Source of the DNA: Ilex aquifolium
Lineage: Eukaryota > Streptophyta > Magnoliopsida > Aquifoliales > Aquifoliaceae
Direction of reading: 5' to 3'
DNA: 64,000 nucleotides
Assembly (NCBI GenBank): GCA_951799425.1
Contig: OX637391.1
Location: 51,369,069-51,433,068 of the forward strand
In this document: one piece after another, positions 1-64,000 of the stretch
Layout: every line of letters begins with the position of its first letter
Position numbering within the stretch: the first letter of the stretch is position 1
Translations under genes and position numbers: made by a program
The notes under the pieces: model-generated
The model's database searches: none
Seen by the model: only the letters and a program-made list of their open reading frames with translations
Told to the model about the DNA's origin: nothing

Positions 1-2108
1 CAAAATATCGACAAAATTCCATCTGATTTTGAAGGCACGATTGTTTTTTAAGGATTATCTATTATTAAATGTCAAAAGAGTATAAAAAATAAATTAGTTA
101 CATTATAATCTTAAAAACAAACATTTGTAAACAAGCCTACTAATTAAATGTGGTTCTGATTCTGTTAATTAGTTACGCTTATTTTATGGATATATCATAA
201 TGAGATAATATTACATTCTTTTTCAAGGTAAAGATTCCTAATTTTGCTTACTACAATTAAAAAATTATTGAAAATTGTAATTTTTAAGTCGTTAAATAAT
301 AGTAAAATATAAAATATATTTTATTATAAACATATCCTGGCATTATCCATATCCTATTTTTTTAAGTTTTGTCGTATCACTGAATCAATATCGTATCATA
401 CCCGTATCAAATTTTCATATACGAGCTTCTTAGCTGGTCATCATCCTGATTGGTGCTGGACGATGTTGGCTCTTAGTTCTTGTAGAAGATCATCCAATGG
501 GCTGATCCCGTTTGATTCTTACAATATGATGCAGTGTAGAAACCATACCGCATACCGCTATAGAATAAGGCCAGTAGTCACCTTATTTGACCATTGTTTT
601 TCTATCTTATCCTTCCCCTCCCCCCCTTTTGGTGGTGTGGTGTTGTTTAATAGGTGAGAAAAGTATGTAGCGGGCTGTCTCCTGCTGTGGTGGCCCCTTG
701 AGTTAAAAAAAGACTGCTATTGCAGTTTTCTGATTTTTAGATCAGCTTAGGTTCTGTAGAACCAGTTTGCCTTTCGTGTGCCAAGAAACAATGGTATTAG
801 TTAAAAAAGGGCAACGGACAGTCCAGTGCCGAGATTCCTATTACCGTGGATTTAAGGAGGGTCGAATGTACGCAACTTAGCCCATGGATTAAAGGAATTA
901 AAGGAAAAAAATAAGAAATGAAAGCCATAGAAAACCAGCACTTCTAGTAATTAGAAAAATTACAAATTGATTTATATGTTAAAATAGATGTTAGCTGTAA
1001 TAGATCGAACATTACTTGAAAATGACTCTTCTGCTCAGGAATATTAATTCTTATAAAGTTTGAAGCTTGATATAACACATTGCTGGGTCCATTCGTTTAA
1101 CAGCTCAAGTTTCTGAAATAATTGGCGGTCTAAAATTGTATCCGAGCTTTGATCCTATAAGTCATGGGTTCAATTATCTCTAGCAGCATATGATTTCCTC
1201 TTTATCTTTGTGAACCCAAGTCCTATGCTTATCATGTGCTTTGGTTTTATCTGTATCCTCCATGTGGGATCAACGGATCAAGGATCATAGGTAAAAAGAG
1301 AGTTTTTGGGGGGGCTTGATATATATGTGTGAGTGTGTGTTGTTTCAATGCTTTAGGTATTTGCTTCTCCCCCTTTGTGTTTGTCCATAACAAGTGGATC
1401 AGATTTTATTCTAGTCGTGCTCATCGATATACTTGGCTCTTAGTCCCATCCACGTCTGAGCAGGGTACACGTCTGATATGGTGTTGAGAGCTTAGTAGAA
1501 ATTGTTGGGCTGTTGTTTAACAGCTTAAACTTTTGGAGTAATTGATAATTTGACACACGAGGTAGAGACCATTTGGCTTTTCTGCTTTGTTGCATCACAA
1601 GGATCCATCTCCAGTATAGACCTCCTTTTGGGAGTTAATGTTCCCTGAACTGTCTAAAGGAACCTAATGAAGTCTTCTTTTCTATTCATCTGTCGATCTT
1701 AAAAAAGGAAGTATAATTTAAGATCATTGTGGAACAGCAGAAAAATGTGCATGATTTAGTTTATCAGGGTTTTGAATTGTCCATTATATACTTGATATCC
1801 ACTTTTTTAAGGCCAGTACTTACGAGTCCAGTGAAGTCATTTGGTGCTAACTCGTTGCTGCCCCTGTCACTTCAATTATGTTGCTGACTCTTTCCCGTCT
1901 TGTTATGGAATGTAAAATGTAGCTGTGAAACTTGGTGACTTTTCTTGTAATCTCATTAATCTTGCTGATACACCCTGGAGCAGAAAATCTTTGCTCTAAC
2001 TGTGTTTGTGTGAATGTAATAGTTCTGCACCTGAATAATGTCATATCTTCTATCTCTTTTCAAGCTCATAGTTATTCTTTCTGACCCGCACTTAATTTGG
2101 ATGTTCAG
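1..2108 (+). other. Probable first intron of the WAV3-like gene (5' end outside window)
   Basis: No coding exon was recognised here. The exon that follows opens directly on a RING finger and has no usable ATG at its start, whereas WAV3-type proteins carry a serine-rich N-terminal segment before the RING. I looked for that first exon in this stretch and did not find it, so the intron probably runs past the window start. The DNA is AT-rich. Two similar pieces around 1080-1180 and 1500-1570 share 'ttaacagctcaa'-like text and may be decayed LTR remnants. A splice acceptor (gttcag) ends at 2108. Confidence 0.5.
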
Positions 2109-4043
2109 AAGACTTGCTCAATATGTTTGGCTTCAATGAAAAGGGGGGATGGCCATGCTATTTTCACTGCAGAATGTTCACATTCCTTCCATTTCCACTG
2201 TATTGCTTCGAATGTGAAACATGGCAACCAAATTTGCCCAGTTTGCAGAGCAAATTGGAAAGAAATTCCCTTGCAGGTTCCAAGTTTAGATCCTCCCCTG
2301 GGAAGGGCTAGAGTCAATCCTATCGAATTGCCCCAAAATAATGCTTTGATGGCTGTAATTCGCCGACTGCCTCCCCCTCGTCCAAATGGCAATCGGCACA
2401 CTACACTATTTCAGGCTCCTGAGCCAGCTGTCTTCAATGACGATGAATCCTTAGGTCATCAATCTGAGTCTGCTGAGAGGACCTTCTCTAATAAAATTGC
2501 TGCAGATAATGATTTACACAGAACAATGAAGATTCAAACATACCCAGAAGTTCAAGCAGTCCCACGGTTCAATGCTTTGGATAACTTCACTGTCCTGATC
2601 CATCTCAAAGCTCCTATTTCACTTTCAGAACAAACTCCCAATAGCAGTCAGGCTAATTTGCCCCACATTTCTCAAACTGTTCGTGCTCCAGTCGACCTTG
2701 TCACGGTTCTTGACATCAGTGGCAGCATGGCAGGTACCAAGCTGGCTTTGCTAAAGCGAGCTATGGGGTTTGTGATACAAAACCTCGGTCCCAATGACAG
2801 GCTGGCAGTCATTGCCTTCTCGTCAACAGCTCGCCGCCTCTTCCCCCTTCGTAGGATGTCTGACACTGGGAAGCAGCAGGCATTGCAAGCTGTTAACTCT
2901 CTGGTTGCAAACGGCGGGACAAATATTGCTGAAGGCTTGAGAAAGGGTGCCAAGATAATGGAAGACCGAAGGGAAAAGAACCCAGTTGCCAGTATAATAC
3001 TCTTGTCTGATGGGCAGGACACATATACAGTCGGTAGTTCTGATGTTAATCAACATTTACCAAATTACCAGTTGCTTCTTCCTCTGTCTATTCATGGTGA
3101 AGATACTTCAGGTATGAAGATTCCTGTACATGCTTTTGGGTTTGGCACAGATCACGATGCTTCCTCAATGCACTCAATTTCAGAGATTTCGGGAGGGACA
3201 TTTTCTTTTATCGAGAGTGAAGGTGTGATCCAGGATGCATTTGCACAGTGCATTGGGGGACTTTTGAGTGTCGTGGTCAAGGATTTGCATGTGAGTATAG
3301 AGTGCGTGCACTCAAGTGTCCATCTTCACTCTTTAAAAGCGGGAAGTTACCCAAATTGTGTGATGTCTGATGGGCGCACTGGATTCATTGATGTTGGAGA
3401 TTTATATGCTGATGAGGAGAAGGATTTTCTTGTTTCAGTTAACATTCCAGCAGAGAATTCAAGCAATGAAACAGCATTGTTAAAGGTGAGATGTGTTTAC
3501 AACGATCCCTTGACAAAAGAAATGGTGACATTAGGAAGTGAAGAAGTTAGGATTGAGAGAACTGAAACAGCTAGACAAGAGTTAGAGTCAATAGAAGTTG
3601 ACAGGCAACGCAACAGGCTCCAAGCAGCCGAGGCAATGGCACAAGCAAGAACTGCTGCTGAGCAGGGAGACCTGAAGGGTGCAGTATCTATCCTCGAAAC
3701 CTGCAGAAGGGTGTTGTCAGAAACTGTATCAGCTAAATCTCATGATCGGCTATGCATTGCTTTGGATGCTGAGCTTAAGGAAATGCAAGAGAGAATGGCA
3801 AGCAGGCATGTATACGAGGCATCAGGAAGGGCTTATATTCTATCAGGACTGAGCTCACATTCCTGGCAGAGAGCAACAGCTCGAGGTGACTCTACAGATG
3901 GGTCAAGTCTTGTTCAGGCTTATCAAACCCGATCAATGGCTGAGATGCTTAGTCGTTCTCAGGCTACTTTATTGGGTAGTCCATCTGCTCAGAGGCTTGT
4001 TCAACCGGCATGGTCATTTGCATCGCAACCAAAGCCAAGGTAA
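2109..4043 (+). CDS. WAV3: WAV3-type RING/vWA E3 ubiquitin-protein ligase, 3' exon (5' partial)
   Basis: This is a single long exon of 644 residues plus stop (TAA). A C3H2C3 RING finger is at visible residues 3-46 (C3, C6, C23, H25, H28, C31, C43, C46). It would recruit an E2 and transfer ubiquitin. A von Willebrand A domain follows at about 195-387, with an intact MIDAS start (DISGS near 202) and the later 'LLSDGQD' strand. A C-terminal vWA-associated region then ends in a helical, Arg/Gln/Glu-rich stretch. This order is that of the Arabidopsis WAVY GROWTH 3 family, which acts in root gravitropism and auxin-related growth. I start the exon after the acceptor at 2108, because the upstream in-frame codon at 2097 is TTG rather than ATG. 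The N-terminal exon is missing from the window. No frame breaks are seen. The family is sure; which WAV3 paralogue is not. Confidence 0.9.
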   Translation, partial: KTCSICLASMKRGDGHAIFTAECSHSFHFHCIASNVKHGNQICPVCRANWKEIPLQVPSLDPPLGRARVNPIELPQNNALMAVIRRLPPPRPNGNRHTTLFQAPEPAVFNDDESLGHQSESAERTFSNKIAADNDLHRTMKIQTYPEVQAVPRFNALDNFTVLIHLKAPISLSEQTPNSSQANLPHISQTVRAPVDLVTVLDISGSMAGTKLALLKRAMGFVIQNLGPNDRLAVIAFSSTARRLFPLRRMSDTGKQQALQAVNSLVANGGTNIAEGLRKGAKIMEDRREKNPVASIILLSDGQDTYTVGSSDVNQHLPNYQLLLPLSIHGEDTSGMKIPVHAFGFGTDHDASSMHSISEISGGTFSFIESEGVIQDAFAQCIGGLLSVVVKDLHVSIECVHSSVHLHSLKAGSYPNCVMSDGRTGFIDVGDLYADEEKDFLVSVNIPAENSSNETALLKVRCVYNDPLTKEMVTLGSEEVRIERTETARQELESIEVDRQRNRLQAAEAMAQARTAAEQGDLKGAVSILETCRRVLSETVSAKSHDRLCIALDAELKEMQERMASRHVYEASGRAYILSGLSSHSWQRATARGDSTDGSSLVQAYQTRSMAEMLSRSQATLLGSPSAQRLVQPAWSFASQPKPR

Positions 4044-4167
4044 TAATCTAGGACTATTTTGTAATCTTTGAGTCATAACTATATATAGTTTGGGGTGGGG
4101 ATAAGTTAAGAGAGACAAGAGAGCGTTTTTGGCTGTCAATATTGTTCCCGTTTTAGGTATGTAAAAT

Positions 4168-4173
4168 AATAAA
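4168..4173 (+). promoter_or_regulatory. Candidate polyadenylation signal of the WAV3-like gene
   Basis: AATAAA lies about 125 bases after the stop codon, in AT-rich DNA. This is position and motif only; plant poly(A) signals are loose. Confidence 0.35.
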
Positions 4174-4458
4174 CATCGGTAAAGGATGGAAAAATATAAT
4201 GGGAGGAAAAGGGATGTTAGGTTTTATAACCTTCTGTTTTTTGTTATTTTCTTTTTTCCTTGTGTTATTGTTGGGGGTGATGTAGATAAAGGGGAAATGG
4301 TTTTCATCTATTGAGATAAGTGGGTATAAAGTTTGTAATTGTGGGTATAGTGGGGTGAAACTCTTGACCAAATGTGTAAGTTTCCTGCAATGTGATTCTT
4401 TTCACAAAGTTTTGTTGATGAGACTCTGTAGTTGTGTATTGCTTGCATTGCTACTTGA

Positions 4459-4486
4459 CTCTCTCTCTCTCTCTCTCTCTCTCTTT
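4459..4486 (+). repeat. (CT)n microsatellite
   Basis: A run of about 14 CT dinucleotides lies between the WAV3-like gene and COX16. The surrounding 4174-5260 stretch holds no gene that I can see. Confidence 0.85.
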
Positions 4487-5260
4487 CCTAACACGCTTGT
4501 GCTCGCATCCGTGTGCATTATCTCTGAATACAAATATGCTATTTACATGGTTGACCACTACTTCAGCTTTGGTTCTAGTGGCGGGTCAACCGTGTTGGTC
4601 TAGTGGCAGGTCAACCATGATACTAAAAAACGGGAGATCACAAGATCAATTCTTACCAAAGCTAATGAGTTTGAGGTGAGAGGGTGGTTCAGTGATGAAG
4701 AGACATATCTACATAACATCGTGATCATGCAATTGCGAAGTTCTTGTTATGTACGTAAACGCCAGAAATCATAAGCACCTGTTGATGCCATCAACCGAGT
4801 CTCACCAAGACACATAAGAACAATACCCCAAAGAAAGATAAGATTCCTCATTTATACAGAGAAAGAAAATGAAAACAACAATAAATGGAATGAAATAATT
4901 TTTTGTCGCTCACAATCATTGGCTTTCCTCAAAATTTTTTTTTTTTTTTAACAGAGGACAACTATAACCAACACCTTGGCTTTCCTCATTCAATATTTGT
5001 CCTTAATTCAGTCAATACTGGATACTCTAGGCAACAAAATGAAATTATATAAAAATAAATCCGGCTTCTCATCAGCTACAATGGTACAATTACAGTTCAA
5101 CTAACATTGCCAGGGGAAAAAAAAAGCAAAGAAATAGCAGACATTCTTTTATAACCCGTCGTAAGTTTGTTCAGTTGAGTCGTTAGCACGAGGATAAGGG
5201 AGTACCCTGAAACCTTTCAACACGCTAACAAAGAGATTTTGCAATAACTCTATTCTAGCC

Positions 5261-7646
5261 TCACTTGACCTCATTTGGCTTGGGAATTCTCTTGTACTCA
5301 TAACTGTTAATGTCAACCTTCCCTTGCAAAGCCTACAACAGAGCATTTAACGGGTATAAGCTTCACAAACGATTATGTTTAAGATGTATTAGCAAAATTG
5401 CTTTACCTTACCTTTAGCTCTTCTTCCAGAGAAATCTTTTTCGGCTTGTATGCTTCTACAGGTCCTGTTCTTGACAATGCTTTTCTTGTCTCAATGATCT
5501 CCCACTCCTGGTCATCTTTCACCTTAGCAATATCCTTGCTGCACAACAAAACATTCGCCACATTTTAGGAGAGGATGATGATGATAATAATAATAAACAA
5601 CAATGATGATTATGAGATATAAAGGTACTTTGATATCATCATATACAATTGAAGATCTAGAAATGCAAGCTACAATTCGAGTTATATAAAGTACAGACAG
5701 AGGGTAAAAACAGATCACGTAACCAACTACTTGGCACGAATGAAGCACAAGTAACTAAAAAAGAAAGCCAAATGATTTAAAAAGTTCCTTATAGCTATGT
5801 AGCTGCGAAACTATTGAATCGTTTTATTCTTTGGTTTCTTAAACTCAAGGATAGATTGCAATTCTTACAGCATTTCACCGGACCACCCACACCCTGGAAC
5901 CATCCAATCAGTACAACTGGACTGATGAATAAAATCAGGGACTAGTGATGGAGCCCAGAACTTCAGGAATCCTTTGATATCAACCTCCATTCGTCTGACA
6001 AACCTGATGCCCTTCTGCTATCAGCAACTGCTTTCATTAGCACACAACAGCAGAACATGTTTCATGTTGTAGCAGCAGAACACCAAAGCAACTTAAGAAG
6101 CCTAGAAAAGCTGGGTTCCCTGAAGCTAAAGATGAGCTCATTTGACAGTGATCAAAGGATCTACACCCAATATTAGCTCCAGTAACAACTAAAAAGCTGC
6201 TTGAAGAGGAGCACATCAATTGATTCCTTTGTCAGAGCAAATCCCAAAGAAGTACCAAACCAGACTGCCATTAGAAGGTAAGAAGCACGGACATGGCTAC
6301 GAACACGTTGGCACAAATTTTTCAAAAAAGTAGGATATGGACACATTGGGGATATGTTAGATAATATGTATATATATAAATAATCATGTAATAAAATAAA
6401 AAATTTATCATAATACTCTTTTAATTCATCCCTTCCCAAATTCTAAAAATTCACATCATGATATCACTGCATAAAAAATACAATATAAGATCGATACATA
6501 TTCAACATTAACATCCATGATCCAACAAAAATACAACTTTCATTTTCAAAAATATTCCACTTCGTCATTACTTTCATATTAAAAGTTTATTCCATTTGTA
6601 TATAAGTTTATATTTGTATCTAAAATTATATTATATTCATGTCCTATGTTTAATGTACTGATTATAACTTCTTTTATATTATGACTTTGATTCATATCTA
6701 TTTAAAATTTCGAAAATAACTCTTAATTATAAAGACATCTGAAAAGTTCTTAAAATTTTCAAAAAAAAAAACTAAAAACGTGTCGGTTGCGTGTTCCCAA
6801 CGTGTCCTGAACGTGTCGGCTGCGTGTCCCCAACATGTCCTAAAAAAAATTTAACAATAAAAAAATCGGACACTCATTTTAGCATATCCAAGTCTCAAAC
6901 GTATCTGACACCGACACTCTAGCCAAAATGAAGTGTCCATGCTTCTTAGATTAGATGCACCAGAAGATCTTTTCTAACATAATGGCCATATTGGAATTAA
7001 CAGGTGCTTTCAATAAACAAGCAGAAATTTCATAATTGACATTAAGAATCTCACAAACACATGCTAGAAAACAACAACTGTATGATAATACCAAATCCTA
7101 TTGCCTCTATCTAAGCCTTTTTCCTTCTAAAACATTATGCCTAAGACTCAAAAGATTAACAAAAATGGGAGCACCACCTACAAAGTCTATCCATGACGTA
7201 GGAATGCATGTTAGTGATCACATTCTAGCCCATTATCCATGCGTAAACCTTACTTTAGTATGAAATGAAGCTTATTGTCTAAAATATTTTTAGGAATTGC
7301 TTCATAAAGCCATCCAACACTTACACCCAGGATATTGACAAAAAAATAGAAAGAGGGTTTATTTGCCTTCCTCTATCATACTTAGATTCTAAAACTTGTC
7401 AAACAGGATATTGACCAAGAAAACTGATGACAGTGGTCCTGGCACTAACCTGCCTTGCAAGAGATGGCCAAGACCAAGTGCTCCAAACACAGTGAGTGAA
7501 ATCATAGGAACCCCATATCTAACAAATGGTGATTTCCTTCCCCATCTTTTGAACCCTGCAGCAGAGTTCTGAAACTTGGAAGCCGCTGTAGCTCCTATAC
7601 TGTTGGCATTTTTAGGCTGATTCATTGCTGTCTCAACAGTTGTCAT
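5261..7646 (-). CDS. COX16: Cytochrome c oxidase assembly protein COX16 homologue, mitochondrial
   Basis: Three coding exons on the minus strand: 7646-7450, 5538-5412 and 5332-5261, all with GT-AG borders, give 131 residues. The protein is small, with one membrane span at about residues 45-63. The span is preceded by the family motif [13 protein letters not shown] (33-45) and followed by the conserved charged stretch ending in DQEWEI. COX16 is an inner-membrane factor that helps insert copper-loaded COX2 during complex IV assembly. The start is the ATG at 7646: reading upstream in frame through the putative 5'UTR exon reaches a stop before any other ATG. Two short upstream ATGs lie just before it (see findings). 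The first coding intron holds a MITE-like element. The family call is strong. Confidence 0.9.
6279..6948. mobile_element. MITE-like element in COX16 intron
   Basis: The ends are inverted copies of TAAGAAGCAYGGACA. The flanking 9-mers, cattagaag and gattagatg, match at 7 of 9 positions and look like a decayed target duplication of Mutator-like length. The interior is AT-rich and repeats the word 'cgtgtcggctgcgtgtcccc' with variants near 6780-6835. There is no coding capacity. Assignment to the Mutator-like group is inference from duplication length alone. Confidence 0.5.
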
Positions 7647-8504
7647 CACTGCATACCATAAAAGCCCCTGCATCACAACATCAACACCACAAGTGTGCAG
7701 ATGACATCAAAGGTAACAAGCTTCTCACGTGATCATCTCACTACCCTGAGCTTTAGTTTCAAAGTAAATTTGCTAGTTAAAACGAACAGAAGGACATGTA
7801 GGAGAATCGGCATACAATCTCGGAAAGGTCCAATACTCCAGAAAACTATACAAATGAGCTTGGAAGCTCATAGTAAAAAGACAAAACTATTCAATTGAGT
7901 ATCAACAGCTCTCAATCCCTAATTTCAATGAATTTACTATTGTATTCTCTCCCTTTTTTGCGTACAGATTTTGCAGAATTTCTCCTATATATCATACAGG
8001 ACACTTACTAGTCCTATTTTCTTACAAAATTTGCCATGTCAATAGGACAGACATTAGTTGGACTCACTATCTGATTGACGTCAATTAATATGACAAGCCT
8101 AAAAGTTGTTGCCCAAAATTGACATGTTCTAACCATTCAACTACGACACTCCTCAGCACATTATGACAAGATCTTCCACCGTCCAACAAATTTAGTAGAG
8201 TTTATAATGTTTCAAATCTCACCAGATGGTGAATGTTTAGGACAACAAAAGGAAGAACAGGTTCATAAGGAATAGTCTTAGTCATCGACTCTTATTATAT
8301 TATCTAACATTCCCAAATGTTTGGGTGATAACTATAGTTTCGGCACATCTTACAAATCTTCAAGTTTTTGTTGAAAACAATTGTCCATTTAAGTGAAATA
8401 AATACACGTCAAAGTAACTGAGAACTCTTTTTTTTTTTCCCCTCAAAGGGGGTGTTATTTAACTGATTTTTCAGTTGTCCACAATTTCAAGAATCAAGAT
8501 AATT

Positions 8505-9060
8505 AAAAAAAGGGACAAGTACACTCAGACCCCTTAAGGTTTACCACTTAATCAGACAAACCCCCTCATATTTGACAAATTACACTGAGACCCCTTGAAG
8601 TATGTGGGCGTGTAACATTAGTACCCTTGTCGTCAAGATCCGTTAAACATACTGTTAAAATTTGATGACATCAATATCTTTTTATATAAAATCCCCAAAT
8701 TACACTATCACCATTTCAACAAAAATCTAATAAAAATTAATAATTTTTAATTTTCAATTAAAACCCCAATACCTAATACCCAAACCTACAGCCACCGCCA
8801 ACTCTCCTCTCTCCTTCTACCATAGCATCGCCAGCGCCAGAACCACCACCACAACACCGCCACACCCCAAAACCACCACCACAATACCGCCACACCAAAG
8901 CCACAGCCCAGAACCACCACCACAACTTCGCCACACCAGAGCCACCGCCAACACCACTTCCACCAACGCCATCACCATCACCATCACCATCACCATCACC
9001 ATCACCATCACCATCACCATCACCATCACCATCACCATCTCCAGGTATGTTTTTCCTCCC
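8505..9060. repeat. Repeat-derived DNA with (CCATCA)n minisatellite in COX16 5'UTR intron
   Basis: The stretch 8505-8650 has the 'ctcagaccccttaaggtttacc' style of text common at the ends of plant non-coding repeats, with a diverged second copy about 70 bases on. From 8967 to about 9040 there is a hexamer array (CATCAC), preceded by proline/threonine-like CCACCA-rich DNA. On the minus strand the array reads as alternating Met-Val, which I take to be chance. The rest of the intron, 9060-10059, is CT-rich then featureless, with no gene seen. Confidence 0.6.
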
Positions 9061-10059
9061 TTCTCTCTGCTACACCCAAACCCAGATCCCAAAATCCCTC
9101 CAAATCTGAAATCCCCTTAAATTTGAGAATTCACCAACACTAACTCTCTGTCAAACACTTCCTTTCACCACCGTTTACCTAGCCACCACCCTCCTCCTCT
9201 CGTCGCCACCGTTTACCCAGCCACCACCACCCTTACCCTCCTCTCACCGTCCTTTAACCAACAACATAATCTCTCTCTCTTTCTCTTTCTCTCTCTCTCT
9301 CCCTACACACACAAACTTTAAAAAAACCTTGCAACTCCCTAAACATCAAATTTGGTCTAGAAATCGACCACCTTCCACCATTGAACCCCTAAACCCCAAA
9401 ATCCACACCGGACTCTGCAAACCCACGATAACCTCAACACCGCAAACCCATATTTTTTCCTTCAATTCAGGTGTTGTTGATTGTTTTAAGTCCTAACACA
9501 GCGCATTTGTATTAGAACATACATTAGCAACGGAATTGTGGGTTGCAGCGAGCTGGAGGGAGGGATGTGAGGAAGTAGTGGGGTTGCAGCAGGTGGGTAG
9601 GGATGGACGATAGGTTTCAGCGGGAAAGGTGTGGTGGACGTAGCGGTTTTGTAGCAGGTGGGGGCGAAGGGTGACAATAGCGGTTTTGCCGGGTTTTGGG
9701 TGGTTGATTGGTTGGTAGCAATCAGTGGGGACGAAGGGTGACAATGGTGGTTTTGGGTGGAGTTAAAGTCGAATTAGCTTTATTTCCTTTCATTTTTCTT
9801 AGCAATCAAAGGGGTCACCTATTCCCCTGATTCCATTACTTCCTAAAAATACAAAGGCGCACACACAAACACAGAGGAAATTACGAATCACCTAATTTTA
9901 ACAAAAAAAAAATCCTCCATAAGCTTGTTTATTTCTACTGTGAATCGAAGTTCAAGATACTGCCACTAACCAAACAAACGGAAACTTAAATGGAAGTTTA
10001 TTCTTCTATAAAATCGAGTTATGGTGCTTGTGTGTGAGCGCGTATGTACAGAGAGATAC

Positions 10060-10108
10060 CTTGGTTTGTAAAGCGAGCCAAATTTAGGGTTCCAAGGGGT
10101 AAGATCTG
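10060..10108 (-). other. Putative 5'UTR exon of COX16
   Basis: On the minus strand, a pyrimidine-rich acceptor (ttcttcacag) is followed by about 49 bases and a good donor (CCAAG/GTATCT). Joining this to the acceptor at 7668 gives a leader with an in-frame stop and no new ATG. A further upstream exon may exist. Only RNA data could confirm this. Confidence 0.45.
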
Positions 10109-10109
10109 C

Positions 10110-11460
10110 TGTGAAGAAAAGGAAAAAAGAGCGAATTAGATGAAAGAAGATGATTAATAGCACAAAACTCCTGTTGCGGCACACCACTGCAGACTTCCAC
10201 AGCACTCTATATCAAACCCAAGAGAAGATAAACAAATCCAACATCAGCTCCGGCACTCACTGAACCGTCACCACCCATGTCAACCCACCGAATCATCACC
10301 ATCTAAATTCTAATTTCTTCACCAGAAATCGAAAATGAGATTCCAATCTAAAAGCAGAATCAAATTCGAAGTCCAATTGAAAATCGAAAATGGAAAGCAA
10401 AAATCAAAATCAAAACAAAACCAATAATCGAAATTGAATCAACATGTAACTCAAACAGAAAATCAGAGAGAAAGAGGAGGGTACAGTGAATCAAATTCGA
10501 AATCACCTCAAAATCAATAGTCGTCCACTTTTCACGGCCACAAACTCAGTTGCCGTCCACTCTTCACCGATTGAGACGCTGATGGTGGGTGGTGGTGCAG
10601 TCGGCCGGAAGAGAAAGAGAGATAGACAGAGAAGTGAGCGAGATGGAGAAACAGCGACAGACCAATAAGAGGAGAGAGAAGACACAGGAAAGTTTGTGAA
10701 ATTCACTAAAGCGGGTCAATTTGTTAATGGGTCAAGGATCAAATTGTATTTTTGTAAATTCAACCATTTTTAAGGCCCTTTTTGTCTTTATAAAATGATT
10801 TGTACATACCCCACCCATGTCCCAAACAGCCAGTGTGGGTCATTACCGGAAAATATAAATATCTGATTATCTGATACGAATCGATCATAAAATTAACAGG
10901 ACTGTGTTTAATTTTAACGAGTTTAAATGATAAACAGATGGGTCCGTCTAACCTGTTTAATAAAAATTCGTGTTCTAACGAAATGTTTTAATCCATTTAC
11001 CACGTAAGTATCCATTTAATAAATTAATATATAACTCAATTACCACTTTACCACACAATTACTTGTTTATCACTCAAATATTCATTTAATAGATGACCTA
11101 ATTTGTTTGTAAAATTAGGAGTTTTAATGTTTTTAATTAGCAAATAATACAAGGCGTGTCATGTAACTTGTTAAATAAATAAATCGTATTCGATTTTTTG
11201 ATTTGTACCAATTTAATAAATGAGCCGTACACATGTTGAGTAAATTTTTGACAAAAAGCCATTATGACCCAACAAGAATCAACATAACTGACACGATTGG
11301 CAGGCTTAATGATATGATATTTTTAATTATTTTAATCATAGAATTAGCAGGTCATACAGTCTTGTTACCTAACCTGTTACATAAATAAATTTTACTTAAT
11401 TTTTTAATTTATACCTATTTAATAAATAAATCGTATATGAATTAAAAAAAATTAGACAAA
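10110..11460. other. Intergenic, AT-rich, no gene seen
   Basis: The region upstream of COX16 probably contains its promoter, but I cannot place a start site. From about 10860 on, the text is AT-rich and self-similar: variants of 'aattaacaggactgtgttt' recur near 10890 and 11340, and 'ttaataaataaatcgta' recurs near 11170 and 11405. This suggests decayed repeats. No open frame with family motifs was found. Confidence 0.5.
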
Positions 11461-11466
11461 AACCTA

Positions 11467-11467
<1 letters not shown>

Positions 11468-11498
<31 letters not shown>
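11468..11498. repeat. (TA)n microsatellite
   Basis: About 15 TA dinucleotides in an AT-rich intergenic region. Confidence 0.9.
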
Positions 11499-11501
<3 letters not shown>

Positions 11502-11619
11502 GAAAATGACTTGAATCCTTGATAAAAACCTACTAAAACCCAACAAAAAATGACAAAATTGACACAGTTATGGGCCTAATTATATGACATTTTTTAAAGG
11601 GAAATTTGGAAGCCGTTAC

Positions 11620-12790
11620 AAAAAATTGGATTTAATTGAGCTAAATTACATTAAAGAAACTTATTTGGTTCTAAGTGCATTTTTTTAGAAAAAAAACTAA
11701 ATGACCATTTATGACTTCATTACTCTTCTCTTTCTCCCCCCCCCCTCCATTACTCTCTCACTCCATCTTCCATTATTTCTCTATATCTCTCTATAATTTA
11801 TTTTTTTCTCAAATATATAAAGATTTAATTTAATTTTTTCATCTCTTCTCCTATTTTTTTCTCTCTTTCTCTCACTTTCTCTCCTATTTTCTCTCACAAT
11901 TACTATTTATCTCTTTATTCTCTCTCTTCTTATATCAACGTTACAATAATACAGTTACACTAATCAGTTAAAATTATCCTATAATACACAAAACAATTAC
12001 TCATATGTTCTAATAAATCAAACAGTTATACTAAACAATTAAACGAAATTATAAAACTAACCCAATTTGTCTTTCAGTTTTTTACATAAACTAAAGAGTT
12101 ACACCATTTAGTATTATGACATGGTTACACCAATTATATACACCAAATTGGGTTTATTATTACACAAAAGACTTTACCATTATACCAATTTTGTTATATA
12201 TAATTAGTGTAATTATATCGTGATACTAAATGACGCAATTCTTTGATTTATGTAAACAATTGAATGACAAATTAGATTGATGTCATAACTTTGTGTAATT
12301 GTTTGGTGTAACTGTTTGGTTTATTAAAACACATGAATAACTGTTTGGTGTATTATAAGGCAGTTGTAACTGATTAGTATAATTATGTTATTGTAACGTT
12401 GATATAAAGAGAGAGATAAAAAATATGCAGAGAGAGTAACAGTGAGAGAAAATAGGAGGAAAGAGTGAGAGAGAGAGAGAGAAAACAGGGGATAGAGATG
12501 AAAAAATCAAATCAAATCTTTACATATTTGAAAAGAAAATAAACTATTAGAGAGAGAGAGAGAAAAAAAAAATAGGGGAGAGATAGAGAGTGTAACGAAA
12601 AGACAGATGGAGAGAAAATAGGGAGAAATAGTTAAAGAGTAATGGAGAGAGAAAGGGAGAGAGAGAGAGATGAAGAGAATAAAAATTATGCATAATTTAA
12701 GAAAGGGTAAGTAAGTAAAAAAATTCAAATGACCTAAGGTCCTAATCACAAGATGTTTTATTAAAATTGAACTTAATAGAGTAAAATATT
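11620..12790. repeat. Long imperfect palindrome (foldback-type element)
   Basis: The two halves are reverse complements around an axis near 12168. Matched blocks include 11931-11975 with 12362-12406 (tatcaacgttacaata shared), about 12001-12046 with 12296-12343 (aaacagtta shared), and about 12090-12140 with 12195-12250 (catttagtat shared). The outer arms are pyrimidine-rich on the left (11730-11930) and purine-rich on the right (12410-12680), as folding requires. The ends are approximate. This resembles a foldback or long-TIR non-autonomous transposon. No coding capacity or clear target duplication was seen. Confidence 0.7.
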
Positions 12791-15361
12791 TATCCATACA
12801 CTGTCTCTCAAATAAGTTTAAAAAAATATATCCACACCCAAAAAATCTTTTTTGAAACTCATGAAGGTTATCTCCAACCAAGGTAAACCAGGAGAATAAA
12901 ATGAAGTTTAGTCAAACTTGAATGGACTAATATTATACTTAATAAATTTATGTTAATTAATTTATTTAACGAATTTAATAAATTTGGTTATTTAACATCG
13001 GAACTTATTAAGACTATCTGTTCAAAACAAAAAAAAAATCTATTAAGACTATATGTAATTAATCAAATAAAAAAATCAACAACTATAATTAATTAATTAT
13101 AATGATATTGTTGACTTGTGCGAACTGACAAATTATTCTATTAGAGCATCAAATCAAAAAATTAATTCTCAATAACTTTATCTCTTCTGCTCACTTAACA
13201 AAATATGCTTACAGCAACTCCAAATATACTAGCTATTTTAGCTGGTCAAAATAACATTTTTTATTATACTATCTATTTTAAAAGACAACTTCTATTAATT
13301 CACTTCAACAACACTATCTATTTTAACTAATTATTTCAACTAACTTTAACTAAATATTAAAATCAAACCAACAAACCCATTTGCATATTTCGAATCCAAA
13401 CTGAATCCTTTGAAAAAAAACATAACAAACCAGATAATTTTTCTTCCAGATTTGCTATTAGCGCCTGGATCCAGAGAATGACAAACCAGACATGCAAACC
13501 AAAGAATTTTTTTGGTTTCAGTGGGTTTGGTCATGGGTTTTTCGGTGGGATTTCATGGGGTTTTCGGTGGGTTTTTCATGGGTTTTTTGGTGGGTTTTTT
13601 AGTGAGATTTCAGTGGGTTTTTTTTTGTGGAATTTCAGTGGATTTTTTGTGGGTTTTCAGTAGTATAAATACATAGAGTTTCTGTGTGTGTGTGTGTGTG
13701 AGAGAGAAAGAGAGAGAGAACTCCATACCTGGATGGACAATGAACCTTCTGTGCGATGATGAAGATGAAATTAGGGTGCTAGGAGCTTCTGTGAGAGAGA
13801 CAGAGAGAGTCAGGAATTTGGGGGTGCTGTGGAGTGACGAAATTGACACAAAAAGGAGCTTTGTGGCTCACCAGAAATAGCGAGGGAAGAATGGGTTATG
13901 GGAAATAGCCAGCCGAATACCTAACTTGTTGGAGCCAATTTTTATAAAGAGACCATCTAAAATAGCTAAGAATTTCTCTTTACCCAGCTCCTTGGAGTTA
14001 CTCTTATAGTCTTTTAACCTTTTGTACGACAAAAAAAAAAATAGAAAGGGTAAGTCAAGAGGTAACAGGGACGAGTTGTAAACTTAAACTTTTTGAATTC
14101 GAATCTTGACAATTTCTTGGGGTCATGTGATATAGTATGGGTGACATAATTATGTTTCTACCCACTTCTCTACATCACCATATCATGTGGAATTTATCTC
14201 TTATAAATACATTAGTCTCCGTGTGGCTGACCTATATTTGACTGGACTGGAGAGGAAATTAGTCGATATGTGTTTAAGCAGGTCTAGACCTAAAACAAAA
14301 TGATATTGTTGAACCAAGAAAAAAAAAAGTTAGAAGGATAAAAAATTAAAATATCATGTTTGATAAGGAAAAGAAATGAGAATAAAAAAAAAATGGATGA
14401 ATGAGTTTTCATTCTTAATCTCAAAAGTCAATTCTGCCAAAATTGGACAAAAAAGAAAAGAAAATGATATCCATGTTAGGTAAAAATATGTTATTTATTT
14501 TTTTAGCATTTAGCTAATTACTTATTTACATTAAACACATAAACCTAAACTTATATACCAGTCGGTGGAATTAAAACACCTAAACCCAACCTCATTTACT
14601 AGTCGGTGGAATGAATCTAGAAACCGTAGAGAATGATCGAAAATCAGCTGCTCATCTTATTTGTCGATTTCATCCCTCTGTCAATGATCGTCATAGATAA
14701 GCTTTGTAATCTTCCTTAATTTATCGTGTGATTCTCTATCTACACGCACATATATTGTCATAGATTGAATCGATTTTATGATTTTCGAGTTTCAAAATAT
14801 TTACTCATTTTACAATTGTCCAGTGTGATCTGCTTGAACAATTAAGTCAAGTAAGCTCTATATATTTGCGTGTTTGAATCAATTTTTTCAATTTCAAGCT
14901 ACGATTATCCAATGTGATCTGTCAATGCTGGTTTTCAATTTTATCTTTTTGCATGATAGATTTCGTAGAGATTAGATAATTCGGAAATATCCTCTTTTAT
15001 TGTAGTTTTTTATTTTTCTTTAGACGACGACTTTCATAGTGTAAATAGGTTCCCAACTTTCATAAATATATTAGTGTTCCTAACTTTAGCAGCTTTAATT
15101 TTATGGCACACTATTTAAAACCTTTTTAAGTTCATGCCTTGAGACAAGGCTGGAGTAAAATGCTTCATGATTAGGTCCCAATGATGTGAAACAAGCTAGC
15201 AAAAAAAAAGATGCTAGTCTCCTCATATCTATCTATTGGTGGCTCTCTCTTGGATTGATGAATGAAGATTCTTTGTTCGTCAAGTGTGATATATCTTCTT
15301 TAGGAGTGAATGGCGGATGTATGATGCAACAATATATTAGGGTGTTAATCTTAAGGATTTA
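12791..15361. other. Intergenic, no gene seen
   Basis: AT-rich DNA. 13500-13665 is a strongly G/T-biased stretch of repeated 'gggtttttt'-like words. It is followed by 'tataaata' near 13663 and a (TG)n(AG)n run at 13684-13720. The possible frames across it have no recognisable domain. A B-box-like word (gaattcgaatctt) near 14093 hints at a decayed tRNA-derived SINE but is too weak to call. Confidence 0.45.
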
Positions 15362-15520
15362 AGGGCGGGTCTTAGCGCAATAGTAAGATTATTTTATTGT
15401 GACTTGGAGGTCACGAGTTTGAATCATGGAAACAGTCTCTCTACTTGCTGGGATAAAACTGCATATATCTAACCCTCTCCAGATCCCGCAATAACGGGAG
15501 CCTAATTTTGGGCATGACCA
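15362..15520 (+). mobile_element. tRNA-derived SINE (Au-like)
   Basis: It begins with a pol III A box (TTAGCGCAATAGTAAGA). A B box follows about 35 bases later (GGTCACGAGTTTGAATC). It ends in a GC-rich tail 'CCCGCAATAACGGGAGCC', like the 3' end of plant Au-type SINEs. The tail runs directly into the tandem array described next. No clean target duplication was found. Confidence 0.65.
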
Positions 15521-16140
15521 AATTTGAAGAGTTTGGTTCAAGGGAGGCTATTGGAATTTGACTCAAACTCTCTAATTGTTACAAAGAAGAGTTTTAATAT
15601 ACTATGAATAGGTATATTAGCCGTAATGACGGGAGCTTGATCTTGGGCATGACCAAATTTGAAGGGAGGCTGTTGGAATTTGACACAAATTCTCTAATTG
15701 TTATGAAGAAGAATTTTAATATACTATTGGAATTTGACCAAAACTTTTTAATTGTTATGAAGAAGAGTTTTAATATACTATGAATAGGTATATTAGCCGC
15801 AATGATGGGAGTTGATCTTGGGCATGACCAAATTTGAAGGGAGACCGTTGGAATTTGACTCAAACTCTCTAATTGTTATGAAGAAGAGTTTTAATATACT
15901 ATGAATAGATATATTAACCATAATGAATGGAGCCTGCTCTTGGGCATGACCAAATTTGAAGAGTTTAGCTCAAGAGAGACTGTTGGAATTTAACCTATGA
16001 ATAAGAGTTTTAATATACTAGGTATATTAGCCGCAATGACGGGAGTCTGATCTTGGGCATGATCAAATTTAAAGAGTTTGGTTCAAGGGAGGTTGTTGGA
16101 ATTTGACTCAAACTCTCTAATTTTTATGAAGAAGAGTTTT
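15490..16140 (+). repeat. Tandem array, about 120-bp unit, SINE tail fused to LTR head
   Basis: About six diverged copies begin with TTGGAATTTGACTC-type text at 15551, 15673, 15727, 15848, 15983 and 16095. Most copies contain 'gaagaagagttttaatata' and then 'gacgggagc...ttgggcatgaccaaattt'. The last part matches the tail of the SINE at 15362-15520, while the first part matches the start of the LTR seen again at 56822. The copy at 15727 is preceded by a shortened unit. Confidence 0.8.
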
Positions 16141-16430
16141 AATATATTATGAATATGTATATTAGAATGTGATAGGAAAAATAAATATCAAGTTGTATTT
16201 AAATAAATTTTGGTTACAATATTTTATCCTTATAAATAGGGATGTGTATTATGTAATCAGTTATCAAATGACTAGATTTCAGTGAATAATATATCGATTT
16301 AGGATTTTGGTCCGTGAATATAGGTACTGTGTATTAAGTTGAGTATGTTGTATCGAACCACGTGTCATATTTTTACTGTTTTCCTATTTTTAAATTCCTA
16401 TCTTTCAACAAGTATTATTTGTAACCAACA
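16094..16430 (+). mobile_element. Copia-type LTR (solo or truncated), related to the one at 56822
   Basis: It starts TGTTGGAATTTGACTC and ends ACCAACA. It is followed by 'agtggtgtcaaat', a decayed form of the tRNA-Met primer-binding motif TGGTATCAGAGC. It shares blocks such as 'agatttcagtgaataatat', 'cttggtccgtg'-like text and 'caagtattatttgt' with the LTR at 56822-57300. No internal polyprotein follows. Confidence 0.65.
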
Positions 16431-17412
16431 AGTGGTGTCAAATTTGAAGAGGAAGCCTCGTACACCACGTACACCCATTCTAGAGTCTTCTCCATGGGAG
16501 TGAGTTCTTGATCTACAAGAGATTCAAGCCCAGTGCCATTGGCCATTTTGAGAACTCCTACACAAGTTACTAACTGAATCCTTCAAGCAAGAGATTTGGA
16601 CACCTTTATGAAGCCTCTATTTACAAGATAATATTGTAGAGGAGAGGGCAAGGTGCTCACTACTTTCTAAGTATTTGAGGCGTCGCCTTGGGGGTTTGAG
16701 CGGAGATATAGTTGATGGCATCTGTATACATTGGATATACTGTTAATCAAAACCATGCATCCTAATGATGAATTAAGATATACATTGGATAAGTTTGTTG
16801 AGATATCGATGTAGGACATCCGTATAAAATCAAAATAGAGGCTGTTTAGGAGCGGTGAACAGTGAATAGTACACCCAAAACCGTGCAGGTGCATTATGTT
16901 TTAGTCCAGAGCAATAACATTGAAATTGTCATGCTTAGCTCAAGACAGGGAGGTCCCCTAAGGGATATCACTGCCTTTGTCCAGGACAATAGATTTTGTC
17001 CACACTGCAAGGTATATTCGGCTTCAGTTCTATACTTTCTTCAATTGAAGCATGTTCTAAGAAAAACTGAGGAGTCAGAAATATAAGCTGGGGGTAGCAA
17101 ACCACTGCATCATCTAACTTAATGCACTTCAATAGCATCATAAGAAAGTGGCATTTCATTTCAAACAACCATTTACCTTTCAAATGTTTGCATCAATTTT
17201 CACAGCATTGGTGTCGATTCCACAACCTGGGGAGTGTGACTACAAGCTCGGCAAAAGAAAAAGAAATATCGAGACAAAGATATGAGAATCAATAAACTAG
17301 AACAGAGAGAAAGAACTCCATTCAGATGTCTAAATTTAAATACAGCATCAACTTATCTGCAAAGAAACAAAATGCGACTAAAGTTTCAGGTGGTGGAGGC
17401 CTGGAGGGGGAT
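16431..17412. other. Intergenic and probable 3' flank of the NPH3-type gene
   Basis: No gene was recognised. The text just after the LTR (16431-16700) could be retrotransposon leader. 17200-17412 probably includes the 3'UTR of the minus-strand NPH3-type gene. The frame at 16862-17086 (+) has no known motif and I do not call it. Confidence 0.4.
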
Positions 17413-20400
17413 TCAATCAACCAACTGACCATTATCTTGATGTTGTTTCCCATTGAGAAGTGGTAGTGTTGATGGTGGTGAAACTTTGGCATTGCATTGC
17501 ATCTTTGATGCTTTAGGGTCACAAGACTTTGATTTGAGCCTTAAACCCAACATTTTGCATAAGCTGTTCCAACTCCGCTTGGTCTTCACAAGCTTCTCCA
17601 TCTCTTGTTTCATGCTTAAGCACTCGTTTTCAAGCTCAGTAACCCGTTCCCTGATATCATCAACTGCAACAATTCGATTATCTGCAGAGCCTAATTGGAT
17701 GGCACGGTCATTCCTGCTGGGTGCCAAATTACCGCTTGGATTTTGTGAGCACTCAAGATTGTCTGCGACATATAACCAACTAGCTACAGATGTACGGAGT
17801 TGGAGCTGTTCAAAAAATAGAACTTGGACGATGACACGCAGTGGTAGTCTCTCATTCTGAGCTGCATGGGTGATTGCTTCTAGTGAGAGCTTCTGGAAGT
17901 TCATGAGCCTGCAAAGTTGTTCCCTTTCAGAGTCCATGAGCCATGGATGTGCCTGAAGTTCCAGAACCCATTAGCACTCTAATATAAGATGTAAGTATCA
18001 TTCAGAGAAGAATGACATCTACTAGCTACAACAAAATGATATCCTCCCCAAACCCCCTCCCATAGAAAGATACAGAAAAAAACTAAAAAAAATTAGGAAA
18101 ATTAAAGATATTGGTGTTAGAGCTCAAAGTTGAAGGGATAATGCAAAGTTAGTGGCCCGAGCACAGTATTTTCAACGTGGTTGAGCAGAATCTAATGTTT
18201 TTACACAAAGGGTAGGCCAGTGGATGAGGCTGCCACCACCGCGAGGCTTGGGGAGAGTGAAATACACCAGCCTTATGTCACTTGCGAGAGGCTGTCTCCG
18301 TGACTCAACCTCGTAATGCTTAAATCACAATGGAACAATCTTACCGCTGCGCTAAGGCCCACTCAATGTTTTCACATGTTTCACCCATATTCCACATAAT
18401 CCTTGGTTATTTTCAAACATAGCATCTGATAGTCAGGATAAGAGCAATGATGAACATAGCACAAGCATCTGCTAATAAAGTTTCACTGAAGATCAACAGA
18501 ACAAGGATATGTCACAGACACATGAGCCAAGTCGTATAATGCAAGAGTGGAGAATATGGCACAACAAGCAAATGAATTTATTTTAGCATGCAGCAATACT
18601 CCATCCCATAGCTAAATACTAAACAAACTAAAAGTGAAGAATTACTAAACAAAATGTAGAATTGTACAATTTGCTTGCTGGCGACTCCAACTGACAAAGA
18701 AATAGTTTTACAGCGCTGAATTCATATGCATACCAGTTATTACCAGACATTTGGAAACCTGTAGCCAATGTGAAATATACTTGAGGTGCATTTTTTTCCA
18801 ATAAGTTCTTCTGCCCTCTAGCATTATTTACTAAAAGGTAAGATTTGTATTATCCATTTACCCCCATCAAATAGTTTTTAACGGATTACAAGTAATTAAG
18901 ACTTCCAAAATTTTCATTTCATTCCACATTTCTATATAGCCAAATGACATGCTTCATCGAGCAATAGAAGGTGGAAGTATTAGTCATTCATACTCATCTT
19001 TATTTTACCAGTCAAAATATATGCTTGGATTTTCTGAGTTCTCCAAAAATTTCGTATCTGTTGTTCTCTATACTTGTGCATATAAATCACTAAAAAGGAG
19101 TTTTGTCATTTGATTACATTAAGATGGTTTGGTGCTTCTACATATGAATACCATCTACGATACCATACCTTGAGATGGAAAGGGTTAAATTCAGATTGCA
19201 GGATAAAACTATCTTATATGTAAGCAAAAAAGCACCTGACTTTCGCAATAGAAATGCTCTTATAGGAGTAACCATCAAATATCATTTTTACCTTCAGATA
19301 TATATCAATTGCCCGGTAAATACCATCATCATTTTGTCTAGCATAATCTGGAATTACAGCAGCGAGTGACCGAAATTTCATTAACTTTAGATTAACATCG
19401 GGTGCCACCTCAGCCAAATAGTTGTCCACTAGATTAGCCACCATTGTCAATGGGGTCAGTTCGTGGGAACCTCCCATCATCTGCCCCTCATCATCCAAGC
19501 AATTTGAGGCAGACTCAATTGCATCTTCATCCACCAGCATGAAGTGATCAAGGATTCGTTGTACACAGTCAATATCATAGAGGGTTTCCACTGAGTAGCC
19601 CATATTTGGTATTAGAAGATCATCCATAACTGCTTGATCTAACTGGGACCCAATCCTCTTCTCCAAATTCTCCCGACAAGATGGACTTGCATGTAAAATC
19701 ATGGATGTTCGAAGAAGCCTAAGCAGGAGCTTGGTTGGCGTTATTCCCTTTTGATCAGGTAGTAACTCCACAATCTCTTCAAGGAGAGTCCTTTGATCTG
19801 TCTGAGATGAGGCAGAAAGTGTTGGTCCAGGGGCAGCACGTTTCCCATTCTGAAGGCTTGATTGCCTGCCATTCAAGGGGAGATACTTTTTTGCATAGAA
19901 CATAAGGGAGCCAGCAATCCTCTCTGGCTTCATGCCTCTCGAAGCAACAGCTTGAATTAGCCTTTTATACAGAGGTAATCTGAGGGAGGACACATCCTCG
20001 TACCACCAATCCTCGCTCAGAGAATGTGGCTTGGAAGCAGTGTGTATTCCATTCCAAAAGACAGTGCCAACTGGACTCTGAGAGCCACTGCTTCCTGACA
20101 CAGGCCAGCTGAACAAACTCGGATCTGTGCAAGCTTTCATTGCCGAGGAATTGATGCACCTGGAAACAATATGAAGCTCTTCGGCATTAGGAAGAACCTC
20201 CTCACAGGTTTCAAGAGCTTTAATCGTGTCAACCCAGTTGCCAAACACTTCATCGAGAAAACTCTCAGTTTGCATAATCAGGTTCCCGTCTCCATAGTCT
20301 TCAGTCATTTGAAGATAATCAGCTGCACACCTAAGACTGACTACATTCAGTGCAGTGAGTTCTATTTTAACACCATAACAGAACTTGGATACAAGCAAAA

Positions 20401-23400
20401 AGGTTTTCTCTCCTCCTGGTAAGCCATTAAGTTGCAGAACGGACTTGTTGTCGTCATCACCTTTTTTATCATCCCCATCAGAAAGTTCTGCGATATGATT
20501 TTCTAATACCCTGCTTCTGGACAATAATGGAAACTGCAACACAAGGGGAACAAAGGATAGCCAAGAGCAGCTCAATGAGTGATGACAAAGGGTTGGGGGC
20601 GACGGGGATTGAAAAAAAGGAAATAAAAAATGGGGGGGGGGGGATAAAAGCATTTACAAAACAACTGCATTAAACACATCCACAAGAAACGGTATTAAAG
20701 GGTTGTGAAAAACAAAGCACACAGAGCAGGAGGTTCAATTTTGAACTTTTCAAAGCATGCATATATAGAAGAGAAAAGAAAACAGAATGACAAACTATTT
20801 TTTATTGAAAAAAAAAAGAAGAGAATGACCATAAGGAGATGGTGTTAACATACAAAGTGTGGTATAATATAATCAAAATAGAAAACACGGTGATGTTGGC
20901 CAACCGAAATACACCTTGTGGAGGTGAAATGCCATCTCTCCAACTTCAATAATGACATCACTTGGAAGGCCAGTTGAGCAGAGCCTGCGATAAACCACAC
21001 TTATTGTTGGCTCTACACAGTATATATCAAAAGATAAAAAAATGTACAACACAAATTCATACTTTATTGGGAACAATGCAGAAATCAATTGAGAAATTCT
21101 GTATATTTAAATTATTCAGAAAGTTGACTAATAATTCTAATACTAACATTAATGATGAACACTTACTTGATCAAAACTGGAGACAAAATTTTAGTGTTCA
21201 ACAATTATGAGTCATTTACTGGAATGTAAGTGCTGCAAGCATGCCACAGACAATTCAACAGAAGATGCAAGGTTCTTCAAAAATTTACACACAATGTATT
21301 TCATTACCATATGTAGAAGACTTAAGAAAGAAACTTTCCAACCTATCGACCTGTAAAATGGTCACAACTATATATACCAAGATCGAACACGGTGAGAAAC
21401 ACTGAAACAGTAAACTAAATTGAGAAATATCCTTGGGATTACAAGGATATGATTGACTTCAGCACTTGAACCATAAGACTTTTTTTTTTTTTAAAGGGGT
21501 GCAACACGAGGACTTCCCAGGGGTCACCCATCCTAGTACTACTCTCGCCCAAACACGCTTAACTGCGGAGTTCTGATGGGATCCGGTGCATTAGTGCTGG
21601 TATAATCGCACCCTGAACCATAAGACAGTTAGCAGACCTATAGGATGCAGGATCACACACCCCTGTTTATGATCCCAGGTTAGAGCTATGCAGAATATCA
21701 CCATGTAAGACCTCTGTTAAATGAAAACAGTACCTCAATTCAATTTGACCCAACTTAATCAAATATCCACATTCCACTCCCCCTTTCATACCCCTGAAGG
21801 AGCTAAAAATTAACAAAAAGATTTAATTTTTCAATATTTGATTTAGTCAACCTTACCTGTTTTGTTTCCAATGTCTTTGCTGAAAAGCATCATCACATGG
21901 AAAATCTTTGAAAGACTAGACCACTATGCGACTGACCCATTAGGCCATCGGCAACTTAACACCCTTGATTCAAGCCAATGCACCTTTGAAAGTATAAAAC
22001 TGTGCTGCACAAATTTATTTACCAAATTTTGTATTCCAAGTGATGTGTCAAAATCCCATGCATTGAATATTTGGTGGAGTTAGTGAACCCACTAATCCAA
22101 CCACCTATATTGATTTGAGATACAAATTTGGGCAACAATTTGGTCAACATAGCATTGCTCTTATCTTTATTCATGTCCAATTTGAGTTAACTAGAGGGAG
22201 ATTGTACAAGTTATAACATTGGGTCCTGGATGATCTGTGATCCTCAATAACGTCTTATATTTCTGTGTTCAACTTTTACAAATCAAATAGAAAAGAAGCC
22301 ATGATGCAGGACACAGAGATCATGCAGAATAAACAAACACTAATATGAAAAGAAACTTGAACATCAGATAGAACTTTTCAAAAAAAACATCAGATATAGG
22401 GAAATTAGGGAACGAAGGTCCTTGGAGGGAAGTTGGATTACAACCTTCAAGTCAGTCTAACACAGACTCTTGAAACTGTGCAAAGCACCTATGCCAGCCA
22501 TGACATGGGAATGAGCACTGGACATGCATTTGTGATGCCTCCTATAAAACAGATATCATAGGGTCGTCTGTTGAAGGAAATGACAACTCATCCCCAGTGC
22601 ACCACGAGTCCACGATTTCACTAAGAAGCCTCAATCTGCTTGTGGTTTAGGATAATTCTATTCGGGGGAAGTACCTTATCTTACAAGCTTCGTTTTGCAG
22701 AAACTTAATTTTGCCCTATTAATGTTGTCTAGAATTGGATAATTGTTTAGTTTTGCATCAGCTTTCACGCATATATCCATGCAATATTCCAATAGTAAAT
22801 TCGTCATATAATATGAAATTCAACCGCATAGATGAGTCCCAATCCATTGGGTTAAAAAATTGACAGTTCAAATTAATTATCAAACTCATATTTACCTATC
22901 AAGATCTCATTTGCATATATAACAAAGAAATGTAGAATCCCTTAATTTCAATGTTTTATGGTTGGGTAGTTAAACAATTACAGAATTCCACCCAGTTAAA
23001 AGTCAAGTCATGCATAGGAGTGTTGAATTTCGGATCCCTTCAGATGAACTAGGTTCATGTATTTGTCATTCTTTTCTAATCATCCAGGTTATACAAACGC
23101 ATCTTCTTATGCAAGTGCACCTTGATGTTCTTTCCGGTATCCAAGTATACACCATTTACTTTCCATGTGTCCTGGTAAGGTCCCTCTTCAGGAACCAAAA
23201 AACAACTAAGGTCATTCCCTGGTCTATAAAAATACTAATGGCAGGTCCCAAAGGAAGACGGGTTGTGAAAAAATTACATTCTAAAAACGTTACGAATGTT
23301 TGAACTTCAACAAGGCATACTTTTTAATCTTCAAAAGTGCTCAAGTAGTAAACATATGCAAGAACCAAACTGCAGATACAAGGTAGATATAAACTAAGTG

Positions 23401-23963
23401 GCTAACATATAGAATCGATTTTTTGAATGCCATCAAGCAGTTGCAGCATAGGCAGTACATAGACTAACATGTAGAAATCGATTTCTCGAATGCCATAAAC
23501 CAATAGAGTATAAGCTGTTTGTGAATATTATCCAGTCAGTCAATCTTCGCCGGTGCCACTCCTTCGGAAAATCGATGTCTATATGTACTACCCTTAGTGT
23601 ATACGTACCTTGTACCGGCAATGGATAATATTCACAAACACCTTCCACCTCATATGAGTCCTCGACATATTAATCTTCCCTTAAAGCATAATCTCAGACC
23701 ATACACTAAAATAAAACTGAATTAATGCAACGTATATCATGTTCACGCATGCATTGTCCACTGAAACATACGTAGATCAAAATCACTGACACAAAATGAA
23801 CAAACCCATTACACCAATTGGGAAAAAAAAATCAAAACCCAATACGCAATTCTCAGAGAAAATGAACATGGGAAAAAAGAAAAATCAAAGAAATGACTGA
23901 CCAGGTCTGGCCATCGCGGTGAAAAACTTCTGATTTGGATCCTAACTTCATTATACACGCCAT
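17413..23963 (-). CDS. BTB/POZ and NPH3 domain protein (NRL family)
   Basis: Four exons on the minus strand: 23963-23902, 20984-20915, 20533-19292 and 17952-17413, all with GT-AG borders and matching phases, give 637 residues. The N-terminal BTB region spans roughly residues 20-130 ('LPSDVIIEVGEMAFHLHK', then 'FPLLSRS'). The NPH3 domain covers roughly 205-500, with the diagnostic 'WWYEDVSSLRLPLYKRLI', 'ETLYDIDCVQRILDHF' and 'AIDIYLKAHPWL' blocks. A coiled coil lies near 550-585. NRL proteins are plant-specific plasma-membrane adaptors, and several serve as substrate receptors for CUL3 ubiquitin ligases downstream of phototropins or in auxin transport. The four-exon structure matches that of known relatives. 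Introns 1 and 3 carry retroelement insertions. I do not assign a paralogue; the C terminus lacks features I would use to call it NPH3, RPT2 or NPY. Confidence 0.93.
18206..18364 (-). mobile_element. tRNA-derived SINE in intron 3 of the NPH3-type gene
   Basis: Read on the minus strand it starts TGGGCCTTAGCGCAGCGGTAAG, which holds an A box. A weakened B box follows ('tacgaggttgagtc'). It continues through 'cagcctctcgcaag' and ends 'ggcctaccctttgtg'. It is flanked by near-identical 12-mers, AATGTTTTTACA at 18194-18205 and AATGTTTTCACA at 18365-18376, a target duplication with one mismatch. It shares the tRNA-related head with the SINE at 15362 but has a different tail. Confidence 0.75.
21467..21626. 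mobile_element. Retrotransposed 5S insert with 13-bp target site duplication
   Basis: TGAACCATAAGAC occurs at 21467-21479 and again at 21614-21626, exactly flanking the 5S copy and its poly(A) tract (21480-21492 as T on the plus strand). A poly(A) tail plus a perfect 13-bp duplication is the mark of LINE-type target-primed reverse transcription. Confidence 0.92.
21496..21613 (-). pseudogene. 5S rRNA retrocopy (processed pseudogene)
   Basis: On the minus strand this is a nearly complete plant 5S rRNA: start GGGTGCGATTATACCAGC, internal control region with AGTTAAGCGTGTTTGGGCG, and end GTCCTCGTGTTGCACCCC. Compared with the usual plant 5S sequence as I know it, it has a few substitutions and seems to lack one base in the GGGTGACC-CCTGGG region. 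It is followed by TTT and then about 13 A residues. The whole is bounded by a perfect 13-bp duplication (see separate entry). It lies in intron 1 of the NPH3-type gene, same strand. It is a single dispersed copy, not part of a 5S array, and is unlikely to supply functional rRNA. Confidence 0.92.
23516..23640. repeat. Perfect 19-bp inverted repeat with 87-bp loop
   Basis: TGTTTGTGAATATTATCCA at 23516-23534 is repeated in reverse complement at 23622-23640. The loop also holds a weaker pair (cgccggtgcc / ttgtaccggca). Just upstream, 23406-23435 and 23468-23497 are diverged direct repeats (agaatcgattttttgaatgccat type). It lies in intron 1 of the NPH3-type gene. Confidence 0.85.
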
Positions 23964-24151
23964 GTAGTAATTACTCAACAGTAACACAAACGAAAAAAGA
24001 AGAATATATCTCAGCGTGGAACAAAAACAATTCAGAACGTAAATGAAATGAAGAACTGAGGAGGGAATGATACTGTATCAGTAATGATGATAACAATGCT
24101 GAAAGTGAAGGTCGACTTTCTCTCTCCACATGATCTTTACTTCATTTTGGG

Positions 24152-24152
<1 letters not shown>

Positions 24153-24188
<36 letters not shown>
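24153..24188. repeat. (GA)n microsatellite in the NPH3-type 5' flank
   Basis: About 18 GA units lie 190-225 bases upstream of the start codon; on the sense strand they read (TC)n. CT/GA tracts are common in plant promoters and 5'UTRs. 24190-25880 otherwise holds no gene I recognise and should contain the two divergent promoters of the NPH3-type gene and OST1. Confidence 0.8.
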
Positions 24189-24192
<4 letters not shown>

Positions 24193-25880
24193 GTCCCGAG
24201 TCTATAGGAAGGAAAATCAGGGAGAGGAATCGGTTACTAAGGGGGGGTGTGTTTGGATTGGAGTAGTTGTTGGTATACAATAATCGCTCAGTTAGTGTTC
24301 TTTTTATGAATATTAAATGGTGTTGATTCTTGGGTTTAGCAAGAAAAGTAAGAAATCTCCAGAGGAGGAATTCCTAGTTTCCATGGCAGGTCTTTTGGTT
24401 ACTGGATTCATCAGCTTTTTCCTTGTCGAGGTAGATGGGGACCAATGTGCTTTGAATTGGGAATATTGAATGGGTGCTTTCCTAGGATTCATGGTCTGGA
24501 GTCTCAACAACTTCCTTAATCAGGGTGGGTTAGGTGAACAATGTTGGATATCAAAAGGTCACGTGTGATGGAAACATTACATAATCTTTCTTTCTCTCTC
24601 CACTCTCACTTCTTTTTCCTTTGATTTTTTGTAAACTTTATGTTAATTTTGCACACTAAATAATGCACTGTGATTGTGGTATTCATTGCACACCCAGGTT
24701 GTCAATGGGATTGTCCTCTAATAGTCTAATTCATATTTATCGAATATAAATTGTGTTTAATTACATTCATTCTCCAATACTATGAAGGACTTTGCTGCAC
24801 ACAAGAGTTCTCTTTTTAAGTGAAGTCCGGAAGAAACTTATTCTTTATTAACTTTTGGGCCGACTTGTGTACATATTGTTTGTTTCGTACTATCGACATT
24901 TTTTTTGTGATCGGCTTGCTACTGTTTCGTACAATTAAATCCTAAAATTGGAGCTTATGAAAAAGGAGAAATGCAATGAGCCTCACTTGAGGAGTGACTG
25001 TATTTCGAACTACGAATCTTAAACTTTACTTTTCTTTTGAGTGGTGGGCTAGACTTAATTAACAAATGGGTGTGACAAGTTTACTTATTTACGATTTTTA
25101 CCTTTTAATTTCGTGTCTGTTTTATGTTTAATTGGTCAGTCATGCTAATAATTTTTAAGCCTATATCAAGTGCATACTGCTTCTAACAATATATAATGGC
25201 TAATGAACAATAATACTGTTCGGACTAAATTTATTTATCAAATCCATTAGTGTTTGTTGGATTGGCGTTGAATTGAATTCATTATCAATCAAATGACAAC
25301 AAGAGTATATTTCGTTCGGGGTGGGATTTGAATAGATGAATATAATTGATATTTAATACTAGACTTGGAATAAATCCTGGCTTGTATCAGTATATTTTAG
25401 ATTTAATTGAGCTCGGGCCGAAGACCGAGGAAGTTTTAAGAGAGATGGAAAGACCCAACAGCTAGCGCTTCACATTTTTTGTATTCTATCCCATTCCGGG
25501 ATAATTGATTTCAATTAAAATCAATTATCTAATCCAGTCTTTCATCGTATTTATATCTGAACTAAGACATCAATCAAGGGTTTTTATCAAAATGTGTATT
25601 GAGTAAATTCGGAGTAAATAACATTATTCGAAGATGAATGTTTGTGTAGCCCAAAAGAGTAAAAGAAATCAAGCCCAGTCAGGAAAGACAGCAGCTAAAC
25701 ACGAGTCTACAACAGTTTGGGCCCAAAAATATCCTCCCACTAGGCTACAAATGTCCCATATTCAGCCCGTATTCCTTCTCACTGAAAACTCCGAGGTCTA
25801 CACTAGAGCAGAGTCGTCGAGACTCGAGAGTTCGTCAAACTGGTGAGAGGCGAGGCGAGACGAGACGAGACGACGAAGCC

Positions 25881-28800
25881 ATGGAAGCTCCGCAGAGCTC
25901 TCTTCGATCAGTCCTTGTTTTCTCACTCATCGCAATAGCTTATCTCTCACTACTCGTCAGATCGGATTCTCTTTCCTCTCCTGAGCTTCAGATCCTTAAC
26001 GCCGAACGCAGAGTGAGCTTTCTTATATACCTCAATCTGCCTGCAATGTGAAATCTACGGCTTAAAGTAATGGATGTTTGATCTTAATTGCCTAGTGATT
26101 GTGTTGATATTTTGCTCGTTCCTTTGTATAATCACACTGCATGCTCCGTTTGGTTGTGGAGAAATTGAAAGAAAAGAGAGAAAATGGCAGTAAAATTTTG
26201 AATTTGTCCATTCGTAATAATTCACTTCTTTAGCCTCTGAGAAAATGTAGGATGGAAAGAAATTCTAGAGATTTCATCGTATGAAACCTGAGAAAGAATT
26301 GACCTCCACTTACAAGCCTAAATACCAATGTGTGTGTGTGAGTTGTCTTCTTGTTTTAATCGTGATAAATTCTTTCTGACATTAGTTGATACTGAATAGT
26401 AATCAACGGCAGGTAGGTTAACTTGGTTCAGTCTGTCTTGACTAGTATACCAATTGATTTTATGACTCTTTTTAAAATGTCTTGTATGTTTGCTAGAAAG
26501 ATTGAAGTGTTGATGAAAGATTTCTTATGGGAATGAGTGGGGGAGGGAAGGAAAGGAAGGATCACTTGATTTGTTGGGAGGGTGTGACTAGGCCTAAAGA
26601 TAAAGGTGGTCTTCTGGTTGGAAATTTGTTGGAAAGGAATGAAGTTTTGGTTGGAAAATGACTTTGGAGATTCCCATCGGAGGAAGATTCATTGTGGCAT
26701 TCAGTTATTAGGAGTAAATATAGGTTACAAGCTAATGGGTGGGATGCTAATGAGGTTGAAAGGAGAAGCTTTCGGAGTCAATTGAAGATTATTTCGTAGT
26801 GTCTATCTTATTTTTCTCAGAGGATTAAGTTTACTGTGGGGGATAGAATGAGGGTACGTTTTTGGGAGGATATTTGGGTTGAAAAGTCTTCATTCTCTAG
26901 TCTTTTTCCTCATCTTTATAGACTTCCATGGTATGATGGTCATTATGTTGCTTCTCTTGTTCGGTCTTATTTTTATCCTTGGGATTTTGGATTACACAAA
27001 AGTCTTAATGATAAAGAATGTTCACAGTTATTGGAGCTTCTCTCTTTTCTTTGTAATGTTTCTTTGATATAAAATCAGGTTGACAAAAGATGTTGGGTTA
27101 TTGATTCAACAGGTTTGTTTTCATGTAAATCCTTCTTTGAATCTTTAATCAATGATTCCACTTTCCCATTATTTTTTCCATCATCGAGGATTTAGAAAGT
27201 TAGAGTGCCTTTGAAGGTGCAACTTTGTGCATGAGTGATTGCTTATGGGAAGATAAACACTAATGATGTGTTTCAACGAAGGAGACCTACTACTTGTTTG
27301 CTCCCGCAATGGTGTGTTATGAGTAGAAATGATAGTGAGTGTGGATCATTTATTTTTGCATTGTTGTACGACGTTCACACTTTGGAAGTTGTTTAATTTT
27401 GTGGGACTTTGTTGGATGAATTATAAGTCCATCGCTTCAATGCTTGGTTTGGATGCTATGGCTGGGGAGGAAATAAAAAGATGAAGACTCTTTGGCGGTG
27501 CACTTATTTTGCTATTATTTGGGTCATTTGGTTGGTTGGAGAGGAATGCTAGGATCTTTGAAGATAAACTTTGGGGGATGGAAGGATTATGGGACTGAAT
27601 ATTTTTCTTGGCTTCATTTTGGCATCGGTTACTAAGGAATTTGAGAATATTATTTTTATCTGCATCACTGCGAATTGGGCAGCTTCATGCGGAATGTAGC
27701 ATGATCATTTTTTGTGGTTTTCGCTTTTATGTTGTTTATCTTTACCTATTTTAGAATGGATACCTTATCCACCGTACATAGGATTTGTAACTTCTTATTA
27801 TTTTTAATAAAAGTTATTGTTTTCTGTCGAAAAAGAATAGTTATCAACAAGGCAGTGAAATGATCTGTACATTTACTTATGTTCGCTGTTTAGTGAAGCT
27901 AATTTGTCTTCTATTTAGTTAATTATGTTTTTTTTGGAGATAGATTAGATACTTTTTGTTCTAAATGTGGTGACTAAGATGTTGATATTCGATGCAGATT
28001 GACTTGACTTCTCACATTATCAGAGTATACCTGACATTGAAGGTATTATTCCAAGAACACATTGTTTGCAATAGGAAAATTTTCCACTTGTTTTTGGACA
28101 AAATTACAGTAAGCAAGACAAACCGTTGTTTTATTGATCATGGGGGATTTTTGAATTTTGTTCATTGAGCCAATAACTCGGGGTTCGAGTTTATTTTGAT
28201 GTTGTCATTGTGGTTTTATTTACAAATTGATGGGCTGTTATTTTCTTCTTGTGCTTGTTTTCTGATTTCCTCTCAATTTAGAATTCATGACCAAATATTG
28301 GGTTCTACTTATAACCCGGTTCAATGAGTATGCCAAGTCTAGATCCGAATATCTCCAACCAGGTGTGACTGGTTACCGGATTTTGAAACCATTTTCTTAA
28401 GGTTAATTGGATAATGCCAGAAATTAAATGTATGCATTTCATATTACCATTTGGAAATTGCCTACATTATTGGACATGCATTTGATTAACGGGCTGTTTC
28501 AGGTTGAAAATACTGGGACAGCTCCTGCTTCAGAAATCTTTCTTGCCTTCCCACCTGCACAAGTTGATCATTTAGCAATTGTCAAAGCTGCTGCTACCTT
28601 TGGAAAGAAGAAAAAGAAATCTTATTTGCCTCTTGATGTGAACCCAACTGACCTGCCTGATGCGCCCAATGGAGCTAAATGCTTCTCCGTATCTTTGGTC
28701 AATCCATTGAAGACTGGTGAATCTGTCACTTTGGAAGTGCTATATATATTGTCACACTCGTTAGAACCTTTTCCAATTGAGATTAGCCAATCAGAGTCTC

Positions 28801-31800
28801 AGTTGGTGTATTACCATGACAGCGCAATAATATTGTCACCATATCATATTAAACATCAGACAACATTTATTAAGACATCTAGTCCCAAGGTGGAATCCTT
28901 CACAAGAGTGGAACCCACTGATCGTGTGGGTACAGAACTGAAGTATGGACCGTATGAAGACCGTCATTCCTATTCTTTTTCTCCCATAATTGTCCATTTT
29001 GAGAATAATAATCCATTTGCTGTTGTTGAGGAGCTTGTGCGTGAAGTCGAAATATCTCATTGGGGCAGCCTTCAGGTAACGGAGCGTTACAAGTTGGTTC
29101 ATGCTGGTGCCCGACACAAAGGCGTGTTTTCAAGGTTAGTTAGCCTTCCATTTTCAGTGTTATCCCACATGAATTTGGAATTGCAAGATTAACTACCACA
29201 ATATCTTTGCCTTAGATTTGCTCTTGGTTGATGTCTGTTGGTAGTGAAGTATATTGTTTCATAATGTATTTATCAAGGGAAAGAAATCATCATGCACAGA
29301 ATATTTCCTGGTCAAAAACACAGAAATGAAAGGTTCAGAGTGATAGATAGCCCTCCAATATATGTTGCTGAGAAATTTTAACTTGGTTCATTGTTTTTAT
29401 GAGGACGCAGATGCAAAACATATGGGCATCTATAATCATAAAACAAATGTGCTGTAACTTCTTGCCATCTGATTCACCATCATTAACTTCTCGTCTACTT
29501 TTCCCCAAATTCCAAGAGAACAATGAAAGCTCATATATTTCTCTTAGAAGAATGAGAAAATTTGTGATATAGAAAGTGACCTTATATATAGTACTGCTGG
29601 AGACTTACTAGGTTACTTACTGGGATGAAGAGTAAGCTTAGTGACTTGACCAGCATCCTCAAAAGAAAAAAAGAGTAAGAATTTTGTTTGAAGCATACAG
29701 ATTAGTAATGCCACGATACTTTAAAGTCTCATGATGTGAATTTTCTTCTCTTCTAAATTATAGTGAATTTATTTAAGATGTAAGGTATTGCAAGTACCGT
29801 ACGAAATTCGCAAGTGAGAACACTTTCTCCTCTTCTCCCCTTCTCCCCCACTGTGGGCGTTGTTGAGCAGTGAAAACAATTTACAAACATGTTGTCTTCT
29901 AATTATTAGTCATGCAAACTGTTTTTGTTTTGGTTGCTTTTTGGCAGGCTTGAATATCAACATAGGCCACAGTTTAGTGGTGTCTCTTCATTCAAGCATC
30001 TTCTTGCAACACTACCCCCTAAGGTTCATTCTGTCTACTATCGAGATGAAATAGGGAACATCTCATCATCACATTTACGTACAAACTCTAAAAAGGTATT
30101 CATCATTCTTATTGCTTTTGTCTCCATTGTCATGCAACAAGGTTCAAATGTGATTCTCTCGAGTAAATCAAATGTTGAGTTTGTCTTGAAGATATATGCT
30201 TGTTAGGCATGTTTTTTCCCCATAAATTGATTGCCAACTAAACATTGCTGGTATACTGAGCATGCGCAACATATTATATGTTTGATTAGAAATAAGTTGG
30301 AAGCTGTTAAGATTTTATGTTGTTGGCACCCCAGTGAAGGATATTTCATCCTCATTTGTTTGTGCTAAACACCCCATATAAACTACTCCAATGTAGCATG
30401 ATTAGATGAAATAGATAATTTTTTCTGCTTTATTTATTTACAATATGCATTTGCATAGCAAATTATACACTCACTCCTGTGTTTTGCTGGTTTGTTCCCC
30501 AACTTCATCGATTTATTTTGTGTTTCCTCGCCTTCCTCCTAGAGTGCAACTTCAAAATGATAAAGAACTGCCACTGGGTCACCGGGAGCCCTCACATTTT
30601 TCTGTTTTGTTCTTGCTACATATGCTCCCTTTCATTGGTTGAATGATCTTAGCATCCGTCAGAGATCAATTGGAAAATGATGATGGATTTTCTACATCTC
30701 ATTTGTTTATTTGCAGTCTGAGCTGGAAATAGAGCCACGGTACCCTTTATTTGGGGGATGGAAAGCCACTTTTATCATTGGATATGGTCTACCCTTGCAA
30801 GACTTCCTTTTTGAGTCACCTGATGGTAGGCGCTACCTGAACTTCAGTTTTGGATGTCCTCTTGCAGAGACTGTGGTCGACAAGTTGACCATCAAGGTGG
30901 ATACAGTTTTATGATTCCATGTCATTCAATTATTTCAATATGGCACCTTTACCTTCTGTGCTTTTTTCAGAGATATGCTAGAAAATTGATACTGATGCGG
31001 GAACTGTTGCCTTTCAGGTGGTGCTGCCGGAGGGCTCGAAAAACCCATCTGCTGTTGTTCCTTTTGCAGTGGACCAGCGTATTGAGGTAATTTTCTCATG
31101 CATCGTCAAACAAACCCACACAGAAGTTGTTTTAGCTGGAAATTACCATATGTGTGTCTTCATCAATGCTACTATTTATATCCAAGCATCTGTGTCATTT
31201 GATCCAGTAATATCATATATTCTTTTATTTAAACTAAGGAGTGAATTGCTTTATAAATATCTCAAATGTACAACAATGTTAAATTGTTTTCTGCATGAAA
31301 ATATTCATTGTGATGTTTAGGCAATTGCAGATGCTTTTCTCCAATGCTTAAGTGCATGTATCCCTCAATATTCTGTATGCTGCAGTGTTAATTGAAATTG
31401 CCCTTTCATCTAAATCTCTGCAGACCAGTTTCTCGTACCTTGATGTTGTTGGAAGGACTGTGGTGGTTTTAGAAAAGGAAAATGTAGTTCCTGAGCACAA
31501 CTCTCCTTTCCAGGTGATTTTCAACTCTCTTGTGCAGATCAAATTTTGTGCATGCTTTTCATTATTTCTTTGAGCCTCGATTGTCCATCGAGTCAATTGA
31601 CAACCACATCTCGACAATTCGATTCTTTCAAAATAGTTTAGAGATTCATGACTCTTCCACAACTGATGTACTGAGAAATACTTAATTTAGACATTTTAAG
31701 AAAAAATTGTGTTCAATTACAAGTGGGATAACATCTTCTACATGTTGGTGCTTGAATAACAGGACGGAAGCAGAATTATAATAGGGCTTGATTGGCTTTT

Positions 31801-32418
31801 CTAACACCTTCTATCTTGTGCTTCTGTAGTACTTATATTTTTTTAGCTAAAATGAGTTCGTTTATTAGTAAATTGTACTTCAGATATTTTATTTGTGTCA
31901 GAGAGGCTTGGTAGTTAGCATCTTACACCTGATGACTTACGGTTAGAGGCTTAAAAAGTGCCCATTGATATTCTCAGATGGATAGTAATCTTAGCCTCAG
32001 GTCCTAAACTGATGATCGTATATAGTTTTTCTTTACTACTAGAGACGATGACAGGACAGAGCTGAGATGTTTTATTTTTGTGCTGTGGACTAATTTTTGG
32101 GGTTGATCGCGCCTTTGTTATATGTACTACAAGCATTTATTCCTCGTAATTGTATTTGCACTAAAATTGTTTTTCCCTTTTGTTGTTGTTTACGAATACA
32201 AATCATAACAAGGAATGTCCTTTCTACTGCTTTGTTACTTCCGTTTCTGTATAACTCACGCGTGCCATTGACCCCCTTGGAAACCTACTTTTCAGGTTTA
32301 CTACAACTTCAATCCTATTTTCATGCTCGCAGAGCCATTAATGTTGGCATCGGTGTTTTTCTTTTTTTTCATTGCATGTGTAACTTATCTGCATATGGAT
32401 ATTTCGATACGCAAGTGA
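25881..32418 (+). CDS. OST1B: Oligosaccharyltransferase subunit 1 (ribophorin I), OST1B-like
   Basis: Eight exons: 25881-26012, 27998-28042, 28503-29134, 29948-30095, 30717-30896, 31018-31086, 31424-31513 and 32296-32418. All have GT-AG borders and matching phases, giving 472 residues. An N-terminal signal peptide spans about 1-29. The ribophorin I lumenal domain contains 'NAERRIDLTSHIIRV' and 'VENTGTAPASEIFLAFPP' early, 'GALLEYQHRP'-type text (here SRLEYQHRP) and 'PRYPLFGGWKATF' later. One transmembrane helix at about 447-464 is followed by a tail of only about eight residues. It belongs to the ER oligosaccharyltransferase that moves the 14-sugar glycan to Asn-X-Ser/Thr sites. The length fits Arabidopsis OST1B better than the longer OST1A. 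Intron 1 contains a LINE. Confidence 0.95.
26413..27834 (+). mobile_element. 5'-truncated, decayed LINE in OST1 intron 1
   Basis: Broken frames encode the C-terminal part of a plant L1-type ORF2. Near 26470-26560 there is 'KIEVLMKDFLW'-like text, at 26836 'MRVRFWEDIWV', and near 27190-27300 the zf-RVT-like 'KVRVPLKVQLC' stretch. Several stops and frame shifts interrupt it. It ends near an A-rich tail. Flanks GAATAGTAATCAACGGCAG (26394-26412) and GAATAGTTATCAACAAGGCAG (27835-27855) look like an aged target duplication, with one mismatch and a two-base indel. Confidence 0.8.
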
Positions 32419-34010
32419 GAGAGTTCAAATCTCGGGGGTTTTCAAAGGTATGCTCGTGCAACTTAGTAGTGATGTTCCTCAAAATTGCTATTTTCTAAAA
32501 CTTTTACTCTTCACTTTGTAGCTGTGCTGGCAAGTCATTTCAGATTAGCCTCTGTGACTGGAGCATATGAGAAGTAGCTACAACTTTTCAGTAGGTTGAC
32601 GGTAAAAGACTTTCCCGGGTACTTTTAGGATTATGAAATTTTCTCAGGGCAAACGGATAGTAGTCAAAAATATGTTGTTTGTACATTGTTTCCATCAGTG
32701 AATATTTTAATAGACCCCCCTGCATTCAAAGGGAGAATCAAAATGTTGTGGAATATTCACAATTAGCGCAAGTATTTTAGATGGGGAACACGCCCCATTT
32801 CTACGATTCTAACTCGCAAACAGCAGAAGATTCATCAGTGCCCGGTCTGGTAAAAAAGCTGAAAACTTTTAGTTCAATTCTTGAATTGGTTTCGTGATAG
32901 TTGTTGCAATTTACACCATTTTGTTCCATTTCCATCGATCTTCATCAAGTAGGAAAATATTGGAGATTCATTAGAAGCAGCAAGTTGTCTCACCTTAGCC
33001 TGCTGTGAACATGACCATGGGGGCTTATCTTGCTATTATTATGTGGAATTGTTTTCTGTTATTCACCTGAAGAAAGGGGTAGACCAAAGCGGTAATTATG
33101 GATACATTGCAGGTTCGAGTTCAGAAATCAGGTTTTAAAAGAAGATGACAAGTTCGATTATTTATTTACCTCTCTCAAACTTCGTTATAGATGGACTTCT
33201 CTCTTGCATTTAGGTACATAGTTCTTGTAATCAAAATTGCCAAAAAAAAAAAAGAAAGAAAATACAGAATCGAACCAGAATTGAAAATGCAATGAGGTTG
33301 TCTTGGCCAGAAAGAACAAAGCTGAACCAAATTTTCATCCTCTTCAACAGATAAAGGTCTATTAAAAAAAAGAACTATTATAATCAAAGGGTTAATTTCT
33401 TTTGACTCTATGTGGTTTCGACTATAAATATTTTACCTACTTAATGTTTAAAATTATGCATATTATTCTCTTATAGTTATGTACCAAAGTGAAGGAATTG
33501 ACGTTAACAGAATTAAAAAATTATTGTAATGTCCACGTTTTAAAATCAGATGTTTTGTCTAATTTATTCTTAACCATAAAACTAATAGAATATAATAACA
33601 AATCAATACATTTTAATCAAACATGTTTTTTTTTTTTTTAAAATAATTATTATAATCAATCATCACCACCTCTCCCATGACTTCTAGCGTCATAAAAAAG
33701 TACACCCCCACCCCCACCCCCACCTTCCCCTTTCCTACCTCCACCAGGACACCATGAACCAAAATCTAGGTGCTATAGAAATGGATGGGAACCAGAAAGT
33801 TTGACAAGGACCAGTGATGTCATGTAACTGCACCCCCCCTCTCTGAATCTGCTGTTCTACACTGACCAATTCTTTCTTTTACTCTCAAAAACTGGTCCAT
33901 TACAATGCTAAAGCCCTATACAAAAATGTTTGTTTTGGGACTCCATCTGCCTCAGACTTGTATACAAGTTGAAGTCCTATAATTGCTGGTATTGCTCTAA
34001 ATAATACTGG
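32419..34010. other. 3' flank of OST1 and intergenic DNA, no gene seen
   Basis: OST1 3'UTR is expected in the first few hundred bases. The rest is AT-rich. A short C-rich tract (accccccacccccaccccc type) lies near 33700-33730. Confidence 0.5.
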
Positions 34011-34445
34011 GTTTTATCAGGTGATTTTAATCGGTTCAATGGTCATGACATCAATAGATTTGAATCTTTAAAGGGGGAGTGTGGTGTTATGGGGGCAAGG
34101 GGGAGGGTTTATCAGGTTGCTTTAATTGGGTCAATTGTCATGACATCATAGTAGATCAAATCATTTAAAAGGAGACTAGAATGGATGTTCCCCGCTTCCG
34201 AATAGGAAAATATACTTTTTGTTTTTTGGAGGGATAGTAACAACATTATTACATCAGGGGTGTGCGATGTTGTCGGGCAAGGGAAGGGTTTCATGAGGTG
34301 ACTTTAATTGGGTCCATAGTCATGACATTGGAATAGATCAATTCTTTAAAGGGAGCTTATAATGGATATTCAATGCTTTTGGAATAGGAAAATAAGTTTT
34401 ACTTTTTGATGAATAGGAAGAATATTATTACATCATAGGCGTGCA
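34011..34445 (+). repeat. Imperfect tandem repeat, three copies
   Basis: Copies start near 34011, 34109 and 34287. Each contains 'ttatcaggtgattttaat'-like text, then 'ggtcatgacatcaatagat', 'tttaaaggga' and, in the longer two, 'gaataggaaaat' and 'attattacatca'. The first copy is short (about 98 bases); the second is about 178 bases. Function unknown. Confidence 0.75.
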
Positions 34446-34455
34446 ATGTTATCAG

Positions 34456-34740
34456 TAGGGCTGATAATCGAACATAATTTTGCAAACTTGAGTTGATATT
34501 ATCGAACTCGTTTTTCTAAACAACATTAAACAATTGTTCAAACTTGACTTGTTTAGCAAACTAGTAGAGTTGAGCCGAACCTGAGTCGAGCCCGAGTAGC
34601 TCGAATATTTTACATATAAATGAGTTGAAATTTGTAAGCTCGAACCGAGCCTAAAAAATTATTCAAGCTCAGTTCGAGTTGAGTCTTATACGAGTCAAAT
34701 TTAAGCTAAGCCTGAGTAGTTCGACTCGATTATCAGCTTA
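34456..34740. mobile_element. Non-autonomous hAT-type MITE (285 bp)
   Basis: It begins TAGGGCTGATAATCGAAC and ends with the inverted form (TCGATTATCAGCTTA). The interior carries many GAGCTCG/GAGCCGAG-like words, as do the subterminal regions of the complete hAT element at 39154-43358. The flanking 8-mers (gttatcag, gtttcctt) agree at only four positions, so the insertion is old or the ends are slightly off. Confidence 0.65.
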
Positions 34741-37700
34741 GTTTCCTTTGAAAGGCTGTAATGATACATAGGTTTATTGGTTCTTCACCTAATGTGAAAT
34801 TTTAGGTGGGGAATGTCATATCTTAGGGTATAGTATGATGGTAATGGCAAACAATGAGAGTGGTTTGCTTTTGGTTCAAGTAATAACAGCTGGAAAAACC
34901 ACAATGAGTGGTATTATGTAAAGTCTTTGTCCCTTCTTTTTCGTTTTTTTTTTCCCTATATTTTTAGATTACTTTATATATCATTTTTTTTTCCTTTTAT
35001 ACAACCATCAATTATACAAGACATTTGTCACTATATAATTTGTAAAGAATTAGATATTAGTAGTAGTACAATATGTATAAATAGACTATTTTCTTAATTC
35101 AAACCTACGACACTTATATCATAACTAGGTGTAAACAGTGTCTGAAGGCATGATGAAACGTAAGTGAGAAGTGACGGATTTAGGGGAAAAAAATTCAATG
35201 TAAATAGTTTTGAGAGGGATGGTGGTGACCGTTAAATGAATCTATTTGAGATCAACAGATAGACTTATTGAAATCTGCTCTATTTTATAATATAAAATTA
35301 TAGATATAGATGGAACAATCTTATCTTTGAGTGAAACTAGCATGTACATCTAACTTTTTTTCTTTTCTTTTTTGGACTTACACTAATTACTCATCCGAGC
35401 TTGGATAATGGGCACCGTAGCTCGAACGAGTTTAAAACATATCCTCTCAGGAACAAAGGTGGATGACTCCTAGAAGGTATGAAAAGTATTGAACATTAGA
35501 CCTCTGAGTTATCAGATGTCAGACTCAACTGCTAAACTATCCTTAAAAGTTCACTTACATCTAACCCCTCTCGAATCTTATAATAGTAAAAACCTCGTCC
35601 CTTAGCCTTTTTTTAAATAACTTTTGTGTTAAATTAAACATATGTCACAAGTAGACCTAAAAAGTTTAGGTTGATATAGGCAGCAAATTAAGACCAATTC
35701 CAACTGTCATTTGACTCTTACTACTTCTTGGTATCAACAAAATATCATTATTAGAGGAAGGTATCTAAGAATCTGTCTCTTGGAATTATTCTATTGTGCT
35801 TTTCTTAATTGCTTGTAATAATTAAACCCATTGAACATATATTAACAAGTAAAATATAAAAAAGAAGTTCTTATCTATCATCTATGTGATTTGGGTGAGG
35901 CAGCAGATAAGAAGATTACAAAGATTTATAATAAAAAAAAATACCAAATGGATTCTTGTGTGGGGTAAGGGAAATTAATCAATCTTTAAGGTTAGGTTAG
36001 AAAATTACAAAGTTAAAAAAGATATTCGAATAATTGTAGTTAAGTACTATGATTTTGATGCTTGCCTTTTAAATTATTTCCTAAGCATCTTCCCAACTTA
36101 TTCATGGTAGGTTGGATGCTGATTAATTTTCATTTAAAGGACGGAATTATATATTTTTTCCTTTTCTTTAAACTCTGGAACAAAATTAGAAATCTATCTA
36201 CCAAAGGTTTAGCTTGGGTGACTTGATGTCATCTCCGAAGGCTCACTCTCGCTCGCAATACTATGTCGGGGGTTCGAATCTCTTTTAGACCATAAAACGG
36301 AAAAAATAATAAATTTGCAAGTCTTACGCGAAAATTTTGTAAGTAGAATTCACCTTAAGTATAAACTTGAGAGAATTCAATCAAAATTTCTTTTCATGAG
36401 TTTTATAAAAGTTTTAATATTACAAATGATTTTATTGAAATTACCCAGTTGCAACTTGTGCATTAGCAGTTTTAGGGAAGAATTTGACTAGCATAAAGAG
36501 GCTCTAGTTAGGGCTAATGAAGCCTGTAAGAGTATAACTAGTCAAATTATGGATCTTCAGTAGGAAAACTGAAATAAAAACATCAATATAAGGGGAAGTC
36601 TTCTCCTATTGTACTTTCCAACTGAAATAGATCAAAGAAATTAGTATCAGGGTAGTTTGGATGGAAAAATCAATAGTGATTACTCTGAGATTATAAGTTA
36701 TACCATCACAAGGGAGTCTTGATTCATCCAACATTTTTTACTTGCAGGTGATTGTGTGAATTCGAACCTTATGTTATAATAACGAGTTTAAAAAAAAATG
36801 TGCAAGTGTGATGGAGACGATTCTTCGCTAATTAGAAATGAAAAAAAAAACACTTTTTTTTAATTCTATATCAACCGCTATTTATCTCTAAAACATAAAT
36901 AAAAACAAAAAAATATCAAGACACAACCATTTGTTCTTGCACTCTGTGAAAGAAGAAAATAGAAAATGAATAGCAAATGTATATTACTTTGGTGTACTTT
37001 ATCATATATTTGAGGAGGTTGATTTATAGTACAAGAGAGTAATGAGATTTCTTAGGCTAACTGATGTGGAACAAATATATAAATATTAATATTCCCATCA
37101 AACTCAAGTGGGATCAAAAATGTCAACTAGAGTTTACAAACCAAATTATGATGGTGACCAGGTGGAATAGCTTTCATGAAGATATCAACCAGCTAATTAG
37201 CCGAAGCAATCGAAAAAAGGTGAAGAGTGCCCTCCTATAGGAGATGACACACAAAATGACAATTTATCTCAATTCTTTTTGTGTGCTCATGAAAGAAATC
37301 ATTGTAAACAATAGAATTATGGTTGTCACAATAAAAATCAAAGGGTCGTCAAATGATGGTTGGGAAGCGATCAAAACGTCGTTGGATGATGGCCAGAGCC
37401 GTCAGAGCATGCCAGAAAACTCTTTTATGTTGATAAGGGTAGAATGAGGAATAAGTTTGAATACATTGTAGAATGAGAATAAGTTGTAAAAAAAAAAAAA
37501 CATTTTGATAAAAAAGAAATTCTTCATTTCATCATTAAGTAGTCCAAATAAAAAATTCCACCAAGTTTAAAGGGGGTGGGGGAAAAGTGTCTGGCCTGCA
37601 GCCTATGTTAGGATTATTAATAAAAAAGAAAATTGATTAAAGGGTGGCATATCGTGCCATCGAGGCTGGTCTAATATAAATTGAGGTCTTAAGCAAAAGT

Positions 37701-39000
37701 TTAAATAAGATTTTTTAAAATTCAATTTTATCATATAAATAATGTAGTTATAATTTTATTTAAAAATTATTTCTCAATTTTTCAGAGGTAACATTAAGCT
37801 TTTATATTCAATTAGAAAATATTTTTCAGTTTATTTAAAAAAAATTAAAATCACAAAATACCATCAATATATATAAAAAAAAGAAATAATTACCACAATC
37901 ATCAATTGTGAATAGTAATAAGGTGACGTATAAAATTGAGATAAACTACTAACTAGCATAAATTAAAAATATATATACAAAAAAAAAAAAAAAATTCTAG
38001 AATACAAATTACCATATAAATCATGAAAGGATAACACTTTATATTTGACATTTTTTTACTTAAACCCAGTCCGAGAATCTAATTCATTATTACTATTAGT
38101 TAGTAGTAGACACTATCTAATACTGAAAATTATAGTTAATTCAATAATTAAAGTATATGAAGTTCCCAAATTAAATTCTAATATTTTATTCTTTAATTTG
38201 ACAAATAAATAAAATAAAATACAAATAAAACACACTAAACGAATTATAAAAAATTAAGCAATGACTTAATTCGCCTTGCAATCTAGCCGGCCTTGGGTGG
38301 CATTTGTTTAGGCCAGCCTATGATGAATGAGTCAAAAAGAGAAAGGGGTCAAGGAGGGTAAATAATCAAGTAGCAAAGTGACACTATGTTAACACTAACA
38401 CATAGTCTTAGAATCTAATAACAACCCATGACATATTTGATTTAGGTATTAAGAGATGAAATTAGGTTGGTTTAATCTAGTGATGATGTAATATTAAGTT
38501 TGGATTGAGTTATAGCAACCCAACATTAATTTTTTAATTAATTCCGACCCAGTTCATTATTATGATTTAACACCTAATATCAGGTATTAATGAATACTAT
38601 GTGGTAGATAATATTATTTTTAATAAATTTAATATTAAAAACGCAATGATTTTATTACCCTTGCAAATTCAGATTCACACATTCATATAAAAGTTACACA
38701 TTATGTAAACTCTTTCCCTTAATATTTGTTTTGTTATTTTCAATTTAATACCATATACTATTACTTAATTCAAACATAATTTGGTATTATAATTATAAAT
38801 TTATACATTATTTCAATCTTGATCCAAACTTATTACACAAAGGATATGATCAAATAATAATAATACTCTGAGTGATACCATTTGTATGAATTAGATGGTA
38901 ATCAACCTATTTTATCCTTTGTTTGTATCCAAACAAAATATGTCTCACACGTATATGGGGTAACTCGCCCACAAACACCCCACAAATATATATACACACT
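34741..39000. other. Gene-free AT-rich DNA
   Basis: No coding exon or clear transposon ends were found across this 4.3 kb. Near 36208-36380, 'TAGCTTGGGTGACTTG' followed by 'GGGGGTTCGAATCTC' resembles the A and B boxes of a tRNA-derived SINE, but there is no target duplication to prove it. Poly(A) runs occur at 37488 and 37980. Most of this is probably decayed repeat. Confidence 0.45.
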
Positions 39001-39145
39001 AGGGGCATGTTTGGATGAATTTTGGGAAGGGGATTGAATTGGCTTCTTCAAACTCTTTCAAACCCAACCCTTCTTTACAAAGATGGAATTCAACATTTAA
39101 TCCGGTTCATACCCATGTTTGTATGCAACACAAACACATGTAGGA

Positions 39146-39153
39146 CCTACGGA
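39146..39153. repeat. Left 8-bp target site duplication of the hAT element
   Basis: CCTACGGA, identical to 43359-43366. Confidence 0.95.
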
Positions 39154-42100
39154 TAGGGCTGTTAATCGAACTGAGCTACTCGAGCTCGGCTTGAGTTCGG
39201 CTCGTTTTGAGCTCGTTCGAGCTCGTTCGAATATAGTAAACAAGCCAAGTATGAACACAATTTTAGGCTTGTTTATAAACGAGCCGAGCTCAAGCTCGAA
39301 TTCGAGCAGCTTGACAGGCTTGATGAAGCTTGATATTTTTTACCTAATTTTCATATTATTTTTTAGTGGTTCAATCATAGCCGTCCATTCCAAATAAAGA
39401 TCCAATGGTGAGAACAACACATATATTTACATGTCTAAAGTCTAACCCTAATACACCCCAAACCCAAATCTAGCGCCGTTCTCCATCTCTCGTCTAGTCG
39501 TCTGCCTGACTGCCTCAACTCCACCTCTCGGCTGCCAGTGCACTCCCACTCATCGCCGATTCACGCCGATTCACGGTGATTGTTCACGGTGATTGTTCGT
39601 TAAGTCAAATGGTGATTGATTGTTCGTGATTCTGCCCCAACACGAGGTCTGGGCTCACAGTGATTGTTCGTGAAAGTACAACCCATCTCTCAACCCAAGA
39701 TAAGGTACATCTCTCGTCCATCTCTCGTGTGCTACATATTTGTTCAATTGATCAGGAACTTGTTTTAATTTCCAGATATGCATAACTTCTATGCTTCTAC
39801 GTAGCTAATAATATATATATACTCATCACTGCTATGAGCCAGACAAAACTCTACTTACAAATTATTTTGAAGAAAAGGAGGGTTCGACTTCGACTACTGG
39901 GTGTTTGCAGATATAAAATTAAACTTTGTGTTTAATTTACTAGTTTTTCTCTGTGGAAGTGGAACTAATTGGAAGGATATGGAGAAGAGAAGGTCAAGTT
40001 TGAGTTTTTTTTTTTTGGGTACATAAAATAGATGTACAAATAGTCACTCCACATATTAGCTAGAGAGTATTCTCTTCAATATTTAGTCTTACCGAATTAT
40101 CATAGCTCACCAGATGATACCACTCACTCACTTGCTCACCAGATGATGCAAATCCTAATATCAACAAAAATCTACCACTGTACTACAGTCACAATCAATA
40201 CTAATGTACTCAGATAAATAATATCCGCTGAGCAGCTTGGTTTAAAATTACAGCCTGATCAATCCACTATATTTTCTGTTAGTATAATTATTTTGGATTT
40301 CCCCTTCCATTTTGTATCTTCTGTTAGTATAATTTTGGATTTCCCCTTGCATAAGAGTGTTTGTGGATCTTTGGTCTCATATATATTGTTTGGGGATTGA
40401 ATATTCTATCGGCATTTCAACAGTAGTTCACATGCAAATTCATTCGTTAACATTCCTGTTGTTCGTGTCACTCGTACTATTTGTAACTTTATTTCCAATT
40501 TCATCTTTGTTTTGGTCAGATGGCTTCTGATTCTGTGCCCCCTAGTACAGTAAATGGTGGAAATCAAGAAGCTATCAATAATGATGCTGCTACAATCGCT
40601 GCTACAATTGAAGGGCCTTCTGAAAATGAACCACTCCAAAAAAAATGCAGGAAGAAGACCTCAAAAGTTTGGGATGAATTGGAGACAGTATATGAAAATG
40701 GAACAAGAAAGGCCAAGTGTACCCATTGTAAAACAAGTCTTTCTTTGGGTCGAGGGGCTCCCACAACTCATCTAAAAAGGCACTTGTTGACTTGTGCAAT
40801 TCGTCAAGCTTCTGTTTCCGGCCAAAAGAAAGGACCCACTCAACAATTATTGGCTCTCTCCTCAACTGCTTCCGATGGGTCTGTAACTATAAGTGGTGGG
40901 TTGGCATCTTATAAGTTTGACAAGGAGAAGGTAAGAGAAATCTTAGCAAAAATGATAATAGTGCATGAGTATCCTTTTAGGATGGTTGAACATGAATTGT
41001 TTGTGATGCTTCTTAAATCTCTGAACCCACGTTTTGAGCCAATTAAACGCCTCACCATAAAAAATGATTGCTTGAAAATATATGCGAATGAGAAAATGAA
41101 ATTGAAGAGAATGTTTTCTAGTGTTGACCGAATTAGCTTGACGACAGACTTATGGACCTCCAATCAAACAATCGGTTACATGTGCCTTACCGCACACTTT
41201 TTGGATACAGATTGGAAGTTACAAAAACGTATCTTGAATTTTTGTTGCTTGGCACCTCCACACACGGGTTTTGTGATTGCTGATTGTATTTACAAGTGTC
41301 TAACTGATTGGGAGATTGAAGATAAGGTGTCTACCATTACTCTAGACAATGCATCCGCAAATGATGTAGCAGTGAGAAATTTGAAAGATAATTTTTCTGT
41401 TAAAGGTAAGCTTTATTTCAATGGTAGAATATTTCATGTTCGGTGTTGTGCACATGTTTTGAATCTAATGGTACAAGATGGCTTGGGTGAGATAAGAGAT
41501 GTAATTGAAAACATACGTGAGAGTGTGAAATACTTGAAGATGTCTCCTTTGAGACTTGATAAATTCAATGAGATTGTAAAACAATTGCAATTGCCAACAA
41601 CTAGGAGATTGATTCTTGATGTGCCTACTCGGTGGAACTCAACATATGAAATGTTAGAATCTGCATTTGTGTTTAAAGAAGTGTTTCCAAGGTACAAAGA
41701 AAGAGATAGCAACTATCGATGGTTGCCAACTGAGGATGATTGGTCAAGAGCTGAAGAGGTATGCAAGTTTTTAGAAATATTTAATGATGCCACATATCTA
41801 TTCTCGGGTTCCTCTTACCCAACTTCGAATTTATTTCTTTGTGAAATTTGGAAAATTAGAAAGATTTTGAATGAGTATGAATTTGATAGTAGGGACTACA
41901 TGAGTCGCATGATTGCTAGAATGAGCGAAAAATTTGACAAGTATTGGGGAGATTGTAACTTGTTGATGGCAATTGCAGCGGTCCTAGATCCTAGATATAA
42001 AATGAGACTTGTTGAGTTTTGTTTTCCCAAAATTTATTCATCGGATGAAGTAGTGCATTATATAGATGTTGTTCGTAATTCCTTGTATGATCTCTACAAG

Positions 42101-43358
42101 GATTATGTGTCTAAAGATGTAAAACAATCAAAGACTTCGTCTGAAAGTAGCAATGTTGGTGGCACAAGCAATTTCAAGGGAAAGACAAAACGTGTGAATG
42201 AATTTGATCTATGGACCAAACAGTTGGATATTGTTCACCCATACAAGTCTGAGCTCGAAATTTATTTGGAAGAAGGCATTTACATTCGTGATGAAAATGA
42301 CACTGAGGATTTTGATGCGTTGAGTTGGTGGAAAGCAAACACTCTTAAGTTTAGAAACCTGTCAAAGATGGCACGGGACATACTATCTATTCCCATTACT
42401 TCAGTTGCTTCGGAGTCTGCTTTTAGTGCCGGAGGAAGAGTTCTTGATCAATATCGAAGCTCCTTGAAGCCCGAGACAGTTCAAGCTTTGATATGTACCG
42501 GAGATTGGTTGCGTAATGATTTTGAAATCCATGAATCAAATATTGTAAGTATATTTTTACCTTGTGTTTCATTTTGTTTTAGTCACTATGAATTTCATTG
42601 TTGGTGTCTTATTTACAGGTTGTTGAAGATAATGAGTTTATGAATGAAGGTAGCGAGGAAAACAACTTTTGAATCATCTTTTTAAAGGTATCAATAACAA
42701 TTCTTTGTTATGGTTTTGAATCATTTTTTTTTAAAGGTATCAAATACTAATTCTTGGTTATGATTTTTTCATTGCAGGCTCTACTACTAGGGCACTTGGC
42801 TGTTATTTGGTGAAACATGCTGTTTTTTTTTTTTTTTTTTTGCACTTGAGAACTTGTTTAATTTATTTGGTGGCACTTGACACTTGGTTGTTTAGTTGTG
42901 GCTGGTTGTTTAATTTGGCTATTTAGTTGTGGTTGGTTGTTTAGTTGGTGATCAGTTGTTTAGTTGGTTGTTTAGTTGTGGCTGGCTGGTTGTTTTGTTT
43001 GTGATGTGCATCAGTTCATGTGAATGTTGTGTGTTGGAACTTGGGTGATGTCTATGGTCCTATGGAGAAGTTGATTATGAATTTGTTGAGTTTTGTTGAA
43101 ATTCAAGCTTTGTTCGCAAGCCTGAATTCGATTTTTTTTGTCAAGCTTCATACGAGCTTGAGCTCGGATTCGAGCTTGTTAACAGAAACGAGCTTAATCA
43201 AGCCGAGCTTGAACTTTTCATTTTTCATTCAAGCCGAGCTCGAGCCAAAAAAAAAGCTTGATGTTCGAGCTCAAGCCGAGCTTGAACACCTTCCCAAAAC
43301 GTCAAGCCGAGCTTGAGCATCGTGAAGCTCGTCGAGCCAGGCTTGATTAACACCCCTA
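39154..43358 (+). mobile_element. Complete hAT-superfamily DNA transposon (about 4.2 kb)
   Basis: The ends are inverted repeats: left TAGGGCTGTTAATCGAAC, right (as reverse complement) TAGGGGTGTTAATCAAGC. A perfect 8-bp target duplication CCTACGGA lies at 39146-39153 and 43359-43366, the size expected for hAT elements. Subterminal zones (39175-39325 and 43130-43345) are packed with GAGCTCG / GCCGAGCTTGA motifs in both orientations, as expected for transposase binding sites. It encodes one uninterrupted transposase gene (next entry). 39430-40519 would be its promoter and leader, with a repeated 'cacggtgattgttc' near 39570-39600. Confidence 0.95.
40520..42672 (+). CDS. hAT transposase, intact, two exons
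   Basis: Exons 40520-42544 and 42619-42672 (donor GTAAGT, acceptor TTTACAG) give 692 residues. Reading through the intron instead gives 707 with an unrelated tail, so the splice is likely. A BED zinc finger lies at about 45-92 (C67, C70, H84, H88 or C92), preceded by a basic KKCRKK. The RNase H-like core follows: the first Asp in 'TTDLWTS', the second in 'TLDNASAND', then the CxxH-like 'RCCAHVLNL', and the Glu in 'SVASESAFSAGG'. The C-terminal hATC dimerisation domain runs from 'LDIVHPYKSELEIYLEEG' to 'ALICTGDWL'. There are no stops or shifts. It resembles the Ac / DAYSLEEPER / RICESLEEPER branch. The cut-and-paste catalytic residues all seem present. A CAG just before the ATG may mark a 5'UTR splice acceptor. 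Confidence 0.93.
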
Positions 43359-43366
43359 CCTACGGA
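43359..43366. repeat. Right 8-bp target site duplication of the hAT element
   Basis: CCTACGGA, identical to 39146-39153. Confidence 0.95.
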
Positions 43367-43679
43367 TATATCATAATTATTAACAATTAATTGTCCTATA
43401 AATGACTATTTTACTCTTGATCAATCAATTTCATACCGATGTTAAGAAGTACAATTGTCTTTTACATCTTTAACCTCTTAACTCATCTTCTCAAACCCAC
43501 ATTCTCCTTATGTTTGACGAAACACATGATTATGAGTTTAATTTTTGAGTCAACTACGAACCGGGTTTGAAAATTCGGGATTTAATTTTCAATCCAAACA
43601 TAGAATTTAAGGGTCCTTTGGACTATTTTCCTCAAACCCATCTTGTCAAACCCCCCATATGTCTTTACCAAACAGCCCC

Positions 43680-45276
43680 TAGGGATTATGCACTCATTAT
43701 CAGGAGAGAAGATGATGATTTTTAGAGGGTAAACAAATTTTGGGATGAATTTTGTATTATTGAATTAAAATAAATAAAAATTAAATTAATTTTGATCATT
43801 GTTATGTTTTTATACATTGATAATTTAATTTTTTACCTGTAATATTAAATGAATATCAAATTATTATTTAATTTTTACTTGGGATTGATTTTAGTTTGAC
43901 CTAGTAAAAGGAAGAGAGAGGGAGGGAGAGAGAGCCAGATAAGCACCACATTGGTTTTAGCAAATATTTGGAAGGAATGAGGAATCAAAAGAGAAAGAGC
44001 ACCATCCATTTGGATGCCTCCGCAGCCCCCAAGATCCTTATTTTAAGCAAAAAGACAGCAACCTTTTCTTCTAGGGTCTTCCTAAGTAAGGTAGTTAAGT
44101 TTCCTTCCTAACCAATAATAAATGCCATATTTTAAAAATGTTTAGAAATCTTTTTTGTAAAACTTTTATTTCTTTATTTAATAAGGTGAATAAAAAAATA
44201 AGATAGTTTGTTGAGTGTATATAGAGCAAGACATATTAGCAATCAATAAGAGAAGAGGGTTACCCATACTATATATTTACCATATTACCCATACTATGGC
44301 TGCAAAACTACATTACTCCAGCATTTATATAGTTACTTTTTTTTTTCTTTCTAAATGCCCCTATCTTATCATTGAGAAAATAGTAACTACTTGAGTTGAT
44401 TAAATGACAGATTTGAAAGAGAAATGACATATGCCATAATTATTGCTCATTAAAGAAGAAATATGTTTGTCTAGAGATACTACGAAAGAAAAAATATTGT
44501 TTTAACACGTTATCTTCTATAGAACATATTGAGATAAAGTAATTGTTCAAGAGAAGATATCAGTTAAACTTACATACATCGAATAATATACGCTATTTTG
44601 ATCATACAAGGTAATCATGTCTTGTAATGACACTCGTTAGTGGGTTATTCTTGCAACTCCTCCACTCTCAATTATGATGAAAGGCGAAAAAAGAAAATTA
44701 TGCATTATGGTATGAATGTTATTCCTTCAAAATTGAGTTAATGAGTGATTGATGGGTAAAATCCTCAGTTACTTTTCACATAATTTCACTTATGGCAGAT
44801 GATAAGTCTCAAAGTTCAAAGACTGGTCAAAATAGGATTCCAAAAACAGAAGTAATGTGGTTTTTGGTAATTGAATATCCAGAAAAGGGCAATTTGGTAA
44901 AATCGAAGGTTCTGTTAACCTATTAGGCATATATACACCAAAATCAGTTATTTTCAAACGAGAAGAGAAAAGGGAAGAAAATATTGAAGCTTGCCGGAGA
45001 ATCCAAAAAAGCCTGACACTCTGAAATTGATTCTCTGATTCCCTTAGGTGGGATCAGAGGATCATCTCTTCCCACAATCCCAATCACTTTCTTCATAAAT
45101 AATGATTTAAGAAATATATGTATGTATATGCGTATACGTATATATAATTTCCATATCAACAATCCTCTTGGCTGTTGAAGCTTTCGAAAATTTGAATTTT
45201 CGTTCATGGGTTCGAATATATCTTGATATAAGCAAGTTTTGGGAATAAAAAAGTGGGTTTTGTTTGATATCTCCAA
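43680..45276. other. 5' flank of the EDR2-type gene, no other gene seen
   Basis: AT-rich DNA with a short GA-rich run near 43910-43935. The last few hundred bases should hold the promoter and 5'UTR of the EDR2-type gene; I cannot place the start site. Confidence 0.45.
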
Positions 45277-48200
45277 ATGGGTATCCCGCAAATTGATGGG
45301 AAAATGGAGGGGTGGCTTCACCTCATTCGTTTCAATCGATTTGGGTTGCAGTATTCACGTAAAAGGTATTTCATTCTCCAAGAAAACTGTCTCAGGAGCT
45401 TCAAGTCAATACCCACTTCAGACAGAGAGGTAAAGGACTCGGACTCGGACCTATTTGCTTTTCTTCTATGTCCAACTATTATATGAATCGAACTATGTAC
45501 CCTGTTTTTTTTGAATTCTTGTTTTTTTTTTTTTTTGTTTAATAAAATCTTTTGTAAAAGAGATATATTGTGCCTATGTCGGTGAATATCTTTATTATTT
45601 CAAGTTTTCTATTAGGGTTGCTTGTCTGAAGTTTTTAGACTAAACAAGCATTGAACTGGGTGTTTATGTTTTGTAGTGATTGTTTAATTTTTTTTCCTTT
45701 TTTTTTGGTACTATGGGTCAAGCGAAGGCAAAATATGGTGTTTTTGCGTATGTTGGATTCTTTTTTCTGCAGGGTTTATTTGTTGTTGTCCATATGAATA
45801 TTGGAGTTTTTAAAATTATATTATATTCCTTGTTTGATAAACATCTTCACCAATGCATATTAAGCTTTTGTGGCTTTTGGTTTATGTTGCCTTCAATTGT
45901 CCTTGTTCGAGAATGGTATCAAGTAATGCGTTATGTTGGCATTTTTTTCGTTGTCTTATTGTCATGTCGTGTTAAACATTTTTTGTTCTATGTCACTTCT
46001 ATCAAAAAGGTGGCCAACTCATTACTTCAAACCTTATTAGGTGTGTATTTTGGTAGACTAATTAGTTCCATGCCTTCAGAAAGTGAATGAGCTAAGCTAG
46101 ATTCTTAGATTTCATTTGGATTACTAACTGTGGTTACCTGTCTTTTAGAATATGATGATTGACCTCTGACTATAAAAGCCCAGGCCATTAGCGTTAATGA
46201 AAGTGTTCTTTCAGATCTAGAATTTCCATATTTTTTCTTGGAACTTTCTATTTGAACTCCATATATTGAAAATGACCATGCAATTGTGGAGCTTCCTATA
46301 CTTTTGCACTATCATTCTGCTGTATTGTTTATGGTTCTATAGATTGGTTTCAAGTAGGATTTATGATGTATATATGACCTTCTAGGTTGGGCTCTGAATC
46401 TGAATTGTAATACAAAAGCAATGAAGTAATAGAATTGCAGCATTACACATTGTTCAATGCTTCCTTTAATCTGAGGGGATGCTTTTGATAAGCAAGAATT
46501 TTCGCCCTTAAATTTTAATGAAATCAGTATACTTGAGAATTATCCTTTGTTTATAGATGTTTCACTCCAACAATTAATCTGCGTGTGCAAGTTATTCAGT
46601 AGTATACACTGTTTGGCAGTGGAGGACTAAGTGATGGAGATTTGCAATTTTATGGAGCTGTATGGTGCAAGTGCATGATTTGGTGCTGTATCTTATACAT
46701 TCCCTCTCTTATTCACAGAATTATGTGATAATAAACATCCAAAAGTGAGAACTATGTTTAGGGTAAAACAAAAGCTATCTGAATTATACACAGACCTAGG
46801 TATGAAGCCAAAAATTCAAAATTAGGGGGGCCAATGGAGAGTGGAACAAATTACACTATGGTATTGAGAGCACCCATGTTGAAAAGAACCACAGGTCAAG
46901 GGGCAAGTTAATTTAAAAATTAACTCAAAAATTAAGGGAACAAAAAGTAATTTTCAAACTCAGGGTCAGGGGGCCATGCATGGTCTTTCTTTGGCTTTGC
47001 CACTACACACTTTTCTAACCAAGCAAGACTAGCATCCACGATCTATTTATCATGATATCATCAAACTAAAATATTGACAAAATATATCCCCTTTTAATAT
47101 CCAGGTGTTCGCCTCCAAGCAAAACAAAGATTTCTGTCATTTATTTCAGCAGGCAATATTTTTTTTGTTTGCATGTGGATTGTTTGTCTAGAGATAATAA
47201 ATGTCAACTTATTTGCAAGAAATTAAATAACTGGTAGCCGAATATATATTTGCTTTGATTCCATCCAAATCTGTATTGACAAGTACCAATAAGTGGACAT
47301 ATTTTTCTGCAGGAGCCAGTGAGAAGTGCAATTGTAGACTCCTGCATTCGGGTCATAGACAATGGAAGAGAAAGTCATCACAGAAAAGTAAGTAACATAC
47401 AATGTATCTTTGTGCATGGTAAAAATAAAACTTGTCAATGTGTATACAATTGTGTCACATTTCTTACATTCTCTTTTTGTTGTTATAATAATTTGGCGCA
47501 ACTTGCAGGTATTCTTCATTTTTACCCTGTATAATACTTCTAACCACTATGATCAGCTAAAGGTGCGATAACTTATTTGTCAAGGTTGTGGACTTTCCAT
47601 TGTGCGACTCTTGGTATGTAAGCCCTGAAATTTCATATTTTATAGTTGGGAGCAAGCAGTCCAGAAGAGGCCGGTAGATGGATCCAATCTTTACAGGATG
47701 CAGCACTTAATCCAGGAAAGAATTTAAAATCTTCTTCAAAGAGAAAATGGCAGCCTTTTAGGTAAATATAGTCCGGGGTTGTAATTTGATCAAATGGTAA
47801 CATCTCAGTAATTAGCTTTTGAGTTTTGTTTCTTGTCTTGGGTTTCAGTTTTTCATGATCCCTTTTCTTGCATAATGATTGTTTTAAGTTCAAACTGTGT
47901 TTGGGGGGCAAAAAAATTAACATTTACAACTGGTGTTAAGTTGCATACATGCATGGCTGGCTCTATGGAGAGATTGACCTCTATGTACTCTGATATTAGA
48001 TTTTATATTCTTACTAGGTTCATTTCATCCTTTATTCAATACTATTAGTACATTTCATTTTTGGTTTTAAAAGTGTTCCAAGTTATATAATTCTAACCTT
48101 TAAATGTATTAGAATTTCCACCTCCCAGCTACAAGTTCCAAGTATTCATTTTATTCACTATTTCAAGAGGCCTTTGGATAGGCCCACTTCATATATTTTT

Positions 48201-51200
48201 GGCTTCACCTCACCTGAATCATGCCTATGTGAATATCGTTAAAATTTATGTGCAAACTAACGCTTACTTTAATCTAAGATCTCCTTGAATCATCTCTGGA
48301 TGCTAGATCACAATTAACAAATACCTGTTCCAGTACAAAAAAAAAAACCAATACCTGTTGGGATCAGATTTTTTTTGGGTGACTGGGGTTTGAAGTGCTT
48401 GAATTTAAATTTTTCCTCTATTTGGTACTTCATAAATTTGTTCGATCTGTGGCCCTATTTACCTGTAGAGATTTGTTTGTACAGTTTAAGTGTTTCAAAG
48501 AGGAGATCCCATAAACATTCGGTAGACTGGGCCTCTGCTTCATCCATGCATGTGGATGCAATGACATCTGACGTGATTGCACCTTCGCCATGGAAAATAT
48601 TTGGCTGTCAAAATGGTAAGAATTGGTCTCTTTTCAATTTGGTTTTGAGTAGTTAAATGCATAGTTGTTGATAATTTGTCACCTACGCAGGGCTCCGGCT
48701 ATTTAAAGAAGCAAAAGATAGGGATTCCAGTGGGATGGTGGGTTTTCCTTTTAACTTACTAGTCAGTGACTGTTGTACATATTTGTTGTTGCTGTTGAAA
48801 TACGTATGTTGCCATCCTCAGGATTGGGATGATAACCCTGCAATAATGGCTGTTGGTGTGGTTGATGGAACTTCAGAGGCTGTTTTTCGGACTCTCATGT
48901 CTCTTGGTCCCTCAAGATCAGAGTAAGATTGCTGGAATGTTTTCACTATCTACCAATTTTTTAGGTTTTAATTTGCAAAAGCCAATGTGATAAGAATGGT
49001 GTTATAAAATTGGTGATTGTGTAATATACATGTTAGGCAAGCGTAATGTCATCTTCATCATGAACATGCTACAGATGCTAGTTATTGATCCATATGTTAC
49101 ACACTGTTCCATGAGTTTCTTCATGATACTCTGGTTTTTACTTCTTCAAAACATCAAAGTAAAGAAAGGCTGGGTTTTTCTCATTTCAGAAATTTAATGG
49201 TAACACAAAAACCTGCTCACGCGAGCCTGCTTAAAGCAGTTTCAGATTTGGATGCTCTATTTGTTGACCTGCAACTGACAGAACGGCAATTGGAACATGC
49301 TGCATGTTTAATTGTTTGCTTGTCAAAATTGGATGCAATTTTTGCACCCACTTTCTGGTATTAACATGGCGGAAGACATTTTTAGGTTCCCTCTTGGACT
49401 GTTAAACGAATCAAACAGCTTGAGTTCAGCTCAGGCTCAACTTAGTTTCAATTGGGTCAAGCTTGTTACTATTAGAAAATGAACCGAACAAAAATGGATT
49501 TTTGAGTTTGTTTACTATTCAAGCTGAGCCCAAGCTATGTGTCGTTTGCCTCATTATGCTCGAGCTCAATTTGCTTATAACGTAAATGTATAAATATTTT
49601 TTTGTGATGAAAAAAAAAAACAAATTATCACCCTTAGCTTATGTATAGGCCATATAACTTCTAATCAAACTGTTGTTTGTTCGAGGTTCGTTGGAGGGTA
49701 TGTTTTGTATTCTTTCGTGCTGAGCCTGAGCATATGGTTTAAAAACCACGCCAAGCTTGAACAAGAATCGTAGCTCAGCAACTGAGCCTACCGAAACCGA
49801 AAGGCTAAGCTCAATTAAAACTCCTAGTTTCCTGTGTAAATCAGTCTGCAAGACTCAAGTCTTTGCATATTGTTGTTGCTGATAATGGACTTCTATTATT
49901 CAAGGGCTGAACTGCTATAGTGTTTTGCAGATGGGACTTCTGTTTTCACAGAGGTAGTGTGGTTGAGCACCTTGATGGTCATACAGATATAGTTCAAATG
50001 CAACTATACAATGATTGGCTACCATGGTAAGATTTGTAAATTTATTAAAGAGAGTCATATTTATGATATATTCCATTGATTAACATCCCTACTCTTTACA
50101 GGGGGATGAAACGAAGGGATTTACTGTTGCGTCGTTACTGGAGAAGGGAGGATGATGGCACATATGGTACTATTGTTTTAGAGAATTTTGGTTATGAACA
50201 TGACAACCTAAACCTTTTTTGAGTCTTTTACATGTGCTAACTTTTTTATGCTTGTTTTGATGCAGTAATTTTATACCATTCTGTGTTTCACAAAAAGTGC
50301 CCACCCCAGCGTGGCTATGTTCGTGCTTGCCTTAAAAGTAATGTATGCTTTGAATTGGGAATTACATATGAATTTTTACCATTCCAGTTGCTGGCACTTA
50401 GAACATGTTTTAATAATTAACATCTCTGTCTTGATTTTCCTTTTTCATCTATGCACCACAACACTCTATGTCCTCATTCTCCTCCCTCAATGTTGATGGT
50501 TTTTAAAATGAAATGTTTCAATACCTATAAGTGATGTTGGTTGAATGATGTGTGTTCACATACACAATAGGCTCTTAGGAGCTAACATGCTATATTTCCC
50601 TCAACATTAACTGAATAGTATTGGTGATACTATAATCTTTATGCCACCTAGGAACATAACATAAACCTTGATTTAATTTTATCAGAATGGCATCATTTTA
50701 AACAATTACTCTTTTAATGCTATTTTATCGTAATTAAAAAAAAAAAAGAATCCTCTTTTGTACTTTGCGCATGCTTAGCCTAGGGACTAGGATTGTTAAG
50801 ATATTATTTGCTGAAGCTTTTTCATATTTGGATTCATTTATTTTCAATCGTGTAGGCGGTGGATATGTGATAACTCCAGTGAACCAAGGCAAAGAATCAG
50901 TTGTAAAACACATGCTTGCAATTGATTGGAAGTTCTGGAAATTCTATCTGCGAAAAGCTTCTGCAAGATCAATAACAATCCGTATGCTTGGTAGAGTTGC
51001 AGGTACCCTTCTATTGATCGATAAACAAATGCTCATTCTGTCTCAGTTACAGGTTTTAATTAAAGTGGGAATCTTTTACGTGAAATGCATGTGATATGTG
51101 TTTTTATGTCTTGCAGCTTTGAGAGAGTTGTTTCGAGCAAAAACAGGAAATTATTCCTCCTCTGAATTTTCATCTGGAGAGTTCACAAGAGATATTAGGG

Positions 51201-54200
51201 TGTCTCTGACTGGAAACGAGGATATCAAAACAGAAGTTGATTTGATAAAGACAGAAGAGGACAAAATGGAAGATGAGGCAGGGAAACCACTTTCAGGGTC
51301 GTCAAGTCTTATGGGACTGAATGATGCTTCTGATGAGTTTTATGATGTTCCAGAACCATTGGATGATGATCAATTAGAGCATGAGTGGCCTTCTGATCTA
51401 AATTCCGAATTGCTTTATCTGGTTGGTCTCACATCTTCAACTTTATTTTCTAGAATTGGTACAACCAAGCTCTTAAAAATTATCTCTGCATTTGTCAAAT
51501 CCCTCTAGCCGATTACATCCACATTCTCTTCTTTGTATAACACATTGTAGGTACCCACTTTTATCTTGGCCTTTTGATTACCAGTGTTGTTTGGGGAGGA
51601 ATCTATGGAAGTTTAACGACCATGATCATCTGATTGTTTAATTGTGTAGTTTTCCTTAGAAAGTCCATTCCTGTAGCATATTTCAGCATTGTGTGCACTT
51701 GATCAGGAGATGGGCAATTATTAATTGGATTGGCTTCCCATAATAGTTCAGAATTCATCACTAGTAATACATTGACAGGCATGTGATTGATTGCATAGAT
51801 CAATTGCAGATTGCAGTTCAGCCATTATCTATGTTATTAGCATCTTGGTGTTGTTCATTTGATGCATCCACGTATTTAATTGCTATATAGAACTCGATGA
51901 AATGAAATTATTACTATAGGAATTGGAACTGACACCACTATATGTTGTCTCTTTACTCTTTTCACGTGGTATGATTGACAACTGTTGCTTTATTTTCTGA
52001 CATGCCTTTTTGACAATGAGATGAACAGGAGGCATACCAACCTAAGATGTCATCAGCTGAGAAATTCGTGAAGAAATTGCATGATCTTGCAGGTTAGTCG
52101 TCTTTGGGTGGTTAAAGCCATCTTATTGCGACAAATAGAATTGAAGGTTTTTATTGGTTGTTTCTGACGGGGTATATTTCAGAAATTGCTGAAATCTTCT
52201 TTTATGCTGCAGTTCAGAAGAAGGGTTATATGGACTTACAAGAGGTGGCTTGGGAGAATAATGTCTCATCCTGCTATGGGGCCACTCTTGCAAAGGACTC
52301 AAGTTGCACTCTGCCTTGTAGTTGGACAGCTGCTGATCCTTCGTCATTTTTAATCCGTGGAGATAATTATCTGCAAGACCATCAGAAGGTTCTTCTGAAA
52401 TGTTGCTACTTTTTGGAAATGAATTTAAACTTTGAAATATAAGTATGTCATTTGAAAGTATGTGTGCATACAGACTGATTAATGTTGGATGAAAAAACTA
52501 TTTGTGCAAAATTAAGAAATTGTGCAGCATAGTTTAGCAAGTGAACTGTTATTATGACAAATTACGATGGTGTGACCAACATGATATGTTCAATAACTGC
52601 TTAACCGTGGGACGTAGCAGACTTACTTTTTAGTCTTGTTCTATGATTAGAATCTCTGAATCTCAATAATTTTCCAAAAGGTTCACACATCTTTGAGGAT
52701 CCATGGACAGGTTTAGAATGGACATAATTTATGTACACGTATATTTATAATATCTTACCCTTGGACAAATATATATTACAATAACTGACACAAGCCTGGG
52801 TATAATTTCTATTTTTCGTGATCATTGTATGCCGCTGCCACCACCAGCACCATTATTATCACATTAACATTATCAAATTATTTCTTATCAATGACACTGA
52901 TTATCGCTCATTAATGTCTCTTTTCTACAGAATGAATTTGTCCAAAATGCACCATGGAACATTTTTGTATATTTCTATTTTTTAAACAAACGTTGTGATT
53001 ATTTAATGTCTCTACACCAGATTAAGGCAAAAGGCACCTTGATGCAAATGGTAGCTGCAGATTGGATAAAATCAGACAAGCGTGAAGATGATCTTGGTGG
53101 CCGCCCTGGAGGCATTGTTCAGGTTTGATCTATTCGTTGTGTACCTTGACATTGCAACCATATGTGCACTCACAGACTGATGTGTCTAAAAAGATCTTCC
53201 CTTTCATATAAATTCTTGACACTGCAGAAATATGCAGCAAAAGGTGGGTCAGAATTTTTCTTCATCGTTAACATACAGGTGATAATTGTGGTTATTTTTT
53301 GTTCTCGTGGGATCATCTGGAATTAGCATATTAATGGTGCTCGATGCCACTAATCAGGTTCCAGGTACAACGACGTACAGTCTACCTCTATACTACATGA
53401 TGAAATCTCCTTTAGAAGAAACTCCTGTACTAGAGCACTTTGTCAATGGAGATAATGCATATAGGAATTCAAGGTTCAAGCTCATTCCATACATTTCTAA
53501 GGTAAGTATATTTAGCACCAAGCGGATCTGTTTCTGAACCGAACACCATAACTAGTTGAACTACAATGGTTTTCCTTCTTTTAAGAGTTTGTCGATTGGA
53601 GAATTACTTTTCTATGGTTTGAAGGAAGGAGATTGTGTTTTAATGCTCACTACTCTCTCTAGCATATAGAACTACGGACACTTAAAGTCTCTGCTGGTTG
53701 TTTTTTAGGGATCATGGATAGTCAAGCAGAGTGTTGGAAAGAAAGCTTGTTTGGTGGGTCAAGCACTTGAAGTACATTATTTTCGCGGGAAGAACTACTT
53801 GGAGGTAATAAGCAAAAATAGGTCTATAACCACGGATTGGAGTTTGGAATGCCAATATTTTTTTATTTTGGGTTTCATTTATTCTCCCCACTGATTCAAA
53901 AATCAAAAAGTTCTGACCCTCAAATGGGTAATAATCGGGGGAAGAACTTGTTTGGATTGAAAAGTAAAACATTAGTCTCATTGTGTTCTCTCTAAGAGAG
54001 GTTGTTTTAACGAAGTAAACATTGCTTTTAATTGTTTTGGTGCTGGAATATATTTCTACACCAATCTAAGAAGTGTCATGTGATCTGCTAACCTTGAATA
54101 CATGCCTGGATTTTCAGCTTGGTGTTGATGTTGGGTCATCAACAGTGGCCAGGGGCGTGGTCAGCCTTGTTCTCGGATACCTGAACAATTTGGTTATAGA

Positions 54201-54583
54201 AATGGCATTTTTGATACAGGTAAAACAACTATACCCTCAAGATAAAAGTCTATATAGTTCATCATCCACCATGGGTAATGGCACTTATAACTTCTCAATT
54301 TTGTGCTTGATCAATCATAACTCTCAATTTTTTTGGCGATTTAACATTCACAAGCCGTATATTGTTATTGGATGATATACCAAATGTGACTAATGACGTG
54401 GTATCACTATGGTACTGAACACCCACCCATGGTGAGAAGATTGTTCTTATATAACACCAAAAGAATACATTTTTGCAGGGTAACACGGAAGAAGAGCTCC
54501 CAGAATTCCTTCTTGGAACATGCCGACTTAATCATCTGGATGCGATGAAATCAGTTTCTATTGACTCCATGATTACTGACTAA
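45277..54583 (+). CDS. EDR2: EDR2-type protein (PH, START and DUF1336 domains)
   Basis: Twenty coding exons: 45277-45429, 47313-47387, 47509-47562, 47646-47761, 48485-48615, 48691-48737, 48822-48922, 49931-50026, 50102-50166, 50266-50337, 50856-51002, 51117-51421, 52029-52092, 52213-52388, 53021-53122, 53228-53278, 53358-53501, 53709-53804, 54118-54219 and 54479-54583. Phases agree throughout, giving 733 residues. A PH domain is at about 8-125 ('MEGWLHLIRFNRFGLQYSRK'). A START lipid-binding domain is at about 170-360, with 'AIMAVGVVDGTSEAVF' and 'DGHTDIVQMQLYNDWLPW'. DUF1336 is at about 480-720, with 'CSWTAADPSSFLIRG' and 'GSWIVKQSVGKKACLVGQ'. Arabidopsis EDR2 (718 residues) negatively regulates salicylate-dependent defence and cell death and binds phosphoinositides at membranes. 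EDR2 and EDR2L cannot be told apart here. Intron 7 holds a hAT-type MITE. Confidence 0.93.
49394..49826. mobile_element. Non-autonomous hAT-type MITE in EDR2 intron 7
   Basis: It starts TTGGACTGTTAAACGAATC and ends in the inverted form (TTGAGCTTAGCC...GGAGTTTTAATT on the complement). The interior is rich in GAGCTCA/GCTGAGCC words, like the complete hAT element. The flanking 8-mers gttccctc and gtttcctg match at six positions, an aged hAT-length duplication. Confidence 0.6.
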
Positions 54584-56821
54584 ACAATGTTAATCGTGGG
54601 TGGGGTGCATCGGATGCCGGATCATTGGATACAGAGCAAAGATGATGGGAAGAAATACAGACTAACTGTACATGAAAATTTTTCATTCAGTTAATTAGAA
54701 TTGGCGGGTAAATATCATCATGTCTATTGATTCTTTGGGTTGGGGCAATTCAATCTGTAAATTTCTCTTTTAAAGTAAGAATTATTCTTCACTCTCATTC
54801 TTTGTCATCTCTATAACTTGTGCCTTTCTATGCTATAAATTCTTTAGTATTATTAATGTTATGGAGGAAGTTTTTGGATGTAATGGGTCTGTGGGTGGTG
54901 GGGATGTAAATGAACTGAACCCAGCCAAGCACACTATTCGTTTGTGGAGAGTATTTGGTATTGGCCCGTAATGGTGACAAGCTATTAACATCTTATTTAT
55001 TTGTTCGGCTGGATAAAGGTTTATATAAAGGTAGGATTGAGTAAAATTAAACAATGGGTCCCACATATCCTATATTTGGCAAACTTATTTATCTTGGGGA
55101 TAATTAATTCGGGCCTATCATGGCCCGTAATCTACAACAACTCATAATCACCTCAGATAGGTTAATTTTAATATATAATTAGGTTAAGATCTCTCATTTG
55201 GTATGTAAATCAATTTTAATTTTATCGAATTTTTTATATATAAAAAAGTCCTCCAACATTTTAAAAAAGTTGTATGTGGTCCCCGTGTGTGCGCTAACAT
55301 ATAGGGGGATGGATAGTTAGTTTGTTTTCATTGCTCATTTTGTCTCTATCACTTGATTTTAACCTAAAATATAATTAATTTTCTTTTTATGCGTTTGTTA
55401 TTAAGGATTTTGTAGTGTTGTATATCATTTTTGAATTTTAAATTCGTGAATCAAGTAATTTGGAATCTACTGGCTGTGTGTTGAATGGGAGAAAGGGTGT
55501 GGGGTTTTTTTTTGGTCTTTTTCATTTTTTGAATGCTAATAGATTATGATTTTGGATGAAAATTCCTTAATTTACGTAAGTATTTTTTGAATTTCAAATG
55601 TAGTAGGTTTAAAACACTGCTTCTGATGAACGTACCGTGTCTCGACAACTGTATATGTATATGTCTCTACATGTGTTATTTTAGGTACACAAAATTAAAT
55701 TATCATTGGTACACATATTAAAAATTAAAAATTATATTTCATTTATAAAAGGGAGATTACATATGTGGTTCATTTGTTATATATTTAAAAAAAAAAACAC
55801 AAAACAATATCATTTTTTGATGTCCTTTAACTCTGTTTTAAGCTTCTTTGGCTTTCTTTTTCTCCTGTTGCAACTTTTTGTTGAAGCCTTGAAGGGCTTG
55901 GCCATTTTCTTCCATTCGTCTCTTTGTTTGTCTGACATGTAGAGTTCGGATTCCAGTCGATCCATATCAGCTTGCATGCGTTCCTATTTTGCATAGAAGT
56001 CGTCTAGGAAGCTTGAAAGCATCTATATGTTATTTTGTGTTCTTTGTTGCCTTGCTTGTTCCATTTTTTTTTTTGGTGTTTTTGTTCTAAAATTTAGATA
56101 CGCTATTTATAAAGGTATTTTCCATGGGGTAAATGAAGAGTTTTAAATGTTTGTTTATTATGGTATTAATTTCGTAAATAATCGAAGAGACGTCTGTTCA
56201 TATGTCTCATCTCAGTGTATTTATTAGAGAGATATATTGAATGCAGTCGTTATTAGTTAATGTAACTTAATGTACCTTCACACCACTAAATAATGTACCT
56301 TCACACCTCTAATTAATGGGCACGACAATTAAGAATATGTCATATTTTTTGGTGTACCTGTCTGACGATTTGTATTTTTGGAGAAAAAAATACATTATGA
56401 TGATATAGGTTTTTAGAATTAGTTTTTAATCACGTGATGATATTGTCGTTATTTTTTGCATTTTTAAAGGGGGTTAGTTATAATCATTGCTTTGACTTTT
56501 TAACATGGACCTAATCTAAAAGTAAATTGGCGAGTTAATTTTTTTTTGAAATCTTATTGGGCCCAAGTATCGACCTCAAAAAAACTCTAATTTTAATCCA
56601 CCAAGAGGGTGGGATACAAAATGGCTTGAAAAGCATCCAACAGGATAAATATTAAAAATAGTGGTTTAACCTTAATTATATGCATTGCACATGTCAATTA
56701 AGGCCATGATGGTAAAATCTCGTCAACGCATTGTGAAATGATTACTCATTCACAAATCATAAGGGTTATAATATGGGCCCCACATAATTCAAAAGTAATA
56801 GCCAAATAGAGAATTGGATAA
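54584..56821. other. Downstream of the EDR2-type gene, no gene seen
   Basis: The first few hundred bases should hold the EDR2 3'UTR. The remainder is AT-rich and has no recognisable motif. Confidence 0.5.
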
Positions 56822-57300
56822 TGTTGAAATTTGACTCAAACTCTCTAATTATTATGAATGAGAGTTTGTTGGGTAATCAACGTGAAAATCCTATATGAAA
56901 TAAGATTATATTGGAAGAATTTTAATATACCATGAATAAGTATTTTAGACATGTGATAGGAAACAAAAAAATCAAGTTGTATCTGAATAGGTTTGGGTTA
57001 CATTATTTTATTCCTATTAATAACGTTGAGTATTATGTAATTAGATATCAGATGACCAGATTTCAGTGAATAATACATCGATGTAGATTCTTGGTCCGTG
57101 GATGTAGGTACGGTATACCAAGGTAGGTATGCTTTATCGAACCGCGTTATATCTTTGTGTAGGTACGATATACCAAGGTAAGTATGTTTTATCGAATCGC
57201 GTTATATCTTTGTGTCATGTTTATATTATTTTTCTATCTTTCGATTCTTATCTTCCAGCAAGTATTATTTGTGTTAATTATCCGTTGTGTAAAACCAACA
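56822..57300 (+). mobile_element. Copia-type LTR (solo or remnant)
   Basis: It runs from TGTTGAAATTTGACTC to ACCAACA, about 479 bp. The tRNA-Met-complementary primer-binding motif TGGTATCAGAGC follows at 57303. A 54-bp stretch containing 'ataccaaggtaggtatg' and 'cgcgttatatctttgtg' is duplicated in tandem at about 57110-57215. It is clearly related to the LTR at 16094-16430. No polyprotein of this element follows. Confidence 0.75.
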
Positions 57301-57450
57301 AGTGGTATCAGAGCTATGTTCTAACAAGTGGTATCAAAGCTATATTCTAACAAGTGGTATCAGAGCTATGTTCTAACAAATTGTATCAGAACTATGTTCC
57401 AACAATTGGTAACAGAGTCATATCTTAACAAGTGGTATTAGAGATATGTT
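57296..57450 (+). repeat. Tandem copies of the LTR primer-binding motif
   Basis: About six copies of a roughly 26-bp unit, 'acaagtggtatcagagctat' plus 'gttcta', follow the LTR. Each is a variant of the tRNA-Met primer-binding site and the bases after it. The later copies are more diverged. Confidence 0.8.
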
Positions 57451-57868
57451 CTAACAGATAAAGAATGAATTTTTTATTTAACTTGTAACCGGTTTGATTG
57501 AATTGAATTAGATGGATTTTGGCTTAAAATTTTAATCATATCTCATCCAACTCTTTTAGCCAAACATGCCCAATGGGTAGTTCTACCCACTCTTCATTTT
57601 TTTAATGGGTTTTTTGAAGGTCGGTACACCATAAGACATTTATTTGTGCAAAAATCTCATTTAAATTTTTTTTTTGAATATAAGTTCAAGTAGTAGTGAA
57701 AAAGACTCTTATATCATTTATTAAACACTTCACTTCTGTGTGAAAAAAATAAAAAATCCACCTGATGAAAAAGTAGAATTTCAACCATCGACTGTACTTA
57801 ACATGTGGGTGCTTTTATTGGCTTTTGTACTTCCACTGTAATAATGTTTTGAGCCTTTCAGGAGCAAG

Positions 57869-58111
57869 ATGAACTCTCAGTTAGCTACTAAGGAGAAAAA
57901 GAGAGCATACATTATACACTTATTAAAGGAAGTTGTCCAACCATGTATTGCTCACGCGAAATGGAAGGATCGAAAAAGGACTGCAGAAGGATTGCAGCCT
58001 TTAAGCGCAACGTATCCGCGGAATCCATCAGAAGTGCCTGTGGCAGGTCGACTTCAGCCAAAAGTCTGGGATTTGTGGCTGCGTATGGATGTCCTTGAAT
58101 TTAAAACATGA
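57869..58111 (+). CDS. Unrecognised small ORF, possibly a captured gene fragment
   Basis: An 80-residue frame begins MNSQLATKEKKRAYIIHLL and contains 'PLSATYPRNPSEVPVAG' and 'KVWDLWLRMDVLEF'. Its composition looks like protein rather than noise, with a basic helical start and a Pro-rich middle, unlike the AT-rich flanks. It is preceded by a plausible splice acceptor (cctttcag ending about 57860). I do not recognise the family. It lies between a copia LTR and a mitochondrial insertion, so a gene fragment carried by rearrangement is possible. It may not be expressed. Confidence 0.25.
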   Translation: MNSQLATKEKKRAYIIHLLKEVVQPCIAHAKWKDRKRTAEGLQPLSATYPRNPSEVPVAGRLQPKVWDLWLRMDVLEFKT

Positions 58112-58182
58112 TTTTTTTTTTGAAGGGATTGATTCCCGGGAAGGCAAATGCTACCTTGACAGAAGACTTGACTAAACTTCCA

Positions 58183-58495
58183 TAACCGTTCTGAATGGGG
58201 TAAAAGAACTAGGGATCGTCGATCTCTTCCTTAAAGATTGGGATGAGTCGATGTCGGTCGATAGTGTGAAAACATTTCCTGATGTCGAATTCCAAAAACT
58301 AGCGAGAGGTTCCCCACTCTTCTTTGATCCGTCTTAGGGCCGAGTGGCAGCCTCGACCTCGAGCGGAAGTGCGATGTGTCTGGAAACTCGGGATCGTAAA
58401 TGGATTCAAGTACCATTCTGATCGCCTCTTTCATGATCTACTTGAGAAAGAGTATCGAATATCGCATATCGAAGACACCTGCCCCTGACCTGTCC
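58183..58495 (-). pseudogene. matR: Nuclear insertion of mitochondrial matR (maturase) fragment
   Basis: On the minus strand the frame reads 'KEAIRMVLESIYDPEFPDTSHFRS', then after a shift the RIKEEWGTSRWF-type and EFDIRKCFHTIDRH-type text, then 'KEEIDDP...FFYPIQ'. This is the reverse-transcriptase part of matR, the group II intron maturase encoded within nad1 intron 4 of plant mitochondria. Frame shifts and stops break it. Similarity stops abruptly near 58183. It is a decayed NUMT, not a functional maturase. Confidence 0.82.
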
Positions 58496-59280
58496 TATCT
58501 TAGAACCGCCACCCATTTCCGTCAAGATAACATTCATCCCCAAATTAAGAAATTTTGATTTTATCTTCACAGATAGCATTCATCCCCCAAATCAAGACGG
58601 ACATTTAGTAAAAGTTTTGAAATTTAAAATTTCCTCTCCATTGATATTCAAAAATTAAAATTCAAAATTTTCTCAACAGTGTGACGACATTATTGTGTTT
58701 CTCACATTGTGACAACACAAATGTGACATCAAAAATTTAGTTGATTTTGATCATACACGGATTGTCACACGGTGACAACACTATTCAAAGCGTTGTGCAT
58801 TGTGGGTTCGATCTTGGTCTGCCTTGTGGGGTTCCTCTCTTCGAGCTTGGACTGGTGCAGTGAGCGTGAAATGAACGTAGACTGATGCTTGTAAGTCTCT
58901 TCGGCTGATTGGTCTCTTCTTCATTTGATAGGGTCGCTGCAGAGATGTTTTCTGGGTGATTTCTTGTTGAATCCTGCTTCTGCTTCTATGAGTCACTTTC
59001 TACATTGGGTATCTTTGGTTTGCACAGTCGCTGCACTTTCCCACTGGTTTTGGTGGTCGTCTCCATCAGATTTACTGGCTTTGGTTGCTGGATTATTTGT
59101 TTTTGTTGTTGGCCTGATCTTCCTGCTGGGGCTGTAATTGTTGGGTCTATTTGGCTAATATTCTAGTTGGGTCTTTGGTTATTGGGTTGTTTGGCTTTTA
59201 TTCTTGTTGGGGCTTTGTGGTTTGAAATTGGTTACGTTGATTTGATTGTTATTATTTTTGGTTCAGTTGGCCATCCTTCT
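58496..59280. other. Intergenic, no feature recognised
   Basis: AT-rich until about 58790, then T/G-rich up to the copia fragment. The latter part could be decayed gag or leader of that element, but I see no motif that proves it. Confidence 0.35.
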
Positions 59281-60853
59281 AGCGTCATGACGAGTGACAA
59301 TCCTGGCTCTCATCTGTCATTTAGTTTAAAATTGACTAAGATTGCTGATCAATTGCAGAAGCTCCTTCAACAGCCTGATACTCTCTCCATCTCACCTTCT
59401 ATAGGTTAGTTCACTTCGGGTCCTTCAGGTATATCTCGAAATGCTTGGGTCTTTGACTCAGGTGCTACCCACCATATGACTAGTGATTCTTTCTTATTTG
59501 AATCTACATTTTCTCCTCCATCTGTTTCTGTGCTTGCAGCTAATGGTACACAAATGTCCTTGGTTGGTGTTGGATCTATAATTTTTCCACATCTAACACT
59601 TCCTAATGTTTATTATATTCCACAGCTTACCTTGAATTTAATTTCAGTTAGTCAGCTATTTGACTCTGGATTTTCAGTTCATTTTTCCTCTTCCGGTTGT
59701 ATTGTACAGGATCCATATTCCAAGAACTGATTGGGACAAGCAGTAGAAATGGAGGATTGTATGTGTTAGACGAGTTACATATTCCTGATATTGTTGCTTC
59801 TACTATTGATTTATCTTCTTTTCATTTAAGTCTACAGTCTTCTAGTTTCTATTTGTGGCATTCTCGTCTTGGTCATGTGTCCCATTATCGTTTGAAATTT
59901 TTAGTCTCTGCTGGTAATTTGGGTCATTTAGAGTGTCATGATATTTTCAGTTGTAGTGGATGTAAGTTAACTAAATTTACTGCATTACCTTTTAATAAAA
60001 GTTCCACTAGCTCACTTGCACATTTTGATCTGGTTCATTCTGATATTTGGGGACCGGCTTCTGTTCCCACAAAATAAGGGTCTAAATATTATGTCTCTTT
60101 TATTGATGATTATACTAGGTTTTGTTGGGTTTATCTCATGAAACATCGTTCTGAATTCTTTTCTATATTCACTATTTTTCGTGCTATGATACGTACTCAA
60201 TATTCATCTGTTATTAAATGTTTTTGATGTGACCAAGGAGGAGAATATTCTTTCAATTCTTTTCGTGATCTATTAAAATCTGATGGCACTATTTGACAAT
60301 CTTCTTGTACTGACACACCTGAACAGAATGATGTAGCAAAGCGCAAACACTGACATATTATGGAGATAGCACGCTCTCTCTTATTGTCAGCAAATGTCCC
60401 AAGTTCTTTTTGGGGGGAAACAGTTCTTACTGTGGTCCATCTGATTAATTCCATTCCCACTGTCATCACCTCTGGAATTTCTCCATTTAAAAAACTATGT
60501 GGTAAACCACCTGATTATTTCTCTTTGCGTGTATTTGGATGCACTTGCTTTATTTTGCTTCCTAGTGTTCTTCGTACTGAGCTCTCTGCTCGTTCAGCTT
60601 TATGTGTTTTTATTTGTTATGGTGAGGGTCAAAAGGGATATCATTGCTATGATCCATGTGCGCACAAAGCACATTGAGATTGATTGTCACTTTGTGCGCC
60701 ATCATTTGCAGCAGGCCACCATCACTCTCCCATTTCTTCCTTCCACAATGCAGATAGCGGATTTTTTTACGAAATCTCACACCATAGCACATTTTGGATT
60801 TCTTCTTGGCAAACTCTTGATGTTTTTCGCCACATCATGAGTTTGAGAGGGGG
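59281..60853 (+). pseudogene. Decayed Ty1/copia polyprotein, mostly lacking RT and RNase H
   Basis: In order are the aspartic protease site (DSGATHHM near 59455), the protease and GAG-pre-integrase region ('LWHSRLGHVS' near 59855, then the C-x2-C of 'SGCKL'), and the integrase core ('HSDIWGP', 'SFIDDYTRF', 'WGETVLTVVHLINSIP', 'PPDYFSLRVFGCTCF'). The zinc finger seems degraded. At about 60675 the frame jumps to the extreme RNase H end ('MQIADFFTKS...HFGFLLGKL'), so the reverse transcriptase and most of RNase H have been deleted. There are several in-frame stops and shifts. The element cannot move by itself. Confidence 0.88.
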
Positions 60854-61021
60854 TGTTAGAGTATTAATACTAAGGGTAGTTTAAGCATTTTCTTTATGTT
60901 GTGTTGTCCTACTATATAAGACTTATTTTGTGTATTTCTAGGTTTAAGTTGTCGTGTATTACAGATTAACTTTTAGTCTAATAATATTTTCTCTCTTTAT
61001 CTTTGTTAATCAATTCTATCA
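60854..61021 (+). mobile_element. 3' LTR of the copia remnant
   Basis: A polypurine tract (GAGAGGGGG, 60845-60853) is followed by TGTTAGAGTATTAATAC and the unit ends about TCTATCA. It is short, at 168 bp, and contains 'tatataag' as a possible TATA. No matching 5' LTR was found upstream of the polyprotein in this window. Confidence 0.7.
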
Positions 61022-62129
61022 TACACAACCTGTGAGTGAAAGCCGCAGACGTTAAAGTAGAAAACGAGTACCAAACGTTGAAGTAAAAAAATTGAAGTAG
61101 AAGAAAATGTCGAAGAAAACCGTAGACGTCAAAGTAGAAGGCGATCATCCAACATTGAAGTACAAACGTTGAACTATAAGAATCTGTTAAAGAATACGAG
61201 CACCAACGTTGGTTTAATTAAATCAGCCGTCGTTGATGGTGAAGAAAATACGTTTAAAATTCAAAAAATAAAAATATTCTAAAATAGGGAAACGACTGAT
61301 TTAATAAAACTAAATCCCATGAAAAAAGAACTGTCAAACTATACAGTCCATAAATTATGGAAAAAGATATTTCAGTCAAAAAAAAATTAAAAAGTGTCAT
61401 TGTGTATCTAGACACAATACATTTTCCCATAATAGTACAATACATTTTTTTTCAAAATAATTTCTCTCAAATAAGCGGTTCACAATGTACCTACTCACAA
61501 TTTTCCATTTTTTGATTATGTTCTCTTTCCACTGAGTAATAAAAGTCCATAAAGTTTTTCTCGGTAAGTCCATAAATACAAGATTTTTAATCTCTCATTT
61601 AAATATGGGATTAGTATAAAGTCAGTGAATAAATATATACTTTGTTCAAATATTAATCTAAATATGATATAGCTGGAATAGAATAAAATAGTTAATCAAG
61701 TCCATCTCATATTGTATTCAATCCAAGCATGCCTTTAGTGAGACGATGCAATATTCAAGAATAACATACTCGGGGTTTTCTGATATCATTTTATTTTGAA
61801 GTATTATTTTTAAGGTGTTTGGAATTTCTTCTCTCTCTACTACAAAAATAGGGTCCCCCTTGCAAATATTTTCATTGTCCAGAACTTATTATGTCCCTTT
61901 GTGGCAAGACATTCATCATATATACATGTGGTTTTGATCAAAGGGAAGTGACACAAATTGCCCTTGTCCACAAATTTTATTGGAGAAATTGCCAAAAATC
62001 CTTAAGAGTGCCAATAATTGTGTGGTAAGAGGGCTGTATTATTGATTTTGGCCATGATTGCAGGCAGTCTCCATCATTTTCTTGTCCACCATGCACAGAA
62101 CATATGGACTATTCATAATTAATTTCTTT
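61022..62129. other. Intergenic, no gene seen
   Basis: Directly after the copia LTR, 61030-61230 contains several related words ('cgttgaagtaaaaaaa', 'cgtcaaagtagaaggcga', 'cattgaagtacaaacg'), a weak short tandem pattern of roughly 30-45 bases. The rest is AT-rich. Confidence 0.45.
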
Positions 62130-62560
62130 GCACCTTCTCTTAAGAAATACACAAGAGTCTTCACAATGCAAATTTTGGGGAGAGTGAGATGGTACACAAC
62201 TTTATCTCGTATACAGAGAGATTGTTTTCACTACTTGAATTCTTCACGCCGAGATCACATTAGAATAGTCTTACTACTGCACTAAAGCTTACTCTCAATA
62301 CTACATTACCAATAAAAAATACTAGAATTAAGAATGATATGATTCGGAAAAAGTAGATGTAGCTCCTATAAGGGATACATTAAGGGAAAATTGATTTAAA
62401 ATGTTTGGACATCTCTATAAACGGCCTACTATGGCACTGGTAAGAAAAAATGATATAATAGATATTGAAGGTAAGCGTAGGGGGTAGAATTCATATAGGT
62501 AGGACAAAGTTAGCTTTAATTGAAATGGTAAAGAAAGACATAATTCCTTGGTTTAATAGA
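62130..62560 (+). pseudogene. LINE 3' fragment (RTE-type ORF end)
   Basis: The stretch near 62390-62485 reads 'KMFGHLYKRPTMALVRKNDI' and then 'IDIEGKRRG'. This resembles the C-terminal tail of plant RTE-type LINE polyproteins, which typically reads RWFGHVxRRP and then RGRPKxTW. After a stop the tail continues in another frame (RTKLALIEMVKKDI). It is broken and truncated. Confidence 0.6.
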
Positions 62561-64000
62561 AAGTATGGTTCATGATAGAGTACAAAGACGAAATAAAATT
62601 CATATAGTGGACTTCAAAAACATTGTAACAATGCTTTGTAGAGTTTTCTTCTATCAATTCATGGGAACTACAGGATTGATGCATCCCACTAATATTCAAC
62701 GGCTATTTGGACTATTAGCTCATTTTTATCACCCCCAAAACTTTTATTAAATTATTATTATTTTTTTTTATGTGTTGTGAATTTTCCCATGTACCCAGGA
62801 AGAAAATGACTCAGAAACTATTGCAGTTTTTTGGGCCATGGCGTGTAGTAGGCCCTCGAGGAGTTGTAGCAGGCTGAACTACGTTGGGCCCAACCAGACT
62901 GGAACATAAATACCAGGTCATAGATATTTCTATCATCCCACGAATCGGAATTGTACGATCCAAAACGGAATAGGTTCGATCGCTTAAATTCCTGTAACTC
63001 AAACCCAAACTAAATATTTAATAAAGACAGTGATCCTATAGAAAACGAATCATGATCCAAAATAACGTACTAACTAAATTTGGTGATGCACAAAAGTGAG
63101 TTTATACAAAATCAATCAAGGATAAAGTAAAGATGGCTCAACACAAGCAAACACAAAAATTAGATAATTCGGTCTAGGTGACCTACTCTACTGGGAATGA
63201 CGACAGTAGCAGGAGAATCTTATTTACTTGAGAGGTTTAGTGTGCTGAGATGTATGTGATATTCTTTATGTATAGGTAGAACTTACAAATTATAAGAGAG
63301 TATAGTCTTCATGGCGCCCCAAAGCGGACTTTGATGGAGGCGTCATCCGGGGGAGCCCAGATTAAGGCGTCACTCTTGTGATGAGAGTGGGTGGCTCCGT
63401 GATGTTGGCGTAATAGACGAGGTGATTGAGGCTTGCAATGTGTACACAAATTCTCTTCCTAAGATAGAGATCTCACGTGCATCACTAATAAACTGGATTT
63501 TTCAAGATGTTGGATTTGGTCCTTGTTGGCTTGTACTTCTGATCTGGGTCGGACTGCACCTGTAACCTGGGTCTGGTCTATATTTCTAAACTGATTTTTA
63601 ATTCTGGACTAAGCTTAGTCTAGGCCGGGCCCGTCAATATTTATCTCACTCGTACTATGTATCAAGAGATGTACCGTATCATGTACTCCTACCTATACCA
63701 CGTATCAAATCAACCTATGATCCGGATAACATAGGACTGAACTTACAAACAACAAAAAATTAATTCAAGATAAGCTCATAAAATAAATGAGCTAAGTTTG
63801 AGCATAATTTTTTTACTTGTCGATTTGTAGAGTTCAGAACGAGAGGGTATAATTAGGATTGAAAGGCTTATAAAAACCGTCAACCTACTCGAATTCGACT
63901 AGACAAAAGTTCATTCGACATCAATTCATAAAATAGACAAGTCGTGTTTTGAATTTTATTTAAAACTCAATTTAACTCTCAAAACACGTTGTAACATGAT
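62561..64000. other. Window end, no gene seen
   Basis: No coding exon was recognised. 63300-63440 is locally GC-rich ('ggcgtcatccgggggagcc'-like, with 'ggcgtcactcttgtgatgag'), unlike its AT-rich surroundings, and could be part of an unrecognised LTR or repeat. Confidence 0.4.

Follow-up and report, generated by a model that had tools for sequence, protein, structure and literature searches.

Results

An NRL gene with a 5S rRNA copy in its first intron

The window, i.e. the whole 64-kb stretch of Ilex aquifolium DNA that was analysed, contains an NPH3/RPT2-like (NRL) gene on the minus strand. In Pfam, PF03000 (NPH3) matched the minus-strand frames 19214-20653 (8.2e-82) and 17413-17970 (1e-08). 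The open frame holding exon 3 of the gene with its NPH3 domain extends over 19214..20533, and the start of this exon is placed at 20533 by its acceptor TGTGTTGCAG. Exon 2 (LCSTGLPSDVIIEVGEMAFHLHK, 20915..20984) and exon 1 (MACIMKLGSKSEVFHRDGQTW, 23902..23963, its coding part counted from the frame's first ATG) were assigned from frame and splice join, and the frames of these two exons gave no Pfam match of their own. Intron 1 (20985..23901; 2,917 bp), which has GT/AG ends and the in-frame join QTWLCSTGLPSDV, splits the final W codon of exon 1. The three exons join in frame at GT/AG, and the joined protein starts with MACIMKLGSKSEVFHRDGQTWLCSTGLPSDVIIEVGEMAFHLHKFPLLSRSRVLE. The 5S copy lies between exons 1 and 2 on the same strand as the gene, with 495 nt from the end of its A-tail to the 3' splice site of intron 1. 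Thus, the proposal of an earlier reading of the sequence alone (hereafter the sequence-only reading) that the copy sits in the sense direction inside an NRL intron was borne out.

Several other features were recorded in the window. A plant protein with RING and von Willebrand A domains, similar to the WAV3 family, lies at 2085-4043; its VWA and RING matches pass, and its WAV3_C match stays under the cut-off (28.9 vs 39.1 bits). A partial ribophorin I, a subunit of oligosaccharyltransferase, is found at 28428-29192, in the orientation opposite to that of the NRL gene (PF04597, 2.4e-62). A potentially complete hAT transposon occupies the region 39146-43366: its 718-aa stop-to-stop frame (40487-42643) has the hAT RNase-H and dimerisation domains (Pfam), and the element is flanked by an 8-bp duplication, CCTACGGA, inside which its terminal repeats, TAGGGCTGTTAA and TAGGGGTGTTAA, agree at 11/12 positions. 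A duplication of the hAT type with terminal repeats was present in none of 33 control blocks. A copia-like fragment (59664-60840) consists of a GAG-pre-integrase region at 59664-60077 and a frame at 60445-60840 with no Pfam match.

Structure of the insertion

The only Rfam match at curated thresholds in the 64-kb window was the 5S copy, which aligned on the minus strand (21613-21496) with the complete RF00001 model (positions 1-120 of 120; 104.9 bits, E 6e-22) and could also be aligned with a plant 5S. This full-length copy of 118 nt (21496..21613) is the main part of an insertion that reads, in minus-strand order, GTCTTATGGTTCA (21614..21626), the 5S, TTT directly after the CCCC end (21493..21495), an uninterrupted A-tail of 13 nt (21480..21492) and GTCTTATGGTTCA again (21467..21479). 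The two GTCTTATGGTTCA copies, identified by sequence comparison as a target-site duplication (TSD), are identical over 13/13 bp, one adjoining 5S base 1 and the other the A-tail, so that one lies directly beside each end of the insert. Since the neighbouring bases of both copies differ on each side, the repeat is exactly 13 bp long. The insert begins at the 5S transcript start without any array spacer, as the RF00001 model matches from position 1 and the TSD abuts base 1. The previous description of a full-length 5S with an A-tail and a perfect 13-bp TSD in an intron was therefore correct to the base.

Only TTT, the 13 A residues and the TSD follow the 5S, and neither a SINE body nor a LINE-derived tail was found there, in agreement with the same reading. 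No second 5S was detected in the window, either with Rfam (also at an E-value limit of 2) or by a comparison of shared 14-mers; a T/A-run at 42724 was the only other site in the window that has a 14-mer in common with the insert. At the E-value limit of 2, one further Rfam match appeared in the window, a MIR828-like sequence on the plus strand (22009-22144); with 27.7 bits against a gathering threshold of 69 and an E-value of 0.53 it is most likely due to chance and was rejected. Among repeats of at least 25 nt in the region 17000-25500 (four direct families and three inverted pairs), none overlaps the insertion, and neither does the one tandem repeat detected in this region, a GA array.

Chance expectation for the flanking repeat

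For identity over 13 bp at two fixed positions, the base composition gives a chance of 4e-8. Although 436 different 13-mers are present more than once in the window, a 13-mer recurring 147 bp further on was found at a single one of 63,840 positions, namely at the insertion. The combination of an A-run of at least 8 with a repeat of at least 11 bp within 4 kb upstream occurred twice in the window, the insertion included, and in at least one place in 9 of 60 simulated windows, once with a 15-bp repeat. These windows were generated with an order-3 Markov model and have a mean of 36 A/T runs vs 62 in the real window; being poorer in such runs, they make this control lenient to the finding. However, the repeat and the A-tail coincide exactly with the ends of a 5S, which excludes chance, and a fortuitous repeat was set aside for this reason. 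The second place in the window where an A-run accompanies such a repeat is 57655-61604, an interval of 3.9 kb with ATTTAAATGAGA (12 bp) on either side and a minus-strand A-run at its end. This repeat is within chance expectation, and the interval spans the copia-like fragment.

Comparison of the copy with reference 5S sequences

Over 119 columns, the copy lacks one base 3' of the C-box relative to an angiosperm 5S and carries two C-to-T changes, one at position 10 and the other at position 61. A second, Arabidopsis-like 5S gave two further differences. Two substitutions relative to such a reference are too few for dating the insertion. The TTT behind CCCC is consistent with a pol III transcript ending in oligo(U), and we infer that it represents this 3' end, the residue of the pol III terminator.

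The A-box core AGTTAAGC at position 50 and the C-box AGGATGGGTG at position 80 are both intact, the latter being identical to the canonical plant C-box as given in PMC10853983. The sequence-only reading had the internal promoter retained; the two boxes are there, with the C-to-T change at position 61 near the A-box core and the base missing after the C-box.

Discussion

Probable retroposition of an adenylated 5S transcript

The copy is very probably a 5S rRNA retropseudogene that arose in one retroposition, when an oligoadenylated 5S transcript was inserted by a LINE acting in trans. The sequence-only reading had already suggested that an adenylated 5S RNA served as the template and that its copy was inserted with a TSD, and the exact 5S ends, the TTT, the 13 A residues and the 13-bp TSD support this suggestion; they point to RNA as the template and to its adenylation before reverse transcription. 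As an alternative source of the A-run, slippage during priming may lengthen the tail. Such a retroposition would start with a pol III transcript from the normal 5S genes of the plant, with its terminal U's still present. A short oligo(A) would be added to it, most likely by nuclear surveillance, in which polyadenylation tags misprocessed 5S for degradation. The adenylated 5S would then escape this fate, and the reverse transcriptase of a LINE, probably a member of the plant L1 clade whose recognition of 3' ends is relaxed and poly(A)-dependent, would capture it in trans. Priming on the nicked target, copying up to the very 5' end of the 5S and joining across a 13-nt staggered break in NRL intron 1 would complete the insertion.

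Polyadenylated 5S has been described in yeast, where the A-tracts are 12-14 long in Table 5 and 12 to 87 long in the text of PMC11115967. According to the same paper, nearly 30% of the ends of these molecules are 3'-extended (+11) and about 70% lie at -2 or -3. The match is only partial, because most ends in yeast are shortened rather than U-extended, and because the stated tract lengths vary. The 13 A residues fit the yeast tract length, and tailed extended ends do occur in yeast, as a minority.

The A-tail and the 13-bp TSD suggest a LINE as the machine, as the sequence-only reading assumed. What speaks against it is the first nick, placed at AAGAC/AGTTAG, which is unlike the L1 endonuclease site, with a mismatch to TT/AAAA, and has no T-run that could pair with the A-tail. 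PMC5322556 gives TT/AAAA as the L1 nick consensus and 8-30 nt as the L1 stagger, a range within which the 13-bp TSD falls. In mammalian 5S/LINE-1 chimeras, TSDs of 7-17 bp were found in 20 of 27 cases and the EN motif in 14 of 27 (PMC13174262), so the absence of TT/AAAA is no refutation; the motif is a preference rather than an absolute mark, and the consensus may not be that of the LINEs of this plant. Relaxed L1 recognition is presented in PMC3747384 as reported for some plants or as proposed for a plant L1 lineage. A Pfam search of 10 frames of the window, 2 of them shorter than 120 aa and the other 8 taken from the 18 stop-to-stop frames of at least this length, revealed no LINE.

Other explanations of the copy

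The intact A-box core and C-box, the 104.9 bits that the copy still reaches against RF00001 and a TATA at -29 to -26, which is probably there by chance, are what might be expected if the copy were an active dispersed 5S gene, serving as a source of 5S rRNA or as a regulator of the NRL gene. We regard such a gene as very unlikely. A functional pol III terminator has four or more T, whereas the copy has only TTT followed by the 13 A residues; C at -1 and GC at -12/-11 are found in Arabidopsis 5S promoters, whereas the copy lacks this GC and has A at -1. The C-to-T change at position 61 lies 3' of the A-box core at a distance of four bases, and the lost base follows the C-box. The predicted fold (z -0.72), with 49 of 200 shuffled sequences folding equally well or better, is uninformative. 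As the sequence-only reading held, pol III could transcribe the copy, judging from its boxes, but a terminator of three T's and upstream sequence unlike that of an array argue for little or no transcription. We think that the copy is silent or nearly so. Most likely, it has no function and is tolerated by the intron.

An A-box core, a C-box, an A-tail and a TSD would also be present if the copy belonged to a minimal family of 5S-derived SINEs without a body (a plant equivalent of SINE3) and descended from another retrocopy, itself transcribed and re-mobilised, instead of from the array; the three differences from the angiosperm 5S could then be family marks. Such a descent is very unlikely: there is no body and nothing alike elsewhere in the 64-kb window, and termination ahead of the A-tail would be unreliable in a new transcript, because only three T's precede it. 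Moreover, no plant SINE3 was found among the matches listed in the open-licence literature, and PMC8825457, which describes a tool for plant SINEs, mentions 5S heads in general terms only. That the copy belongs to a young family of A-tailed plant 5S retroposons that lack a body, in effect an emerging 5S SINE of plants, is decidedly unlikely as well. It is highly improbable that one 5S unit was copied from an array at the DNA level, via extrachromosomal circular DNA or break repair. Scattered and extrachromosomal 5S genes do exist in some species (PMC10853983), and this is also one of the routes proposed for wheat 5S in PMC5688495, but here the insert begins and ends as the transcript does, the 13-bp TSD leaves no spacer on either side, and an A-tail of 13 nt would not be expected. 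Cassandra-type LTR elements, with a 5S domain in their LTRs, are widespread in land plants and bear a 5S promoter (PMC10886601 and PMC10853983); their 5S-like part exceeds 100 nt in some species (PMC10853983), and a weak direct repeat of 27 nt at 74% identity (21188-21214 / 22259-22285) brackets the copy. This repeat is, however, too short and too diverged for LTRs. Furthermore, the 5S part of Cassandra is never at the LTR termini according to PMC10853983, whereas it is terminal here, and the duplications produced by two related TRIMs, Helenus and Ajax, measure 4 or 5 bp (PMC10886601) instead of 13 bp. With the 5S at the edge of the insert and a 13-bp TSD, a Cassandra remnant is extremely improbable and was set aside.

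Relation to known 5S-derived sequences

A-tailed 5S retropseudogenes are known from mammals. Tailless ones with TSDs number 555 in human and are frequent in mammals, as stated in PMC5322556, and are 3'-truncated; the plant copy, in contrast, is full-length, with residual U's and 13 A residues. It shares with the mammalian retropseudogenes a probable 5S RNA template, a TSD in the L1 length range and the lack of a SINE body, and it differs from them in its plant host and in a nick that is not of the TT/AAAA type. 5S-headed SINEs (SINE3) occur in zebrafish. Others are described for insects (PMC10886601) and for a fungus (PMC5063351). They resemble our case in that a 5S sequence is mobilised by LINE machinery, as is probable here, but the holly copy has neither a SINE body nor a LINE-derived 3' end, and the window gives no sign of a family.

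For plants, PMC10853983, PMC6526317 and PMC11070557 describe dispersed or aberrant 5S sequences in the form of Cassandra LTR elements and of pseudogenes in or near arrays; the last of these names papers on 5S pseudogenes of Thinopyrum and Solanaceae. Cassandra TRIMs (PMC10853983) are similar to the copy in placing a 5S outside the arrays of a plant genome; they hold it inside their LTRs, whereas here the A-tail and the 13-bp TSD are at the ends of the 5S itself. An A-tail and a TSD are also features of plant processed pseudogenes, which PMC3747384 attributes to plant L1-clade LINEs, but the template in our case would be an RNA made by pol III, a class that ordinarily lacks poly(A). Among the routes proposed for how 5S genes spread in wheat is one "similar to retrotransposition" (PMC5688495). 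No A-tailed plant 5S copy was found described among the matches listed in the open-licence literature, which is weak evidence of absence. The plant 5S core gave no match in viral contigs (two patterns) or prokaryote contigs (one pattern), a result that is expected and uninformative on plants, because these collections are not of plants and may omit the genome of the window or very close ones.

Implications

5S retrocopies as such are familiar from mammals, and what we describe here is a plant example with unusually clean edges. As a single case, the copy does not change any view on its own. It provides a base-exact example that suggests the adenylation and LINE-type insertion of a plant pol III RNA, and it is the sort of evidence needed for the retrotransposition-like proposal made for wheat (PMC5688495). 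The combination of 5S start, TTT, A-run and TSD can serve as a key for genome-wide searches.

The copy also bears on the origin of Cassandra. The speculation that Cassandra began as a SINE3 retroposed into an LTR is repeated in PMC10886601, whereas PMC10853983 favours a rival origin through proximity to 5S arrays. A plant 5S retrocopy means that the first step towards Cassandra, the RNA-mediated dispersal of 5S, can happen without a SINE. If the copy did represent a body-less family, LINE-mobilised 5S would be a suggested, though unseen, source of the Cassandra 5S promoter.

Follow-up and report, generated by a model that had tools for sequence, protein, structure and literature searches.

LINE-mobilised retropseudogenes are recognised by a target duplication of about 7-20 bp that abuts the insert, an A-tail, and a complete or 5'-truncated copy of an RNA that lacks genomic sequence from around the source gene. 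Target-primed reverse transcription is marked by three of these traits, namely 5' truncation, the A-tail and the duplication. In mammals, 5S rRNA retropseudogenes mobilised by L1 are common, and the accessible part of a survey gives 555 tailless ones in human (PMC5322556). The same survey screened plants, for which its accessible part names only eight U2 copies, from maize (PMC5322556). Plant 5S pseudogenes have been described in arrays (PMC6526317) or, as far as the accessible text goes, with no stated place (PMC11070557). In the open-licence literature searched, at the level of titles and abstract openings of the papers listed, we found no report of an A-tailed 5S retrocopy in a plant; retrocopies of this kind are thus known from mammals and, apparently, unreported in plants. 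In the accessible text of the respective sources, the LINEs of flowering plants are described as almost exclusively L1-clade elements that mostly have a poly(A) end and for which relaxed recognition has been suggested (PMC3747384), and yerba mate (I. paraguariensis) is reported to contain 25,816 L1/CIN4 pieces (PMC11709435).

The window, that is, the whole stretch of 64,000 nt of Ilex aquifolium DNA analysed here (C1:51369069-51433068; 35.8% GC), contains a 5S rRNA copy of this kind. It produced the single cmscan match at gathering score in the window, to the 5S rRNA model RF00001 (21613..21496, minus strand; model positions 1-120 of 120, 104.9 bits, E 6e-22). The sole other match in the window at E<=1, to MIR828, was sub-threshold (27.7 vs 69 bits gathering) and was rejected. 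No tRNA-SINE neighbourhood was detected, with 0 tRNAs shown by ARAGORN in the window. The features of the insertion and of the surrounding gene are as follows.

20915..20984, minus strand: exon 2 of the NPH3/BTB gene, start of the BTB domain (gene reading)
20985..23901, minus strand: intron 1, 2,917 nt, which carries the insertion (splice reading)
21467..21479, no strand: target-site duplication on the A-tail (3') side, TGAACCATAAGAC on the + strand, 13/13 exact against 21614-21626
21480..21492, minus strand: A-tail, 13 A in sense (sequence)
21493..21495, minus strand: TTT left of the 5S terminator run, which is T7 in the array genes (sequence; array flank)
21496..21613, minus strand: full-length 5S rRNA retrocopy, 118 nt (RF00001, 104.9 bits; alignment to the array)
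21525..21534, minus strand: canonical C-box AGGATGGGTG, intact, with a base missing directly 3' (alignment; motif as given in the accessible part of PMC10853983)
21614..21626, no strand: target-site duplication on the 5' side of the 5S (exact repeat)
23902..23963, minus strand: exon 1 of this At5g03250-like NPH3/BTB gene (joined in frame to exon 2; N-terminus resembling those of the Malania and Ziziphus relatives)

The sequence TGAACCATAAGAC occurs exactly, and twice, on the + strand of the window (21467-21479 and 21614-21626), the repeat pair not being extendable by a base on either side, and its reverse complement is absent from the window. The 134 nt between the repeats consist of the 118 nt of 5S, TTT and A13 (in sense), with no other sequence, such that the insert reads, in sense order, GTCTTATGGTTCA - 5S (118 nt) - TTT - A13 - GTCTTATGGTTCA. 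The probability that two given 13-mers of such composition match is about 4e-8, and a 13/13 match at a spacing of 147 nt is found only here within the window. Among the 42 A- or T-runs of at least 9 nt in the window, one, that of the 5S copy, has an abutting exact duplicate of at least 10 nt within 1,500 nt, and 20 mononucleotide-shuffled windows in which the runs were kept in place yielded no duplicates of 13 nt or more. The window copy thus combines a 13-bp duplication, A13 and a start at base 1 of the 5S, and lacks the upstream sequence of the array, as expected of a LINE-mobilised retropseudogene. Every detail of the original prediction of a full-length 5S copy with an A-tail and a perfect 13-bp duplication within an intron was confirmed.

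The search for the source of this copy covered the window's own assembly (800,232,872 bases, 103 contigs). In an Rfam search of the genome, 47 of the 21,316 candidates were scored, 46 of them on contig C14, nearly all in a 5S array, and one on C12. From overlapping stretches, we obtained 53 readings of array units (one of which is the C12 copy), usually of 119 nt and followed by TTTTTTTGCGTC in 51; behind the 5S, the array has T7-GCGTC and then its own spacer. Units of the C14 array (L001, L003-L008) are often about 283 bp apart, and several coding variants occur next to one another (GTCAAG for GTTAAG or CTTGTG for CTCGTG, for instance). The plant-type 5S core had 0 matches in viral_contigs and 0 in genome_contigs. 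Compared with the commonest array unit of the genome, the window copy carries two substitutions, C10T and C61T, and four C where the unit has five in a row, and it differs from a published Citrus 5S by six substitutions and one deletion, the last base aside. The idea that the window copy lost a T present in the 5S of other plants proved wrong: the array of the same genome has C at this position, and what is missing from the copy is one of the five C.

The divergence of the window copy amounts to 2 substitutions in 157 nt, or 1.3% (0.15-4.6%). The original prediction took the perfect duplication as a sign of youth; the perfection stands, but it is uninformative with respect to age because 0 changes in 26 nt allow up to 14% divergence. 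As for the further suggestion that the copy retains the internal promoter and could be transcribed by pol III, the C-box 10-mer is intact, whereas the base missing just 3' of it, C61T in the box A region, the run of only 3 T behind the 5S and the position of the first TTTT, at +138, make transcription doubtful. Measured against the upstream preferences of Arabidopsis 5S genes, the yardstick for these positions, the copy has TATAGG at -29, by an accident of the target, TC at -12/-11 and A at -1. Its fold, computed in isolation, reaches z -0.81 vs -2.50 for a Citrus 5S, which indicates a lower stability. If pol III did transcribe the window copy, the product would be a 5S-intron chimera.

The copy lies in sense orientation in intron 1 of an NPH3/BTB gene (At5g03250-like, NRL), about 480 nt before exon 2; its sense placement in an NRL-gene intron agrees with the original prediction. 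The WAV3-like and NPH3 open reading frames of the window share 98% and 97% identity, respectively, with two Ilex paraguariensis proteins, which probably places the host in Ilex, as another species or as a diverged haplotype; the I. paraguariensis gene model has no exon 1. Most likely, the window copy is an inert pseudogene that is removed with the intron by splicing, and for the NRL gene itself, it is probably without meaning. Intron 1 also contains a fold-back of ~270 nt (window 23371-23644) that resembles a MITE or a hairpin locus, with arm pairs of 43 nt (77%), 23 nt (96%) and 14 nt (86%). Elsewhere in the window, an open reading frame of 707 aa (40520-42643) encodes an apparently uninterrupted hAT transposase with the hAT RNase-H-like and dimerisation domains, for which clear terminal repeats were not found, and frames with a GAG-pre-integrase domain (59697-60840) represent a Copia-like remnant.

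To the genome as a whole, we applied a pattern that consists of the 5S 3' end, up to 10 nt, and then A9. The pattern returned 122 rows (23 forward, 99 reverse), vs 0 and 0 for the reversed-pattern control, and 100 of these rows resolved into at least 44 places, the window included. Two of these, L065 and L066, repeat the block that contains L064, so that there are at least 42 distinct A-tailed 5S copies or fragments, again including the window copy. The three blocks (G000:C6 near 13.79, 13.88 and 13.97 Mb) contain the same truncated A-tailed 5S with the same flanks, about 94 kb apart, and represent a local segmental triplication.

Because the pattern demands an A-tail, the set is selected for this feature, so the tails and the missing array flank are not evidence here; what counts are the duplications, the 5' ends, the T-runs and the divergence. 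Among the matches listed, 15 of the 42 copies are full-length, from base 1 to 118/119, and 27 are 5'-truncated, the 5S starting at positions 9 to 104; five of the truncated pieces retain at most 23 nt of 5S (starts 97-104). Exact abutting duplications of at least 10 bp (range 10-17 bp) accompany 18 of the 42 listed copies, including 10 of the 15 full-length ones, and reach at least 12 bp in 13; the other 24 showed none of 10 bp or longer. In 200 rounds in which the downstream flanks were exchanged among loci, such duplications numbered 0.005 on average and never more than 1. The T-run behind the 5S, counted for 43 loci among the matches listed, varies from 0 to 8, most commonly 4, vs T7 in the array, and is followed by A; the longest A-run ranges from 9 to 20 across the listed copies (the A-tail being a selection criterion), and the array flank GCGTC is present in 0 of these 42. 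The C12 copy (L002, L081) is identical to the commonest array unit over 119/119 positions, ends in TTTTT and an A-tail of about 20, and is flanked by a perfect duplication of 17 bp, or 16 bp if one A is assigned to the tail; it looks very recent. The window copy, for which an RNA template had been proposed from its 5' end, terminator-like 3' end, A-tail and flanking duplication, is one of many, with at least 41 further A-tailed 5S loci of the same build.

At the nick sites of the 18 copies with a duplication, the duplication begins with A in 14 cases (P 0.04, with the A-tail ambiguity allowed for) and is preceded by T in 10 (P 0.36); the window copy scores 1 of 6 against the nick motif TT/AAAA. 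The L1 nick motif is weak in these copies and neither proves nor excludes L1.

Taken together, these observations suggest, with a probability of about 0.85, that each of the 42 listed A-tailed copies goes back to a 5S transcript that had been oligoadenylated and was then, probably by a LINE of the L1 clade, reverse-transcribed and inserted, a reading in which both the agency of a LINE and the adenylation of 5S RNA are deduced from the structure of the copies. Under this scenario, pol III would terminate 5S transcription inside the T7 run, so that a few U remain, and the untrimmed end would receive about 10-20 A, as performed by nuclear surveillance in yeast. A poly(A)-recognising plant L1 complex would then take up the 5S RNA in trans, nick the target, prime there and copy the RNA wholly or partly, and repair of the staggered nick would generate the target duplication. 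The starting point of every event would be RNA of the array rather than an older copy. The order of a T-run and then A is consistent with pol III termination within the T-run and subsequent adenylation of the transcript. In yeast, according to the accessible part of the source, badly finished 5S RNA is adenylated at -3, -2 and +11, with tracts averaging 12-14 A (PMC11115967).

The genome also contains a full-length U6 snRNA copy (L082, G000:C8:5066613-5067643; 96.1 bits) that ends in TTT and A13 and is flanked by a 16-bp duplication, as well as a second A-tailed U6 copy (L083, 67.1 bits) for which a duplication was not found. Since L082 is built in the same way, the machinery does not act on 5S alone. 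The 2 U6 places, vs at least 44 for 5S, provide a rough yardstick, the ratio being approximate because the pattern used for U6 was longer and had to match exactly.

The presence of many copies of one build in one genome, along with pairs of copies that share two or three changes (L070 with L054 and L055), would also be expected of a body-less, SINE3-like 5S SINE family that spread from one or a few transcribed masters already equipped with the T-A tail. We consider such a family improbable. All changes shared by these pairs are transitions at C or G, and among the matches listed, 100 of the 147 changes from the array (88 distinct) are C>T or G>A, as would be expected of methylated cytosine; the most widely shared changes, G97-99A, occur in 6-8 of 38 copies and are of the same transition type. 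The change lists of the 42 listed copies, judged by eye with no fitted tree, contained no lineage-defining change and no master-copy subfamilies, the shared changes being C>T or G>A at repeatedly hit spots, and the lengths of the T-run and the A-tail differ between copies, one of which is identical to the array. The absence of a SINE body, noted for the window copy in the original prediction, extends to the whole set: an all-against-all comparison of the 500-nt flanks of the 42 listed copies found no shared body near the 5S, its three matches being two within single loci and one of 49 nt at 80% far from the 5S. Between the full-length copies and the array, 0-15 substitutions were counted (median 3), which points to repeated events over time. 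By eye, repeated events from array RNA fit better than amplification of a master.

Alternatively, the A-tail might never have been on the 5S RNA, if the LINE reverse transcriptase began on its own poly(A) RNA and then switched to 5S at its U-rich 3' end, so that nothing but A separates 5S and target. Such jumps between templates, which L1 is known to make in the case of U6 chimeras, should create the same junction between T-run and A, but LINE 3' sequence would often be expected between the 5S and the tail, whereas the tails seen here consist of T and then A with few other bases (the pattern allowed at most 10 nt there), and we regard this route as very unlikely. It is barely conceivable that the window copy, instead of stemming from an RNA, is what remains of a Cassandra-type LTR element or of a 5S array. 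Dispersed 5S genes and Cassandra elements do occur in plants, but the insert boundaries led us to reject both origins: the T7-GCGTC flank and the spacer of the array are absent, the duplications adjoin both ends of the 5S, and the 5S is not located within an LTR.

Beyond the origin of the individual copies from adenylated 5S transcripts, we tentatively propose, as a possibility we rate below even odds, that LINEs in hollies carry the 5S transcript as a standing cargo, which is oligoadenylated at its U-run and inserted repeatedly. The result would be a body-less, master-free 5S "SINE" that scatters pol III promoters, including into introns, and a plant example of the step proposed for the 5S promoter of Cassandra. 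The origin of Cassandra is unexplained in the accessible text of the source, where the proposal is that a 5S-headed SINE inserted into an LTR (PMC10886601). Dozens of clean 5S insertions, one of them identical to the array, imply that 5S RNA has been repeatedly copied into a plant genome, and hence that the raw step exists. As a natural experiment, the copies offer a measure of the pol III RNAs that are acceptable to plant LINEs, 5S frequently and U6 seldom, and, because each insertion froze the 3' end, the U-run and the A-tail of one RNA molecule, also of 5S RNA surveillance. For genome annotation, they are a warning that scattered 5S matches in plants can be retrocopies.

In the following comparison, statements on cited systems refer to the accessible parts of the sources. 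The holly copies resemble the mammalian 5S retropseudogenes in that many genomic copies of 5S RNA are flanked by target duplications and are attributed to machinery acting in trans, but the mammalian ones that were counted are 3'-truncated and tailless, whereas those of holly have a complete 3' end, a U-run and an A-tail, are in many cases 5'-truncated, and reside in a plant host (PMC5322556). With the A-tailed processed pseudogenes of plant mRNAs, they share the proposed mobilisation in trans by a poly(A)-recognising plant L1, (PMC3747384), although the holly template is 5S, a pol III product ordinarily devoid of an A-tail. Cassandra, a plant LTR element with 5S in its LTRs, likewise accounts for dispersed 5S-derived sequence in plants; in Cassandra, however, the 5S lies inside the LTR and has no A-tail at its end, unlike in the holly copies (PMC10853983). 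Finally, SINE3, the 5S-headed SINEs of animals, are similar in combining a dispersed 5S, its internal promoter and duplications, but they have a body behind the 5S head and amplify from their own copies, whereas the holly copies have no body and diverge from the array in a star-like manner.
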